A stretch of DNA of 64,000 nucleotides from NCBI RefSeq assembly GCF_008831285.2, contig NC_045148.1, positions 3,286,001 to 3,350,000 on the forward strand, in the 5' to 3' direction. Below the pieces are notes generated by a model. That model was not told the origin of the DNA. It saw only the letters and a list, made by a program, of their open reading frames with translations, and searched no databases. This DNA is from Nymphaea colorata (Eukaryota; Streptophyta; Magnoliopsida; Nymphaeales; Nymphaeaceae). This document shows, piece by piece, positions 1-64,000 of this stretch (positions within the stretch are counted from its first letter, which is position 1; each line of letters starts with the position of its first letter). A program made the translations under genes and the position numbers.

Positions 1-781
1 AAGGTGGTACTCTTAAAAACTACCTTCAATCCAAAATCCTGAAGCTAAGTTATTAAGGAAATAACCATGTTTATTTTATCAAAATATATAAATTGTCAAT
101 CCTGGCATATATATATATATATATATATATATTAAGTTTCTTTTTCGAAGACGCTACGCTTGGGGGCGCTCGATCAGCTGCTGGACAGCTTTGAATCCCG
201 AGTCCAGTCCACGTCTTATTCATGCCTTCACGTTAACATCGTCGCCTCATAGTCCCACCTGCACAAGCACACAGATACACACGCACCTCCACACTGATGA
301 TGGCCACAACACAACCCAACCCCTCTCAAAACCCTCCCCCTCCACCCCCTCTCTCTCGGAAAGTGTCTCATGCCACACTCGCAGGGTGGTCGAATTATTA
401 CTCTCTCTCTCTCTCTCTCCCTATTTGTCATATTAAAGAAAACATTAAAAATAATTACACTTTACTAGAAAATATATGTTATGAAGCTAAGAAATGGAAA
501 CCATCTCTCTCTTGTATGTGTGTGTGTGCACTGTCCTTCTGTGTTTCTGACATCTGAGTAGAATCAGAAAAATGGAGTTTGAACATGAGCCATCTAAGTT
601 AAAGGCCAAGGATGGAAATGCGAGTAATTTTCAGACAGCATCCTTTTCTCACTCACATGCTAAACCAGGCCTGTGGTACTGAAAATTACAGTTGGAAAAG
701 CACTGTCCTGAGTTTTGGGGTTCAGACTTAATTGGCATAGCAATCAACTTAGCAGGGAAAAGGATTGGCTCTCTCTCTCTC

Positions 782-813
<32 letters not shown>

Positions 814-819
814 CATTTA
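1..819. other. Upstream region of trihelix gene, no gene recognised
   Basis: No convincing coding sequence is visible. The stretch has an AT microsatellite at about 105-133, CT tracts at about 400-420 and 769-813, and a short TG run near 518-530. The CT tract at 769-813 ends seven bases before the trihelix start codon, so it probably lies in the 5' untranslated leader. Short open frames here are C/T-rich low-complexity translations. Confidence 0.6.
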
Positions 820-1441
820 ATGGCTGATCCTGGTGCTGAAATGGTTGTGGTGGTAGATGGTGTAGGAAGGGAGAGAGGCAGAGAGTACAGGAAAGGAAAT
901 TGGACACTTGATGAGACACTCGCTCTGATAGAAGCCAAGAAGCTTGATGACGAAAGAAGATTGAGAGGTGGTGGGCAAGGAGAAAGGAGGCAACCAACAG
1001 AGCTAAGATGGAAGTGCGTGGAGAACTACTGCTGGAAGAAAGGGTGCTTTAGGAGTCAGAATCAATGCAATGATAAGTGGGATAACTTGCTGAGAGACTA
1101 CAAGAAGGTGAGGGAGTACGAAATGAGGCTTGTGAAGGGGCAGGGGCAGGCCTCTTACTGGGTGATGGATAGGCATGAAAGGAGGGAAAGGAACCTGCCC
1201 AGCAATCTATTGCCTCAGATTTACGAGGCATTGGTTGTTGTGGTTGGGAGAGGATCTTCATCCAGAACAGATCAACCGAAGCCAGACATCACTTTGGCTG
1301 TGGGTAAAACTGTTGCTAGTGGTAGTTTCCAAGCAGTGCCTTCATATTCAGTAGAACATGGCCACCTTCCAATTCCAAATTCAACACTCCCTGCTCTTTT
1401 ACATGACCCGCCACCACCACAACCACCCTTATTAGCTATAG
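820..1441 (+). CDS. Trihelix gene exon 1
   Basis: The exon runs from ATG at 820 to 1441 and ends in phase 1 before a GTACTC donor. The donor leads directly into a CT microsatellite of about 42 bp. Reading on without splicing only gives SLSLSL repeats and a stop at 1578, so an intron is preferred. GT dinucleotides at 1304 and 1322 are also in phase 1, so the exact 3' edge is inferred. Confidence 0.75.
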
Positions 1442-1487
<46 letters not shown>

Positions 1488-2120
1488 GCGTGTGCGCTCA
1501 CACCCGCACAGATACCTTTTGGTCCCATCCAAAGGACTTTGTCTAATGGTTATTGTTGTGTCACTGTGTTTCTTCTGAAATGAATGTTCACAAACAGTTT
1601 TATCTACAAGAAAGGTTTTGCTTTTTCTGTCGAAAAAAACTTTCTTTCATTACGGAGTAAGTCTGTGACAAGTAGGAACACGCGGATGCCGGATCGAGCG
1701 CACGGATTTAATCCGCTTGAGAATGAGTCGGTTGCTTTTTTACATAAACTGTGGTGTTAAATTGAAGAATGTTGGTATGTATGTGTTCTCCTATCATGAA
1801 ACTTTATTTTTATTTGCCGCAAAAAATTTGCAGTTTTCTGTGACTCTGCATTCGGCTGCACATCCTTCAAATTTCGCATAGCGTGCTTCCCTTTCCACAG
1901 GCTTTCTGAGAGTCGGGCAGTTCTTTCTGGTTTTCATAGACATTTCCTTGTTTGCGTATTCTCTCTCTTCCTCTTCCTCTCTCTCCCTCCCTCCCTCTCT
2001 CTCTCTCTCTCTCTCCATCTGCTTTCTTGATCTTTCCACAACTGCAGATGGTCATCAATATTACTGATTTCCTTAACCGTAGTTGATGCTTCTAAATAAC
2101 ACAGCTAGTTTTATGGCTAT

Positions 2121-2158
<38 letters not shown>

Positions 2159-2837
2159 CATAAGTAATCCCTGCCCATTTCATGGAATGAGCTTTTTGTT
2201 TAATATTGCACTCTTCTTGTAGTAATCTCCGTGTTCCTGCATGTAGGCATTTTTTTCACCACCCGGCCCCTATTTTCACTGGTCATTATAGATTTTATGA
2301 TGGGCGACTGGTTTTCTTTATATGGGGCCTACTCCATGTACATATATACCAAGATTATGGTTGCCTGCAAGGCTGCAACATGGAGTCCCACTTTGTCTAT
2401 GCTGCCACTAATGCTGCAGCTGCTGCCTGTATTAATGCTACAGGTCGTTTTTCACTGTTTCTTTTGGTATTGATACATGCTGTGTTATGTTTCATGGGAG
2501 ACGTCTGATGGCATCAGATTTGGAGGGAAGTGAACATTCAAGTTCTCCCTCGAAGAAGAGAAAAGCCCAACAAAAGCAAGTTGACAACGATGAACTGGAC
2601 ACGTTGGGCTCTGCAATCTCCAAGAGTGCTTCCATTATCGCCGACACTCTTTTGGCATGTGAAGAGAAAGAGGAGAAGAGGCAGAGGGATCTCATTCATT
2701 TAGAAGAGAGGAGGCTGAGGATTGAAGAAGCCAACGCAGAAGTGAATAGAGAAGGGCTCAATGGCATTGCGGGGGCTCTCGCCAAGCTTGCCAATTCCTT
2801 CCATGCATTGACGACGCACAAAAAACCCGCTGGATAG
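820..2837 (+). CDS. Trihelix transcription factor, At1g31310/At2g35640-like (two exons)
   Basis: This is a plant-specific DNA-binding protein of the trihelix (GT factor) family, expected in the nucleus. My model is join(820..1441, 2518..2837), 313 residues. The trihelix domain covers about residues 23-125, with the three core tryptophans at W27 (GNWTLDETLALIEAK), W64 (ELRWKCVENYC) and W87 (NQCNDKWDNL). It is followed by SYWVMDRHERRERNLPSNLLPQ, a signature I recall from the At1g31310/At2g35640 group. A proline-rich linker (PPPPQPP) ends exon 1. Exon 2 encodes a basic stretch (SPSKKRKAQQKQ) and a charged helical C terminus (EEKRQRDLIHLEERRLRIEEANAEV) resembling the family coiled coil. The start is the first ATG after the CT tract. 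The splice is phase 1 on both sides; other phase-1 donors upstream of 1441 are possible. Confidence 0.85.
2518..2837 (+). CDS. Trihelix gene exon 2 (C-terminal coiled coil)
   Basis: The acceptor is GCATCAG|ATTTGG. Two bases complete the codon begun in exon 1, then LEGSEHSSSPSKKRK follows to the stop at 2835-2837. Other AG sites just upstream (2443, 2500) would put the frame out of register with exon 1. The encoded helix with AISKSASIIADTLL and AGALAKLANSFHAL matches the end of the At1g31310-type proteins as I recall them. Confidence 0.75.
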
Positions 2838-5800
2838 CAGAAATTTGCTATCAGCCATCTAAAATGGAGAATAATAAAGGTGGTTGGCGTCTTTGGCGTT
2901 GAATTTGTCTCAACATGCTCTCTCTCTCTCTCTCTCTCCACCCTCTGGCATGTCCTGGTGGAATTGAACTTGGCTCGACAGAATCACAGATGTTTTTAGT
3001 AATGCAGTCATCTGGAAATCCCTGAGTCTTCTTAATAATGGATCTCTCTCTCTCTCTCTCTCTCTCTTCTCTGCAATTGTTATCTGATTTAAACATCAGA
3101 GTGCCAGTGTAGGGTTGCCGTCCAACATACTGGGGACGTTTGTGATTCTACAGAAGTCAAAAATTCACTACCTTCTTCATTTGTAAATTTCTGGCCACTG
3201 GGTATCATCTTATGCAGATCAGCTATCGGTGGCGAGCATGATTTTGTTCATTCTTTTCAAATGAGATGATTGGATTCCGTTAATCACGGGACATTGTTCT
3301 ACACCTGCGCCTTCAATGTTGTGGCTTTTTTTGTCCAACTTTCGTCTTAAATCATGAAAAGGTGCACTTGGGTGTATGATTTCTCAGGTGAAAATGGTGC
3401 ACACTCCTCAAGAAAAACCTCCACAATAAGTGGCATGCACCTCCTCGCCCCTTTTCTTTCTCCATCAATCCGATGACAGTAAGAAGAGATTGACGTTACA
3501 TGTAATAAAAATAAAGGGCCATCTACTCCTATTGAAATGGTAGCCGGCCATCTCTGAAAGTCCTAATGCTGGACACGCTAAGATATGGCTATTCGAAAAA
3601 CTTTTATGTGATTACTTTATGAATTTGTCTTACAAAATTGGGTCATGTTCATTTAACACTAAAACTCACTAATCCATGAGTAGATCTAGTTTTTAAGGTC
3701 AATTCGTCTGACGCAAGATCAAAGCAACAAGATCTTTGTATTTTTATTCAATCCGTTTTTACTCTATTTAAAAGCTTTTAATCCTCATTTGCAAAGAGTT
3801 ATTTTGAGTGAATGAAAACCCTAAAGGCTATGTTGCATTCGCTTTTCATTTTTTGATCCCTTTTGCATCTCTTCGTTTAACTATAGATTAGTTTGGCGTT
3901 TGATCGTGGATTAGAAGAGTAGTCCTCCTTTTCACTGCATCACAATTGCAGAGGGTTCCTTTGTCCAAACACTGCTTATACAAAACGAAAAATCATATTT
4001 AGAGAACTTAATTACCAGTTCAATATTTTTCAGACGTTAATTTGTTGTTCATGCATGCTGAGAACTTCAGGTCTCCCAGTTTTTGTATTTTATGTATCGT
4101 TCCAACTTTATCGGATGTCTTCTAAGAAACACTTATATTTTATATAGGGATGTGATTTTTACAAGACATCTAAGTTCTTGCCCAGGCGGACGTGCAGTTT
4201 TGAAGTACACGATCAAATAGCAGTACCCAAAGCCTTTGGTTACCAGATAGGAGTATATATGGAAGAAAAATGGAAGAAGCTAATTACTTAATAATGCATT
4301 AGTTGTTACAGTTGATGGCGATCTTGTCTAGACCGGTTAATTTGAATCTAATCGGTTGCAAATCAATTTTATTTTCCGGTCAATTCAAGGGCACCACATG
4401 GCATATACCATCCATTTTCTATTATTTTTTATTATCTTTGAAATATTGTGGTTTTTTTATATGTATTTCTTCTTATCTTTTAGAAAATGTATATAATAAT
4501 GTTTGTTGCTAACTCATAACCGGTTCAGCTGAATTGGCAGCCAAACCAGTTTGGTTCAAATTTCGATTTTTACGACGTCCATGGTTAATGGGAATCGATC
4601 GAATGAGCAATGTAAAGCTCGGAGAAGCAAAGCAAGCTTCTACATAACTAAAAACTCATTTATGAGCCCCAAAAAGAAAAAGATAATTCCAACTTCCAAT
4701 GGCATCTTTCATGTTGAGCATGCAAAAGGCCAAAAGACTATGCAAATAAGAAAATGACAACAAAGCGATTTGTAGTCAATAATTTTTTATAATGCGCATT
4801 TTTTTTCAACTCAGTATGTGATATTACCAACATTACTTAAAAGTATAGCAAAGAATCTTGCATGTTAAATGAGAAGAAAGAACGGATCCAAAGAATGGTT
4901 TGTTTCAAACAAAAGAAATTAACGATGATGAATATCCTGATAAGAATATTTGAACCACCTTCATATTTTCTGAATTTGGTGCGGCCAGTCCCGAACTTGC
5001 TTACTTTTCTCAGACCTTAATCATATTATACAAATTTAGTGGATCGGTATTTGGACGTAATACCTGACTGAATTACATTGACCTTCTTTTTTTTGGGTTC
5101 TGCATCCCTACACCATGTATTACTTATCCAGAAGCTCTTAGTCGTTCGGATTTGGATCCTGTTCTGCCTTCTTATATCATTGTCCGAACCTGATCATATC
5201 CCTGGACCTAGCATCAATCATTCACCAGGTCTGATTTGTGTATCCCACATAAAATTTAGTTTCCGGATCCAACCCAGATCCAATTAACCAGTCAGCAGTG
5301 ATATGTCTATAATGTTGTTTTAGGATCCAATCCAAGCAGACGGGGTCCAGTTAAGTGCTTCTCGTATTGCGGACCCAAGGCGGATTGAAGCACGACCCGT
5401 TTCAAGAACGGTAATTTCAATTCCTGCTCCTTCTGCGGTAGGATATTTAACCCCCGCTTTTCCCCTGTTGTAAACCTTCGGTGGCACCGATTAACCACCG
5501 CCGTTAGATCTTGGTCGACATCGACCCCACGGTCCGTACAGGATGAGAAAAATTGTCTGTAAAAATAATAACGAGGAAGAAATTTTGATTGGGTCTGTTG
5601 CAAACGACAAAAAATTATATGCGCAGTGTTTGATTAAGTTCCACGGTATGCCCCTCTACTCTCATACATCGACAAGCTTGCCTGCACAGGTCTGTTCCAA
5701 TCTCCTTTCCAAACATATATCCGTCGGTCCGTAATGGATATAAATGGATCTTCTAAGGGGTCCTTTAAAAGTAAGAACGTTCTTTCTAGCGTGGGGCAGA

Positions 5801-8403
5801 TCAATGGAACTATATAGTTGTAGTGTTTCATGAATTTGTCCCACCTAGAGTTTCATGAATCTATCATCATCTTTAAGACAGATTCATGTAATATCTTTAA
5901 AGAGTTTTTTAGTATTAAAAACATGATATGAGTGTTTCATGAATCTACCATAAAATTAGGGTAGAATCATGAAACATTTGAATAACTATCCCATGAATGT
6001 ATGCCAATTTTAGAGCAGATTTATGAAACACTTTATTGTTATTCCTAATGTCAAACTGCCCTTAAGGAGAAGAAAATGAGGTGGCATCTGCATATGATCG
6101 CATTTGATTATCCTGCTACACTTGCATGATTTAGCAATTAAATTGGGTGCTTAAAACTTACATCTCTTTACTAAAATGAACACATCTGGAGATGTTTATG
6201 CCCTTTGTTGTGATATTTTATGAATGTTTTATTAAAAGTAACCAAAACAACTTAGACGTACTAAGTTTCACAACCCATGCATAGAAGAAATACATCAAAA
6301 TAAGTCTAGAATTAATCAGAAATTTATGAAATTGAAGTTCTTATTAATTTTCACCAAAAGCTAAGCACTTTCCATAATGTTTGACATATTATCCCTCTTT
6401 TTCTGGGAGTACCTTCCACGTGGAACTCTTGATCAATGATCCTCTTCAATTTGAATGTCTTGTATTTGTTTATCTACCTCGCTCAGTAGATGAAGCTAAA
6501 GTTTGCTTCTAATTTCAACTTGCAAATTCAATATCATTAAGCTTCCACACGTGTAACTAGATCTTGACTTGTACAAGTATAATGACTATTACCACTTCTT
6601 TCACTCTCTACAATAAACCTTCCATTTCCAGCAGCATATAGACAAGGATGTGTCCATGTGTGCGCACATGTTTATGTGTGGGGGGAGAGAGACAGAGTTT
6701 TATGGTTGTCATATTCGATCACATAGTTGTCATGATCAAGTTAGGCGACAGCAGGAACGAAGGATCACATGGACATGGTTCCTGAGTGGCACCTAACTAG
6801 ATGAGCTCAGGTTGTGTGGTGATAATGCATCTAAGTTAGATGTACTAATACTTTCATTTAGCAATATGAATCAAGATCCAAGCTACCAACAAATGTTGGA
6901 TGCACTAATGCTTTCATCTGGCAATGTAAAACGTCTGGACCGCCAACAATTTGGGCTTGATCAAAATCCAACTTTTTGTAGCTATAGTAGGATCTGATTT
7001 TGTTGATAAAGAAAGAAATTCAATTAAAATGTTTTAGATTGGCATATAATGCCATGAGTTAGTTTGAACATTTCTATGATAAATCTGCTCTAACTTCTTA
7101 TTAAGAACCTTTACAAAGTACACGAGGTTTTTCTTTTCTCGTGATTAGTCCTGGCAATAAGGCAAGTGCTCGCGAATGCAAATGGTTCCGCGCCTGGTGA
7201 ATTATCACCATCTGATTCAAACTCAAATACACGTATACCTTTCATACCAAAACCGACTCCAACTAAGCTTGAATCCAACATCACAATTTAAGTTCTGGAT
7301 TAAACATAAACTCAACTTCAAATCATGATATAAAACTGCATACCAAAGCAAAAAAACCGGTTAACTACTCAAATTTATTTTTTTTCCAAGAAACCCACTA
7401 ATCAAACCCATATTTGGTGCCGTTAATCGAATATATCAGATTTATCAACCGAAGTCAGATCCAACCCCTTACGACCCCTGACTCCGAAACTTGAATCCAA
7501 TGGCTCCAACAAGGCTTGAGGTAAACGGAATCGGCCGAGGCGTTTTAGCTTCACCGAAGAATGGGGCCAAAAGGTCGAGGGAGGGGTACTGTTGTAATTT
7601 GAAGAAGACCAGACCCACGTCCGTCCTTTCCTCAAGGAAAAGTTTGACTGTCCTTTCCCCAACTACAGACGTCCGGTGTGGGGACAAATATTTCTAACGG
7701 ATCGCCTTGGTTTTTGTTTGTTCTCTGACACGTCTGACGTTTTGACCGCCTCCTCTTTGACCTGTACCTTGCCCTGACACGTCGCTTTCGTCCCACTGGC
7801 CTCGACATCGCGACCGTCCAGTTCCACCCCACTCTGAAGATGGACCAGATTTTCCTGAGAAACTACCACAAATGCCCTTGGGTTTAGGGGCCTGTCAGCC
7901 CTTGGACCGATGTCTCCGTGATACGTCTGAACCATCTTTTGGAAACCTACTCGATTCATCCAACCCTTTTATAAAAATGCCAGTAAGAGCACAGTTTTTC
8001 ACACAAACAGAAACAATGCCCCCGATATTCCGTATGAAATTGGCATTTTCTCACCTGGCACCAAACAAACATTCAAAACAAAAGGCCAGGCACATCATTT
8101 TCTCAGGAAATAGGCACAGTATGCGTCCTTGTAATCGAGGGATGGAGCCATGCATTTCACCCCTTTGTAGGAATTGATTGGCACTTTCCTTGCCTGTGAA
8201 AAAGGAAAAGGAATAAAAAAGTTTCGAAGGAGCATCCTTTGCCCAGAAGCGAGGACATGAATTTAACAGAGAAATTGCTGGAGCGAAAACCAGGCACATG
8301 TACTAGAGATTACACTTTCAAAGGACAAGGGAAAAAGAAATGATGAAGAGACATAACCAAAGATTTCTTAACAGAATGTATACCCTTCGAAAGAAGACAA
8401 AAT

Positions 8404-8438
<35 letters not shown>

Positions 8439-8502
8439 TCTCTGAGAAAACAGGAAAAAAAAACATCCTTCTCAACAATGCCGCAAAATTTTTGCTCGTA
8501 AC
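2838..8502. other. Intergenic region between two convergent genes
   Basis: The 5.7 kb lies between the stop codons of the trihelix gene (+) and the NEPRO-like gene (-). I see no gene that can be supported. Visible structure includes repeated direct and inverted copies of TTTCATGAATCTA between about 5825 and 6035, a 60-bp tandem duplication at 6836-6955, and an AT microsatellite at 8406-8434 about 70 bases past the NEPRO-like stop. Open frames around 7420-7960 exist on both strands and match nothing I recognise. Confidence 0.6.
6836..6955. repeat. 60-bp tandem duplication, diverged
   Basis: Two adjacent units share GATGTACTAATACTTTCAT / GATGCACTAATGCTTTCAT and end with CTACCAACAAATG / CCGCCAACAATTTG. 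The period is 60 bp (TGTACTAATA at 6841, TGCACTAATG at 6901). No coding role is apparent. Confidence 0.6.
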
Positions 8503-9125
8503 TTAAAAGATGCTATCTTTCATACTCCCGGCAGCTAGCAGATTGAAAAAGTAATCTTCAGACTCTTTAGAACTACCAGAAGAATCACGATCGTCAAAAT
8601 CTTTGGTGCCACCTCTTGCCTTCTTGAGCTTCCTTCCTTCATCTTCAACAGATTTTCCAAGTGAAATGAAAGAAACGCCTCGTATTGCCTTTGCTTTTGA
8701 ATCCGATGGGACCACACGTGTAGATAATGTGTTTGGAATTTTTTCCTGTGAACCTTCAGAGTTCCTTGCATCTTCACTGGCAACAAAACCTTCAACGTCA
8801 ACACTTGCCTTCTTCAGGTCGCTAGTTTTTCCATGTTGAGCAGACTCTCCCACAGAAATAAAAGCAACCTTTTGTCTTGCATCCACTTTTGCATCGAAAC
8901 TTTGATTTGGAGATGAATTCGACTCCAAGAAAAGACCTTGAGAATTGGATTCATCTCCAACGCCAAGCCCCATATTTTCCTCTCCATTAACATTACTAGA
9001 CAAAACGGCCCCAGATTGAACGCCAATTTCATCCTTACTGTATAGCATATTTCTGCTAGGAGAATGTCCATTTCCTGGACAACCTTCCACTGCCTTATTT
9101 TCACAACCTAATCCATCACATGAAC
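8503..9125 (-). CDS. NEPRO: NEPRO-like exon 8, variable C-terminal tail
   Basis: The acceptor is TTTCCTATTTCCAG|GTTC. The first two bases complete the Gly codon left by exon 7 in phase 1, so exon 7 joins this exon across 13.3 kb without another exon being needed. The 207-residue tail has two related segments, VAFISVGES...DLKKAS and VSFISLGKS...KLKKARGG, and ends in EDYFFNLLAAGSMKDSIF. Lys/Arg clusters may be nuclear or nucleolar localisation signals. I assign it by phase, strand and composition; I do not recognise the tail alone. An unrelated gene 3' exon is the alternative. Confidence 0.65.
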
Positions 9126-12100
9126 CTGGAAATAGGAAATCACCGATCTTTCATAAGTTCGGAATCTAGTGATCAATTGCACCAATCTTCTCAAATGAAA
9201 AGCCAGCATAAATGAATAAAACGGTGAACTTCTAGTACCAGTTGGCAACATCGCTTTTCAACAGAACCAGCTTTTCAAAGACAGACAAATCATACAAAAA
9301 ATTGACTAAAATCAAGATAGGTTTAGCAATATGTATTCGCAGGTTGTTTACCAAAGAGACGCAAAAAAAGAAGGATATGGCTCACTAAGCAAATTTCTTA
9401 ACAAAACCAGGTTTATGCTCTAAGGTCAGTATATCACGATAAATCTCAGGGCAACCTTCTATCTTGTAAAATAGCACGGCAATTCTCCTTTTCACTTTTC
9501 ATGATAAACCAAAGCAGAAACTAAATGAAAAGTTGTCTTTTTCATTTGACCACAGGTGAAAAGAGGGGAATGTGAAGAATGTCAAGGTTGACCTTAGATC
9601 AAGTCCAAGTCTGCCATTCTGTTGCTTAACCTTTCACTTACTGTTGCCATCATAAGGTTAGTGGTCAGGGCCCACCCTCATCTTCAAAAGAAAAAAAAAA
9701 CAAAACAAAACAAAAGAAAAACAAAAGAAAGAGAAACAGTATATTAACAAAAAACAAAAAACTGTGCTGATTCTGTGTGTCATGGCCCATAATCATGCCT
9801 AGCCTTAGATATGGACCATTTTGCTTCTTGAAGCAATGTCACATAGGTGCTGATACGGTATGGGTTTGGGTACGGTGGTATGGGTTCGGACACGGCAATT
9901 TTGAAAATTGTGGGTATGTGGGTACGGCAAATTTTATATTCTCAAAAATGATAAAATGAAAAAAAAACATTAATAGTTCACACTTTGTTTTATAATCCAC
10001 AAAAATTCTCAAAATTAAAGAAAAAATGGGAGGAAAATATAGAATCATAGTGGAAGGGAAATATAGAAGAAGGGAAAAATCAAAATTAGAGAAAAAATTA
10101 AGTTTGAAAATATAATTTTAAATGTTTTAAGATGCAGCCATACCCACGTACCCGTGTCGCCGTACCCACGTACCGACACGGGTACCTGGGCACCCGTATC
10201 ACAGTCTTAAAGTCTATGAAAGAATGATCATGTCACAAATTGTTATAACCTGCCACATAATATCAATTTTCAAAGGACTCTAACACAATTAGTGATTAAA
10301 ATGTCCATGATTAGCATACAAAATTCCATCTTCCTTGATGTTTCTTCAACAACCTTTTTTTCATATATGATGAATAGCAACGCATGTGGTCGTGGTAGCA
10401 AGGGCAGAGGGAGGGGGGCCACCTAGGCCATGGCCCCACCCCAACTAATTGAAAAAAAAAACATTGAAAAAAATAAAAAAAATTAGTTGTGCAATGTATT
10501 TTTTAGATTCAGGTTCAGTTTGGCCCTACCCATATCCGAGGTTAAACTGTTTGGCCCGCTCCTGAAAAAAATCCTGGCTCCGCCCCTGCGTGGTAACAAC
10601 ACATACTAGCCTTTTCGATTGTGAGACAAATGAGCTTAGAAGCCCAAGTGATCTCTTCATATCCCTTGTTAAAGAAGATACAAAAGGGGTTTTCTGAAAT
10701 ATTAGGAAGTTAGGGAGGATTTCTTTAAATGTTTTGTTATTTTTATTGGACTTCTTTTGTAATTTCCCTAACCCTAATCTCTCACGTAATGAAGCAATCT
10801 TTTTCCGCCTCTCTCTCTCTCTCTCTCTTGCAACATGGTATAAGAGCAGCAGTTGGCGTCGACGGTAGGGTGCGTTTTCCGGTGACCTTCTCTGGCGACC
10901 ACATTCTCCGGCAACCATCTTTCCGGCGAACAGGCAAGTGAGTTGCTTCTTTTTTTTATCGTCCTCTCTCTTGTCATCGCTACTCTTTATTCCCTTGTTA
11001 CGAGAGAGAGAGAGAGGCAGCAAAAAAGTTGTCTTGCATTACTTGACCCTAATCTCTATTAAGAGATTAGGGTTAGGGAAAATTACAAGAGAAGTCCACT
11101 ACAAGTAACAAAACATTTAAAGAGACCTTCCCTAACTTCCTAATATTTCAGAAAACCCCTTTTTTTGTATCTTTAACACTCTCCCTCAAGCTGGAGCATA
11201 TATGTCAATCATGCTCAGCTTGTTACAACATCTCAGGAAATCGCCTATGGGAAGAGCTTTAGTGAGAATATCTGCTGTCTGATCTTCTGAGGAGACATGA
11301 ATAGTGCTAACAATTCCTCCTTGAACTAAGTCCCGAATATAGTGGCAATCCACTTCAATGTGTTTAGTCCGCTCATGGAAGACAGGATTGTTAGCGATAT
11401 ATGTAGCTGCCTTGTTGTCACAATACATCTTCATTGGAAGATTCACTGAGACATCCAACTCTACAAGTAGTGATCTAACCCACGACATTTCAGCCACAGT
11501 TTGAGCCATAGCCCTATATTCTGACTCAGCACTAGAACGAGCCACAACATTCTGCTTCTTGCTCCTCCAGGAAATAAGATTACCGCCCACAAAGACACAA
11601 AACCCGGTAGTAGACTTCCTATCATCTACAGATCCAGCATAATCAGCATCACTATACGCCTCGATGTCAACACATTCTCCTTTCTTGAACCATAGCCCCT
11701 TTCCCGGGGCTGATTTCAAGTATCTTACAATCATTAGAGCTGCATCCCAGTGAACTTTTCGGGGTTTTTCCATGAATTGGCTCAACTTATTCACAGCAAA
11801 GCTAATGTCGGGACGAGTGACAGTCAAATATAACAGTTTCCCTATCAGAGATCTGTAAGATCTAGAGTCAAACGGCTCTGAGTCATCATCATGTATATGA
11901 ATGCGAGGATTCATGGGAAGTGTGGCAGGTTTAGCCCCCAATAGTCCTGTTTCCTGTAGAAGATCAAGAGCATATTTCCTTTGAGACACTACAACTCCTT
12001 TATTACTACGAGCCACCTCAATACCAAGAAAATAACGAAGTTGTCCAAGGTCTTTCGTAACAAAGTGTTGCTGTAAAAACTCCTTTGTTTGAGCTATCTC

Positions 12101-15100
12101 TTGATCATTTTCCCCTGTAAGAACAATATCATCCACGTAGACAATCAATATCACAAGTCCTGCTGAGCCTCGCTTGATAAACAATGAGTGATCAAGTTGG
12201 GATCGGCTAAATCCACACTTAGATAACACTTCAGTAAGCTTTTGGAACCATGCACGGGGACTCTGTTTGAGTCCATAAATAGCCTTCTTTAACTTGCATA
12301 CCTTGGAACACTCCCCTTGTCGCTCAAAACCAGGTGGTTGCTGCATATAAACAATTTCAGAAAGGTCTCCATACAGAAAGGCATTTTTGACATCCAATTG
12401 AAAAAGAGGCCACTCTCGTTGGACAGCAAGAGAGATAATCAAGCGAATAGTGCCCAACCGGGCCACAGGCGAAAAGGTCTCAAAGAAGTCAACACCATAA
12501 GTCTGAGTATAACCTTTTGCGACAAGACGGGCCTTGAACCTTTCAACTGACCCATCAGAATGATACTTGATGGTGAATACCCATCGTGAGCCAACCACAT
12601 CACAGCGTGTTGGGGGGTCTACCAAATCCCAAGTCTCCCGAGAAAGAAGAGCATCCATTTCCTCCTGCATAGCTTGTCGCCAACGTGGATCTAACAGGGC
12701 GTGATGGTGCGAGGACGGGATAGCATGACTAGATAAAGCTTGATCAAACTGTACTAAGTGTGTACTCAGATGAGCAGTAGAGACAGAATTAGATATAGAA
12801 TGTAAGGTACACTGTCGCTTGCCCTTGCGAATAGCAATAGGGAGATCTGCTGCAGAATAGTCATCAGTCAAACCTGAGTCAGTCTTATCAGTAGAGCTTA
12901 CCTCTTGAGACGATGCTGGTGGACGGTTGAGAGAGGGACCTAGACGACGAGTGTAAACCAACGGAGGCTCAAGAAAACGTTCATGTGACCTAGGTTGAGA
13001 TGATGGAAATGACTCAAGTGACACTGGTGGAATAGGAAGAGGTATAGGTGCATGCATCTCAGATGAAGAGGGACTTGACGGAGGGAAATAAGGACGAGAC
13101 TCAAAGAAGGTAACATCCGCACTGATAATGTCTTTCTTGGTCACAGGATCAAAGCATTTGTATCCCTTTTGATTAGCTGAATAGCCAATAAAGATACATT
13201 TGATAGCTTGGGCAGCCAGTTTGCTTTTGTTCGGGCCTAAGATATGTGCGAAGCAAGTGCATCCAAAAACTTTGGGAGGTAAATGAAATAATGAACGCCC
13301 TGGATATAGAATTTGAATTGGAATACGGTCTTGAATGGAGGAAGAGGGTAATCTATTAATGAGGTAACACGCAGTAAGGATAGCATCACCCCAAAAATAG
13401 GCAGGCATGTGAGAATGTAACATGAGGGTACGAGCTACGTTTAGGAGTTGCCGATGTTTGCGTTCGGCTACACCATTCTGTTGGGACGTATGTGGACAAG
13501 TATATTGAGGTCGAATTCCATGGTCGGCATAAAACTGAAGTAGAATGGAAGACTTGAATTCAAGAGCATTATCAGTGCGAATATTTTTGACAATGAATCC
13601 AAACTGAGTTTTTATTTCCTTGATAAATTTTTAAAGAATACATATGACTTCAGATCTTTCCCTTAACAAGAAAACCCAACTGACTCTAGTAAAATCATCA
13701 ACTAGAACAAGATAATATCGAAAACATGATCGAAAAGGAACCCGACTAGGACCCCATACATCCACATGAATGAGATCAAAAGGACTCTGACTCGATGGAC
13801 TCTGACTCGAAGGAAAGTTGCTCCGTGTATGCTTGCCCAACTGGCAGGCATCACATAAGAAGGACTCTGATGCAGAAATGTCTGGAAACATGCGACGAAG
13901 TTTTGGTACGGAAGGATGACCCAATCTGAGATGCCATTGGAAGGGAGAAGGCTTGGAAGGGACTGAAGATGCAGCAACATCAACTGGGATTGACAAAAAA
14001 TAAAGGCCCTCACGCTCATGGCCGCCTCCAATCATCTTCCCAGTTGGTAAGTCCTGAAAAGAACAAGAGTCAGATTCAAAAATGACTTTACATTGTAAGT
14101 CGATAGCTAGCTGCTTCACAGATATCAAATTAACAGGAAACTGAGGTGCATATAGCACATGTGTAATAGTGCCTAAATGTGGAAGATAAATATCACCGCT
14201 ACCCAAAACAGGGGACAACTTGCCATCAGCCAGCTTAACATACTGTGGTGTAGAAAATCTGACAAATGATGAAAAATTTTGTGGTTGATTACAACAATGT
14301 CTAGAAGCGCCCGAGTCTATCATCCATGTCATACCTGGATCAGCAGTAGGAGCACCAACAGAGAATGCTGAATCTACAACAACAGCATTGGTAGATGTAG
14401 AGGCAGATGTAGAGCCAGACCTCTGAGCAAGAACACGATCATATTCATCCTTACTTAGGTTAAGAGAATATGACATAGATATAGAAGGATCAGTAGAAGA
14501 CTCAACCATAGATATTGTTGCCTTTGAATGAGTTGCCTGGGATGAAGAAGGACCTCTGCTTGTGGTGATTCTACCTCCACCACGTCCAGAGGAAACATTA
14601 GACCTGAGGTGAGGATGTTTGTCCCAACAACGGTCCTCTAGATGACCAATTTTGCCACAATAAGAGCACTGAAATCTGCCACGTCCAGCACCACGGCCTG
14701 TACCACGCCCCCTAGTGCCTCCAAAAGAACTAGGGCCCCGTCCTCCTGATATCACAAGTGCAGAGACTGGTATGTCATGCGTAGTCTGAGAAAGAGTGGC
14801 TGCAAAGCGACTCAGCCTATTATACGTGTCTGCTAAATCTGGAAGTTCACTGCCTGTTAGAATTTGAGACTTTGCCACAGAGTATTCTGAAGATAGGCCA
14901 GATAAGAACTTTGCCACCATACCAGTCTCAACGTGTGATGCATAACAATGCTGGCAAGGTGGGCGAAGAGCCTTTAACCGTTCATATGCAGCAGTCAAAG
15001 TAGCAAAATATTGAGATAGGTCCTGATCCCCTTGTCGAATGTTGCATAACTCCTCTTCTAGTTGTAGGATCTTGATTACATTAGTGGCATGCGAGTATGT

Positions 15101-18100
15101 CTTTCTCAAGAAAGACCACATATCATTGGCCTTGGTATAATATGCAATAGTTGGGGCTATATGAGACTCCACACTATTCATAATCCAAGACATAACAATA
15201 TAATTATCTTCATCCCACGCAGCATATATTCCTTTTTTCTCAATAGGTTCATCCTCCTCAAGAATATATTTCTTCCTATGACCAGCCACCGACATTATGA
15301 ATACCCTAGACCATATTTCATAATTTGAGCCATTAAGTTTCATCGTGGTTCCATAAGAGAATGAATTCCCAGCCATCTTGTAGTCAGTAGACCCTTCAGA
15401 TTTACTGTTTTCAGCCATAGTAAATAAAGAAGACCAGATTGACGCAAACGTTTAAAGAAGGAGGGCTAGGAAATTACTGTCACTTCAGATCTGATTTAGC
15501 CGATGACAAAAAAACAAGAATGAACTCCCAACGACTGAAGACTGTTGCTCCCAACGACTGAAGACTGCTGCCACTTATAACAGCAGCTAGTTCTCATAAA
15601 ACTTCCTGTCCACGTGTCAAAGAAATCCACGAAATCAAACAAAAACTTGTACTAAGGATCAGCAACAGTCCTCACGCAGCCTTTCTTTACTGAATTTGTA
15701 TCCACGATCTATAGAAAAAATCTGATCATATTCAAAAAACTGAATTTATAAGCAGCACATAGACTCCACAAAGCATCCACAACACCTCACGCAGCTTGAC
15801 TTTACCGAAACTGTATTTACGATCATCACAAACCACAGCGTCACACGTCACGCTGCATCCACAATAGTCTCTTCATACGACCAATATGAGGATCTGATCA
15901 CGCCTTCCACATAGGCGTGATCAGGTCCTCCTTCTCACGGCACGCCCAACCCCTATTCCCTCACTGTCTCCTTATTGGGTGATAAGAGGGAATAAGGAGT
16001 AGCGGTGACAAGGGAGAGAACGAGAGAAAAAAAAAAGGAACGAACTCACTTGGCTGTTCGTCGGAGAAGATGGTGATCGCCAGAGAAGGTCACCGAAAAG
16101 TGCACTCTGCCGTCGACGCCCACACCCGCTCTGATACCATGTTACGAGAGAGAGAGAGAGGCAGCAAAAAAGTTGTCTTGCATTACTTGACCCTAATCTC
16201 TATTAAGAGATTAGGGTTAGGGAAAATTACAAGAGAAGTCCACTACAAGTAACAAAACATTTAAAGAGACCTTCCCTAACTTCCTAATATTTCAGAAAAC
16301 CCTTTTTTTTGTATCTTTAACATCCCTCTTATCACCCAATAAGGAGACGGTGAAGGAATAGGGGTTGGGCGTGCCGTGTGGAGGAGGACCTGATCACGCC
16401 TATGTGGAAGGCGTGATCAGATCCTCATATTGGTCGTATGAAGCAGACTGTTGTGGGTGCAGTGTGACTTCTGACGCTGTGGTTTGTGGTGTTCGTGGAT
16501 GCTACTTCAACGGTGATTGGAACTTCATGTTCATCGTGTGAAGCAAAGTGTTGTGGATGCTTTGTGAAGTCTATATGCTGCCTATAAACTCAGTTTTGAT
16601 ATGATCAGAATTTTTCTATAGATCGTGGATACAAATTCAGTACAGTAAGGCTGCGTGAGGACTGCTGCTGATCCTTAGTACAAGATTTTTTTTTATTTTG
16701 TGGATTCCTTTGACACGTGGACAGGAAGTTTTTATGAGAACCAGCTGCTGTTATAAGTCATTATAAGTCATTATAAGTCGTTATAAGTCGCAGCAGTCTT
16801 CAGTCCTAGCCCTCTTTCTTTAAACTTGTGCGTCAATCTGGTCTTCTTTATTTACTATGGCTGAAAACAGTAAATCTGAAGGGTCTACTGACTACAAGAT
16901 GGCTGGGAATTCCTTCTCTTATGCAACCACGATTAAACTTAATGGCTCAAATTATGAAATATGATCTAGGGTATTCATAATGTCGGTGGCTGGTCATAGG
17001 AAGAAATATATTCTTGAGGAGGATGAACCTATTGAGAAAAAAGGGATATATGCTGCGTGAGATGAAGATAATTATATTGTTATGTCTTGGATTATGAATA
17101 GTGTGGAGTCTCATATTGCCCCAACTATTGCATATTATACCAAGGCCAAGGATATGTGGTCCTTCTTAAGAAAGACATACTCGCATGCCACTAATGTAAT
17201 CAAAATCCTACAACTAGAAGAGGAGTTATGCAACATTCGACAAGGGATAAGGACCTATGTCAATATTTTGCTACATTGGCTGCTGCATATGAACGGTTAA
17301 AGGCTCTTCGTCCACCTTGCCAGCATTGTTATGCATCACACATTGAGACTGGTATGGTGGCGAAGTTCCTATCTGGCCTATCTTCAGAATACTCTGTGGC
17401 AAAGTCTCAAATTCTAACAGGCAGTGAACTTCCAGATTTAGCAGACACGTATAATCGGCTGAGTCGTTTTGCAGCCACTCTTTCTCAGACTACGCATGAC
17501 ACACCAGTCTCTGCACTTGTGATATCGGGAGGACGGGGCCCTAGTTCTTTTGGAGGCACTAGGGGACGTGGTACATGCCGTGGTGCAGGACGTGGCAGAT
17601 TTCAGTGCTCTTATTGTGGCAAAATTGGTCATCTAGAGGATCGTTGTTGGGACAAACATCCTCACCTCAGGTCTAATTTTTCCTCTGGACGTGGTGGAGG
17701 TAGAATCGCCACAAGCAAAGGGCCTTCTTCATCCCAAGCAACTCATTCAAAGGCAACAATATCTATGGTTGAGTGTTCTACTGATCCTTCTATATCTATG
17801 TCATATTCTCTTAACTTAAGGATGAATATGATCATGTTCTTGCTTAGAGGTCTGCCTCTACATCTACCTCTATATCTACCAATGCTACTGTTATAGATTC
17901 AACATTCTCTGTTGGTGCTCCTACTGCTGATCCAGGTATGACATGGATGATAGACTCGGGCGCTTCTAGAGGTAAGTTCCACTGATAAGACTGACTCAGG
18001 TTTAAGTGATGACCATTTTGCAGCAGATCTCCCTATTGCTATTCGCAAGGGCAAGCGACAGTGCACCTTACATCCTATATCTAATTTTGTCTCTACTGCT

Positions 18101-21100
18101 CATCTGAATACAAGTTTAGTACAGTTTGATCAAGCTCTATCTAGTCATGTTATCCCGTCCTCGCACCATCACGCCTTGTTAGATCCACGTTGGCGACAAG
18201 CTATGCAGGAGGAAATGGATGTTCTTCTTTCTCGGGAGACTTGGGATTTGATAGACCCCCCACACACTGTGATGTGGTTGGATCACGATGGGTATTCACC
18301 ATCAAGTATCATTCTGATGGTTCAGTTGAAAGGTTCAAGGCCCGTCTTGTCGCAAAAGGGTATACTCAGACTTATGGTGTTGACTTCTTTGAGACTTTTT
18401 CGCCTGTGGCCCGGTTGGGCACTATTCGACTGATTATATCTCTTGTTGTCCAACGAGAGTGGCCTCTTTTTCAATTGGATGTAAAAAATGTCTTTCTGTA
18501 TGGAGACCTTTCTGAAATCGTCTATATGCAGCAACCACCTGGTTTTGAGCGACAGGGGGAGTGTTCCAATGTATGCAAATTAAAGAAGGCTATTTATGGA
18601 CTTAAACAGAGTCCCCGTGCATGGTTTCAGAAACTTACTGAAGTGTTATCTAAGTGTGGATTTCGCCGATCTCAGCTTGATCGCTCATTGTTTATCAAGC
18701 GAGGCTCAGCAGGACTTGTGATATTGATTGTCTACGTGGATGATATTGTTCTTACAGGGGAAAATGATCAAGAAATACTCTCCCCTTGTTCTAAAGGAAG
18801 AGGTATACATGGAACAACCCCCAGGTTATGCTACCAATGATCCAACTCAGTGGGTGTGCAAATTACAAAAATCGTTGTATGGGCTTAAGCAAGCATCTCG
18901 CTCATGGTTCGATAGATTTTCTTTTTATATACAGCAGACTGGTTTTCTCCGAAGTTCACTTGATCATTCTTTATTCATATATCATGCGGGTGAAGTTACC
19001 ACTTGGCTACTCATATATGTAGATGACATACTTCTTATTGGAAATTCTTCATGTCATATATCTCATGTTAAGGAGGTATTGAAACAAGAATTCAAGATGA
19101 AGGATCTCGGCGAACTACGGTATTTCTTGGGTGTTGAGCTTGATAGAAAAGGTGACACATTAACTCTTACGCAGCATAAATATACTCTTGATATTCTGGA
19201 TAGAGTAGGTATGACAAATTGCAAGCCCATAAATACTCCTAGTGTTTTCAACACAAAATTGAATGTCTTTGATGGGAGTGATGCATATTCAAATCCTAGT
19301 TTCTATCGGAGTATAGTTGGCATGCTACAATATCTCACCTTTACACGTCTAGACATAGTGTATGCAGTGAATCAAGTATCTCAGTTTATGCATGCACCCA
19401 CAGAAGGGCATATGGATGCTACCAAACGCATTTTGCGTTACCTTAAGGCTACTCTTGGGGATGGACTCATTTACACAAGACAGTCAACTATTTTGAATGG
19501 ACATAACATTTCCACCTACATTGATGCAGATTGGGCAGGTGATCCAGACGATCAGTTTCAGGTTATTGTGTCTTCCTTGATTCCAATCTTATTTGTTGGA
19601 GTAGCCGAAAACAACGTGCAGTTGCCAGATCCAGCACTGAGGCAGAATATAGGGCAATAGCTGCAGGCACAGCTGAAGCCTCATGGTTACGTCATCTGCT
19701 TGGGGAACTCTCCCTTCCCATTGCTCAGTCATCTTTATTCTGTGACAATCAAAGTGCGATCAAGATTGCTTTCAATCATGTTCTACATAATCGCACTAAG
19801 CATATGATCAACACTTCATTCGTCAAAAGGTCGAGGAAGCCGAGATCGTTCCTACTTATATAGCCACGTCTCAACAAGTAGCTGATCTTTTTACCAAGAG
19901 GCTCACAGGGCACCATTTCTGGGAATTGAAGAACAAGTTGTGCATGATCAAACCTCTGCACAACTTGAGGGGGGCTGTTAAGATTGTACAAATTGGATCG
20001 GGTCTACAGACCCGATCCATCTTGCCCATATACCTAAATATAATGGGCGGTGGCATACTTGTAAATACTTGTTGTTTTCTGTATTTACTTGTAGCATACA
20101 TTAGGTTATATTAATGACAAGGAGGAAGGGGCCACGGTTGCTGCCCTCTTTTCTTCTCTCTCTCTATTGCACGTGCAGTCACCTCCTCTTCTTCTCTTCT
20201 CGCATCTACAAAGGATTCAATCCAGTGGTTTGGCGTAATATCTCAAAATCTTACACATTGGCCATCTCAAAGACTTCAAAATTAGAAGGTTTCTTCCCAC
20301 TAGAGTTTTGTTTCCGGTTATGTTTTTTCTCTGGATGAAGATCCCAACAAAACTCAATAGTATGACCAGTCTTCGAGGCCGCCTAAGAACACAAACATCA
20401 TGTTCTTTCATTCCTTGGTCCAATATAGGGTCTCTGGTCTAGAGGACAGCTCCAAACATCATCAATATAATAGTCTAATTCTTCCCACTTAGACTTCAAG
20501 GCAGCATAAAAGTCAGCAACTGACCTATCCCTTTGGCACAGAGGATATACTTCTTTCATCAACTGATACATACGAACATCTTTTTTCTTTTGACCATACA
20601 TCTGCTCTAAGATTGCCCACGTCTTAGAAGGATAAGGGGCTGAATATCCGAAGCCGCTGAATTGACAATCTAAGTTTTAACCTGATTGTCCTCAAGGAAC
20701 CATGTGTCCCATGCTGGATTTGTTTCATGTGGTTTAGCCTTTCTTCCATTGATATAGGCAATCTGTCCATGACCGGCGATTCCCATAGTAATGGACGCGG
20801 ACCAGCGCATATAATTATCCATGATAAGTCTAATAGTAGGGACTTGAACCGGAATATTTTCAGTTTTGGAGACCCCGATATCAACTCGGTTACTAACAAC
20901 CGATGAATCTGATTCAGCCATCACAATGTAGTAAGTACGCCACATGAGGAAACAATGGCAAAGGCTATTGCACGCAACGGTGCAAACAGCAGCACACAAG
21001 GTTCCTCATGCAACAACTGAACAAACGGCTCGGGCAACAATTGGACAAACGGCAGAATTGCAGGTGACGGTGCCTGTGCAGCTCGAGCGACGCCCACAGT

Positions 21101-24100
21101 ACTCAGGCAACAACTGAACAAACGACAGCGGCTGCACAACTTGAGCAACGGTGACAGAAGGCTCGAGCGATGCAGCTTGAGCGACGGCCACAGAACGCTT
21201 GGGTGATCCAGGCAACAATGGCAGCAGGATCAGGCGACACAGGCAATAGAAGGCTCGGGCAACGCAAGCAACAACTGCAGCTCAAACGACGGTGGCAAAA
21301 GTGCAAGTGGCGGCAGAAGCTCAGGCGACGACAACAGGGTCCCGGTGACAACAATGGTAGCTGAGGACTACACTGTGCGCGGGTTGACGACAGGAAAAAC
21401 AGACGATCCCATACGTGGTGCTCAGACAAGCTGCAGCACGAGTGACGCCATCTGTGGTGACGAGGGGAAACAGCAACCGAGCGATGGCGGACGGTTGGCG
21501 ACTACAGGAAATCCCAAAAAGGGCCACGCATGATCAACACCAGTGATGGACGGATTCACGCCCAAAAATAAGCTCAGAAATTTGTCGCTTTGATACCATG
21601 TAGAAACAAAGCACCACACACGATGTAACGTGGAAAAATCCCTCAAGAATGAAAGTAAGAAACCATGTGAGATGAGAAGGTAGTGGACGATGCTCACTAG
21701 CTGCCACCACACCCTTTCTCTCTCTTAAACTTCATTCACAATAAAAAAATAGGGTTACTCAGTCACGGGTCAGGTCTAGACCCAAAGCCGACCTAGTCAT
21801 ACAGTCGTCAACAACCACAACTACCATTACACATCAGCTTCAAGTTTCATGAAATGACTTCAATGGTAAACATGGTATGTTGTCACTTCAGTTGGCATGT
21901 CTTGCTGACAAAGCTGCCGAGTGCAGGTAAGCCTTCTTCCTTACCCCCTCTTAATCCTTTTAAATCGATGTCTGATCTGCCGATGGATAAGGTGGGGCTG
22001 AAAGGGCTATCAAGGAGCTCAGGGAGAGATTTCTCCTTCTCTGCGTCTCAAGGAGGAATCAAGAAGGATTCTACTCCTGTCACATACAGGGGCAGGAAAG
22101 GAAGGGGCAAAGGTAACTTGAGTACTCCTACCAGCAAGACAGGTTTCGGCGCTGGAAAAGTGGAGGAATCCCAATCTGTGCGCACCCCTCTGGCAACAAA
22201 GAACTCAGCCTTGGCAGGCCCAGAAGTCTCGATCAGAGTTACCAGAAAGAGGAAGGCTAAAGGGAACTTGGACTGAGACAAAGAGTTACTTATTGAATTG
22301 AAATCCACATGAAAATCAACCAATACAATCCTCGTTAGGACTGCCTTAGAGGAAAAGATATAACGACACATGATCTTATTATCAAATGAAATGACATCCA
22401 AATTTACCAGCCTTGAGTAAGCCTTAGAAAGTTTCATTTATAGATTACCTTCGACCAGTACACCCATAGTTTCATAGTCGATGTTGGAGATACAATCAGA
22501 TTTTATTCCTTTTACGCTAGACTCCGCATTTTCGTTACTTTGGGATGTCTCAAGCAAACAGAATTTGCCATTTTCCCAAACACATTGTAGTGCAAGAAAC
22601 TCTTTATTTGCTGAGTAAAAGTCTCTGAAGACCTACATATGAAGAAAGGATAAGTATAACATCTTGCGAATATGATAAACAACAGACTAGAAAAGAAGCT
22701 AATTCTTCTAAAAGTCATAAACAGAGAAAATACCTAACTTGCCATAGAAAGTGAAAGAATTCACTGCTAAGCACCGTACTCAAATTGGAACTATTATATA
22801 AAAATGAATGAGAAAAATAACTTTTATGCAGGCATTACAGTCAGACACCATCTACCTATGGAGAGAGAGTTAACCAGATCTGAAGACAAATATCATGTGA
22901 TTATACATGACTTCAACCCAGTTTGGACTTCCAACAACAGTTAGGTGTTGAGAAGGCTCTACAACATGGTTGCTAAAGCACAAAGACATTGCAAAATGAC
23001 ATTGAATCTGAATTGAATTTTTTTTCATGCAAGTAGACCATATTGAAATGCCTCATGTAATGGAGTAGATTAGCAATTTATGAAAACCTTAGTATCTAAA
23101 CTTAACTTCTGACATGGTGCAGATATTTGCACATTCTTTATGCTATACATAAATATGGTGAATGGATGGTTGAGTATTTAGAACTTAATGTAATGATAAC
23201 GATGGCATTTCAAAGGTGAAAAGAAAATGTTCATGAAAATAACTGTGAAACCTTAAAAAAAAAAAAAAAAGTTTGCCAATTGACAAACTTGAAGATTGCA
23301 CTTCATGGTATATCCACGTTGAAGTAATTCTGTCAAGAACAAAATTCCTCTGGCCAAATCATGAGGCTACCCCTAAGGACTTGAAAATTCTTGTTCCACA
23401 GGAGCACGCTTAATCTTTCTTGTTAGAAAAGGTTTGAAATGATGGACAGTCAAGAAATCAAGAACCAATGAGTGAAGAGTTTCATCTCTTTGGCTTTAAG
23501 CAAAATACTTTTAAAGCATGGAAATGGATATGATAGATAACCTTTTCATTATTCCTTTATTAACCTTAACTCTGTCTGCTATGATAATTCTCTAAAACTC
23601 ACCCCAGTGAAAAGAACTTAGCTTTTCGAAGAAGCTACATCTCAGGAATCACTGCAGAATTTCAAAATCAATTTGAGGCTTCTAACTTGTACTACTATTT
23701 AACAAGAAGTGCATAACATGTAAATGTTCCTAGCCAAGAAAGGTTTAATTTCGCTGTACCTTGTACTACTTTGGACACATAACCTGCGACACTTTGAAAC
23801 AATGTTGTAAAAAGCGTATCGTAAGTCATATCGTTCCGGCTTTAAGATACGCCCTATCGTAACGTATCGTAACCGTATCGTAAATTGTTTTAATAAATCA
23901 GAAAAAATAGGAAAAAAATCGAAAAATTCATAAAAAATCAGTAAAAAACAAGAATAAATGAATAATATGTTCTTCACAAAAAACATGTTTTACAGAATGA
24001 TAAATTTATTATTGCTATAAAGTTACGGTTCATCATTTGTAAACATCAAAATTCATAACAATATCAATCTAGAAAGCACAACAAGTCAACAATTACATAA

Positions 24101-27003
24101 CGTATATCATAATTTCATAACCATAGATTCATAAGTCATAAGGTATTAAGGTCCATAAGTCTATTAGATACCACATCAAAAAACAAGTTTTACTGTTTTA
24201 GATGTTATGTATTACATCACAAGATGATAATGAACTTGTGAAAATGTTCAATGTCAATACATATAAAATGAAAGCACTCTTGACTCTCATTCATAATCTT
24301 CATCATATTCATTCTCATCCTCATCTCCATCTTCTTCTTCATCTTCATCTTCACGATTTAAAAAAACCCCTTTTCTCTCAACGGGAAACAACCACCCACG
24401 CACAAATCCATGATTTAATCGATGAAATCCATGATTTAATCGATGATTTCATTTTGAAAAACGAAGATTTAACGATGGAAATCGATGATTTCCCTCCACG
24501 GCACAATCTCTAGGTTAGAAATGAAGAAGAGGCGGGTTTTTATAAAGAAAACTCGAAAAATGGGGATTTGAGCCCTCTTTTTTGAAATCAGCCCGTATCG
24601 TACGATACGGAGGTCTGTATCGTACGATACAGGGGCCTGTATCGCATGTATCGTACGATAAAGGCACGATACACCCCTATTTACGATACAGGAGGTGTAT
24701 CGTATCGTATTTTGCAAACGATACGTACAACACTGCTTTGAAATAACAAAAGTTGAAAACATTGTATTTTGAGAAATTATATACAAAGGTGTTACCATTT
24801 AAAATTTTTGGTTCAATCCAATCATAATAAGTCATCTAAGACAGTCTTAAGAATCATGGTCCATAATTGTCTATATCTGCCATTTGCAAATGATGCCTAT
24901 TTTTTATTTATAATTTTTTAAAAGCTTTGCATCTCATGATGACAAAATACTGCAAGCAACTAGGTTCCAACTACTAGAAGTTTCTGGAGAGCAAATTTTC
25001 CAAGATAGACGAAAAAAAATTCAGCCACTATGCTTCTTAAATACCCTAGCTCGTTTGCAGCCTCTCTGTAGGATACCTACAAGACTGCTTCAAAACTTCC
25101 AACAAAAAACTGAATGACTCGCTCCCTTAGCACCAATAAACCCATATGAGGGGGCATGTCATTGTTCCACCCATTATACGGTAGACATCTCTCTATCCTG
25201 GCAACAATATGGATTTGTATAAATTCCATGAAACATTTCATAATTGAAACTACTATAAAGGATAAGAGTTTCAAGATTGCCATGTTTGGAAACCTTATAC
25301 ACACACATACATGTAGCAAAAGCACAGAGAAACTTAGAAATCATCAAACAATAAAATGGCATAGTCACTCCCAAATAGGAAATATATGTGGGCAATTTTC
25401 TCAAACAAAAAACTAGGAAAAGCGATCCACGTAAGTGTGGGAATTTTCTAAGTTGGAAAATAGATAGACAGGCAAAATGATGTCACTAAATAGTGACTTT
25501 CCACCCGACATGAAGGTTCCAAAAGCACAACAGTTTGAGATAAACAGAATATGACAATTATGAAATAAGTGTGAAACCTTGACTCCTTCATGAGTAAGCT
25601 GAAAAGATTGCTCTTTCTTGGCAAGAATGGACACCATGTTGAATACAGAAACAATATCAAGCAACATCTGCCCATTTCAAAATATAAATACCTGTAGTTA
25701 GAGACAACCTTCATGGCGAAAAGGAAAAATCAATAGCAACACAATATTTTAGAATCCAACTCCAGCTTCCAGTTATGTAAGATGACATGACTAAAATGGA
25801 AAAGGAAAACAGGTAGTATACTTTTATAGCACATCTATGAGAAGAATCTCTAAACACATACACGGAGTTTTAGCAGCTGAATGGCTAATTTATCAAAAAA
25901 GTAATACTATGACAACTGCATATTTTAGTTGTAAATGTCCTAAATTCCTAATGATGCCTTCTGAGTTCTCAGTTTTACATGAAAAGAAAACAAAACATGG
26001 AATAACCGAATAGGATTGCATGTCTACAGCCTGATAATACAACAGGGAATTTAAACTCAAGCTGAATGAAGGAGAATTGGAGAATGTTTCTAGTCCCGCT
26101 AAATGGAATGTGTAGTATTAGAACCTACGGTGCAAGATTAATTTAGAAAGACAATGACTAGCAAACTGGGCGCAGTGTTCATTTCTACAATCATCACTTG
26201 TGAAATAAGTATGATGCACAAACAAACAAACAAAAAAATCAGAGACAGAGAACATGCAAACCATAAAATTCCATCACACATATGGTGCACAAAAAGCAAG
26301 TGGAAACCAGAAGTTGAACAGGATAAGAGAAATGAGAAGTGACAAATAAGCACGTAATCACCCATTCCATGAGTGGGACAGCTTAGGCATATGCCTAGCA
26401 GCCAAGTCCAGGACAATACCTAGGGACCTTAAGCCCAAGGACTCTTGACTACTTAGCTTCATTGTCACAAATATTGCTTACAGGTTTTAAACAGCAAGGT
26501 TTTTCTTGGGTATCATATAGCAAATTTATTTTTTCAGGAAAATATTGGTTAAAAAAATTTTAAAAATTTCTAAAATAAAATTCAGAAAATGCAAAAATAA
26601 AAATGCAGTAATAAAAAATGGCAAAAAGTGCCAAAAAACGTGAAAAAACTTGCTTTTTTGGCCTTTTTGGAGTTTTTTTCTTTTTGGCCGCTTTTTCAAA
26701 AGATGGGTCATTTTGCAATGTTTTTGGCTGACCTATTTTTGATGTACAAAACAGGTTTTTTTTTTTGAAAAAATGTGTTTTATAATACAATGCTTAGATG
26801 CTTTTTACACAGATAACAGCATTTCACTAATAGACATTGTTAAAGTTTTCTAGAGTCAATTTGAGTCTTTCTGAAATATTAGAAAGTAGACAAGGGTCTA
26901 CTTATTGTTTTCTTATATTTTAGTGGACTGAAATTGTAAATATGTAGTCAACGCCCTAATCTCTTGTAAAAGAGATTAGGATTACGTGAATGACACAAGA
27001 AAG

Positions 27004-27044
<41 letters not shown>

Positions 27045-30000
27045 GTCCCTTTCTTCCTCCAATATTCAACGTGGTATCAGAGCAACGGACCTAGGGCTGT
27101 GCGATCTAGGGTTTCACGCCTAGGGTTCCCTCCTTATCTCATTTCTCTTCTCTTCCTCCAAACTAGGGTTTCACGCCTAGGGTTCCTGCTGTTTAAAAAA
27201 CAAGCAAGTTGATTGTTTGGTGGAAAGGGGCTAATCACGTTTAACATGTAGAAACGTGATCAGCACCCTTGTGTTGCTGTTGCCGTGGAAGACATGGAGA
27301 AATGTTGATGAAGTTGCTGCCGTGAAAGAAGATGGTGGATCTTATCAGGATGTATCAGATCTAAGTTTCTGTTGCCGTGGAAGAATATCTATGCCGCTCA
27401 GATCTGGTTATCAAATCTGATTTTCTGCTGCCGTGGAAGAAAACCTATGCCGTTATGTATCAGATCTGCCCTAAAGAGATCTGATTTTTTTTCTGCCATG
27501 GAAGACGATTTGTGGCGTGATATATCAGATCTGCCCTTTTGTTGTCGCTGCATAAGATCGTGTGGGGCAGAGTTAATCTGCTGGTTATGGGTATAGTGTG
27601 ACGTGAGAAGTTGTTGTGGGTAGAGTCATGTTGCTGGTTGAAGATGCAGTTTGACTTGAGGAGAAATATCTGCAAATCGTGAATGTGAAATCAGTAAAGT
27701 GAGGCTTTGTGAGGTGTTAACTGCTGCTAATCGAGTAGCATCAGTCTTTTGTCGTTGGGTGAAGAAGTTTCAGCCATCAGATCTGACCATTGTTGTCGTG
27801 GAAGAAGTTCTTGGACATTCAGATCTGTCTAGTCGTGTGGTGCTTGGTGGATTCCCACAGGCTAAGTCTGCTATTTTTGTGTTTGTATTCAACCTGCTGC
27901 ACATCATTTGGTTGTGGTCTGCGTGTTCGAGTGCAATTTTTTTCATGGCTGACGGTAGTAGGTCAGAAGGGTCTTCTTCATCTACTGCAACTTCGTCACA
28001 GTCTACAGATGCTATGGTTGAGTCTCCTACCTGTTCTCCTATACCTCAATCGTATTATCTCAACTTAAGCAAGGAAGAATATGATCTGGTTCTTGCTAGG
28101 AGGTCTACTCTTGCCTCAACCAGCACAGCTGTTATAGACTCGGTTCTCTCTGTTGGTGCCCCTACCAGTGACCCAAGTATGATATGGATGATTGACTCAA
28201 GAGCATCCAGGCATTGTTGTAATCATCCACAGATGTTTTTATCATTTACCAGGTTCACTACACCACAACACGTCAGGTTGGCTGATGGCAAGTTGTCCCC
28301 TATTCTAGGCAGCGGTGATATCTATCTCACACCTTTTGGGACCATTACACATGTGCTATATGCTCCTCGATTACCTGTTAACCTGTTATCTGTTAAGCAA
28401 TTGGCTAGAGATTTACAGTGTAGAGTCATTTTTTTATCTTGGTTTATGTTCTTTTCAGGACTTACAAACTAGGAAGATGATTGCTGGCGGCCATGAACAG
28501 GAGGGGCTCTAATTTCTCTCTGTCCCTGTAGATGTTGCTGCATCCTCTTTCATGTCAAAGCCTTCTCCTTTGCAGTGGCATCTTAGACTGGGTCATCCGT
28601 CTGTGTCCAAGCTTCGTCACATTTTTCCATATATTCCTGTGTCAGAGTCATTCTTATGTGATGCATGCCAGTTAGGCAAGCATACACGTAGTAGTTTCCC
28701 TTCAAGTCAAAGTCCATCGAGTCAAAGTCCCTTTGATCTTCTACATGTTGATGTTTGGGGTCCAAGTCATGTTTCCTGTCGTTCACGTTTCTGGTATTAT
28801 CTTGTTTTGGTTGATGATTTTACTACAGTCAGTTGGGTATTTTTGTTACGGGACAGGTTTGAAGTCATCTATATTCTTCAGAAATTTGTCAATGAAATAA
28901 AAACTCAGTTTGGTGTTGTTGTCAAAAATATTCGCACTGATAATGCTCTTGAATTTAAATCTTCAGTTATACTCCAATTTTATGCCAATCATGGGATCCA
29001 GCCACAATATACATGTCATCACACATCCCAACAAAATGGTGTTGCTGAACGCAAACATCGACAACTTCTAAATGTGGCCCATACCCTCATGTTGCATACT
29101 CATATGCCTGCCTATTTTTGAGGTGATGCTATTCTTACTGCATGTTATCTCACCAATAGATTGCCCTCGTCTGTCATCCAAGAACGCATCCCCATTCAAA
29201 TACTATATCCAGATCAACCATTATTTCATATACCTCCTAAAGTATTTGGATGCACTTGTTTTGCACACATCTGGAGCCCAAACAGAAACAAACTTGCTGC
29301 CCAAACTGTCAAATGTGTGTTCATTGGATATTCTGCCAATCAAAAAGGCTATCGATGTTTTGATCCTCATACCAAGAAAGAGATCGTCAGTGCGGATGTT
29401 ACATTCTTTGAGTCTCGTCCTTATTTTTCCGCTTCAAGTACCACTGTGTCTGAGCTTCCAATGTCTGTTCCTCTTCCTATTCCCCCAATATCACTTGAGT
29501 CAATCCCGCCCTCTCCACCATCATCAGGTGATTGTTTTCTTGATCCTCCAATAGTCTATACCTGACGTCAAGGTCCCTCTCCTAACCGCCCACCAACGTC
29601 TTCTCTGATGAGGTAAGTTCTAATGATAAGACTGACTCAGGAAGAAATGATGACTATTCTGCAGATGATCTACCTATTGCTATTCGCAAGGGCCAACGAC
29701 AGTGCACAAGGCATCCGATTTCTAACTCAGTTTCTATGGACCATTTGAGCACAAGTTTGGTGCAGTTTGATCGAGCTATGGCTAGTCATACTATTCCGAC
29801 CTCTCACCACCAAGCCTTATTAGATTCACGATAGAAGCATGCTATGCAGGAAGAAATTGATGCTCTTCTTTCTAGGGAGACTTGGGACTTGGTGGACCTA
29901 ACGTTGAATTGTGATGTTGTTGGCTCCAAATGGGTATTCACTATCAAATATCATTCTGATGGGTCTGTAGAACAATTCAAAGCTCGTCTTGTGGCTAAAG

Positions 30001-33000
30001 GCTATACACAGACTTATGGGGTGGACTTCTTCAAGACGTTCTCGCCTGTGGCACGGTTAGGTACTATTCGCCTAATTATATCTCTCGCAGTTCAGCAGGA
30101 TTGGCCTCTTTTTCAGCTTGATGTAAAAAATACATTTCTATATGGTGATCTCTCTGAAACAGTCTATATGCAACAACCACCTGGTTTTGAACGACAGGGA
30201 GAGTGTTCCAAGTTATGCAAACTCAAAAAGGCTATCTATGGACTTAAACAAAGTCCCCGTGCATGGTTCCATAAGCTAAGTGAGGTTGTCTCTAAATGTG
30301 GATTTCGAAGATCCCAGCTTGATCACTCGTTGTTTATCAAGCGAGGGACTTCTGGTATAGTGATATTGATTGTATATGTTGATGATATTGTTCTCACTAG
30401 AGAAAATATTCAAGAGATAGCTCGGATAAAGGAGTTCTTACAAAAATACTTTGTCACAAAAGATCTTGGTCAACTTCGATATTTCCTTGGTATTGAAGTG
30501 GCTCGTAGTAGTAAAGGGATTGTGATGTCTCAAAGGAAATATGTTTTTGATCTTCTGCAGGAAACAGGGTTATTGGGAGCCAAACCTGCTACACTTCCCA
30601 TGAATCCTCGAATTCATATGCATGATGATGAATCAGAGGCTTTTGACTCTCGTTCTTACAGATCTCTGATAGGGAAACTTTTATATTTGACCATCACTCG
30701 TCCAGACATCAGCTTAGCTGTAAATAAGCTTAGTCAATTCATGGAGAAACCTCGGTGAGTTCATTGGGAGGCTGCTGAAATCAGCCCCGGGAAAGGGGTT
30801 ATGATTCAAAAAGGAGAATGTGTGGACATAGAAGCATATAGTGATGCTGATTATGCAGGGTCAGTAAATGATAGAAGATCTACTACAGGTTTTTGTGTCT
30901 TTATTGGTGGGAATCTTATTTCTTAGAGGAGCAAGAAACAGAATGTGGTTGCTAGATCGAGTGTCGAGTCTGAATATAGAGCTATGGGTCAAACGGCGGC
31001 TGAAATGTTATGAGTCAAATCAGTGCTTGTAGAATTGAGAATTTCAGTGAAACTTCCTATGAAGATGTATTGTGATAACAAAGCCGCTACCTACATTGCA
31101 AATAACCCTGTTTTTCATGAGAGGACGAAACACATTGAAGTGGATTGCCATTATGTTCGAGACTTGGTCCAAGAAGGAATCATTAGCACGATCCATGTTT
31201 CCTCTGAAGATCAAGCAGCTGATATGTTTACTAAAGCTCTTCCCATTGGAGATTTCTTGAGAGGATGTAACAAGCTGAGCATGATTGATATCTATGCTCC
31301 AGCTTAAGGGGGAGTGTTAAAGTTTTCTAGAGTCAATTTGAGTCTTTCTGAAATATTAGAAAGTAGACAAGGGTCTACTTATTGTTTTCTTATATTTTAG
31401 TGGACTGAAATTGTAAATATGTAGTCAACGCCCTAATCTCTTTTAAAAGAGATTAGGGTTACGTGAATGACACAAGAAAGTTTCCTCTCTCTCTCTCTCT
31501 CTCTCTCTCTTCCTCCAATATTCAACAGACATTAATAAGATGTTGTAATGATGGACTAGATCAGTTTTTGATATGATCCCATCCAAACCGCGTTATTGCC
31601 CAATCTGTATAGCCATCTTTGTGTAACTGCATTATGTATTATTACTGCTCACAATGCAGAACAACCTTGTCAATTAAAAATAGTGCAAACACTATATAAT
31701 GAAGAGAATAAGTCATGACCCACAATGGCAATCATGACAAGGTTGAGCCCCATCTTAGAGCTTTCTCCTCTGCTTTAAAGCTTCTTTCTCTAAACCTGAC
31801 ATGGTAGCAAAGCAAAGTCAGATTCAGGGCTTGTTATGACTCCAAAGGTATGTCCAAAGGGATTTCTATCTTCAAGACCTCATCTAGCCAAGAAATTCTT
31901 CCTTCCTAACATCTTCAGTTTTCTTCTTCTGAATTTTTAAGTTTTTCTCTTGGTCTGTTCTTTTAACCAAATTCAACTTCTAATCTTGATATCTGCTATT
32001 TTGGATCCTCCCACTCTTAAACTATCCTTTACTCAAAAACCTAAGCCATCTCCTTAGATATTCTTCTTCTCAAGGTAAACCTTAATTTCCAAAGCCCTAG
32101 GTATTTTTTCCATAGTTTTTATGTCTGTTTTTTCCTACATCAATTACTATATTCTTCACCAGCCTGTGTTAGGAAGTTAGAAATAATAATCTTTTCAATT
32201 ATTTGTTGTAAGTATCCTTTTTGTATTTATTTTTTGTAAGTATTGTGTATTTATTTTTTGTATCTTCCTTTTTCTCCTCCTTTTGCAGCTCAATTACTTT
32301 AGCGGAGATACACCCATTGGGCTTCCCAACAGCTAATTTTCTAGCTGTTAGGAACCCAATGGCTCCCTCTTGGGCCTATATATTGATACTTTGGCCCCTT
32401 CCTTTTGAGCTAAATAGAAGCTAGTTGCCTTGTTGTTTAGTGTACAATTTAGTATTTAGTGCCTTAGAGCACTCTTATTATCATTGAGAGTTTTACCTTG
32501 CGTGTGAAATATAGATCTATATGTGTATTTTCACAAGCACATTCAGTTCAGTGATTGGTTTATTTGTATATTATGGATTGTTAGTAATTATGCATGCATC
32601 TGTTTGTTATTTCAAAACCGTACAGGTTGATCTTGACTTTTTCCTAAGTGTGAGCAAGCTAGACCAAAGGTTGGATGGACTATAGGACAAAGTTTGCAGT
32701 TCTCACCCGGTACAGGGAATTTTTCAGGTGCTATCATGTTAGAGAGCAGATAGAGAGGACAAGATGGCAAAGCTAGAGGCTTACGACAGCCAATATGCCA
32801 TTAGTAGGTTAGGATGAGATACCTTAGTTTTTAAATTCATGAAGTAATGTTTGCTTTGATTTATTATTGAAAAGAGATGTAAACCCAGACTTTATTAATT
32901 CAGTAGGGTGAAGTTTTGTTTGTTCAGTTGTGCTATATACAGAAAAAAAAATGCCTGAAAAATTTAAGGTGATTATGATTAAAGACTTGTCATAATGAAG

Positions 33001-36000
33001 CAACACCCGTGGCATTGAATTTATAATCTAAAAAGTATCTCTCAACCAAATTAGCATTCAGCATTAAATAAAATCCATCACAACCATGTTGATCACCCAA
33101 TCTTTTTGTTTACATGGTGAAGGGTAAAACCTTCATGATTCTGCTATTATGGCAAAGAAGTTCACAAGGATATACCTGCTGAAGTAGCACACGAAAGCGA
33201 CCAAGCAATGATAATGTTGTTAATGCAAAGGGCGCAAAAAAGTTCATGGCAAGTAAGGATGATATTTCACTGCAAAAAAGTTAAGGGTTGCAAAATAACA
33301 GTCTAAGCAGGATCTAAATGGCAACAGAGATCTCAACATGTAATCAATTTTTGTCGAGCATAGTACTTAGTAAAATCACTATGCAATAGAAAATAATAGA
33401 AATATATCTGATATTATCTCTAATTTACAAGAATAACTTAAAGAAAAGATTAATCAAAGAAGGGGAAAAGGGAACAAGGCAATGCCTGTGCTGTACAAAA
33501 TGGGAGAACCTTATCAAGGAATTTCTAGACTTTTTTTCATAACCATAGATGGAGGAACAAAATCCTAAAGGATCAGTATACGAGCATAGAGAAAAGGAAC
33601 CAATATCTGGTTCGCAAATCGCTACAATTTTGATCTCAAGCATGGGTTTGTAGATATCAGGAACTTGATTGTGCACATGAAACCTATGTGGCTATGTCAT
33701 ATGCGTGTAGATGTGGGTGTCAACACCAGTGTGAAGCAATTTCAAAAAAATGGGCTGTAGGGAACTGCTATATGCAAGCAAAAAACACGCAAACAAAAAA
33801 ATAAGATTGTCAAAAATTAGTCAATACATTAACAGACAACATATGTTAAAGACACCCACAATTAAAAGTTTGAAAGAGAAAAGGGCAAAACAAATGAAAA
33901 GGGTTTACTAAAAACTTTTAAAAGACTTTTAAAAAAATAAAATCAAGTCAGAGATGATCGAGCCCAGAATTGGACAACAAAATGTGCATAACACATTAAC
34001 TACACCTGACACAGCTTTGATCATGTCAGGCCCATCTATTCATAGTCCACACCCCTGTCCTAAATTACGAGCACTGTAAGCAGCTGCCTGTTAGGCATGC
34101 CTATGTGACATAGGGTAAAATTTAACTTGACCTAGTCATAAATCAAATTAGCCTGCTTGTGCAGCAGACTCGACATCATCTATTTGTGTCGGCAGGCAAG
34201 CTCACAAGTTTGCGATTATTGATTTTCAGTTTATATAATGTTAAGGAATCTTCACTTTTAAAAGACTTTAAAAAATAATAAAATCAAGTCAGAGATGATC
34301 AAGCCCAGAATTGGACAACAAAATGAGCATAACCCATTAGCTACACCTGACACAGCATTGATCATGTCAGGCCCATCTATCCACAGTCCACACCCTTGTC
34401 CTAAATTACGAGCACAGTAAGCAGCTGCCTGTTAGGCATGCCTATGTGACAGAGGGTAGAATTTAACTTGACCTAGTCATAAATCAAATTAGCCTGCTTG
34501 TGCAACAGACTCGACATCATCTATTTGTGTCACAGGCAAGCTCACAAGTTTGTGATTATTGATTTTCAGTTTATATAATGTTAAGGAATCTTCCATTCCA
34601 CATCAAGCCTTTAATAAGAACTAAGAAGGATTATTTGTAACACAAGAATCTTTTCATCTCAAGTACTTTTTGCCTCTTTATTTCCTCTTACCAAGTGCCA
34701 TGGATAAAAATGCTAGGATAGGTTTGTTCAATTTTTCTATCAATCTGGGTCTAGAGTCTAGACTTCATATTTGCTCTGTGAAGTTTGTTTTAAGAGTGAA
34801 ACCAGATTTACGATCAGTAGCTGAGTTGGCCCAAAATTACAATGTTTGCTATAACATCACATGTGCAATGACTTGGGAATAGTACTATATTGAATGTTTT
34901 CCATACAGCAACAGCATTCAACTCAGTTTTGGTTGGGCCACTACAGTTGTTGATTCTAATTTATCATTTTTAAATTTGAAAAGCGAAGCTTATTTTTCAT
35001 AAACTAATAAAGAACATGTTTGATAAAATAAATTCATATGTCTGCAGTGTCATTTTTTAGCATATCTGCCTTCCGAAGAATTTTAACACCAGCTCTTGAG
35101 AGTGTTTTTCCATGAATTTAACAATTAACAGCGAAGAAGAGGAATTCCTAAATATTTATAAGGGAGGTGGCTTCAGCTTGATCATCTTCCCTTTTTTTTT
35201 GTGGCATGTTGATAAGGGAAGGGTGCAAATTGATTTCTTCAGGCTTCTCGATATATCAAGCTTCAACTCATATTCTCCATAACAAAAGAAAAGATGTTTG
35301 TTAAACACCAAAATCTCATTTTGACGCATGAGAGATATAGGCAATGGTGGGCAGTTAAGAACTTACGACTCTTTCAGACAAACAACCTCCTACAGTTGTC
35401 AGTTGACTGCAAAATGTTTACTGTGAGATAACTGATAAAGCATCCATGAATGTGAAAAATAGAAATATAAATGTGTTTTTTCCATCAAACGTATTGTGAT
35501 AAAAACAGAGACTTTGGCTCAATCACTTGCATGCACCACAGTTAAGATTTTACTGTAAGGACTTGTCAACAAAGCAAAATGAATGGTACAAAAAGTGATG
35601 TCCTTCAATAGTCACTGATGCTAGTCAGAAATTTATCCAAAATTTGGTATGAGTTCCCATGGTTGATTAAGACAACTGTCCATTGAGAGATCAAAGATTT
35701 TCCAGATGCAACAAAGTACAGCTTATATTGTTGCTGACATGCCTACCTTCCTTGAATGGAAAAATATATGTTGACCCTTTGTTATTTTTCTATAAATTTT
35801 TCTTAACAAATCAAGGTTTTAGCTCATCCTAGTTCAGGGGAAGTTTTGCACAGTAGCATTAACATGTGAATGCTTACAAGCTATGACAACCAAAAGTTGG
35901 AAAGGATACACAGCTGACTTTATTAATGCTTCCACCATCTGCAGCAAGAAAGCACAAGTGACCATCAAATGATGGTGTTCATCAGTCAATATATATAAAG

Positions 36001-38762
36001 ATATATCCAAGTGAAATAACAGACACAATGAAAGTATAACCTGAGATAATAAGCGAGCAACACCAAGTAACCTGTCAAGAAAGGTATGCTTCCGTTCCCG
36101 ACTGCTTTCCCATTTCAATCTGTTAAAAGAATCACCAATATGCTTGAAACAAACTTTCACTAATCAAAAAGCTACAATCTTAAAATCCCCACTAACCAGA
36201 GTCCAGACTAATAAAGCTCATTGATTTTCATTAACCTTCTATTTTTCTATAAGGTCAATTCCATAGTGCAGCTGGTATGTCATTTAGGTTACTCATACTT
36301 AGAGAACATCTTATGGCAAGATCTGATCTCCTAGCACAAACAGAAATTTGTTGAAAGTCAATCATTCTTCTTTCGTTTCCCTGTGCATCCCAAAGCTAAA
36401 TAGTTATCAGAGACATCAAACAAACTTTTGCATGTGACCTAATCCAACCATATTCATGCATGACAGGTGAGATATAGAGAAGCCCATCTCCTCATGGTAA
36501 CCAGCTTATCCTCTTGCCCAGTGAAGAAGCAAGGAACCTATTTATTTGATGAGAAATAGAATGGATGGCAAATATTCAAATGGCTGAAGTTAAAGAAGCT
36601 ACCCCATGAGAGTAGGGCTGCACAACGAGTCGAGCCAACTCGGACTCGACTCTAACTCGCTCGAGTAAACTCGACTCGAGCTCGACTCGTTTTTTATACG
36701 AGTCAAGCTCAAGCTTAAATATGAACTCGAGTATGTTAATGAGTCGAGTTCGAGTTAGTCGAACTCGCTCGATTAAACTCGACTCGGCTCGACTTTAATT
36801 TCATTTTTTATTTGACATTTTTAATCTTCCCTCCTTTTTTTTCCTCTTAATTTTTTTGTTTGAAGTTTTAAATTTTCCCTCTTTTCAATCACATTTTTTT
36901 TCCTCCCCTTTTTTTCTTTCCTCGCCACGTTCATTTTTCCTTTTTTTTTCTCATTTCCCACACGCCGCCTTTCTTCCTCCCCACTTCCTTTTTTTTCTCT
37001 TCTCCCAACACGCCCTTTTCTTCCTCCCCACTTCCTTTTTTTTCTCTTTTCCCAACGAACCCTTTTCTTCCTCCCCACGTCGTCTGCCAGCCCTCGAACG
37101 CAGCAAAAAAGGAAACCGATAATAAACAGGCTAAACGAGTTGCTCGAGTCGAGCTCGAGCTCGAAGGCAGTCGCTCGAGTCGAGCTCAAGCTGAAGTTTT
37201 GAAGCTCGTGTCAAGCTCGAGCTAACTAAATATGAGTCGAGCCAACCTCGAGCCGACCGAGCTCGAGCTCGAGCTCGACTCGGCTCGTGTGCAGCCCTAC
37301 ATAAGAGATTAGGTCCCAAAGAATGAAACAGCAAGCAAGTGGCTGAACCTAAAGAAACCACCTTGGAAGGGATTAGGTCCTAAAGATTGTGAAAGTAAGC
37401 AATGAACGCCATCAAAGATACATGTACAACAACGATACAGGAGAGGGAGAGCCTTTATCAGGAAGCAGAGGAAGACATTGATTTCGATGAGAAACAGAAT
37501 GGAATGACAAATGTTCAAGAGGCTGAAGCGGAAGAAGCCACTCCACAAGAGATCAGGTCCCAAAGAATGTAACAAAAACGAATGGCTGAATATAAAGAAG
37601 CCAGTTCTGAAGATATTAGGTCCTAAGTATGTCACAACAAGCAAGCAACACCATAAAATATACACTGTCACCAAAGATACAGGAGAGGGAGAGTTCTTAT
37701 GAGGAAACAGAAGAAGACTTGATCTCCAAGCTCAGCCAACATGTGGATCTTCTCCTTTTGGAGTAAGAACTCAGCAATAAGCCACGAGAAACTAGGTTTC
37801 TAAGCAACATTACTGCCAGTTATAGGTCAAGGTTGAAAGATCATGGATACATAGATGCCTCTTGGTTAGCTCAGATAGTATACATGCAGACATTCATGTG
37901 TTTGGTGGCAGCTCTAAATGCCAAATACATCGAGCGCACATAGGCAGGCACATGTGTGCAGGAAATAGGGAGCAGCTTCCATCGGAAATATTAAACTAAA
38001 ACAAACATATTTCTCTTTGCGATCTTTCAGTAAAAAGGAGATTTGGTGTTGAGATATATTACTATACAAAACTTACTTTCCAAAAGCAGCATGCAGTTAG
38101 TCAATGGCATTCACTGCAAGCAACAGGAAGGCAAGACCATTTGTCAAACAATTTGCCAATTACCAAACAGTTTTAAGATGTACATGCATTAAGAAGCCCG
38201 TGCACAGCGTACACACTTGGACAGTTCGTTTCAAAAACTCTTTAAAAAATGTGAATTCGTGACAATTCAATCACGCAGGTCAACTCCGCCACTGAGATGC
38301 GCGAAAACACGGGGAAAAAATGGAAGATGACAACCAAATTCAAGCAAATAAATGGAAAAATAACAAAGATAACAGTTTCTCGTTTACCTTTGTAGAACAT
38401 AGATCATCTGCCTGGGTTTCTTCCCACGTATAACTTGAAACGCGAGCTTCAGGATCTCCTCCAATCCCGCCGAATTCAGGAGGCGCAGGTCCCGCCTCAC
38501 CTGCATCCCATTCCCACACTCACCGACCGAACTCGTGCGAAAAGAAAGAAAAACCCAGGATTTCCTCCAAGAAGACAAATAGAATAAAGAACTAGGAGAC
38601 GGAAAGGGAGACCTTCAGGAGGCGCCCGAAGTAGGCTGTCCGGCGATGCTGGTTCTTGTGCTTGAATATAACGCGATCGAAGACGGCGAATTCCGTACGG
38701 AGTTGAGAGAGGCGAGACCTCAGTCCTTCCTCGTCGAGCAACCCTCCACTCGTTGAAGCCAT
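8503..38762 (-). CDS. NEPRO: NEPRO-like nucleolar protein (DUF4477/NEPRO N-terminal domain), eight exons
   Basis: Model on the - strand, 5' to 3': 38762-38613, 38500-38388, 36119-36041, 35938-35910, 33269-33176, 25667-25578, 22632-22449, 9125-8503. These total 1362 nt, or 453 residues plus stop. Each junction has GT/AG and all phases agree. The N-terminal 246 residues carry blocks I recall from plant and animal NEPRO proteins: KHKNQHRRTAYFGRLLK, VRRDLRLLNSAGLEEIL, FLDRLLGVARLLSQ, EISSLLAMNFF, LLDIVSVFNMVS and EFLALQCVWE. Animal NEPRO is nucleolar and linked to RNase MRP/P; the plant role is not established to my knowledge. The C-terminal 207 residues are Ser-, Lys- and acidic-rich with a duplicated FIS(V/L)G motif. 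Introns of 2.3, 2.6, 7.5, 2.9 and 13.3 kb hold the transposons. Least certain are exon 4 (29 bp) and the assignment of the last exon. Confidence 0.8.
9126..10398. other. 3' part of NEPRO-like intron 7
   Basis: No coding sequence is apparent. It contains A-rich stretches near 9685-9760 and a MITE-like repeat at 9847-10205 (separate entry). Confidence 0.5.
9847..10205. mobile_element. Possible MITE with GATACGG inverted ends
   Basis: The left end reads GGTGCTGATACGGTATGGG and the right end CACCCGTATCACAGTC, giving inverted GATACGG-containing termini. Inside are short repeats of GGTATGGGT and of CCCACGTACC around an AT-rich core. I could not find a clean target-site duplication, so the boundaries and class are uncertain. 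Confidence 0.4.
10399..10588. mobile_element. hAT-type MITE, copy A (190 bp)
   Basis: The ends are CAAGGGCAGAGG and CTCCGCCCCTG (imperfect inverted termini). The flanks are CGTGGTAG at 10391-10398 and CGTGGTAA at 10589-10596, an 8-bp target duplication with one mismatch, as expected for hAT transposons. The interior has GGCCATGGCCCC and an A-rich centre. Related copies lie at 47728-47900 and 56279-56487. Confidence 0.7.
10667..10835 (+). repeat. 5' LTR of copia element 2 (169 bp)
   Basis: It starts TGTTAAAGAAGATAC and ends TTGCAACA, and carries a CT tract near its 3' end. It is related to the LTR of element 1 (shared ACAAAAGGGGTTTTCTGAAA, reversed in element 1) and more distantly to that of element 4. 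Confidence 0.8.
10836..10847 (+). other. Primer binding site of element 2 (iMet tRNA type, one mismatch)
   Basis: TGGTATAAGAGC directly follows the LTR. The canonical copia site complementary to the 3' end of initiator tRNA-Met is TGGTATCAGAGC, so one base differs. Confidence 0.75.
10996..11178 (-). repeat. 3' LTR of copia element 1
   Basis: On the + strand it begins TGTTACGAGAG and ends ATCTTTAACA. It contains a GA run and the near-palindrome CTCTATTAAGAGATTAG. Confidence 0.95.
11179..11189 (-). other. Polypurine tract of element 1
   Basis: On the - strand TTGAGGGAGAG lies immediately before the 3' LTR, the usual position of the plus-strand primer. Confidence 0.8.
11186..15418 (-). pseudogene. 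gag-pol polyprotein of copia element 1, one in-frame stop
   Basis: One reading frame of 1411 codons, from ATG at 15418 to TGA at 11186, is interrupted only by TAA at 13631-13633 inside integrase. Residues 1-595 hold gag, a CCHC knuckle (CSYCGKIGHLEDRC, near 253), protease (MIDSGAS, near 367), the integrase zinc motif (WHLRLGH...CDAC, near 490) and the first catalytic Asp (HVDVWGPS). Past the stop come IRTDNALEF and NGVAERKH of integrase, then RT with YVDDIV and RNase H with DADYAG. Element 4 has a sense codon at the stop position. Without readthrough, only a gag-protease product ending in integrase would be made. Confidence 0.9.
15419..16127 (-). other. Untranslated leader of element 1
   Basis: About 710 bp between primer site and gag with no long frame in the element's sense. 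Positions up to 15991 are mirrored by 16323 onward in element 2. Confidence 0.75.
16128..16139 (-). other. Primer binding site of element 1 (initiator tRNA-Met)
   Basis: On the - strand TGGTATCAGAGC abuts the 5' LTR. It is a perfect match to the initiator tRNA-Met 3' end complement used by many plant copia elements. Confidence 0.9.
16140..16322 (-). repeat. 5' LTR of copia element 1
   Basis: 183 bp, identical to the copy at 10996-11178 except that CCCC plus seven T here reads CCC plus eight T. It is flanked on the right by TCCCT. Confidence 0.95.
16857..18779 (+). pseudogene. Degenerate gag-(pro)-RT of copia element 2
   Basis: It begins ATGGCTGAAAACAG as in element 1. Early stops arise (TGA at the codon after AAATTATGAAATA and in GCTGCGTGA, both Trp to stop), and a single-base change near 17243 shifts the frame. 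The CCHC knuckle is present near 17602-17645 and the protease motif at 17942-17970. Integrase is deleted, and RT starts at LLDPRWRQAMQEEMD and ends just past YVDDIVLTGENDQE. Confidence 0.85.
18785..19960 (+). pseudogene. RT-RNase H remnant of copia element 3
   Basis: The frame is open from RT (LYGLKQASRSWFDRF, LIYVDDILLIG, KDLGELRYFLGVEL) to RNase H near 19550, then shifts. Further RNase H pieces (TEAEYRAIAAGTAEASWLRH, CDNQSAIKIA, RTKH) follow in another frame. The 5' half with gag, protease and integrase is absent. Confidence 0.85.
19976..20255 (+). repeat. 3' LTR of copia element 3 (280 bp)
   Basis: It starts TGTTAAGATTGTAC after the purine tract and ends AAAATCTTACA, giving short inverted ends. 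The interior includes the palindrome GGATCGGGTC...GACCCGATCC. The right flank is the zinc-knuckle end of a - strand gag. Confidence 0.7.
20259..20921 (-). pseudogene. gag fragment of third copia family
   Basis: N terminus MAESDSSVV, a capsid-like segment (NYMRWSASITMGIAGHGQIA), then after a frame change RDRSVADFYAALKSKWEELD and a partial CCHC knuckle. It is typical plant copia gag, unrelated in sequence to elements 1, 2 and 4. Confidence 0.75.
21599..21831 (-). repeat. 5' LTR of the third copia family
   Basis: On the + strand it begins TGTAGAAACAAAGC next to the primer site and probably ends near ATTACA or ACACA at 21831-21833. The outer edge cannot be checked because the second LTR is missing. 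Confidence 0.55.
21854..22276 (+). other. Unassigned open frame, basic low-complexity product
   Basis: A 140-codon frame ends in TYRGRKGRGKGN...RVTRKRKAKGNLD, rich in Ser, Gly, Lys and Arg. It lies inside NEPRO-like intron 7 on the opposite strand. I recognise no domain. It may be a fragment of a retroelement ORF or captured gene sequence, or chance. Confidence 0.25.
22449..22632 (-). CDS. NEPRO: NEPRO-like exon 7
   Basis: The acceptor is ATATGTAG|GTCTTC. The exon encodes VFRDFYSANKEFLALQCVWE and continues to NIDYETMGVLVE, leaving one base (phase 1) at GAAG|GTAATC. This is the end of the conserved domain. Confidence 0.8.
22633..23791. other. NEPRO-like intron 6, 3' portion
   Basis: AT-rich intronic DNA with an A run near 23256-23270. 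Nothing further is recognised. Confidence 0.5.
23800..24735. mobile_element. Non-autonomous hAT-like element with GTATCGTA motif clusters (936 bp)
   Basis: The terminal inverted repeats are CAATGTTGTA and TACAACACTG (one mismatch). The identical 8-bp duplication CTTTGAAA flanks it at 23792-23799 and 24736-24743, which together point to hAT. Both subterminal regions carry many copies of GTATCGTA/TACGATAC in both orientations. The core is AT-rich with a repeated ATGATTTAATCGATG. No transposase is visible. Confidence 0.8.
24744..26832. other. Introns 6 and 5 around NEPRO-like exon 6
   Basis: Apart from exon 6 (25578-25667) I see only AT-rich intron sequence. Around 26530-26770, runs of A and T separated by GGCC-containing motifs form imperfect inverted stretches, such as GGCAAAAAGTGCC. 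No gene is supported. Confidence 0.5.
25578..25667 (-). CDS. NEPRO: NEPRO-like exon 6
   Basis: Exactly 30 codons, MLLDIVSVFNMVSILAKK to LTHEGVK, flanked by GGGCAG and GTTTCA. LLDIVSVFNMVS is diagnostic for the family. It lies 7.5 kb from exon 5 because of copia element 4. Confidence 0.85.
26838..27071 (+). repeat. 5' LTR of copia element 4 (234 bp)
   Basis: It starts TGTTAAAGTTTTC and ends TTCAACG, where the terminal A is replaced by G. It carries a CT tract and CACGTCCCTTTC that the 3' LTR lacks. Only about three substitutions separate the two LTRs outside the tract. Confidence 0.9.
27072..27083 (+). other. Primer binding site of element 4 (initiator tRNA-Met)
   Basis: TGGTATCAGAGC directly after the LTR, identical to the site in element 1. 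Confidence 0.9.
27084..27944 (+). other. Leader of element 4 with repeated GCCGTGGAAGA motif
   Basis: An 860-bp leader. The motif TTGCCGTGGAAGA and variants recur about seven times between 27270 and 27810, separated by CAGATCTG-containing spacers. It is not translated in a long frame. Confidence 0.7.
27945..31305 (+). pseudogene. Degenerate gag-pol of copia element 4
   Basis: It starts MADGSRSEGSSSS, then passes directly to the segment before protease, so capsid and zinc knuckle are gone. The protease motif is DSRAS instead of DSGAS, losing the conserved Gly. A frameshift occurs near 28425. Integrase (28552-29560) retains HVDVWGPS, IRTDNALEF and NGVAERKH but has a Trp-to-stop at 29119. RT (29844-30758) keeps YVDDIV. 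RNase H follows with stops at 30756, 30924 and 31011 and ends IDIYAPA at 31305. Confidence 0.9.
31305..31314 (+). other. Polypurine tract of element 4
   Basis: AAGGGGGAG abuts the 3' LTR. Confidence 0.8.
31315..31527 (+). repeat. 3' LTR of copia element 4 (213 bp)
   Basis: The same ends as the 5' LTR, with the normal CA terminus and a shorter CT tract. Confidence 0.95.
31541..31802 (+). repeat. Possible LTR followed by primer-site-like sequence
   Basis: The stretch from TGTTGTAATG to AACCTGACA is followed by TGGTAGCAAAGC, resembling a degenerate iMet primer site. I see no partner LTR or coding region, so it may be the 5' stub of an old element. Confidence 0.3.
32167..32535 (+). repeat. Solo or fragmentary LTR of the same family as the intron 6 element of the MoCo sulfurase gene
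   Basis: It shares with 52477-52862 and 53776-54184 the blocks CCCATTGGGCTTCCCAA, CTCCCTC/TTGGGCCTATATATTG and the GTGCCTTAG...GTGTGAAATATAG end. It probably starts at TGTTAGGAAG (32167); the 3' edge is uncertain and no target duplication was found. Confidence 0.6.
33176..33269 (-). CDS. NEPRO: NEPRO-like exon 5
   Basis: After TTTTTTGCAG, one base completes a codon and the exon reads EISSLLAMNFFAPFALTTLS and LLGRFRVLLQQ. It ends in phase 0 at CAGCAG|GTATAT. The hydrophobic pattern matches the family segment ahead of LLDIVSVFN. Confidence 0.75.
33440..33900. repeat. Dispersed repeat, copy 1
   Basis: Resembles 38940-39670: shared blocks include GTGCTGTACAAAATGGGAGA, CGAGCATAGAGAAAAGGAACC, GATGTGGGTGTCA and CATATGTTAAAGACA. 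It lies in NEPRO-like intron 4. The class is unknown. Confidence 0.6.
33914..34593. repeat. 340-bp tandem duplication in NEPRO-like intron 4
   Basis: Copies 33914-34253 and 34254-34593 both start ACTTTTAAAAGACTTT and end GTTAAGGAATCTTC. They differ by scattered substitutions and small indels. Confidence 0.9.
34594..35909. other. NEPRO-like intron 4, 5' portion
   Basis: AT-rich intronic DNA. No exon, RNA gene or defined repeat recognised. Confidence 0.5.
35910..35938 (-). CDS. NEPRO: NEPRO-like exon 4, 29-bp microexon
   Basis: CTGCAG|ATGGTGGAAGCATTAATAAA opens in phase 0 and encodes MVEALIKSA, ending in phase 2 before GTATCC. MVE(x)LIKSA sits where family members have an MVEPMLKAA-like segment. 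The GT choice is the one that keeps exon 5 in frame. Confidence 0.65.
36041..36119 (-). CDS. NEPRO: NEPRO-like exon 3
   Basis: The acceptor is TTTTAACAG|ATTG. The exon completes an Arg codon and encodes LKWESSRERKHTFLDRLL then GVARLLSQ, ending in phase 0 at CTCAG|GTTATA. The FLDRLLGVARLLSQ block is one of the strongest family signatures. Confidence 0.8.
36540..37720. repeat. Tandem repeat of about 244 bp, one copy split by a hAT element
   Basis: GATGAGAAA(T/C)AGAATGG occurs at 36548 and 37486, and AGGTCCCAAAGAATG at 37311 and 37555. Removing the 687-bp insertion plus its 8-bp duplication from the first unit gives a period of about 244 bp. A third partial unit starts near 37690. Confidence 0.75.
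36613..37299. mobile_element. hAT-like non-autonomous element with CTCGAG-rich ends (687 bp)
   Basis: The termini are TAGGGCTGCACAACGAG and CTCGTGTGCAGCCCTA. It is flanked by CATGAGAG (36605-36612) and CATAAGAG (37300-37307), an 8-bp target duplication with one mismatch. Subterminal regions are dense in GAGTCGAGC/GCTCGAGC. The middle (36830-37080) is pyrimidine-rich. The uninterrupted neighbouring repeat unit at about 37545 shows the empty site. Confidence 0.85.
37308..38387. other. NEPRO-like intron 2, 5' portion
   Basis: Contains the tandem repeat units described above and otherwise unremarkable intron sequence. Confidence 0.5.
38388..38500 (-). CDS. NEPRO: NEPRO-like exon 2
   Basis: The acceptor is GGATGCAG|GTGAGG. 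The exon encodes VRRDLRLLNSAGLEEILKLA and then FQVIRGKKPRQMIYVLQ, ending in phase 2 at CAAAG|GTAAAC. Intron 2 is 2.27 kb and contains a tandem repeat interrupted by a hAT element. Confidence 0.8.
38613..38762 (-). CDS. NEPRO: NEPRO-like exon 1
   Basis: Codons 1-50. It starts at the ATG of MASTSGGLLDEEG and ends at GRLLK before a GTCTCC donor, phase 0. An upstream in-frame ATG at 38861 would add 33 basic residues, but the conserved domain needs only the internal start. Intron 1 is 112 bp. Confidence 0.8.
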
Positions 38763-38939
38763 CAAAATCCTTCTCTCGGTCGAATTGTGACGAGCACAAG
38801 CCGAACGAAGAAACAAAAAACGGCGGCAAAAAGGGGGAAGCGCTTGCCTGAAGCGCGTCACCGTTGAGCGGATCGGATCTGGATTGGATCAATCGGAGGT
38901 TCGGATGGATCCGATTGATTGGTCACAAGGAAAGTGAAC

Positions 38940-39670
38940 TGAACTACCAGTCAAACTTGCGGCTGTGCTATACAAAATTGAGAGAAACCTATCAAGCAAT
39001 TTAGATGTCGATCAGTACACGAGCATTGAGAAAAGGAACCGGTGCAAAGAGGCAAAATTTTGATAACAATCATGGCTTTTGTAGATGTCAAGAACTTGAT
39101 TGGGTTCATAAAACCAGTGGCTGAGCACCTACACCAGCCCACAAAATTTACTTTATTTAAGAGAACCCTATCAAGCAATTTAAATGTCGATCAGTACACG
39201 AGCATAATGAAAATGAGCCGGTGCAAGGAGACAAAATTGTGATCTCAAGTGTGGCTTTGTAATGTCAAGCACTTGGTTGAGTTCATAAAACTAGTGGCGG
39301 AGCTGTGTTGTAGCTAGTGTAGGCAATTGCCTACACCAGCCCATAAATTTTACTTTATTTACATAAAAACTTCACTATTTTTCCATTTTTTACATACAAG
39401 CATCCCCCTTAAAGTTTGAAATTTAAACTTAAGGTGCCCCTTAGAGCCAGTGTGATGCATAAAAGCTACGTCACATGCATGTGGATGTGGGCATAGTCAC
39501 CAATGTGATGCAATTTTAAAAAAACTGGGTGTAAGGATGCTATATGCATGCACATGTAGACAATAAAGAAAGAATAAGATTGTGAAAAAGCAGTTAAAAG
39601 ATTAATAGACAGCATATGTTAAAGATATCTTCAATTAAAAGTTTGTAAGGGAAAAGAACAGAACAATTCA
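38940..39670. repeat. Dispersed repeat, copy 2, with internal tandem duplication
   Basis: Segments at about 38985-39160 and 39165-39360 both contain TATCAAGCAATTTA(G/A)ATGTCGATCAG and end CTACACCAGCCCA(C/T)AAA. The outer parts match 33440-33900. The central GGCGGAGCTGTGTTG...GTGCCCCTTAGAG stretch (39298-39446) looks like a later insertion. Confidence 0.6.
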
Positions 39671-41118
39671 AGTGATACAAGCCTCCTCTAGTGCCTCCGG
39701 CTGCTAAGGTGCAGGAGCAGCAAGGAAAGTGCATTACTTGAGCGATGTCTAGCAAATCTTCGGCCATGAACAACATTGTGTGTTTATTGGATGTGAGGAA
39801 GTTGAGGCAAGCAAAACAACATCCGTGGAGAAGATATCCATATTGCAGGCAGGAGCCAACCAACTGTCTAGCAAATCCACATCCAATACCAACAAGAAGG
39901 AACTGGAAGCATGAAGCAATTCCAGAGTTGATGCCAACCCAAGAAAAGGACATGAAAGAACAATCCAAATGGCATCTTTGTATGGAGGAAACTTTTGTAG
40001 GAAAATTAAGGAAATGAGATTGGAGGGGCAACTCGAAGACATGGATGAGAGAATGACACTAGATTAGAAACAACAAAAGTTGCATAAGGAAAAAAAGAGA
40101 CTAGAGGAGACGTTGTGCATAAGCATGTCGTACTCAGGTTATGCATACTCGGTGGAATATTATTATTGTGCAACATCCAACTAATCGCAGATAATTCAAG
40201 TGGTCAACCTCGTAGTTCTTGCCATTGTCTCCTTGAAGTGAACGTGAGCTTGACAACCAAGTCTTTTGAGAGCAACAACAAGAAAAGGATCATTAAAAGA
40301 TAAGCATAAACTTAATAAGTGCTTCACATTTTCGTTCCACTTAACAATCTAGCACTCCATATGATCGCCATTTAGGGGTTATATGGAAATCCATAAAAGT
40401 CCATGCTTCTATTTTTGTCATCAATATCATCAACATCTACTCCTAGACATAAGTGTTCACTTCTCTATCAAGACACTTCCCCAGCCAAGTGTAGAAAGTT
40501 ATATAAATTTGAGGCATCATTGAAAAGACAATTGCAAAAAAGTGACATGATTAATTCTTGCAACTCTCTCTCTCTGTTGATTCCCTTAGGGGTGGTTGAT
40601 TGGCATTCTAACTCAAAGTACATTCTCAACAATGCAACTCTCTATCATTTGATTCCCTTTGGGTGATCCTGTAAGTTGTGTACACAATTGATTGCTCACT
40701 AACTAGAAAAGTTAGTGCCTCTAGAATAGCAAATCGGTCGTTTTTACATGTTCATTACTATAAAACTTTTGATTGGTAATGAACTTAAGTCGTTCTCCAA
40801 AGGAAATTTATCATATGTTGTTATCAATATATGTGCATGCATCACCTATGGTATATATACTTATTTTCTCATGCAACACTCAACTTCTTATATGCATTGT
40901 CAATTAAATCATCTACTAAATAGGGAGTCGCATATTTGTATATAGCCATGTATTTGTCACACACTTAAAATAATGTTTGTAATACACAGTAATGGTTCAT
41001 TTTTTCATGCATCAATCAACCATTTGTATGCATCGCTGATGGCTTATTTGTTCATTTCTCATGCATTACTCAACTTTTTGTATGTATGTATCATCAATAT
41101 TGATCCCTCACTAAAGAG

Positions 41119-41245
<127 letters not shown>

Positions 41246-42639
41246 TGTATATTGATCACCAACTAACCGTAATTCTTTGTTAATAAATACTAATAATTCA
41301 TTTTCCCATGCGAACAACAAGTCGTACATACATGTGTAGTCGTATACTGGTCACCCACCAATAATAATCAGTCATTAATAAACTATAGTAGTTTGTTTTC
41401 TCATGCATTGCTCAATTGTTTATATACAATATCAATTATATATTTGTTGGTTTCTCATGTCCATTTATCTGAAAATTTTGAGAAGTTAATGACATACATA
41501 TGAATTGGTCATTTATATGCATTGTTGATTGTTCAACAGTAGTAATCAATCATTTTCTCATGCATCACTTTGTAAATTAGATTTTAAAAATCAAAAGGTA
41601 TACAAAAAATATATGTCTTCAATGAACTGCATATCTCTTGCACTTATTTGTGCCATAGAAAATTCACTAAATACACATAATCTAAACAAAAAAATGATAT
41701 AACTTATTTCTTGAAAAGCTTTAACAAATAAACCTATATATGAATGGTTCATCCATTTATCTTTTAGATGTAAGACCTTCATTATGGATCTCATTTTAGC
41801 TTTTAGACAGTTGCTCAATTCGTCCTCTCACATGCTTGAGAAAGTTGTGTACTTATCTTTGTGGCAGCACTTTTACTTCTTACCATTGCCCCTCTAGGAC
41901 ACTTTAAGCCCACAATTCTTGTAACATCTTCCAGTGACCAAAATCTTTAAACTTTAAGTTATTTGTCCTAGAGTTCTACTTGTAGGTAGGAGCACACACC
42001 AGCTTTCGAGATGTAAAGCAGTTGTGGTCTAGGAAATTGCCAAAATGCATCCTCTTCAGTCCCTTCTTGTGATAGTTGCTTAGATGGTCATACAAGTCTA
42101 GCACTATGTTCCACTAAATGTAGCCACAGTTATTTTGTAAGGATATGTAAGTAAATCAAAAACATTTTACGTATAGGATCAAGTGAATGCAACAATGAAA
42201 ACTACCACCATACACTATTAGCACAGTAATACCTACATTCTTACTTTGAGGCAAGTGATAGGACCAGGATGCTTCTAGCCTTCTCTCAATTCATTCATTT
42301 CCTCTCATTTCTTTCCATCTCTTTCGGTATTGTCTTGCTCCTTGCACTTGTCTACTCTCATCTATAGATACATTTTTTCCCCTCCATCTACTTCCCTTTC
42401 ACTCCCTTGAGATCCTTGCTCTCCTATGCTCTCAGTTCCATCTTTGCCTTCAATCTTCTCATCTTCCTTGATTTCAATCATATTTGTTTATTGTCTTTTT
42501 GCTCACAACTCCATCCTAGGCTTCACTATTCTAATCTTTACTCCTTTATTTCAAAATCCTCCCTTTAATAGCTTGAGTTTTGAATCTAAAAGGTTTATAT
42601 CGACTACCTATCTATGTGACCACAACTCTTATGACAGCA

Positions 42640-45545
42640 GAACAGAGAAGAAGAGAGAGGATTGCCTTCAATTGTTTTTGTATTTGCATGAATACCTTGG
42701 ACATCTTTCTTTTGGTGTTTTGAAACAATTATTTACTTATTTATGTTATAACATATCTATGATATCTTGTGATGTATGTCAATTTGCCAAGCATGTTAGG
42801 ACTTTATACCTTATTTCCACCAGCCGTGCTAATGAAGTTTTTTCCTTGATCCATTCTGATGTGTAGGGGCCTTCAAGAATTCATACTCGTCATGGTTTTC
42901 AGTATTTTATAACCTTTATATATGATTACTCAAGGAGTACCTTTGTATACTTGCTGAAAGACCGTAGCAAAGTGCCTCATGTCATAAAGACCTTCATCCT
43001 TCTTGTGGAGACCCAATATGGAGAATCTGTTGAGATCTTTTGGTTTGACAATGCTCATGAGTATGTGTTCAATATGTAGAAGATTTCTTTCAGAAAAGGA
43101 GGATTGTTCATGAGACGTCTGTCAATATGTAGAAGATTTCTTTCGCAAAAGGAGGATTATTCATGAGATGTCTTGCAGTTATACCCCTCCACAAAATGGG
43201 GTAGCTGAGAGGAAAAATCGTCAGTTGCTTAATGTCACAAGGGCCCTCCTGTTTCAAAGGAATCTTTCAAAACATTATTGGGGTGATGTTGTTCTTACTA
43301 GTGCATAGTTGATTAATCGTATGCCTAGTCATGTACTAAATGGGCAGACTCCTCATTCTATGCTTCAAATGAGTCATCAACCCTTTCTCCTCCCACTTTG
43401 TGTCTTTGGATGTGTTTGCTTTATTCATGATCACAATCCTAATGTTAAAAACTTGATCCTAGGTTGTTTAAGGGTGTATTTGTTGGGTATTCTCCTACTC
43501 AAAAGAGGTATATGTGCCTTGATCCTACCAATGGTCGTGTGTATGTTACTAAGGATGTCACCTTCTTGGAACATGTCTCTTATTTTGGTGAGAATCATCT
43601 TCAGGGGAGAAGTCTATGCCAAGGGAAGAGTATTCTCCAAGCCGAGAAATTCAGTTCACAAATTTTCTGGAATATATGCGGGAGGAGAGTCAAGCAATTG
43701 TAAATGTGTTTGAGCATGAGAGGGATTAAAGGTACTTTAGTGGGACTGAGGAGGAACGTAATCTCTTGTTTGGGCAGGTTTACTCTAGGCAAAAAGTACA
43801 CACAGATAAGGTGGCTGATGGTGAGACTTCTACGCTCAATCCCAATGCTATTCTTTCTCTGGATGACCCAAGTCGTGCTCGGGAGAAACCAGTTGAAAAA
43901 GACATTCAGACCACAACTGAAGATGAAGAGCTTTCCATTGCCCTGAGAAAGGGTGTTAGGTCATGTACTCAACACCCTATTGGTAACTTCATATTTTATT
44001 CTAGGCTGAGCAAGAAGTACAAATGTTTTGTATCATCTCTTTCTTTGGATGTGATTCCCAGGACTATTACTGAGGCTCAAAGTGATTCTAAGTGGACTCA
44101 TGCAATGCAATAAGATATGAAAGCCTTGAGCGGAAACAATACATGAGAAATTGTAAAGATCCCTGAAGCGACTCATCTGGTTGGATCAAAGTGGGTCTAC
44201 ACCATTAAGTACAAACCAGATGAGAGTATTGAGAGGTACAAAGCTCACCTTGTTGCCAAGAGGTTTAATCAGAAATATGGAATTGTCTATTTGAAGACTT
44301 TTGCTCCTATTGCAAAGATGAAGACTATTAGAGTTATCGTTTCTTTACCAGTGATGAAGGAATGGAAGATGTATCAATTTGACATTAAGAACACTTTTCT
44401 CAATGGAGATCTTGAAGAGGAGTGTATATGTGTATGCCCCCAAAATATGAAGAACTAGGAAAATATTGCAAACTGAAGAAAACTTTATATGGGCTTAAGC
44501 AATCTCTCTGAGAATGGTTTGAACGTCTTAGACTTGTAATGAAACAACATGACTACAATCAAAGAAATAGAGATCATACTCTATTTATGAAGAAGAAGGG
44601 GGTAAGGTTACTCCTTTGTTAGTCTATGTTGATGATATGATTGTTACAGGTGATGATGAAGATGAAATAACAAGATTAAAGGAGTTACTAGCTGCCGAAT
44701 TTGATCACAAGGACCTTGGCAAATTGAGGTATTGTCTTGGTATTGAAATCGCCAAATCAGGTACGACCCTTGTGCTGAATCAAAGGAAGTATACTTTGGA
44801 TTTACTGAAGTAGACAGGAAAACTAGGGTATAGACCTGCTTCTACTCCTCTGGATGCTGGTCACAAGCTCAATATTAGGAATGGAGAACCTTTTTGTGAA
44901 GAGACCAAGGGGAGGTATCAACGTCTGGTTGGAAAGTTAATATATCTTACTCTCACTAGACCTGACATTACCTTTGCTGTAAATGTGATGAGTCAGTTCA
45001 TGCATGCTCTTATAGATACTCACTTGAAAGCTGTTGACAAGATCTTGTGCTACCTAAAGAGGAATCTTGGCAAGGGGCTCTTATATGTGAAACAAGGGTC
45101 TATCGAGATTGAAGGGTATTCCGATGCAAACTGGGCGGGCTGTGTTGATACTATAAGGTCTACTTCAGGGTATTGTGTCTACCTGGGAGGAAAGTATGGA
45201 GGAACAAGAGACAATATGTTTGTTGTTGCTCTAATGCAGCTGCTGAATATAGAGTTGTTGCTATGAGAGTGTCATAATTAATATGGCTAAAGTATTGTTG
45301 AATGATATTGGAATAGTGACTGAAGGACCAATGAAGATGTACTATGATAACAAGTCTGTGATCAATTTAGCCAGCAATCTTGTGCTACATGACAGAACAA
45401 AGCATGTTGAGATTGACCGTCACTTCATCCGTGAGAGAATTAATGTCAAAGAATTAATCTTACTTACATGAAGTCTGAAGACCAAACCGTTGATATCCTC
45501 ACTAAAGCCCTACATTCTACTCTGTTTGAGAAAAATGTATCCAAG
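42640..45545 (+). pseudogene. Degenerate integrase-RT-RNase H of element 5
   Basis: The integrase zinc motif is HEYLGH...CDVCQFAKH (42690-42800). A stop replaces Trp in SDVWGP at 42864. The integrase core is fragmented, with a 53-bp internal duplication at 43069-43174. RT is recognisable from ATHLVGSKWVY (44170) to YVDDMIVTG (44620). RNase H runs through DANWAGC to RTKHVEIDRHFIRERI, then the frame is lost by a one-base change at about 45462 before the last conserved stretch (MKSEDQ). Confidence 0.85.
43069..43174 (+). repeat. 53-bp tandem duplication inside element 5 integrase
   Basis: Two units starting TCAATATGTAGAAGATTTC at 43069 and 43122 differ at four or five positions. Element 6 lacks this duplication. 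Confidence 0.8.
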
Positions 45546-45584
45546 TTGGGCATGTTTGATATGTATGCCGAACTTGAGGGGAAG

Positions 45585-45826
45585 TGTTGATGTGTTTTAA
45601 TGTATGGGCCTGGGTCTCGACCCGGTCCAATGGGTGTTCTTGTTAAAGCCCTACTTATGTCATTGTAAACCCTAATTTCAAGTGTGAATGAAAATCTAGA
45701 GAAAGAGTGTCTCGTTGCTAGTGGGCGCCAGTCCTCCTCACCCGTGTTTTTTTTCCTCTAGTTGAGGGGTTTTCCATGTTACTTCCATATTTGTTCATTG
45801 TTCTACTTGCTTTTACTGTTTCAACA
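45585..45826 (+). repeat. 3' LTR of copia element 5 (about 242 bp)
   Basis: It starts TGTTGATGTG after the purine tract and probably ends GTTTCAACA, giving TGTTGA/TCAACA ends. The interior has GGTCTCGACCCGGTCC and a conserved AACCCTAATTTC. Confidence 0.7.
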
Positions 45827-46112
45827 GTAAGTATTTTCATCAACCTTTAAAACATTGTATAGGTAATATATATTTTTTTGAACAATTTGTTTTGCTATAG
45901 AAAAATATTATCTTGCTGATGGGGGTTATCCAAACATTGCTAGTTTTCTCGCATCAATATTCATGCCACAATAAACACATGTCTAAGCTTAATGCACTGT
46001 GCACATGTGTTTAGAACTCCAAAAAAATTATGAAATCATAGACATTCATCTTCAAAGTATAGTTGAAAAAAAAACATTTGACTTATTGAAAGGATAGTTT
46101 CTAATATTTAAA

Positions 46113-46376
46113 ATGCAAGTGGAATATTTGTTTCGAAGATCAGTTCAATTTGTTAATGTTACATATGCATTGCACAATTTCATCATTCTACACAAACCAA
46201 ATGCGGAGCAATTTCTCATTAAAGATGGTCCATTGACTGATAATGCTTCTACCACCATAAGTGGAGCCAAAAACACAAAACAAACATCTCAACAAGGAAG
46301 CAATAATTATATGAGAATAACTATAATATCTCAAATGTTTATAGATTATAAATTCAATAGTGTGTGCATCTTTTGA
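46113..46376 (+). pseudogene. Possible PIF/Harbinger transposase C-terminal fragment
   Basis: The frame contains FRRSVQFVNVTYALHNFIIL, which resembles the (A)CxxLHNF segment near the end of Harbinger nucleases. The match is short and unsupported by nearby terminal repeats. Confidence 0.3.
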
Positions 46377-46679
46377 TGGTAGTTGCATGTAAATGTTAGA
46401 CATCATTTTATTTTGACACGACAACGTACATGAAGCCTTTCCAGAAGTACTTGTGGTGTTTGAAGGAAAATCACAAGTTATATATGGTAGTTGGGCAATG
46501 CAACCTATAGTATACTGATACAAGAGTGTCATCTTTAGATCATTCAATAGCAAACTGAGAATCGAGGCCGAGTTTTATATGCCGCCCCCATGCATGTAAC
46601 AAGCATATGTTGGATGTGGACCTTACTACCAATATGCACATTTACTTTCATGCCCAAACATTGCATATGCATGTGCATG

Positions 46680-46970
46680 GGATAACAAGTGTATGAAATA
46701 ACAATGTATGAGACAATAAATATATCTAAGATAACAAATAGGTATGAGATAATGTGTATGAGATAACAAATATGTATGAGAAATGTATGAGATAATACTA
46801 AACATAAGTATAAGATAATGTGTATGACATAACAACATATTTATGAGATAATGAAATAATGGATGGATGTATGAGATAACACTACCCATGAGCATAAGAT
46901 AATGTTTATGGTGTAATAAAATATTTATGAGATAATGAGATAACACTATGAGTGAGATAAAAACAAATGA
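46680..46970. repeat. Imperfect minisatellite with TATGAGATAA core
   Basis: About fifteen variants of GTATGAGATAA(C/T), spaced 11-28 bp apart, fill the interval. Spacers are AT-rich. Frames across it are repeat artefacts. Confidence 0.8.
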
Positions 46971-47423
46971 AAATGTTTTTTTATCACTTAGAGGAATATA
47001 TTGGTCATAACGATATGCATATACGGACTTGCAAGCTTTACTTTGATCGAATCCCCAAATCTTTTTTTTTTGTGATTTTTTTTTCCCTACAAAAAGTTTC
47101 TTTTTGTTTTAATCATGGACATCTTTTGTCATTATTAAAATGGCACATGAACATTCATGATAAGTGTATATAACTAGCTTCGCCCAGAATCGACTCGAAT
47201 TCGCTTGGTTAAACTCGGATCGTTTGCCAAAAAAGTTGAGTTCAAGTTAAAAAAATAGGCTCAATTAAGCAAATAAGTCAAGTTTGAGTTAGGCCTCGTT
47301 TAAACTTGAGTAAAGCTCGTGAAGATAATATATAAAAAGGCGTTCCAAATATCATTGCAACAAATAAATATCTCCACTAGTTCCTCCCCTTGCTAGAAAG
47401 TCTCAAGCTCAAACCACCAGGCC

Positions 47424-47704
47424 GGGCCGCCGTTGAGTACCTAACTCAACTTGGGCCTAGGAAAAAGGGATCCGGCCCGGCCTGACTCATTGTCGATCGA
47501 GCCGGCCCGGGTGGGCTCGATAAGCCCGATTCGGGCCTGATAATTTATTTTTTAATTTTTTGATTAATATATATATCATATTTTATTATAATGAATTATG
47601 TTTATGTATCATTTTATATTAAAAATATATTTTAAAATTTAATTGGGCCAAGCTTGGGTTTAGGTTTTTCGAGTCGAGTTGGGTCGGGCCCGCTTGATGC
47701 CCAG
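47424..47704. mobile_element. Possible MITE with GGCCGGGC-rich ends
   Basis: The left side is CCAGGCCGGGCCGCC, the right side GGGTCGGGCCCGCTTGATGC followed by CCAGG, around an AT-rich core. The pattern is typical of small plant hAT-like elements, but I found no clear target duplication. Confidence 0.35.
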
Positions 47705-47727
47705 GCTTATCAAACATTACCTGTATT

Positions 47728-47900
47728 CAGGGGCGGAGGGAAGGGGGGGCCCACCCGGGCCATGGCCCGGGTGAGCCCAAGAAAATTTTTGTTTTTTACA
47801 TTGAAAAAATCAAATTTTTTTAGTTTGGCCCTACCGGTCGCTCCTCTTGGCCCGACCCGCAAATCGTCTTGGCCCGACCCTAGAAAAAATCCTGGCCCTG
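47728..47900. mobile_element. hAT-type MITE, copy B (173 bp)
   Basis: It begins CAGGGGCGGAGGGAAGG and ends AATCCTGGCCCTG. The flanks CCTGTATT (47720-47727) and CTTGTATT (47901-47908) are an 8-bp duplication with one mismatch. The GGCCATGGCCC and TTTGGCCCTACC blocks match copy A. Confidence 0.65.
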
Positions 47901-48513
47901 CTTGTATTTGGAAGAAGTTGACATTTCCCAACCGTACCGTTTTCCAGCATCGATGTGTGCTTGGAGTTTTTTCTGTGGAAAAAACATCCGTGTGATAAAA
48001 TGCTACCAAATGAGGGCATTTGGTGCTTGATAGCCTTGGGTCTAAGATTCACGGCTGCATAAGAAGATGTGTTTTGGATGATCCACTGTAGCATGGATTA
48101 AATGCATGCTAGATGGAAAAACTATGGTAAGTGGAAGGGAGGAGGGTTCGACCTTAAACCGTATATCTTGATAATCGGTGAAACAAACAGCCAAAATTTA
48201 TTTGGGAACGATATTAATGTGATCATTTTCATCCTTTAACAACCGCGCCGAGTCGGTCGGCCGCGACTGCAAGTCGAGTCGCTGGGCTTCGTCACTGGTT
48301 TACTCCATGGACCAGCACCATCCATGCACGCGGCAGCGCATATAATCGTTAGATGCGTGCCAGATGCGTGTGAACATCTTGAGTCGGCGGGCCGGTGCTT
48401 TGCCTACTCAGCTGTCATCCCGATTAATAGAGCGGGACTGAGAGAGAGATCGAAAACGCGCCTTGTCTACCCCGAGAGAGAGTGAGAGGGACGCGCACAC
48501 ACGCGTTTCTCTG

Positions 48514-48634
48514 ATGGAGGAGGGGGCGAAAGGGAAGGAGGAGTTTACCAGGGAATTTGGGAAGGACTATGGCTACCCGGACGGACCCCGGGGGATCGAT
48601 GAAATCCGGGCCTCCGAATTCAAGCGATTGAATG
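48514..48634 (+). CDS. ABA3: MoCo sulfurase exon 1
   Basis: ATG of MEEGAKGKEEFTREFGKDYG, then YPDGPRGIDEIRASEFKRLN. Phase 1 end at AATG|GTGAAG. The frame is open upstream of the ATG but has no earlier ATG. Confidence 0.9.
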
Positions 48635-51600
48635 GTGAAGAGATTCGTTTCCCTCTGTTCTTAAGATTCTTTTATTTATTCTCTTTCTTCGCTTCTCTTC
48701 ACCTTTGTTGAATCATGAATGTCACTTATTTTTCCTTCCTTTTGGCTTCACGGCTATAGATAGCATAGGACTTGCCATTTCCTCCGTTCCGGAAAAAATG
48801 GGAATTCAGAAGCCCTTGTGTAGAAGTCAGTTATTCGGCTTCCGGGTTCGTTTCTCGTTTTCTGAGAATTAACCTTTTCCTCTCTGACAAGTGTTGATTG
48901 ATCCTCTAAAGGACTAATAAAAGACATCGACGAACAGATAAAATTGAAAATATAAGAATCTAGTTAACTCTTAATGTTGTAGTTCTCTTGAATTCTTTAT
49001 CTCTTTTGCTAAATATGTGTGTGTGTGTGTGTGTGTGGGTGTATATGTATATTTATATATAAATATATGTATTTATTTATCCCCAGTATCTTTACAGTTT
49101 ACAGAACTCGAAATGCAGGTCTCGTTTACCTAGATCATGCAGGCGCGAGCTTATATTCAGAGTCACAAATGGAAGCAACTTTCAGAGACTTGACTACCAA
49201 CGTATATGGGAATCCACGTATGCAGCTTCTTGTTGGATGACTAAAGTTACTTATTTCTGAAGTAATTGGTAGAATAGTCGCCATTAATTACTGTGAGATA
49301 TGCAGATAGTCAGAGTGATGCTAGCATGGAATCATTGTGTATAATTCAGGCCGCACGTCAACAGGTACTTTGTCCTCTTAGTAGGCTTCATCTAGCAAGA
49401 ATACTGTCAGGTTGGCAAATGAGTTGAGTAGCTTGTGGTTTGAACCGGTTTTACTCGTGAAAGCCTCTTCTTGATCGGATAAAATGTTTGAACTTTGACA
49501 AGCTGAACGACAGCTGACCCATGGTAGATTTATGAGCAGATTGTGAGGAGTTTTTCTCTTGGCAGGGTCCACATCGTGTTATTATTATATAATGTACACT
49601 TGCCATATGTATATATTATTTGTGTGGTACGTGTGTTATAAATGTTATACACAGTTACGTATATACCAGCATGTTATAGGTACTTCTTGCATGATATATA
49701 AATATTTCGATATCAGTACGCAAATATGTTTAGGTACATGTAATCAAAATTTTTCGGAAAGACATAAAGCTAAAACAATACTCAGGAAAGATGCACGATT
49801 GTGATTGGCTCGTAACCACCTCACACTTGGCTTTCAATGAGTTGACAAGCTCAGCTGAGAAAGGGGTTGCTTGTGAACATGACCCAAACAGGTGATTTGT
49901 TCATTTGGCTTGTTTAGTTGCCCTAGAATGTCGGTTCAGTTATTAATTCCGGACTATTTGCAAATTGAAGAAAATTCTACCAGCATTGTTCCCTAAATAT
50001 TATTTTGCATGCAAATGATAATGTGGTGTGGCTGGCTTCGTTCAATTATTTATTCGATAATTTTTTGCATGTTTGAAACTTAGGAATTATATATGTCTTT
50101 AAAGTTGTTAGTTCCTGCCAATGGAATTCAGCTTTCAGTTACTTGTTTGACATGCTGTTGTAATTTTGGTTTGAATCAGGTTCTTGAATTTATAAATGCA
50201 CCAGCAAAAGACTACAGTTGTATATTCACTTCTGGGGCCACTGCGGCATTAAAATTGCTCGGAGAGGCCTTTCCTTGGTGTAGTGATAGCTGTTTCATGT
50301 ACACTATGGAGAACCATAACAGTGTTCTAGGAATTAGAGAGTATCCAACTTGTGCCTGTCATTGTCTTCTGATAGGAGGTGTTTTTATTTGCATTTTAAG
50401 GTTGTTCTTTTTGTGCTCTCTAAATTTTTGAACCATTATTTTAAAATGCCATGCGTGCTTGATCAAACCTAGAATCCTAGCCATGTTGCAATCTGTGCTA
50501 CCAGAATTTGGAGTTTTAAATGTTCCAGCATTTCCATTACACATTTTATACTATTCCCTCAAACATAAATTCCTGAAACAATATTGAGAACTGAGATTTG
50601 TTATTAACATGTGCGTTATTAGAATCTAGAAGTATTAAGTGGAAGAGTACATAGAGATCAACTGATGCATTTAGAACACATTTGTGGATAGACCGAAGAA
50701 TTTTATCCACTCTTGGTGCTCCTTCAAATGAAAACTTGGTCTTCATTCTCCAGTTAACTCATGGAGCAACCACCGGATGCCTCTTGCATTACTTTCTGAT
50801 ACAGAATAAGTTTTTCATATTAGCAGAACGCAAAGTTTCTGATGACTTAATCTTCTGCATGCATTTTTGTCTCTTCATTTCATATTTTCTCTCACATTTT
50901 TCCTGCTGATTTGCCTTCTGATAGCTGTCATGAATAGTCTCTGCCTTGAGTCCTGCAGCAATCACATGTATAAAATAGTATCTATCATTATGCTGTACTG
51001 AGTATTGAGGTTGAAATTCATTCCTTTATCCTGAATAATCTTTCACATTTTAGCTCAGGTTTCCTAATTAGTTTCGCCTGGCAGTCTCTTCACACAAAGT
51101 GTCACACTTCCTGTTTCATTATTATTCAGTTTTCTCTGTAACCAATGGGGATCATGAATGTGCTTATGTTTTTTTCTATTTTCAATTGCAGCATCAATTA
51201 TGTCATGCTTCTGTTTTTTGTGAATAACCTACATAGGTTTACATCAAACACAGTCTACTCAATTCATTGTGATGCGTCTTCATTTTAGTCCCTTGTTTCA
51301 TTGTACTCTTGCTTCCTTCCTCAACATTCAAGCATAAGTAAATTAGTTGAAGTGATAGTTAATTAGAATACCACCCTTTATGTGTCTTTTTTTGATGTGC
51401 TTCTCATGTTTCACCATTTTCCTTTACCTATAGTCAGAAGTTTTAAGAACCTTAGTCCTATTTTGTGGTTTGTTTGAGGTCCTGGGGTTTTATTATTTCA
51501 TCTTTCTTTTAGGCTGCAGATGTGTTTCTTTGGGGCAAATGCTTTCTAACATTTCTAGTTGTGACTTCATGGATCTTCTTGGAGTAGATAATTTGACATT

Positions 51601-54600
51601 TACTTTTTGATATATTGTTTCAATGTTGAAGTTAATAAAAAAAGAGCTCTGGGGACTTGGCAATGCTTATGGTTAGAAAAGCCCACATGCTTCACACTCA
51701 TGTAGAAAATCTCGAGTAGCAGGCAGGCAAAGAATCTTTCAGTAGTTTTAAGAGTCATGCAACTGAAGTAGGAGCACTGCGTGTTGCAGCTACTACGTAC
51801 TAACGAGAGTTGACTTCTGGATATATGATTATTCTTAATAAATGTAAATTGTTATTTGTTTCTACTTCCTAAATTGTTGTGTATGTATGTGCATGCTGTT
51901 TTTCTGTTTAGACTTCTGTGTTGTTTAAGCTTATAAAACTATAGATATGCTCTAAATAAAGGGGCCACAGCAGTTGTTGTAGATGTTGAGCAGATTGAAG
52001 AGCACTCTGGTCCATCTAATTTATCTTTTAAGAAGTTAACTTCTATTCCTCAAAGGCAAAGTGGAGCTAACCTGTCTGGTGAAGCAGTTGACAGTAAGCA
52101 CTTTTTGTTGTTCCTTCACAGTTATTTTGGGTATCTCTATGAGCTTGTCTAATCTATGTATTTACTATTTCATTGAGTTCGACCATGAGTTTAATTAACA
52201 ATGGCCTCTAGTGCATCAACCATTGTGATTGTCTGTACATACAGGAAATGTATACAACCTATTTGCATTCCCCTCAGAGTGCAACTTTTCTGGTAGAAGA
52301 TTTGACCTTGAATTGGTAAACGTTATCAAAGAAGATTCCTCTAGACTTTTGAGGGGATCACTTCAATGCAGGTTTTCATCTACTTCAATTAGTGCATGAA
52401 TGATGTATTTGTTCATGGTAATGTGTGGAGCTTATGGCGAATTTTAGGCTGCTTGAATCCTTGTTCACATAAAAATTGTTAGTAAAAATAAATTTAGTAA
52501 CTTTTTTCTTGTTCTTTTGCTGTAATTAACCTTTTTCTGCATTTCTTTTTGTATTTTTCTTCTTATTTTCATTTTTTTGCAGTTGAATTTTTTCAGCTTT
52601 TACAGACCCATTGGGCTTCCCAATGGTTAGTTGTTTACCCATTGGGAACACAGCTCCTTCATTTTGGTCTAAACATTGGGCACTTTATTTTGTAAGCTTA
52701 TTGGAAGCTATTTCCTTGGTTGATTAATGAATTCTTTAGTGCCTTAGTGCAGTGCTTTTCCTCTCTTGAGAGTTATTCCTTGTGCGTGAAATTTAGATTT
52801 CATATCTATAGTTGAACAAAACTTCAAGAAGATAGGTCTGTACCATATTTTGGTTCCTTACATGGTATGAAAGCAAAAAGATTTTGGTGCTGAATTTTAG
52901 GAATAAAAATTGTGAAGATTTTGAAGAGCTCCTACCAACTGCGGCTCTTCTGTAGCTCACCTTGGGTTCCTCTTCATCAGGTGTGTCTCCTCATCTTCCA
53001 TATCTTGTTTTCTTTTTTAAACAGAAGATAGAGAGGATCTCTCCCTTCAACCATTCCTTAAGCTGTTGAGACAATAGAAGCTCCTAGAGTTAAGATGATG
53101 TGAACCTTTAGATAATCCTACACCATATTGATAATTAGTTGGAGTCTTTTCCTACCTGAGATCATTTAGCCTGATATTGCACTTGCAGTCCATGTGTCAA
53201 GTCAATTCCAATATTCTCCCACCATTAGTTCATATGGGATCAGGCTTGAGAGTTATTTATTATATCCAAACTTATTCTTAACAAGGGAGTACTTTCTTTT
53301 CTTCTTTTTCATCTTTGCAAGTAATTGGTTACAGTAATGCCAATTGGAGAGGTGATCCCAAAAGTCGAGATTCTATTGTTGGTTTTTGTGTTTTTAGGTA
53401 CATCATTGATTTCATGGAGGTGCAGGAAGCAACCAAATGTTTCTTTCTCCTCCTTTAAAGCAGAATATTGAATTGAGCTATCGCCTCAATAGCTATGAAG
53501 ATTATTTGGTTGAAGATTAATCTTAAAGGACAATCTAAGTTATGATGTGACCACAAAAGTGCCATCTATAGTGCCAGCAATACGTTTCATGAGGATTAAA
53601 CACATTGAAACAGACTGTCATTTTGCAACAGAGGAATTTCTGAAGAAGGCAATTGCATTGCCTTATGTTTCATCAGAATTCTAGTTGGTTGATTTCTTCA
53701 TGAAAGGGCTTGGAGCTCCTTGGTTTACTTTTCTTCTTAGCAAACGTTTGGGATTTCATCATAAGTTTGAGGTGGCATCAGAAAAATAAAATATTAACTT
53801 TTCTTCTTGTTCTGTTGTTGTAATTAACCTTTTCTTATTTGTTTTTTGTTTCTTTTTGTATTTTTTGTTTCTATTTTCACCTTTCTGCATCTGAATTGCT
53901 TCAGCTGAGAGAGCCACTGGGCTCCCCAGCAACTAGTTTTCTAGCCATCGGAAACCCAACAGTTCCCTCATTTTGGTCTATATATTGGGCACATTTGCCC
54001 CTTATTTGTATGCTTCTTGGAAGCTATTTTTTCTTGGTGGATTAATGAATTCTTCAGTGCCTTAGTGCACTGTTTTTCCTCTATTGGGAGTTACTCTATG
54101 TGTGTGAAATATAGGTTCCTTGTCAGCTTGTCTATGTTTGTTTTGTGTGGGGGCTGAGTGCTGCATTCATTTCGGTTTCTTACAAAGATGTGGTTCCCAC
54201 TACTTGCCGGGATACTGCATTCGATGGAACAAGGCCTTCTACACAATCACATGCCTCTAAGTGCTTTCAATGAATTGCAGGAAGCAATTTACATTTATAA
54301 TCCCGTTGTTCTTGCATTTACGTGTTATTCTTTGTAGGTTCCTGTATGTGACTGCATGAGCATGCATCTGCATGTGCATAGGATCTTTGCACCCTTTGGA
54401 GATGGCTGCATCGAAAATATACATGGACACATACATGTCCAGACAAATATGTAGGTTGAATGTCTACATTCTTGTACACATGTGCATATCCAGGTTATAC
54501 CAAGAGAAACTGCACCTGTACATTTTATATGCTGATTTATTTTCTTTATCTATGTGTTTATTTTTTACGCATTCATTCATGCTTGTAGATTTTTACCACT

Positions 54601-57492
54601 GGTATGAGTGCATGAGCATGCACCTGTTCATGTGCATACAATTTTTGCACTCTTCCAGAAACAATTGTTCATCCACAGTTAGTACTTTTTTCATATTAGT
54701 CTAGAGGTGATTGAACTGCAAGCTTAAGGGCACTTCATCTTGGTTACTGACCTTGCATTCATTGCAGTGGCTGTTGGAAAGTCCTCATTGATGCTGCAAA
54801 GGGATGTGCAACACAACCACCTGATCTGACAAGATATCCTGCTGATTTTGTTGTTATTTCCTTCTACAAGGTTAGTGGGATCTAGCCTTTTACTTTACTA
54901 TGCAATAGATTTATCCTTGTCTTCCAAAAGGAGAATTGCATCACTGTGCTATCTTCTCGTAGTTAACTTGTTCTTTTTTTTGCATTCCTTTTTGCCCATG
55001 TTGCATTAGATATTCGGCTACCCAACAGGCCTTGGCGCTCTTGTTGTTAAAAAAGGTATTCTACTTATTTATTTTGTGGTAAATTTTTTAAAATGACCTA
55101 AATTCTTCCTGTTGGCATTTGAATTGCACCAAGTCGTCCACTTTCAATTCCTCAACTTGTTAACAGTAGGCTGTTAGGATTGGAAGACTGTGTTCAAAGT
55201 GAAGAAATAGAAGATCTAGAATATAGAGAAACTTGCTGGAGAATAACAATGAGAAATTCAAATAGATGATGTCTGTAATATCAATTATCATTTAAGGTCT
55301 TGAGCTCTTCAGTTCTCTGGATCTTATTGATGAAATAAGACATAATAATTATGCACCAAAGGCTTGGCATAGTTGGACAGGCTGTAGTTCTCAGGCTCAC
55401 ATCTATGGGCATCAATGTGTAAGCTGAAGAATAGAAGACCTATAATATAAAGAACTTGTTGGAGAACAACAATGAGAGATTCAAATATTTTAGATGATAT
55501 TTGTAATGTGAATTATAAATTAAGGTCTTGAGCTCTGCATTTCTGTGAATCTTATTGATGAAATAAGACATAATAATTATGGTCCAAAGGCTTGGGTTTA
55601 TATTCAATATGTATTTTGTTTGGGGAAATATTAGAAGTTCTAGAAAGTGAAAAAGTACCAAGAAAAAATTACAAATAGGCGACTAACTAAGGTGCCCACA
55701 TCAAACCACTGTCCAACATTTATAGCTCATCTAGGCGCCCCTAACTTTTTGCAACTAATTCTAAGACTAAAACTACCGCCTTCTCACAAAAATAATAAAA
55801 TAATAAAGGAAAACAAAATGCCTTTTTAAAATAAAAATTTGAAAAAAACAACAACAAAAGTTAAAGAAAAAAGCCTCTGCAGCAGCCTTCACGGGACGAC
55901 AAAGGGCCATCCTCCGTCTTCTTTGGATGAGTGAGGATTACAAGATCCTTGCTGCCCGTGAGGTTCGACTAACCCCCCACTGAAGTGAGATCAGCTGGTT
56001 AGGTGAGGGTCAATGACTTTGGCCTTGTAGCTGGACAGTGATCGACAGGGGGTGAGGTCGTCTCTCACAAGATGCAGCTGATATCCCCACTGGAATAGCC
56101 AGGGATGACCTCGCCCTTTAGTGTCGCCTTCATAGACTGGGTGAGGTTGTCCCTGGGGGCCTGGCTGACAACTAGATCATCAACTGATCAACCCTCGCTG
56201 TAAGGGATGGACAACCTCATTCCTGTCGTGGGATGGTGACAACATGCAGCAACAAACTCTCACTATGAACAACAATGGCAGGGGCAGAGGCAAGGGGGCC
56301 AGCAAGGGCCATGGCCCTGCCCTTTGATTTTTTTTTTAAAAAATCAACTATTTGCTTATAAATTTTAAAAATTTTAGTTTAACCTATGTAAAAAATTTGA
56401 AAAATTATATTTCAGGCCTTGGCCCTTGTTAAAAATTTGAAACCATAGTTCGGCCCATGCGACCAAAAATTCCTAGCTCCAACCCCGAACAAGAAATAGC
56501 AAGGGGTCCCTCACCGATGACCTCACTCTTGGCTGCCACCGTTCGACAATCGGGGCGAAGTCATCAAGCTCCTAGACGATGGTGCCTCACCGTGAAGGCC
56601 AGGCTGACCCTTCCTCTAGCGAGGGGTGATCAACCTCGCTAGATGGCGAGTGTCCAGCGATCCTCACCTATCTGGTGAGGGATGGATAGGGTGTTAGGGT
56701 TGCTCGCAGGATCGTGAGGTAGGTTTTTTTTTTTTTCAATTTTATTGATTTTTTTAATTTTGTTTTTAAAAGCGCATTACAGTCTTTTCCTTTATTATTT
56801 TAACATTGTTTGTAAGAAATGGAGATAGAATCAGATTGATTCCCAAAATACTTCTGTAGATGTTCCTCAATGTCTTGGCTATTCATGGAATGTGGAGTAG
56901 ATGAATAATCATCTGTTTCCAGAAAATTTATTGAATCATACAATATCAGTTCATTGTTGTTCCACTGACAGATGGTCAGTACTTCGTCTGGTTTTCAATG
57001 TTACTGCATGGTTCATTAGAGATCAGATATTGATGAAGAAACAGCAAAATGTCTTTTCACAATGACTTGCTGTCCATTGGTAAGCAAGAAGGGAGGAACA
57101 AATACGCTTGGAGAGTGCAACACAGTAGAGGGTTTTATTATGTGTTCGGAAAGCATGAAATGCTCCTGTAAAAAAATCTATTGAGTCTTCGGTTGCATTG
57201 TGAGCATGATGATTTACTCCATGAGTGAGGTCTCGGGTTTACGTTCAGGATGACCCAGCTGTGCCAGGGAAAAGAATAGAAGAAGCATCTGAGTCATTCT
57301 GCATGTACTTAGCTTGGGGGATATAATATATATTGCTCAGTTGGTTAAAATATCTCAATATTTTGCCAATATTTTCTACATTGTTGATAATGTTGGCATA
57401 TTTTCAAATGTTGGATGTATTGGTGGCTATGGTGTGGTTACTGATTCGTGCTGTTCTCTAGGGAAGACTTGAATGAAATTAAAAAATATGGC

Positions 57493-57571
<79 letters not shown>

Positions 57572-59767
57572 CCGTATGCATTGGATTAGGCAGTTTAAAG
57601 ACATTGTTTCATACCAAATATGTTATGGTGTGTTTGATCTTGCTGAGCAGGTAGATTTCTTCTCAAATTGCTGTTGATTTTGGCATTGTCTCATAGTTGG
57701 TGATATCCTGTTAGTTTTTCTCTTTTGCTTTCGAGAATGAGGGTGTTATCTGGATTATAAAAACACAAATTTCTTTTTTGAACGATATTCAATAGTAAAT
57801 TGTTTTCCAGTTAGTAACTCAATTCTGTGCACACAATCATGAAGCATCTAAAGTGCAAAGTCGCTCAAATGGGAGTGGATAATAGTTTTTTTCCCTTTCC
57901 ATTTTCCTTTCTCTTCATGAGTTATAGTACATGTATTTCTTGTAACATGCATTTGTGCTAGTTATAAAGAAGCTGACTTTGTTAGTCTTTTCCTGAAGAG
58001 ACAGAATTTGCTTGGCTTGAACTTTTATTAGAAGTAGCTGATAATTGTGATCCTACAAGCCAGAGGATCATCTTATGAACCGTTCTACAGTTGCTGCAGA
58101 AACTACAATAATGGTGCTCTATGTCTTTTATCTAACCATATGTTATCTTAACTGGGAAAAGTGCACCATCACTCTTCGTGAGGACAAATCATTGTATCAT
58201 GGAATTGGTGGCTGTATACATTTTGAGAGCAATACACTAAATCAGTGAAAGACTTTGGGAAAGAGTACCTTACGCATGTATGGTAAAGTGATTCGAGTAC
58301 GGGTATTACTCAATTGGCTGTTCTATTATGGAGGATTCACTTTCCCTATTAGTTGCACAGGAGCCTTGTATTTCTGACTCTGTTTTATCATTCTAAACTT
58401 GTGTCTAACACCTTGTCAGACACAAGTCCCTTGTCCTTTATCTAATAACATTTATTTGTTTTAGCCTTGCAAAAATTAAAAAGTTCATTCGTGAGTAATG
58501 GAAATGTTCAGTAATTTCTTCCCTGTTGGAGCAGGTCCTTGTGTACATTTTTCTTGTTTATGAGTTTCAGAATTGACAATGTTGTCCTCGTTATTCATGC
58601 TTCTTGGAGCCTATGACTGATCTTTTGTCAATGGTTATTGTTTAAATGCTTTATTATGTGTACAATAACAGAAGCTGCTGCCTTGCTGGAGAAAGCATAC
58701 TTCAGTGGAGGTGTTTTCTAGAATCTAACCTCCTTTCGTGTTCTTTCTTTACTTGGTATGCACATGTTTGTAATTACGTACTTGGCATTTCAGGTACTGT
58801 GGTTGCATCCATATCTGATCTTGATTATGTTAAGAGAAGAAAGAACATTGAAGACTTATTTGAAGATGGTACCCAGTCATTTCTTGGAATAGCATCCCTT
58901 CGCCATGGTTTCAAATTGATCAATATGTTGTCATTACCAAGTGTTGAACGGTATGTTAATCTGCTTTTTTAGTGGAATAGTTGTTAGGATGAGTCTAACT
59001 CCATCTTATATTCTATAAAATTTGTGGCTTGTTCTTTAGGGAAATAATTTGCAGAAAACTCCCTGGTAGTTGTTTTCCTTACAAATGAATGGCCAATGAT
59101 TTTGCTAAATAGGAACTACTCAAATGCTTCTGCACCAGTTCGGTTGAGTAACTGGATCTCTTAAAATTGAGACAGCTGATCTTCCAACGTGCATTTATGG
59201 ATTTTCTTCAGTTTTTCTTTTGTTGTACAGAGTTGCTAGATGCATATACTTCAAAATGTTATCGTCTCTCCGTAGTTATGTAACTACAGTACCCAAGGAT
59301 GTGCTCTACTTTTCTCTGCACAGTATGCATTGGTTCAGTATAATCTTGTTTGTTTTCCTTTCTACCACAGTTCAGACTTCCTTGTGGCTTGTTTAAAATT
59401 TGGTGCATAAGATATGCTTGTAAGCTTGGAGTTATCCAATTGTCACATGCATCCAGAAGAGTAACAGAATATATTTCCAGTAGCATTTTTTCCATTGGAC
59501 TACAGACGTTTGTTTTTGCTTCTGGAAATCATCGGTTTTCTATGTCAAAATAAGCTGTAACTAAATTCCTTTGATTAATTGTGACCTTTCTATGTCAAAA
59601 TGTGCTGTAATTGAATTCCTTTGATTTATTGTAACTTGATTTTTGAACATTGTCATTTATGCAGGCACACATCAACTCTTAACGCATATGTGAGGAAAGC
59701 ATTATTGGCCATGAGACATGAAAATGGTTCCCTCGTCTGTGTACTTTATGGATTGAATGATGCTAAG
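48514..59767 (+). CDS. ABA3: Molybdenum cofactor sulfurase (ABA3/MOCOS), 5' eleven exons, partial
   Basis: MoCo sulfurase is a cytosolic PLP enzyme that takes sulfur from L-cysteine and sulfurates the cofactor of aldehyde oxidase and xanthine dehydrogenase. In plants it is needed for ABA synthesis. Exons: 48514-48634, 49119-49217, 49306-49364, 50180-50340, 51945-52093, 52245-52371, 54768-54870, 55010-55055, 58672-58710, 58794-58950, 59665-59767. They total 1164 nt, 388 codons, with all phases consistent. The NifS-like domain shows VYLDHAGASLYSESQ, FTSGATAALKLLGEAFPW, TMENHNSVLGIREYALNKGA, NLFAFPSECNFSG, VLIDAAKG and SFYKIFGYPTGLGAL, where K273 is the expected PLP lysine. The end of the NifS domain and the C-terminal MOSC part must lie past 64000. 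No lesion is seen. Confidence 0.95.
49119..49217 (+). CDS. ABA3: MoCo sulfurase exon 2
   Basis: AAATGCAG|GTCTCG; encodes LVYLDHAGASLYSESQMEAT and FRDLTTNVYGNP; ends in phase 1 at CCAC|GTATGC. Confidence 0.9.
49306..49364 (+). CDS. ABA3: MoCo sulfurase exon 3
   Basis: ATATGCAG|ATAGTC; completes His and encodes SQSDASMESLCIIQAARQQ; phase 0 end at ACAG|GTACTT. Confidence 0.85.
49365..50179. other. MoCo sulfurase intron 3
   Basis: AT-rich, no further feature recognised. Confidence 0.6.
50180..50340 (+). CDS. ABA3: MoCo sulfurase exon 4
   Basis: GAATCAG|GTTCTT; VLEFINAPAKDYSCIFTSGA then TAALKLLGEAFPW and TMENHNSVLGIR; phase 2 end at AGAGA|GTATCC. It carries the PLP-phosphate-binding SGATAA loop. 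Confidence 0.9.
50341..51944. other. MoCo sulfurase intron 4
   Basis: A T-rich 1.6-kb intron. No transposon or RNA gene recognised. Confidence 0.6.
51945..52093 (+). CDS. ABA3: MoCo sulfurase exon 5
   Basis: ACTATAG|ATATGC; YALNKGATAVVVDVEQIEEH then SGPSNLSFKKLTSIPQRQSG; phase 1 end at GACA|GTAAGC. Confidence 0.85.
52245..52371 (+). CDS. ABA3: MoCo sulfurase exon 6
   Basis: ACATACAG|GAAATG; NVYNLFAFPSECNFSGRRFD then LELVNVIKEDSSRLLRGS; phase 2 end at TGCAG|GTTTTC. Intron 6 (2.4 kb) contains a small LTR element. Confidence 0.9.
52477..54184 (+). mobile_element. Small defective copia element in MoCo sulfurase intron 6
   Basis: The 5' LTR is 52477-52862 and the 3' LTR about 53776-54184. They share GGTT(T)C(C/T)TTACA ends, CCCATTGGGCTTCCCAA-type blocks and TTGGTCTA(A/T)A(C/T)ATTGGGC. 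A primer-site-like TGGTATGAAAGC follows the 5' LTR. The internal 0.9 kb keeps only RNase H remnants (GDPKSRDSIVGFCVF, RMRIKHIETDCHF region, 53340-53700). Flanks AAAAT and AAGAT could be the 5-bp duplication. It lies in sense orientation to the gene. Confidence 0.7.
53330..53775 (+). pseudogene. RNase H remnant of the intron 6 element
   Basis: Fragments resembling YSNANWRGDPKSRDSIVG, SLISWRCRKQPN and IKHIETDCHFATEEF appear across several frames with stops. Gag, protease, integrase and RT are absent. Confidence 0.65.
54768..54870 (+). CDS. ABA3: MoCo sulfurase exon 7 with PLP lysine
   Basis: CATTGCAG|TGGCTG; GCWKVLIDAAKGCATQPPDL then TRYPADFVVISFYK; phase 0. The last codon is K273, the predicted Schiff-base lysine. 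Confidence 0.9.
55010..55055 (+). CDS. ABA3: MoCo sulfurase exon 8
   Basis: TGCATTAG|ATATTC; IFGYPTGLGALVVKK; phase 1 end at AAAAG|GTATTC. Followed by the 3.6-kb intron 8. Confidence 0.9.
55870..56730. other. GC-richer segment of unknown origin with GTGAGG(T/G) repeats
   Basis: Base composition changes sharply from the AT-rich intron. Short motifs such as GGTGAGG, CCTCGC and CCTCAC recur in both orientations, on both sides of the MITE at 56279-56487. It may be an older transposon that received the MITE. No terminal repeats could be fixed. Confidence 0.4.
56279..56487. mobile_element. hAT-type MITE, copy C (about 209 bp)
   Basis: Begins CAGGGGCAGAGGCAAGG and ends AATTCCTAGCTCCAACCCCG. It shares GGCCATGGCCCTGCC with copies A and B. 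The flanks AACAATGG and AACAAGAA match at only five or six positions, so this copy is older or its ends are misplaced. Confidence 0.55.
57495..57568. repeat. (AT)n microsatellite
   Basis: About 74 bp of pure AT in MoCo sulfurase intron 8. Confidence 0.95.
58672..58710 (+). CDS. ABA3: MoCo sulfurase exon 9
   Basis: AATAACAG|AAGCTG; EAAALLEKAYFSG; phase 1 end at GGAG|GTGTTT. Confidence 0.9.
58794..58950 (+). CDS. ABA3: MoCo sulfurase exon 10
   Basis: CATTTCAG|GTACTG; GTVVASISDLDYVKRRKNIE then DLFEDGTQSFLGIASLRHGF; phase 2 end at AACG|GTATGT. Confidence 0.9.
58951..59664. other. MoCo sulfurase intron 10
   Basis: Includes a short local duplication (TTTCTATGTCAAAAT(A/G)(A/T)GCTGTAA at about 59537 and 59587). 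Otherwise plain intron. Confidence 0.6.
59665..59767 (+). CDS. ABA3: MoCo sulfurase exon 11
   Basis: TTATGCAG|GCACAC; HTSTLNAYVRKALLAMRHEN then GSLVCVLYGLNDAK; phase 0 end at AAG|GTAATA. No exon 12 is found before 64000. Confidence 0.85.
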
Positions 59768-60533
59768 GTAATATTCTGTGTACAGTCACATCTTGGTTAT
59801 GCTTAGGCAGTTCCTTGGATGTGAGGAAGCCTATCTTCCAGTTTCACTTTTGGTATTTCTTGAGATTAATCTTTATTTGCTTATTAAGATGCAGTAAGGG
59901 TGAGCAACATCACTCGTATACCTGATGGTCCAGCTGTTTCTTTTTTTTGCTTCCGACAGTGCTTTAGTTACCTTACATGATTCACATGGTAGAAAAACCT
60001 AGGTTAGGATATGATGGATGTAAAATAAATTAATATCTCTCTCACACAGACACACCTGAAAGGGCACCATACCTACACCAACTTGGGTGGACATGAGTGC
60101 GGTGTGGGACACAACTGACTAATTTTTTTCTTGCATCTCTTTAGTATGTTTTGGTATAAAGTAATCTATCTTTTATGAATACAAACAATGGATATATGGA
60201 TTTATTTGCTTAAGAACTTATTTTTACTCTCTCTCTCTCACTCTCTCTCCCTTTTTGCTAAGTAGCATGAAGAGGGTGGTGGTATTGGCTTTCCCATCTC
60301 GTCTCATTATCACAAACATTGGTTTTCTACCTCAACTATCATGCTAAAAAATAGAAAAATCAGCTGCAGCCCTTTGGCTAGAGGTCATTTCTTTTTTACC
60401 CTAATAAACCCTAGGGATTTGCAACTGGAAAAATGAGAGCACATTAGAACTAGGTGTTGCAAAGGAAAAGTGAGGAAATGAGACAATTTAGGATTTGCAA
60501 ATATAAAATTAGTTTTTTTTGGGAAATAAGAAC
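59768..60533. other. Start of MoCo sulfurase intron 11
   Basis: No further MoCo sulfurase exon is visible. A CT tract lies at about 60226-60250. The copia LTR begins at 60534, so exon 12 must be beyond the element. Confidence 0.6.
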
Positions 60534-60819
60534 TGTAGAAACACACACCAAGATGGAGAGAAAGAGAAGGAACACACAATATACGTGGAAAACCTCAAAG
60601 AGAGGTGAAAAACCACGGAGAAGCTCTAAACTAGGTGCACAACCGCAACCCTAGGAGAGAGAAAATGTTATTCCACTTAATTCAACACTTACACATAAGT
60701 GACAATATATAGAGGGAGAGAGGAGAAGCCGCCTAGGGTACCGAGCCCTCCTCGGTACCCGCGCCCCATAGAACCGGGTCCAGATATGGACCCGGTTCCC
60801 ACAACAACATATTCTAACA
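60534..60819 (-). repeat. 3' LTR of copia element 6 (286 bp)
   Basis: On the + strand it runs from TGTAGAAACACAC to ATATTCTAACA, giving TGTTAGA/TCTACA ends. The 5 bases outside are AGAAC (60529-60533), the expected half of the target duplication. Confidence 0.85.
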
Positions 60820-60831
60820 CTCCCCCTCAAG
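60809..60831 (-). other. LTR border and polypurine tract of element 6
   Basis: TTGAGGGGGAG abuts TGTTAGAATATG on the - strand. Confidence 0.8.
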
Positions 60832-60925
60832 CTTGGCATACATGTCAAACATGCCAAGCTTGCTAACATTCTTTTCGAATGAAGAAGTACAAAGCCCTTT
60901 AGTTAGGACGTCTGCAACTTGATCT

Positions 60926-63900
60926 TCAGACTTCATATATATATGGCAGAATCAGCTCTTTTGAGTCAATGCGTTCCCGGATAAAGTGACGGTCAATCTC
61001 CACATGTTTGGTCCTGTCATGTAGAACTGGATTATTGGCAAGATTAATCGCAGACTTGTTGTCACAGTACATCTTCATTTTATCTTCCAGTTCCACACCA
61101 ATATCAGTCAAAAGGATCTTCAGCCACAGCATCTCTGTAACTCCCATTGCAACAGCCCTGTACTCAGCCTCAGCACTAGACCTCAAACACACTTCTTGCC
61201 TCTTGCTTCTCCAAACAACTAGGTTACCTCCAAGAAAGATACAATACCCTGTAGTGGACCTCCTTGTGTCAGTGCAACCTGCCCAATCTGCATCTGAGTA
61301 GCCCTCAATAGTAAGTTTGTCTTGTCGAGTATACAGCAGTCCTTTTCCTGGGTCATTCTTTAGATATCCCAACACTCTTTCTGCACTCTTCCAGTGACAA
61401 TCCGTGGGAGCATGCATAAATTGACTTAGCACATTTACCGCATACGTGATATCAGGGCGAGTTAGAGTAAGATAGATAAGCTTACCTACTAGCCTCTGAT
61501 ATCGCCCTTTTCCTTCCTCATCCAGAATAGTGCCTGTCTTGATACTTATCTTAGTCCCCGATTCCATAGGAGTAAGATAGGGCCTACAACCAAGTTTACC
61601 TGTCTCCTTTAGTAAGTCAAGAGTGTACTTCCTTTGATTCATAACCAGCCCTGTCTCTGATCGAGCAATCTCTATCCCCAGAAAGTACATCAGTTTACCC
61701 AGATCCTTGAGGTCGAATTCTTTAGCTAATCTCTCCTTCATCTTCTTGTTTTCTTCCTCATCACTGCCAGTGACAATCATATCATCAACGTAGACAAGGA
61801 GAAGACTCACCAGACCATCTCTCTGCTTTATGAATAGGGTATGATCTCCATTTCCTTGCTTGTACCCAGTAGACTTCATAACGATCCTTAGTCTCTCAAA
61901 CCAAGCTCTAGGCGACTGCTTCAAGCCATACAAAGCTTTCTTGAGGTGACAACATTTTCCCTCTTGAACATACCCGGGAGGCATGCTCATATAGACTTCT
62001 TCCTCCAGATGGCCGTTCAAGAATGCATTTTTAACATCAAGCTGGTCCATGCGCCACTTCCTGTGCACATCAAGAGCAAGAATAACCCTCACGGTCTTCA
62101 ACTTTGCAACAGGGGCAAAGGTCTCAAGATAGTCAATCCCATACTTCTGGCTGAACCCCTTTGCAACCAGACGAGCTTTATATCGATCTACAGTGCCATC
62201 AGGTTTATACTTCACGTTGTACACCCACTTAGAGCCAACTAAGTGTGTCCCTTTATGGATATCAACCACTTCCCATGTTTTGTTCTTAGCTAACGCACCC
62301 ATCTCCTCCGTCATAGCATGTAACCACTTGGGATCATCCTTAGCATCATCCACCGACCTAGGAATAACAACTTTGGATAAGGTTGTGATAAAACATTTGT
62401 AATTTGTACTGAGCTTAGCATAAGAAACAAATCTCTGAATAGGGTGAGAAGTACATGACCTGGTGCCTTTGCGCAAAGCAATGGGGAGCTCTTCATTCGA
62501 TGGACTTGGGTCATCCAGGGAGATCACAGGATTGGGATTGGTTCTATCCTCATCACCAACATCTTCCACTGTAGCTTTCTCCTTTCTGACATAAACCTGG
62601 CCAAACAAGTGATCCCTGGCAACAGTGGGCTGAGCATCCACCGTGACCCCTTCCATATAACTGCCCTTCTCATTACTGACCGTGACCGTGTCAATCACAC
62701 TGGGACTAACCTTGTAGTCCAAAAACTCCATAAACTGAATCAGCTGATTAGAGGAATACTCTTCCCCTTTGTTCCCAAGACACTCCCCCTGAAGAGGATT
62801 CACCGGAAAATACGACTCATGTTCATGAAATGTGACATCCCTCGAAACATACACTTTGGAAGTAGTGGGATCCACACATTTGTACCCCTTCTGAGTGGAA
62901 GAGTACCCCAAGAAAACTCCTTTAATAGACCGGGGATCAAGTTTTTTGAGAGTAGGGCTATGATTATGCACAAAACAACTGCACCCAAAGACACGAGGAG
63001 TAAGAGGCCACGGATTCTGAGTGGGCCACAGGGTAGAATAAGGAGACTGACCATCCAACACCCTAGTAGGCATACGGTTAATGAGGTGTGCACTAGTGAG
63101 AAGTGCATCACCCCAATACCGCTTCGGGACATGGCGTTGGAACATAATGGCCCGGGTAACATTCAAAAGATGACGATTTTTACGTTCAGCTATACCATTT
63201 TGAGGAGGGGTATAACTACAAGAGGTTTTATGAACAATACCCTTGCCTTTCAAGAAATCATCAAGGTATTGAGAGACATATTCCCTAGCATTATCCGTAC
63301 GGAAAGCTTGAACAGTTGTATGGAATTGAGTCTCAACAAAGGCAACAAAGTTTTTCACAACTGCTGGAACCTGACTACGGTCTCGCAATAAGTACACGAA
63401 CGTACATCTAGAGTAATCATCAATAGGCGTCAAAAAATAGTGACAACCACCACACGTGGGTACTCCAGAAGGACCCCAAACATCGGAATGAATTAAGGCA
63501 AACGGATGAGTGGTTTTATTCAATGAGATAGGGTACGAAGCCCTGACATGTTTAGCCAATTGACACACTTCACAAGCGAAGGAGTCAATGGAGACAGAAG
63601 CAAACAAATGAGGAAACAACTTCTTTATTAACTGAAATGGGAGATGTCCAAGACGCTCGTGCCATCGCAGAACAGTAGATCTATCATTCACACCGGACAA
63701 GTGACCACTCGTGGCAGAAATCAATGCTGAAGCAACTTGCACCGGCAATCTGTAGAGCCCATCAGTAACCGAACCAATCCCAATCTTCTTCCCCGTCACC
63801 AAGTCCTGCAGGGAACAGTGATCAGCAGAGAAAATCAGATTACAGTTTAATTCTTTAGTAATACTGCTGACAGAGAGTAAGTTCACAGGAATATTTGGAA

Positions 63901-64000
63901 CATGCAAGGCATTGTGGAGACAGTATTTGTTCAACAGGGACAAGCTCCCTTTCCCAGCCACAGAGATAGAAGACCCATCTGCCATAGACACGCGTTGCTT
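60926..64000 (-). CDS. Pol polyprotein of copia element 6 (partial at N terminus)
   Basis: The frame is open past the window edge (KQRVSMADGSSIS...), so the first Met at 63991 is not a start. In order it has the integrase zinc motif (WHERLGH...CEVCQLAKH), the integrase core (HSDVWGPSG, FRTDNAREY, NGIAERKN), RT (VGSKWVYNVKYKPDG, DVKNAFLNG, LVYVDDMIVTG) and RNase H (DADWAGCTDT, CDNKSAINLA, RTKHVEIDRHF). The frame ends early at 60926 because a TATATA run shifts it. In the next frame MKSEDQVADVLTKG and KLGMFDMYAKLEG follow to the LTR. About 36 RNase H residues are thus lost. Confidence 0.9.
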   Translation of the reverse strand, partial: KQRVSMADGSSISVAGKGSLSLLNKYCLHNALHVPNIPVNLLSVSSITKELNCNLIFSADHCSLQDLVTGKKIGIGSVTDGLYRLPVQVASALISATSGHLSGVNDRSTVLRWHERLGHLPFQLIKKLFPHLFASVSIDSFACEVCQLAKHVRASYPISLNKTTHPFALIHSDVWGPSGVPTCGGCHYFLTPIDDYSRCTFVYLLRDRSQVPAVVKNFVAFVETQFHTTVQAFRTDNAREYVSQYLDDFLKGKGIVHKTSCSYTPPQNGIAERKNRHLLNVTRAIMFQRHVPKRYWGDALLTSAHLINRMPTRVLDGQSPYSTLWPTQNPWPLTPRVFGCSCFVHNHSPTLKKLDPRSIKGVFLGYSSTQKGYKCVDPTTSKVYVSRDVTFHEHESYFPVNPLQGECLGNKGEEYSSNQLIQFMEFLDYKVSPSVIDTVTVSNEKGSYMEGVTVDAQPTVARDHLFGQVYVRKEKATVEDVGDEDRTNPNPVISLDDPSPSNEELPIALRKGTRSCTSHPIQRFVSYAKLSTNYKCFITTLSKVVIPRSVDDAKDDPKWLHAMTEEMGALAKNKTWEVVDIHKGTHLVGSKWVYNVKYKPDGTVDRYKARLVAKGFSQKYGIDYLETFAPVAKLKTVRVILALDVHRKWRMDQLDVKNAFLNGHLEEEVYMSMPPGYVQEGKCCHLKKALYGLKQSPRAWFERLRIVMKSTGYKQGNGDHTLFIKQRDGLVSLLLVYVDDMIVTGSDEEENKKMKERLAKEFDLKDLGKLMYFLGIEIARSETGLVMNQRKYTLDLLKETGKLGCRPYLTPMESGTKISIKTGTILDEEGKGRYQRLVGKLIYLTLTRPDITYAVNVLSQFMHAPTDCHWKSAERVLGYLKNDPGKGLLYTRQDKLTIEGYSDADWAGCTDTRRSTTGYCIFLGGNLVVWRSKRQEVCLRSSAEAEYRAVAMGVTEMLWLKILLTDIGVELEDKMKMYCDNKSAINLANNPVLHDRTKHVEIDRHFIRERIDSKELILPYIYEV

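Follow-up and report, generated by a model that had tools for sequence, protein, structure and literature searches.

Results

A NEPRO_N-domain gene carries two nested copia elements in its last intron

We analysed a 64,000-nt window of the Nymphaea colorata genome (GCF_008831285.2, NC_045148.1: 3,286,001-3,350,000), and all coordinates are positions in this window. Its minus strand carries a host gene whose eight exons were identified by eye and whose model was built from sequence only. Translation of the joined exons reaches 37.7 bits against NEPRO_N (cut-off 24.9). The domain was detected only after exon joining: with just part of the exons joined the score was 18.6 bits, under the cut-off, and whole-frame Pfam scans of the minus strand in stretches 1-9902, 19900-29901 and 31500-41501 matched no family. 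In the predicted gene model the last intron begins with GT at 22448-22447 and ends with AG at 9127-9126, with the frame preserved across the splice. This transposon-rich intron of 13.3 kb contains the whole structure described below, that is, two copia elements (1 and 2) and three foldbacks:

9126..22448, minus strand: intron 7 of the NEPRO_N-domain host gene, its last intron (GT...AG, frame kept, NEPRO_N 37.7 bits)
10667..10835, plus strand: element 2 5' LTR, identical to the element 1 LTR in 132 of 168 aligned columns
10836-10847, plus strand: PBS-like site TGGTATAAGAGC of element 2, directly after the 5' LTR
10836..10995, plus strand: left part of the element 2 leader; its final five bases are the target site duplication (TSD) TCCCT
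10996..16322, minus strand: element 1, copia with complete LTRs (LTR pair, TSD, ORFs, domains)
10996..11178, minus strand: element 1 3' LTR, 183 bp; partner of the element 2 5' LTR in the fold
12095..12908, minus strand: left arm of the second duplex, element 1 pol (BLAST; 782 pairs in the fold)
12909..14299, minus strand: one-sided bulge of 1391 nt, element 1 sequence without element 2 counterpart (from the ends of the two BLAST matches)
14300..15991, minus strand: left arm of the main hairpin, element 1 leader, gag and first protease codons (BLAST, fold)
16140..16322, minus strand: element 1 5' LTR, 183 bp; sits in the main hairpin loop
16323..17970, plus strand: right arm of the main hairpin, element 2 leader and gag, starting with the TSD TCCCT (BLAST, fold)
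17965..18777, plus strand: right arm of the second duplex, element 2 pol (BLAST, fold)

A previous sequence-only reading of this DNA had placed the elements in intron 7 of a NEPRO-like gene; our model agrees and, having eight exons, makes this the final intron as well.

Element 1 integrated antisense into the leader of element 2

Element 1 has two long open frames with one in-frame stop between them, and its LTRs show 1 difference over 183 bp. Its domains are gag, GAG-pre-integrase, SH3 and RVT_2, with SH3 and GAG-pre-integrase exceeding their cut-offs; the integrase core rve reaches 18.3 bits, below its cut-off of 32.6. Judged by the features on which we tested elements 1 and 2 (gag, integrase upstream of RVT_2, LTR pair, 5-bp TSD and PBS), element 1 is a Ty1/copia retrotransposon, and element 2 fits the same LTR retrotransposon class, though it is internally deleted: the element 1 stretch 12909-14299 has no counterpart there, and no 3' LTR of element 2's kind was found downstream of it. 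The two belong to sister subfamilies that are ~6% apart.

The 5-bp TSD of element 1, TCCCT, is present as a direct repeat at 10991-10995 and 16323-16327, which indicates normal integration into element 2, whose leader resumes right of the insertion from 16323. Element 1 is thus a copia whose antisense integration hit the leader of a sister-subfamily copy that is older and partly deleted. That it lies reversed inside the element 2 leader had been proposed before, and the TSD, the complete LTRs and the leader on both flanks bear this out.

The nest forms three inverted duplexes, of which the longest has arms of leader and gag

Aligning the main arms did not reveal low identity: BLAST matched 14300-15991 to 17970-16323 in inverted orientation at 89.7% over 1712 columns, 84 of which are gap columns. 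Right of the insertion point, gap columns excluded, 1509 of 1615 positions are identical, as are 1070 of 1113 in the coding columns; left of it, the identity between the elements drops. Such a combination of arm length and identity is far beyond chance expectation. The 331-bp loop consists of the element 1 5' LTR and the element 1 counterpart of the leader segment that lies left of the insertion. The inverted arms and their LTR-bearing loop therefore stand as first described, with slightly shifted ends, and so does the assignment of the arms to leader and gag; the protease attributed to them amounts to its first codons, up to the DSGAS motif. The main arms contain no LTR sequence. Two further foldbacks had been overlooked, namely a second duplex (12095-12908 with 18777-17965, 94.5% over 814 columns by BLAST) and a third hairpin at ~10667-11178, in which the element 2 5' LTR faces the element 1 3' LTR.

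The long foldback is retained in predicted folds of either strand, with 1532 inter-arm pairs in the main hairpin on the minus and 1539 on the plus strand. Its energy is -0.805 and -0.798 kcal/mol per nt, compared with -0.207 to -0.295 kcal/mol per nt for control folds of five same-length minus-strand stretches. It contains 25 (minus) and 24 (plus) unbroken runs of at least 21 bp, the longest being 110 and 95 with G-U pairs counted. The LTR x LTR foldback has 145-146 pairs around a loop of ~160 nt, with runs up to 34-35, and a minus-strand fold of 10667-18777 accommodates all three duplexes together (1530 + 782 + 145 pairs). As modelled, the locus is an endogenous long inverted repeat that would form a near-paired, very long stem-loop with gag/leader, pol and LTR x LTR parts. 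It is not a perfect hairpin like that of the maize locus Mu killer (Muk), given main arms of 89.7% identity with gaps.

The arms match the young copia family, and their mismatches predate the nest

A gag pattern search of the 408-Mb genome returned 91 family places. All 38 further copies that we examined share exact 21-mers with each arm, with medians per copy of 1329.5 (element 1 arm), 546 (element 2 arm) and 486.5 (21-mers common to the two arms). Once low-complexity 21-mers were excluded, 38 of 38 copies still match both arms and the element 1 LTR, and 37 of 38 match the element 2 LTR. The earlier suggestion that the copia family could be a target is thus supported by every copy examined, and the arms match the family as those of Muk do. 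Between the arms themselves, 552 of the 1671 distinct 21-mers of the left arm occur exactly in the right arm, so much of the duplex would be imperfect. Element 4, which had been singled out as a target, fared differently: it shares no 21-mer with the main arms, either exactly or within one mismatch, and we reject it as a target of these arms. Its match to the second duplex is weak, with 1 exact 21-mer, and 44 or 55 of its 4670 21-mers within one mismatch.

Element 1 belongs to the youngest cohort of the family, differing from copy L028 at 6 of 1837 sites and carrying 1 private state over 1840 sites. Among the 39 other sequences, 12 have a shorter terminal branch and 4 have no private state; zero LTR substitutions (gaps aside) were seen in 16 of 31 copies for which both LTRs were located, element 1 having one. 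At 183 bp, the LTRs give a dating resolution that is too coarse to order insertion events. In 7 of 38 copies there was no 3' LTR at the expected distance, and the 10-kb stretches around these seven held no inverted pair of at least 150 bp above 66% identity that could represent a further family hairpin. Among the 91 places, no opposite-strand pair other than element 1/element 2 lies within 25 kb. In simulations that scattered 91 places randomly over the 14 large contigs, 346 of 5000 trials contained an opposite-strand pair within 6 kb, so that a single pair of this kind calls for no particular explanation.

Element 2 differs from element 1 at 93 of 1627 sites and from 15 siblings of element 1 at 90-96 of 1617-1626. 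By these comparisons, the mismatches between the arms are older than the insertion of element 1, and arm identity is not maintained. Gene conversion between the arms, which the lower identity left of the insertion had suggested, was rejected since element 2 is equally distant from the 15 siblings; moreover, the left/right contrast against element 1 recurs in L002, L005 and L008.

Discussion

It is an open question how a new transposon is first recognised in plants, and one proposal is that silencing is seeded by hairpins from nested insertions that happen to be antisense. The locus described here is a young natural example of such a nest in a genome assembly. Its arms are fixed, its possible targets can be listed, mismatches specific to each arm would allow siRNAs to be assigned, and family copies lacking a hairpin can serve as controls. 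If this nest is no siRNA source, the nested-insertion idea loses weight.

We give about even chances to the nested locus being an siRNA source of the endoIR type that adds to the silencing of the family without having founded it. Any transcript crossing the locus would carry both arms, the candidates being the host pre-mRNA on the minus strand and plus-strand read-through from the element 2 5' LTR. The crossing RNA would fold into endoIR-type dsRNA, at least some of which dicers would cut into mixed 21-24-nt siRNAs; the matches of these in the young family would be strongest in leader and gag and weaker in the LTRs. Against this reading, introns are normally removed by splicing and then degraded, the 13.3-kb intron may be heterochromatic independently of the hairpin, much of the duplex is imperfect, the main arms lack LTR sequence and copies as young as element 1 are common.

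Nested transposon insertions are common in plant genomes, which counts for a more passive reading: the nest would be an ordinary insertion, any siRNAs at the locus the usual Pol IV/RDR2 24-nt class found over young transposon copies, and the foldback no source of them. An opposite-strand pair that is plausible by chance (346 of 5000 trials within 6 kb) and arm identity that was not maintained (93/1627 against 90-96 of 1617-1626 for the 15 siblings) agree with such a by-product, which we consider a real possibility, if short of even. It has to contend with the intronic location, through which both arms are likely to be transcribed if the host gene is expressed, and with the precedent of very long, near-paired stem-loops as plant dicer substrates, as reported in PMC4687873.

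At the other extreme, a Muk-like killer locus could have ended the burst of the family in trans, as might be read from the place of element 1 in the youngest cohort, from the 38 potential targets among 38 copies and from the uniqueness of the pair within 25 kb. Yet insertions at least as young exist (12 of 39 shorter branches, 4 of 39 without private state, 16 of 31 with zero LTR substitutions), the main arms lack LTR sequence and 183-bp LTRs cannot order the events, which makes this reading unlikely; with so many copies apparently as young as element 1, there is no sign that the hairpin stopped the family. Similarly, we find it improbable that the locus is a recently formed natural hairpin trap for retrotransposons, with gag and LTR siRNAs driven by the host promoter now restraining a family of ~90 copies. 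Long inverted repeats pose problems for assembly and the family is multi-copy, so two separate copies could in principle have been wrongly joined head to head; the exact 5-bp repeat on both sides, the complete LTRs and the element 2 leader on both flanks are true integration marks that render such an artefact highly improbable.

The closest precedent for the element 1/element 2 nest is the antisense nested insertion of EVADE, present in one of the two silenced rdr6 lines of Arabidopsis (Trasser et al. 2024, PMC11624286). In both cases a copia lies antisense in its own kind, here with a TSD, and for EVADE a hairpin or convergent dsRNA was proposed as a possible start of silencing. The EVADE nest was deduced from read pairs of a single plant in an experimental line, involves copies of one element and would give an LTR-based hairpin (PMC11624286), whereas ours is in a genome assembly, joins sister subfamilies ~6% apart within a host intron and combines long gag and pol arms with a small LTR x LTR foldback. 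The EVADE authors left their nested locus untested and noted that the LTR siRNAs of its plant were mostly 24 nt, while hairpins usually yield several sizes; siRNA output is putative for both nests. In the same study, EVADE could shift to transcriptional silencing without GAG methylation, and the 24-nt siRNAs acting in trans were LTR-derived (PMC11624286). Taken with the absence of LTR sequence from our main arms, this suggests that the gag hairpin alone would point to mRNA-level silencing, and that promoter siRNAs could come only from the small LTR x LTR hairpin.

Muk, like our locus, is a rearranged transposon copy with a kilobase-scale hairpin matching its family, in that case as a transcript (PMC2563033). 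It is described there as an inverted duplication of part of a single DNA transposon; its 2.4-kb hairpin is perfect, its siRNAs are 26 nt long and its heritable silencing has been demonstrated, while the arms here are imperfect, derive from two retrotransposons and are known from sequence alone. The Arabidopsis loci IR71 and IR2039 are likewise very long endogenous stem-loops, and their endoIR-siRNAs of 21, 22 and 24 nt arise without RDR (PMC4687873). For IR71 the precursor was shown to be transcribed, and its authors read efficient DCL2, DCL3 and DCL4 processing (PMC4687873); here the fold is predicted. Searching the open-access literature by these words, we found no report that combines LTR retrotransposons, nested or in opposite orientation, with hairpin siRNAs and introns, and among open-access papers naming the plant and siRNA none was by title a small-RNA profiling of Nymphaea colorata.

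The sirtrons of Chen et al. 2011 are reportedly short hairpins that act on their host gene, whereas the composite foldback here is ~2.3 kb paired and its putative targets are a transposon family. What sirtrons (intron-derived siRNAs; the term is used in PMC5545994) have in common with the locus is an intronic hairpin that could serve as an siRNA source with no need of RDR.

An antisense nested insertion gives rise to three inverted duplexes

The features of the nest and its setting are as follows.

Features of the nested copia locus and of the host intron
10996-11178 and 16140-16322, minus strand: LTRs of element 1, with 1 of 183 bases different between them
12095-12908 with 18777-17965, inverted: second duplex, 94.5% over 814 columns
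10667-11178: third, local LTR x LTR foldback of the element 2 5' LTR against the element 1 3' LTR, 145-146 pairs
22448 to 9126, minus strand: last intron of the host gene, with GT-AG ends and the frame kept
26838-31527: element 4, a more distant copia in another intron of the host gene (exons read by eye), TSD GACAT

The inverted arms proposed by the sequence-only reading were recovered by alignment: 14300-15991 (left, element 1) matches 17970-16323 (right, element 2) at 89.7% over 1712 columns, 84 of them gap columns, and 1070 of 1113 coding columns are identical. Leader and gag are present in the arms as claimed, whereas protease is absent beyond its first codons. The 5-bp repeat TCCCT lies on both sides of element 1; to the left are the 5' LTR, a PBS-like site and the leader of element 2, and to the right the leader takes up again. 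The inverted arms are the outcome of ordinary antisense integration of one copia into another.

The predicted hairpin also held up on folding, at -0.805 (minus strand) and -0.798 (plus strand) kcal/mol per nt, compared with -0.207 to -0.295 in five other stretches equal in length to the main hairpin. Since element 2 lacks 1391 bp of element 1, a one-sided bulge interrupts the pairing, after which the duplex continues. This second duplex and the third foldback, in which the two opposed LTRs are separated by a 160-bp gap, are absent from the earlier reading. When 10667-18777 (minus strand) is folded into one minimum-energy structure, all three are present together, with 1530, 782 and 145 pairs.

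Both element 1 and element 2 sit in the last intron of the host gene, whose exons were read by eye as open frames in a model from genomic sequence alone; when translated together, these exons match NEPRO_N at 37.7 bits, above the cut-off of 24.9. The host protein (8504-38800) additionally gives an RMP1 (RNase MRP subunit) match of 17.6 bits, below the cut-off of 27, which may hint that the NEPRO_N and RMP1 families are related.

The nest is young and its arms diverged before insertion

We searched 407,766,735 bases in 783 contigs, of which the 14 large ones (C1-C14) measure 12.6 to 44.0 Mb. Allowing up to 3 mismatches, a 35-mer from gag occurs at 91 places (46 plus, 45 minus, both arms counted in); apart from the main arms, no two of these lie within 25 kb of each other on opposite strands. 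When places were scattered at random over the 14 large contigs, 346 of 5000 trials contained an opposite-strand pair no more than 6 kb apart, making this an uncommon event for which a special cause is unnecessary. Forty places were scored out of 318 first-look candidates, so that the 38 further copies left after setting aside elements 1 and 2 are the best matches to the element 2 leader and a non-random sample.

For 31 of these 38 best-matching copies an LTR was located at each end and, gaps aside, 16 of the 31 have zero LTR substitutions. Two doubtful LTR pairings, in L015 and L021 (31 gap columns in the L021 alignment), fall outside the 16; L015 probably has one LTR in common with its tandem neighbour L010 (L010 at G000:C1:41730795, L015 at G000:C1:41735414). 

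A tree built from the 5' internal region places element 1 within the youngest cohort. The terminal branch leading to it measures 0.0019, longer than those of 12 of the 39 other sequences, and element 1 carries a single private state in 1840 sites; L002, L005 and L008 form the tree group of element 2. Across the arm, 93 of 1627 sites differ between elements 1 and 2, and 90-96 of 1617-1626 between element 2 and 15 siblings of element 1. Since element 2 is equally far from element 1 and from these siblings, the arm mismatches predate the insertion, and the same comparison revealed no homogenisation of the arms.

The family copy L079 (G000:C2:23449547-23459546) adjoins an opposite-strand relative with inverted matches of 59% and 65%, in weak parallel to the main inverted repeat.

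Target potential and a possible route to silencing

Exact 21-mers are shared with each main arm by all 38 best-matching copies (median per copy 1329.5 and 546 for the two arms, 486.5 in both), the lowest sharing being that of L011 (16 and 50). With low-complexity 21-mers removed, the count is still 38/38 of these copies for each arm and for the element 1 LTR, and the element 2 LTR reaches 37/38. Element 4, which had been put forward as a target, has 0 exact 21-mers in common with the main arms. It belongs to the same superfamily as element 1 (~80% alike), the bulk of its gag is absent, and its LTRs are identical at 210 of 213 positions plus 21 gap columns.

What has been observed of the nest is its structure, its capacity to fold, its place in an intron, its match to potential targets and its young age; transcription across both arms, dicing of the RNA and silencing are predicted. 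RNA with both arms could come from the host pre-mRNA, or from plus-strand read-through from the element 2 5' LTR, upstream of both arms; dsRNA might also arise by convergent transcription from the 5' LTRs of elements 1 and 2, as has been proposed for the nested EVADE locus (PMC11624286). Putative main-arm siRNAs would target leader and gag. Promoter-directed silencing would require the LTR x LTR foldback, the part that might yield promoter siRNAs; for EVADE, gag methylation proved dispensable for transcriptional silencing (PMC11624286). We judge the chances that the foldback is an siRNA source to be evenly balanced, and control of the copia family by the nest to be quite improbable.

The long inverted repeat is real and cleanly explained, and is of known kinds, namely endogenous inverted repeats and antisense nested copia insertions. 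The nest lends itself well to testing whether antisense nests seed silencing, but is not yet evidence that they do.

Other features of the window

Element 2 ends in RT at ~18777, where another copia follows directly with its own RT (RVT_2 in 18728-19660); 18777-20250 is a chimeric junction between the two, with an apparent PPT and LTR near 19977-20250 (by eye). Adjoining the end of this plus-strand chimera is a minus-strand copia gag start (20673-21005; Retrotran_gag_3 18.0 bits, below the cut-off of 24.1). A second inverted pair of copia relatives, 42696-45634 and 60765-63652, is 65% alike and 15 kb apart; its divergence is too high for a long duplex to form.

Within the host intron, a plus-strand frame of 159 aa (21797-22276) has a lysine/arginine-rich end, and a Pfam search of it found no match. 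Plus-strand exons in 49000-60000 give Aminotran_5 at E 0.011, below the cut-off, and resemble molybdenum cofactor sulfurase in their motifs. At 712-1578 on the plus strand, an open frame carries a Myb/SANT-like domain (Myb_DNA-bind_4, 51.9 bits).
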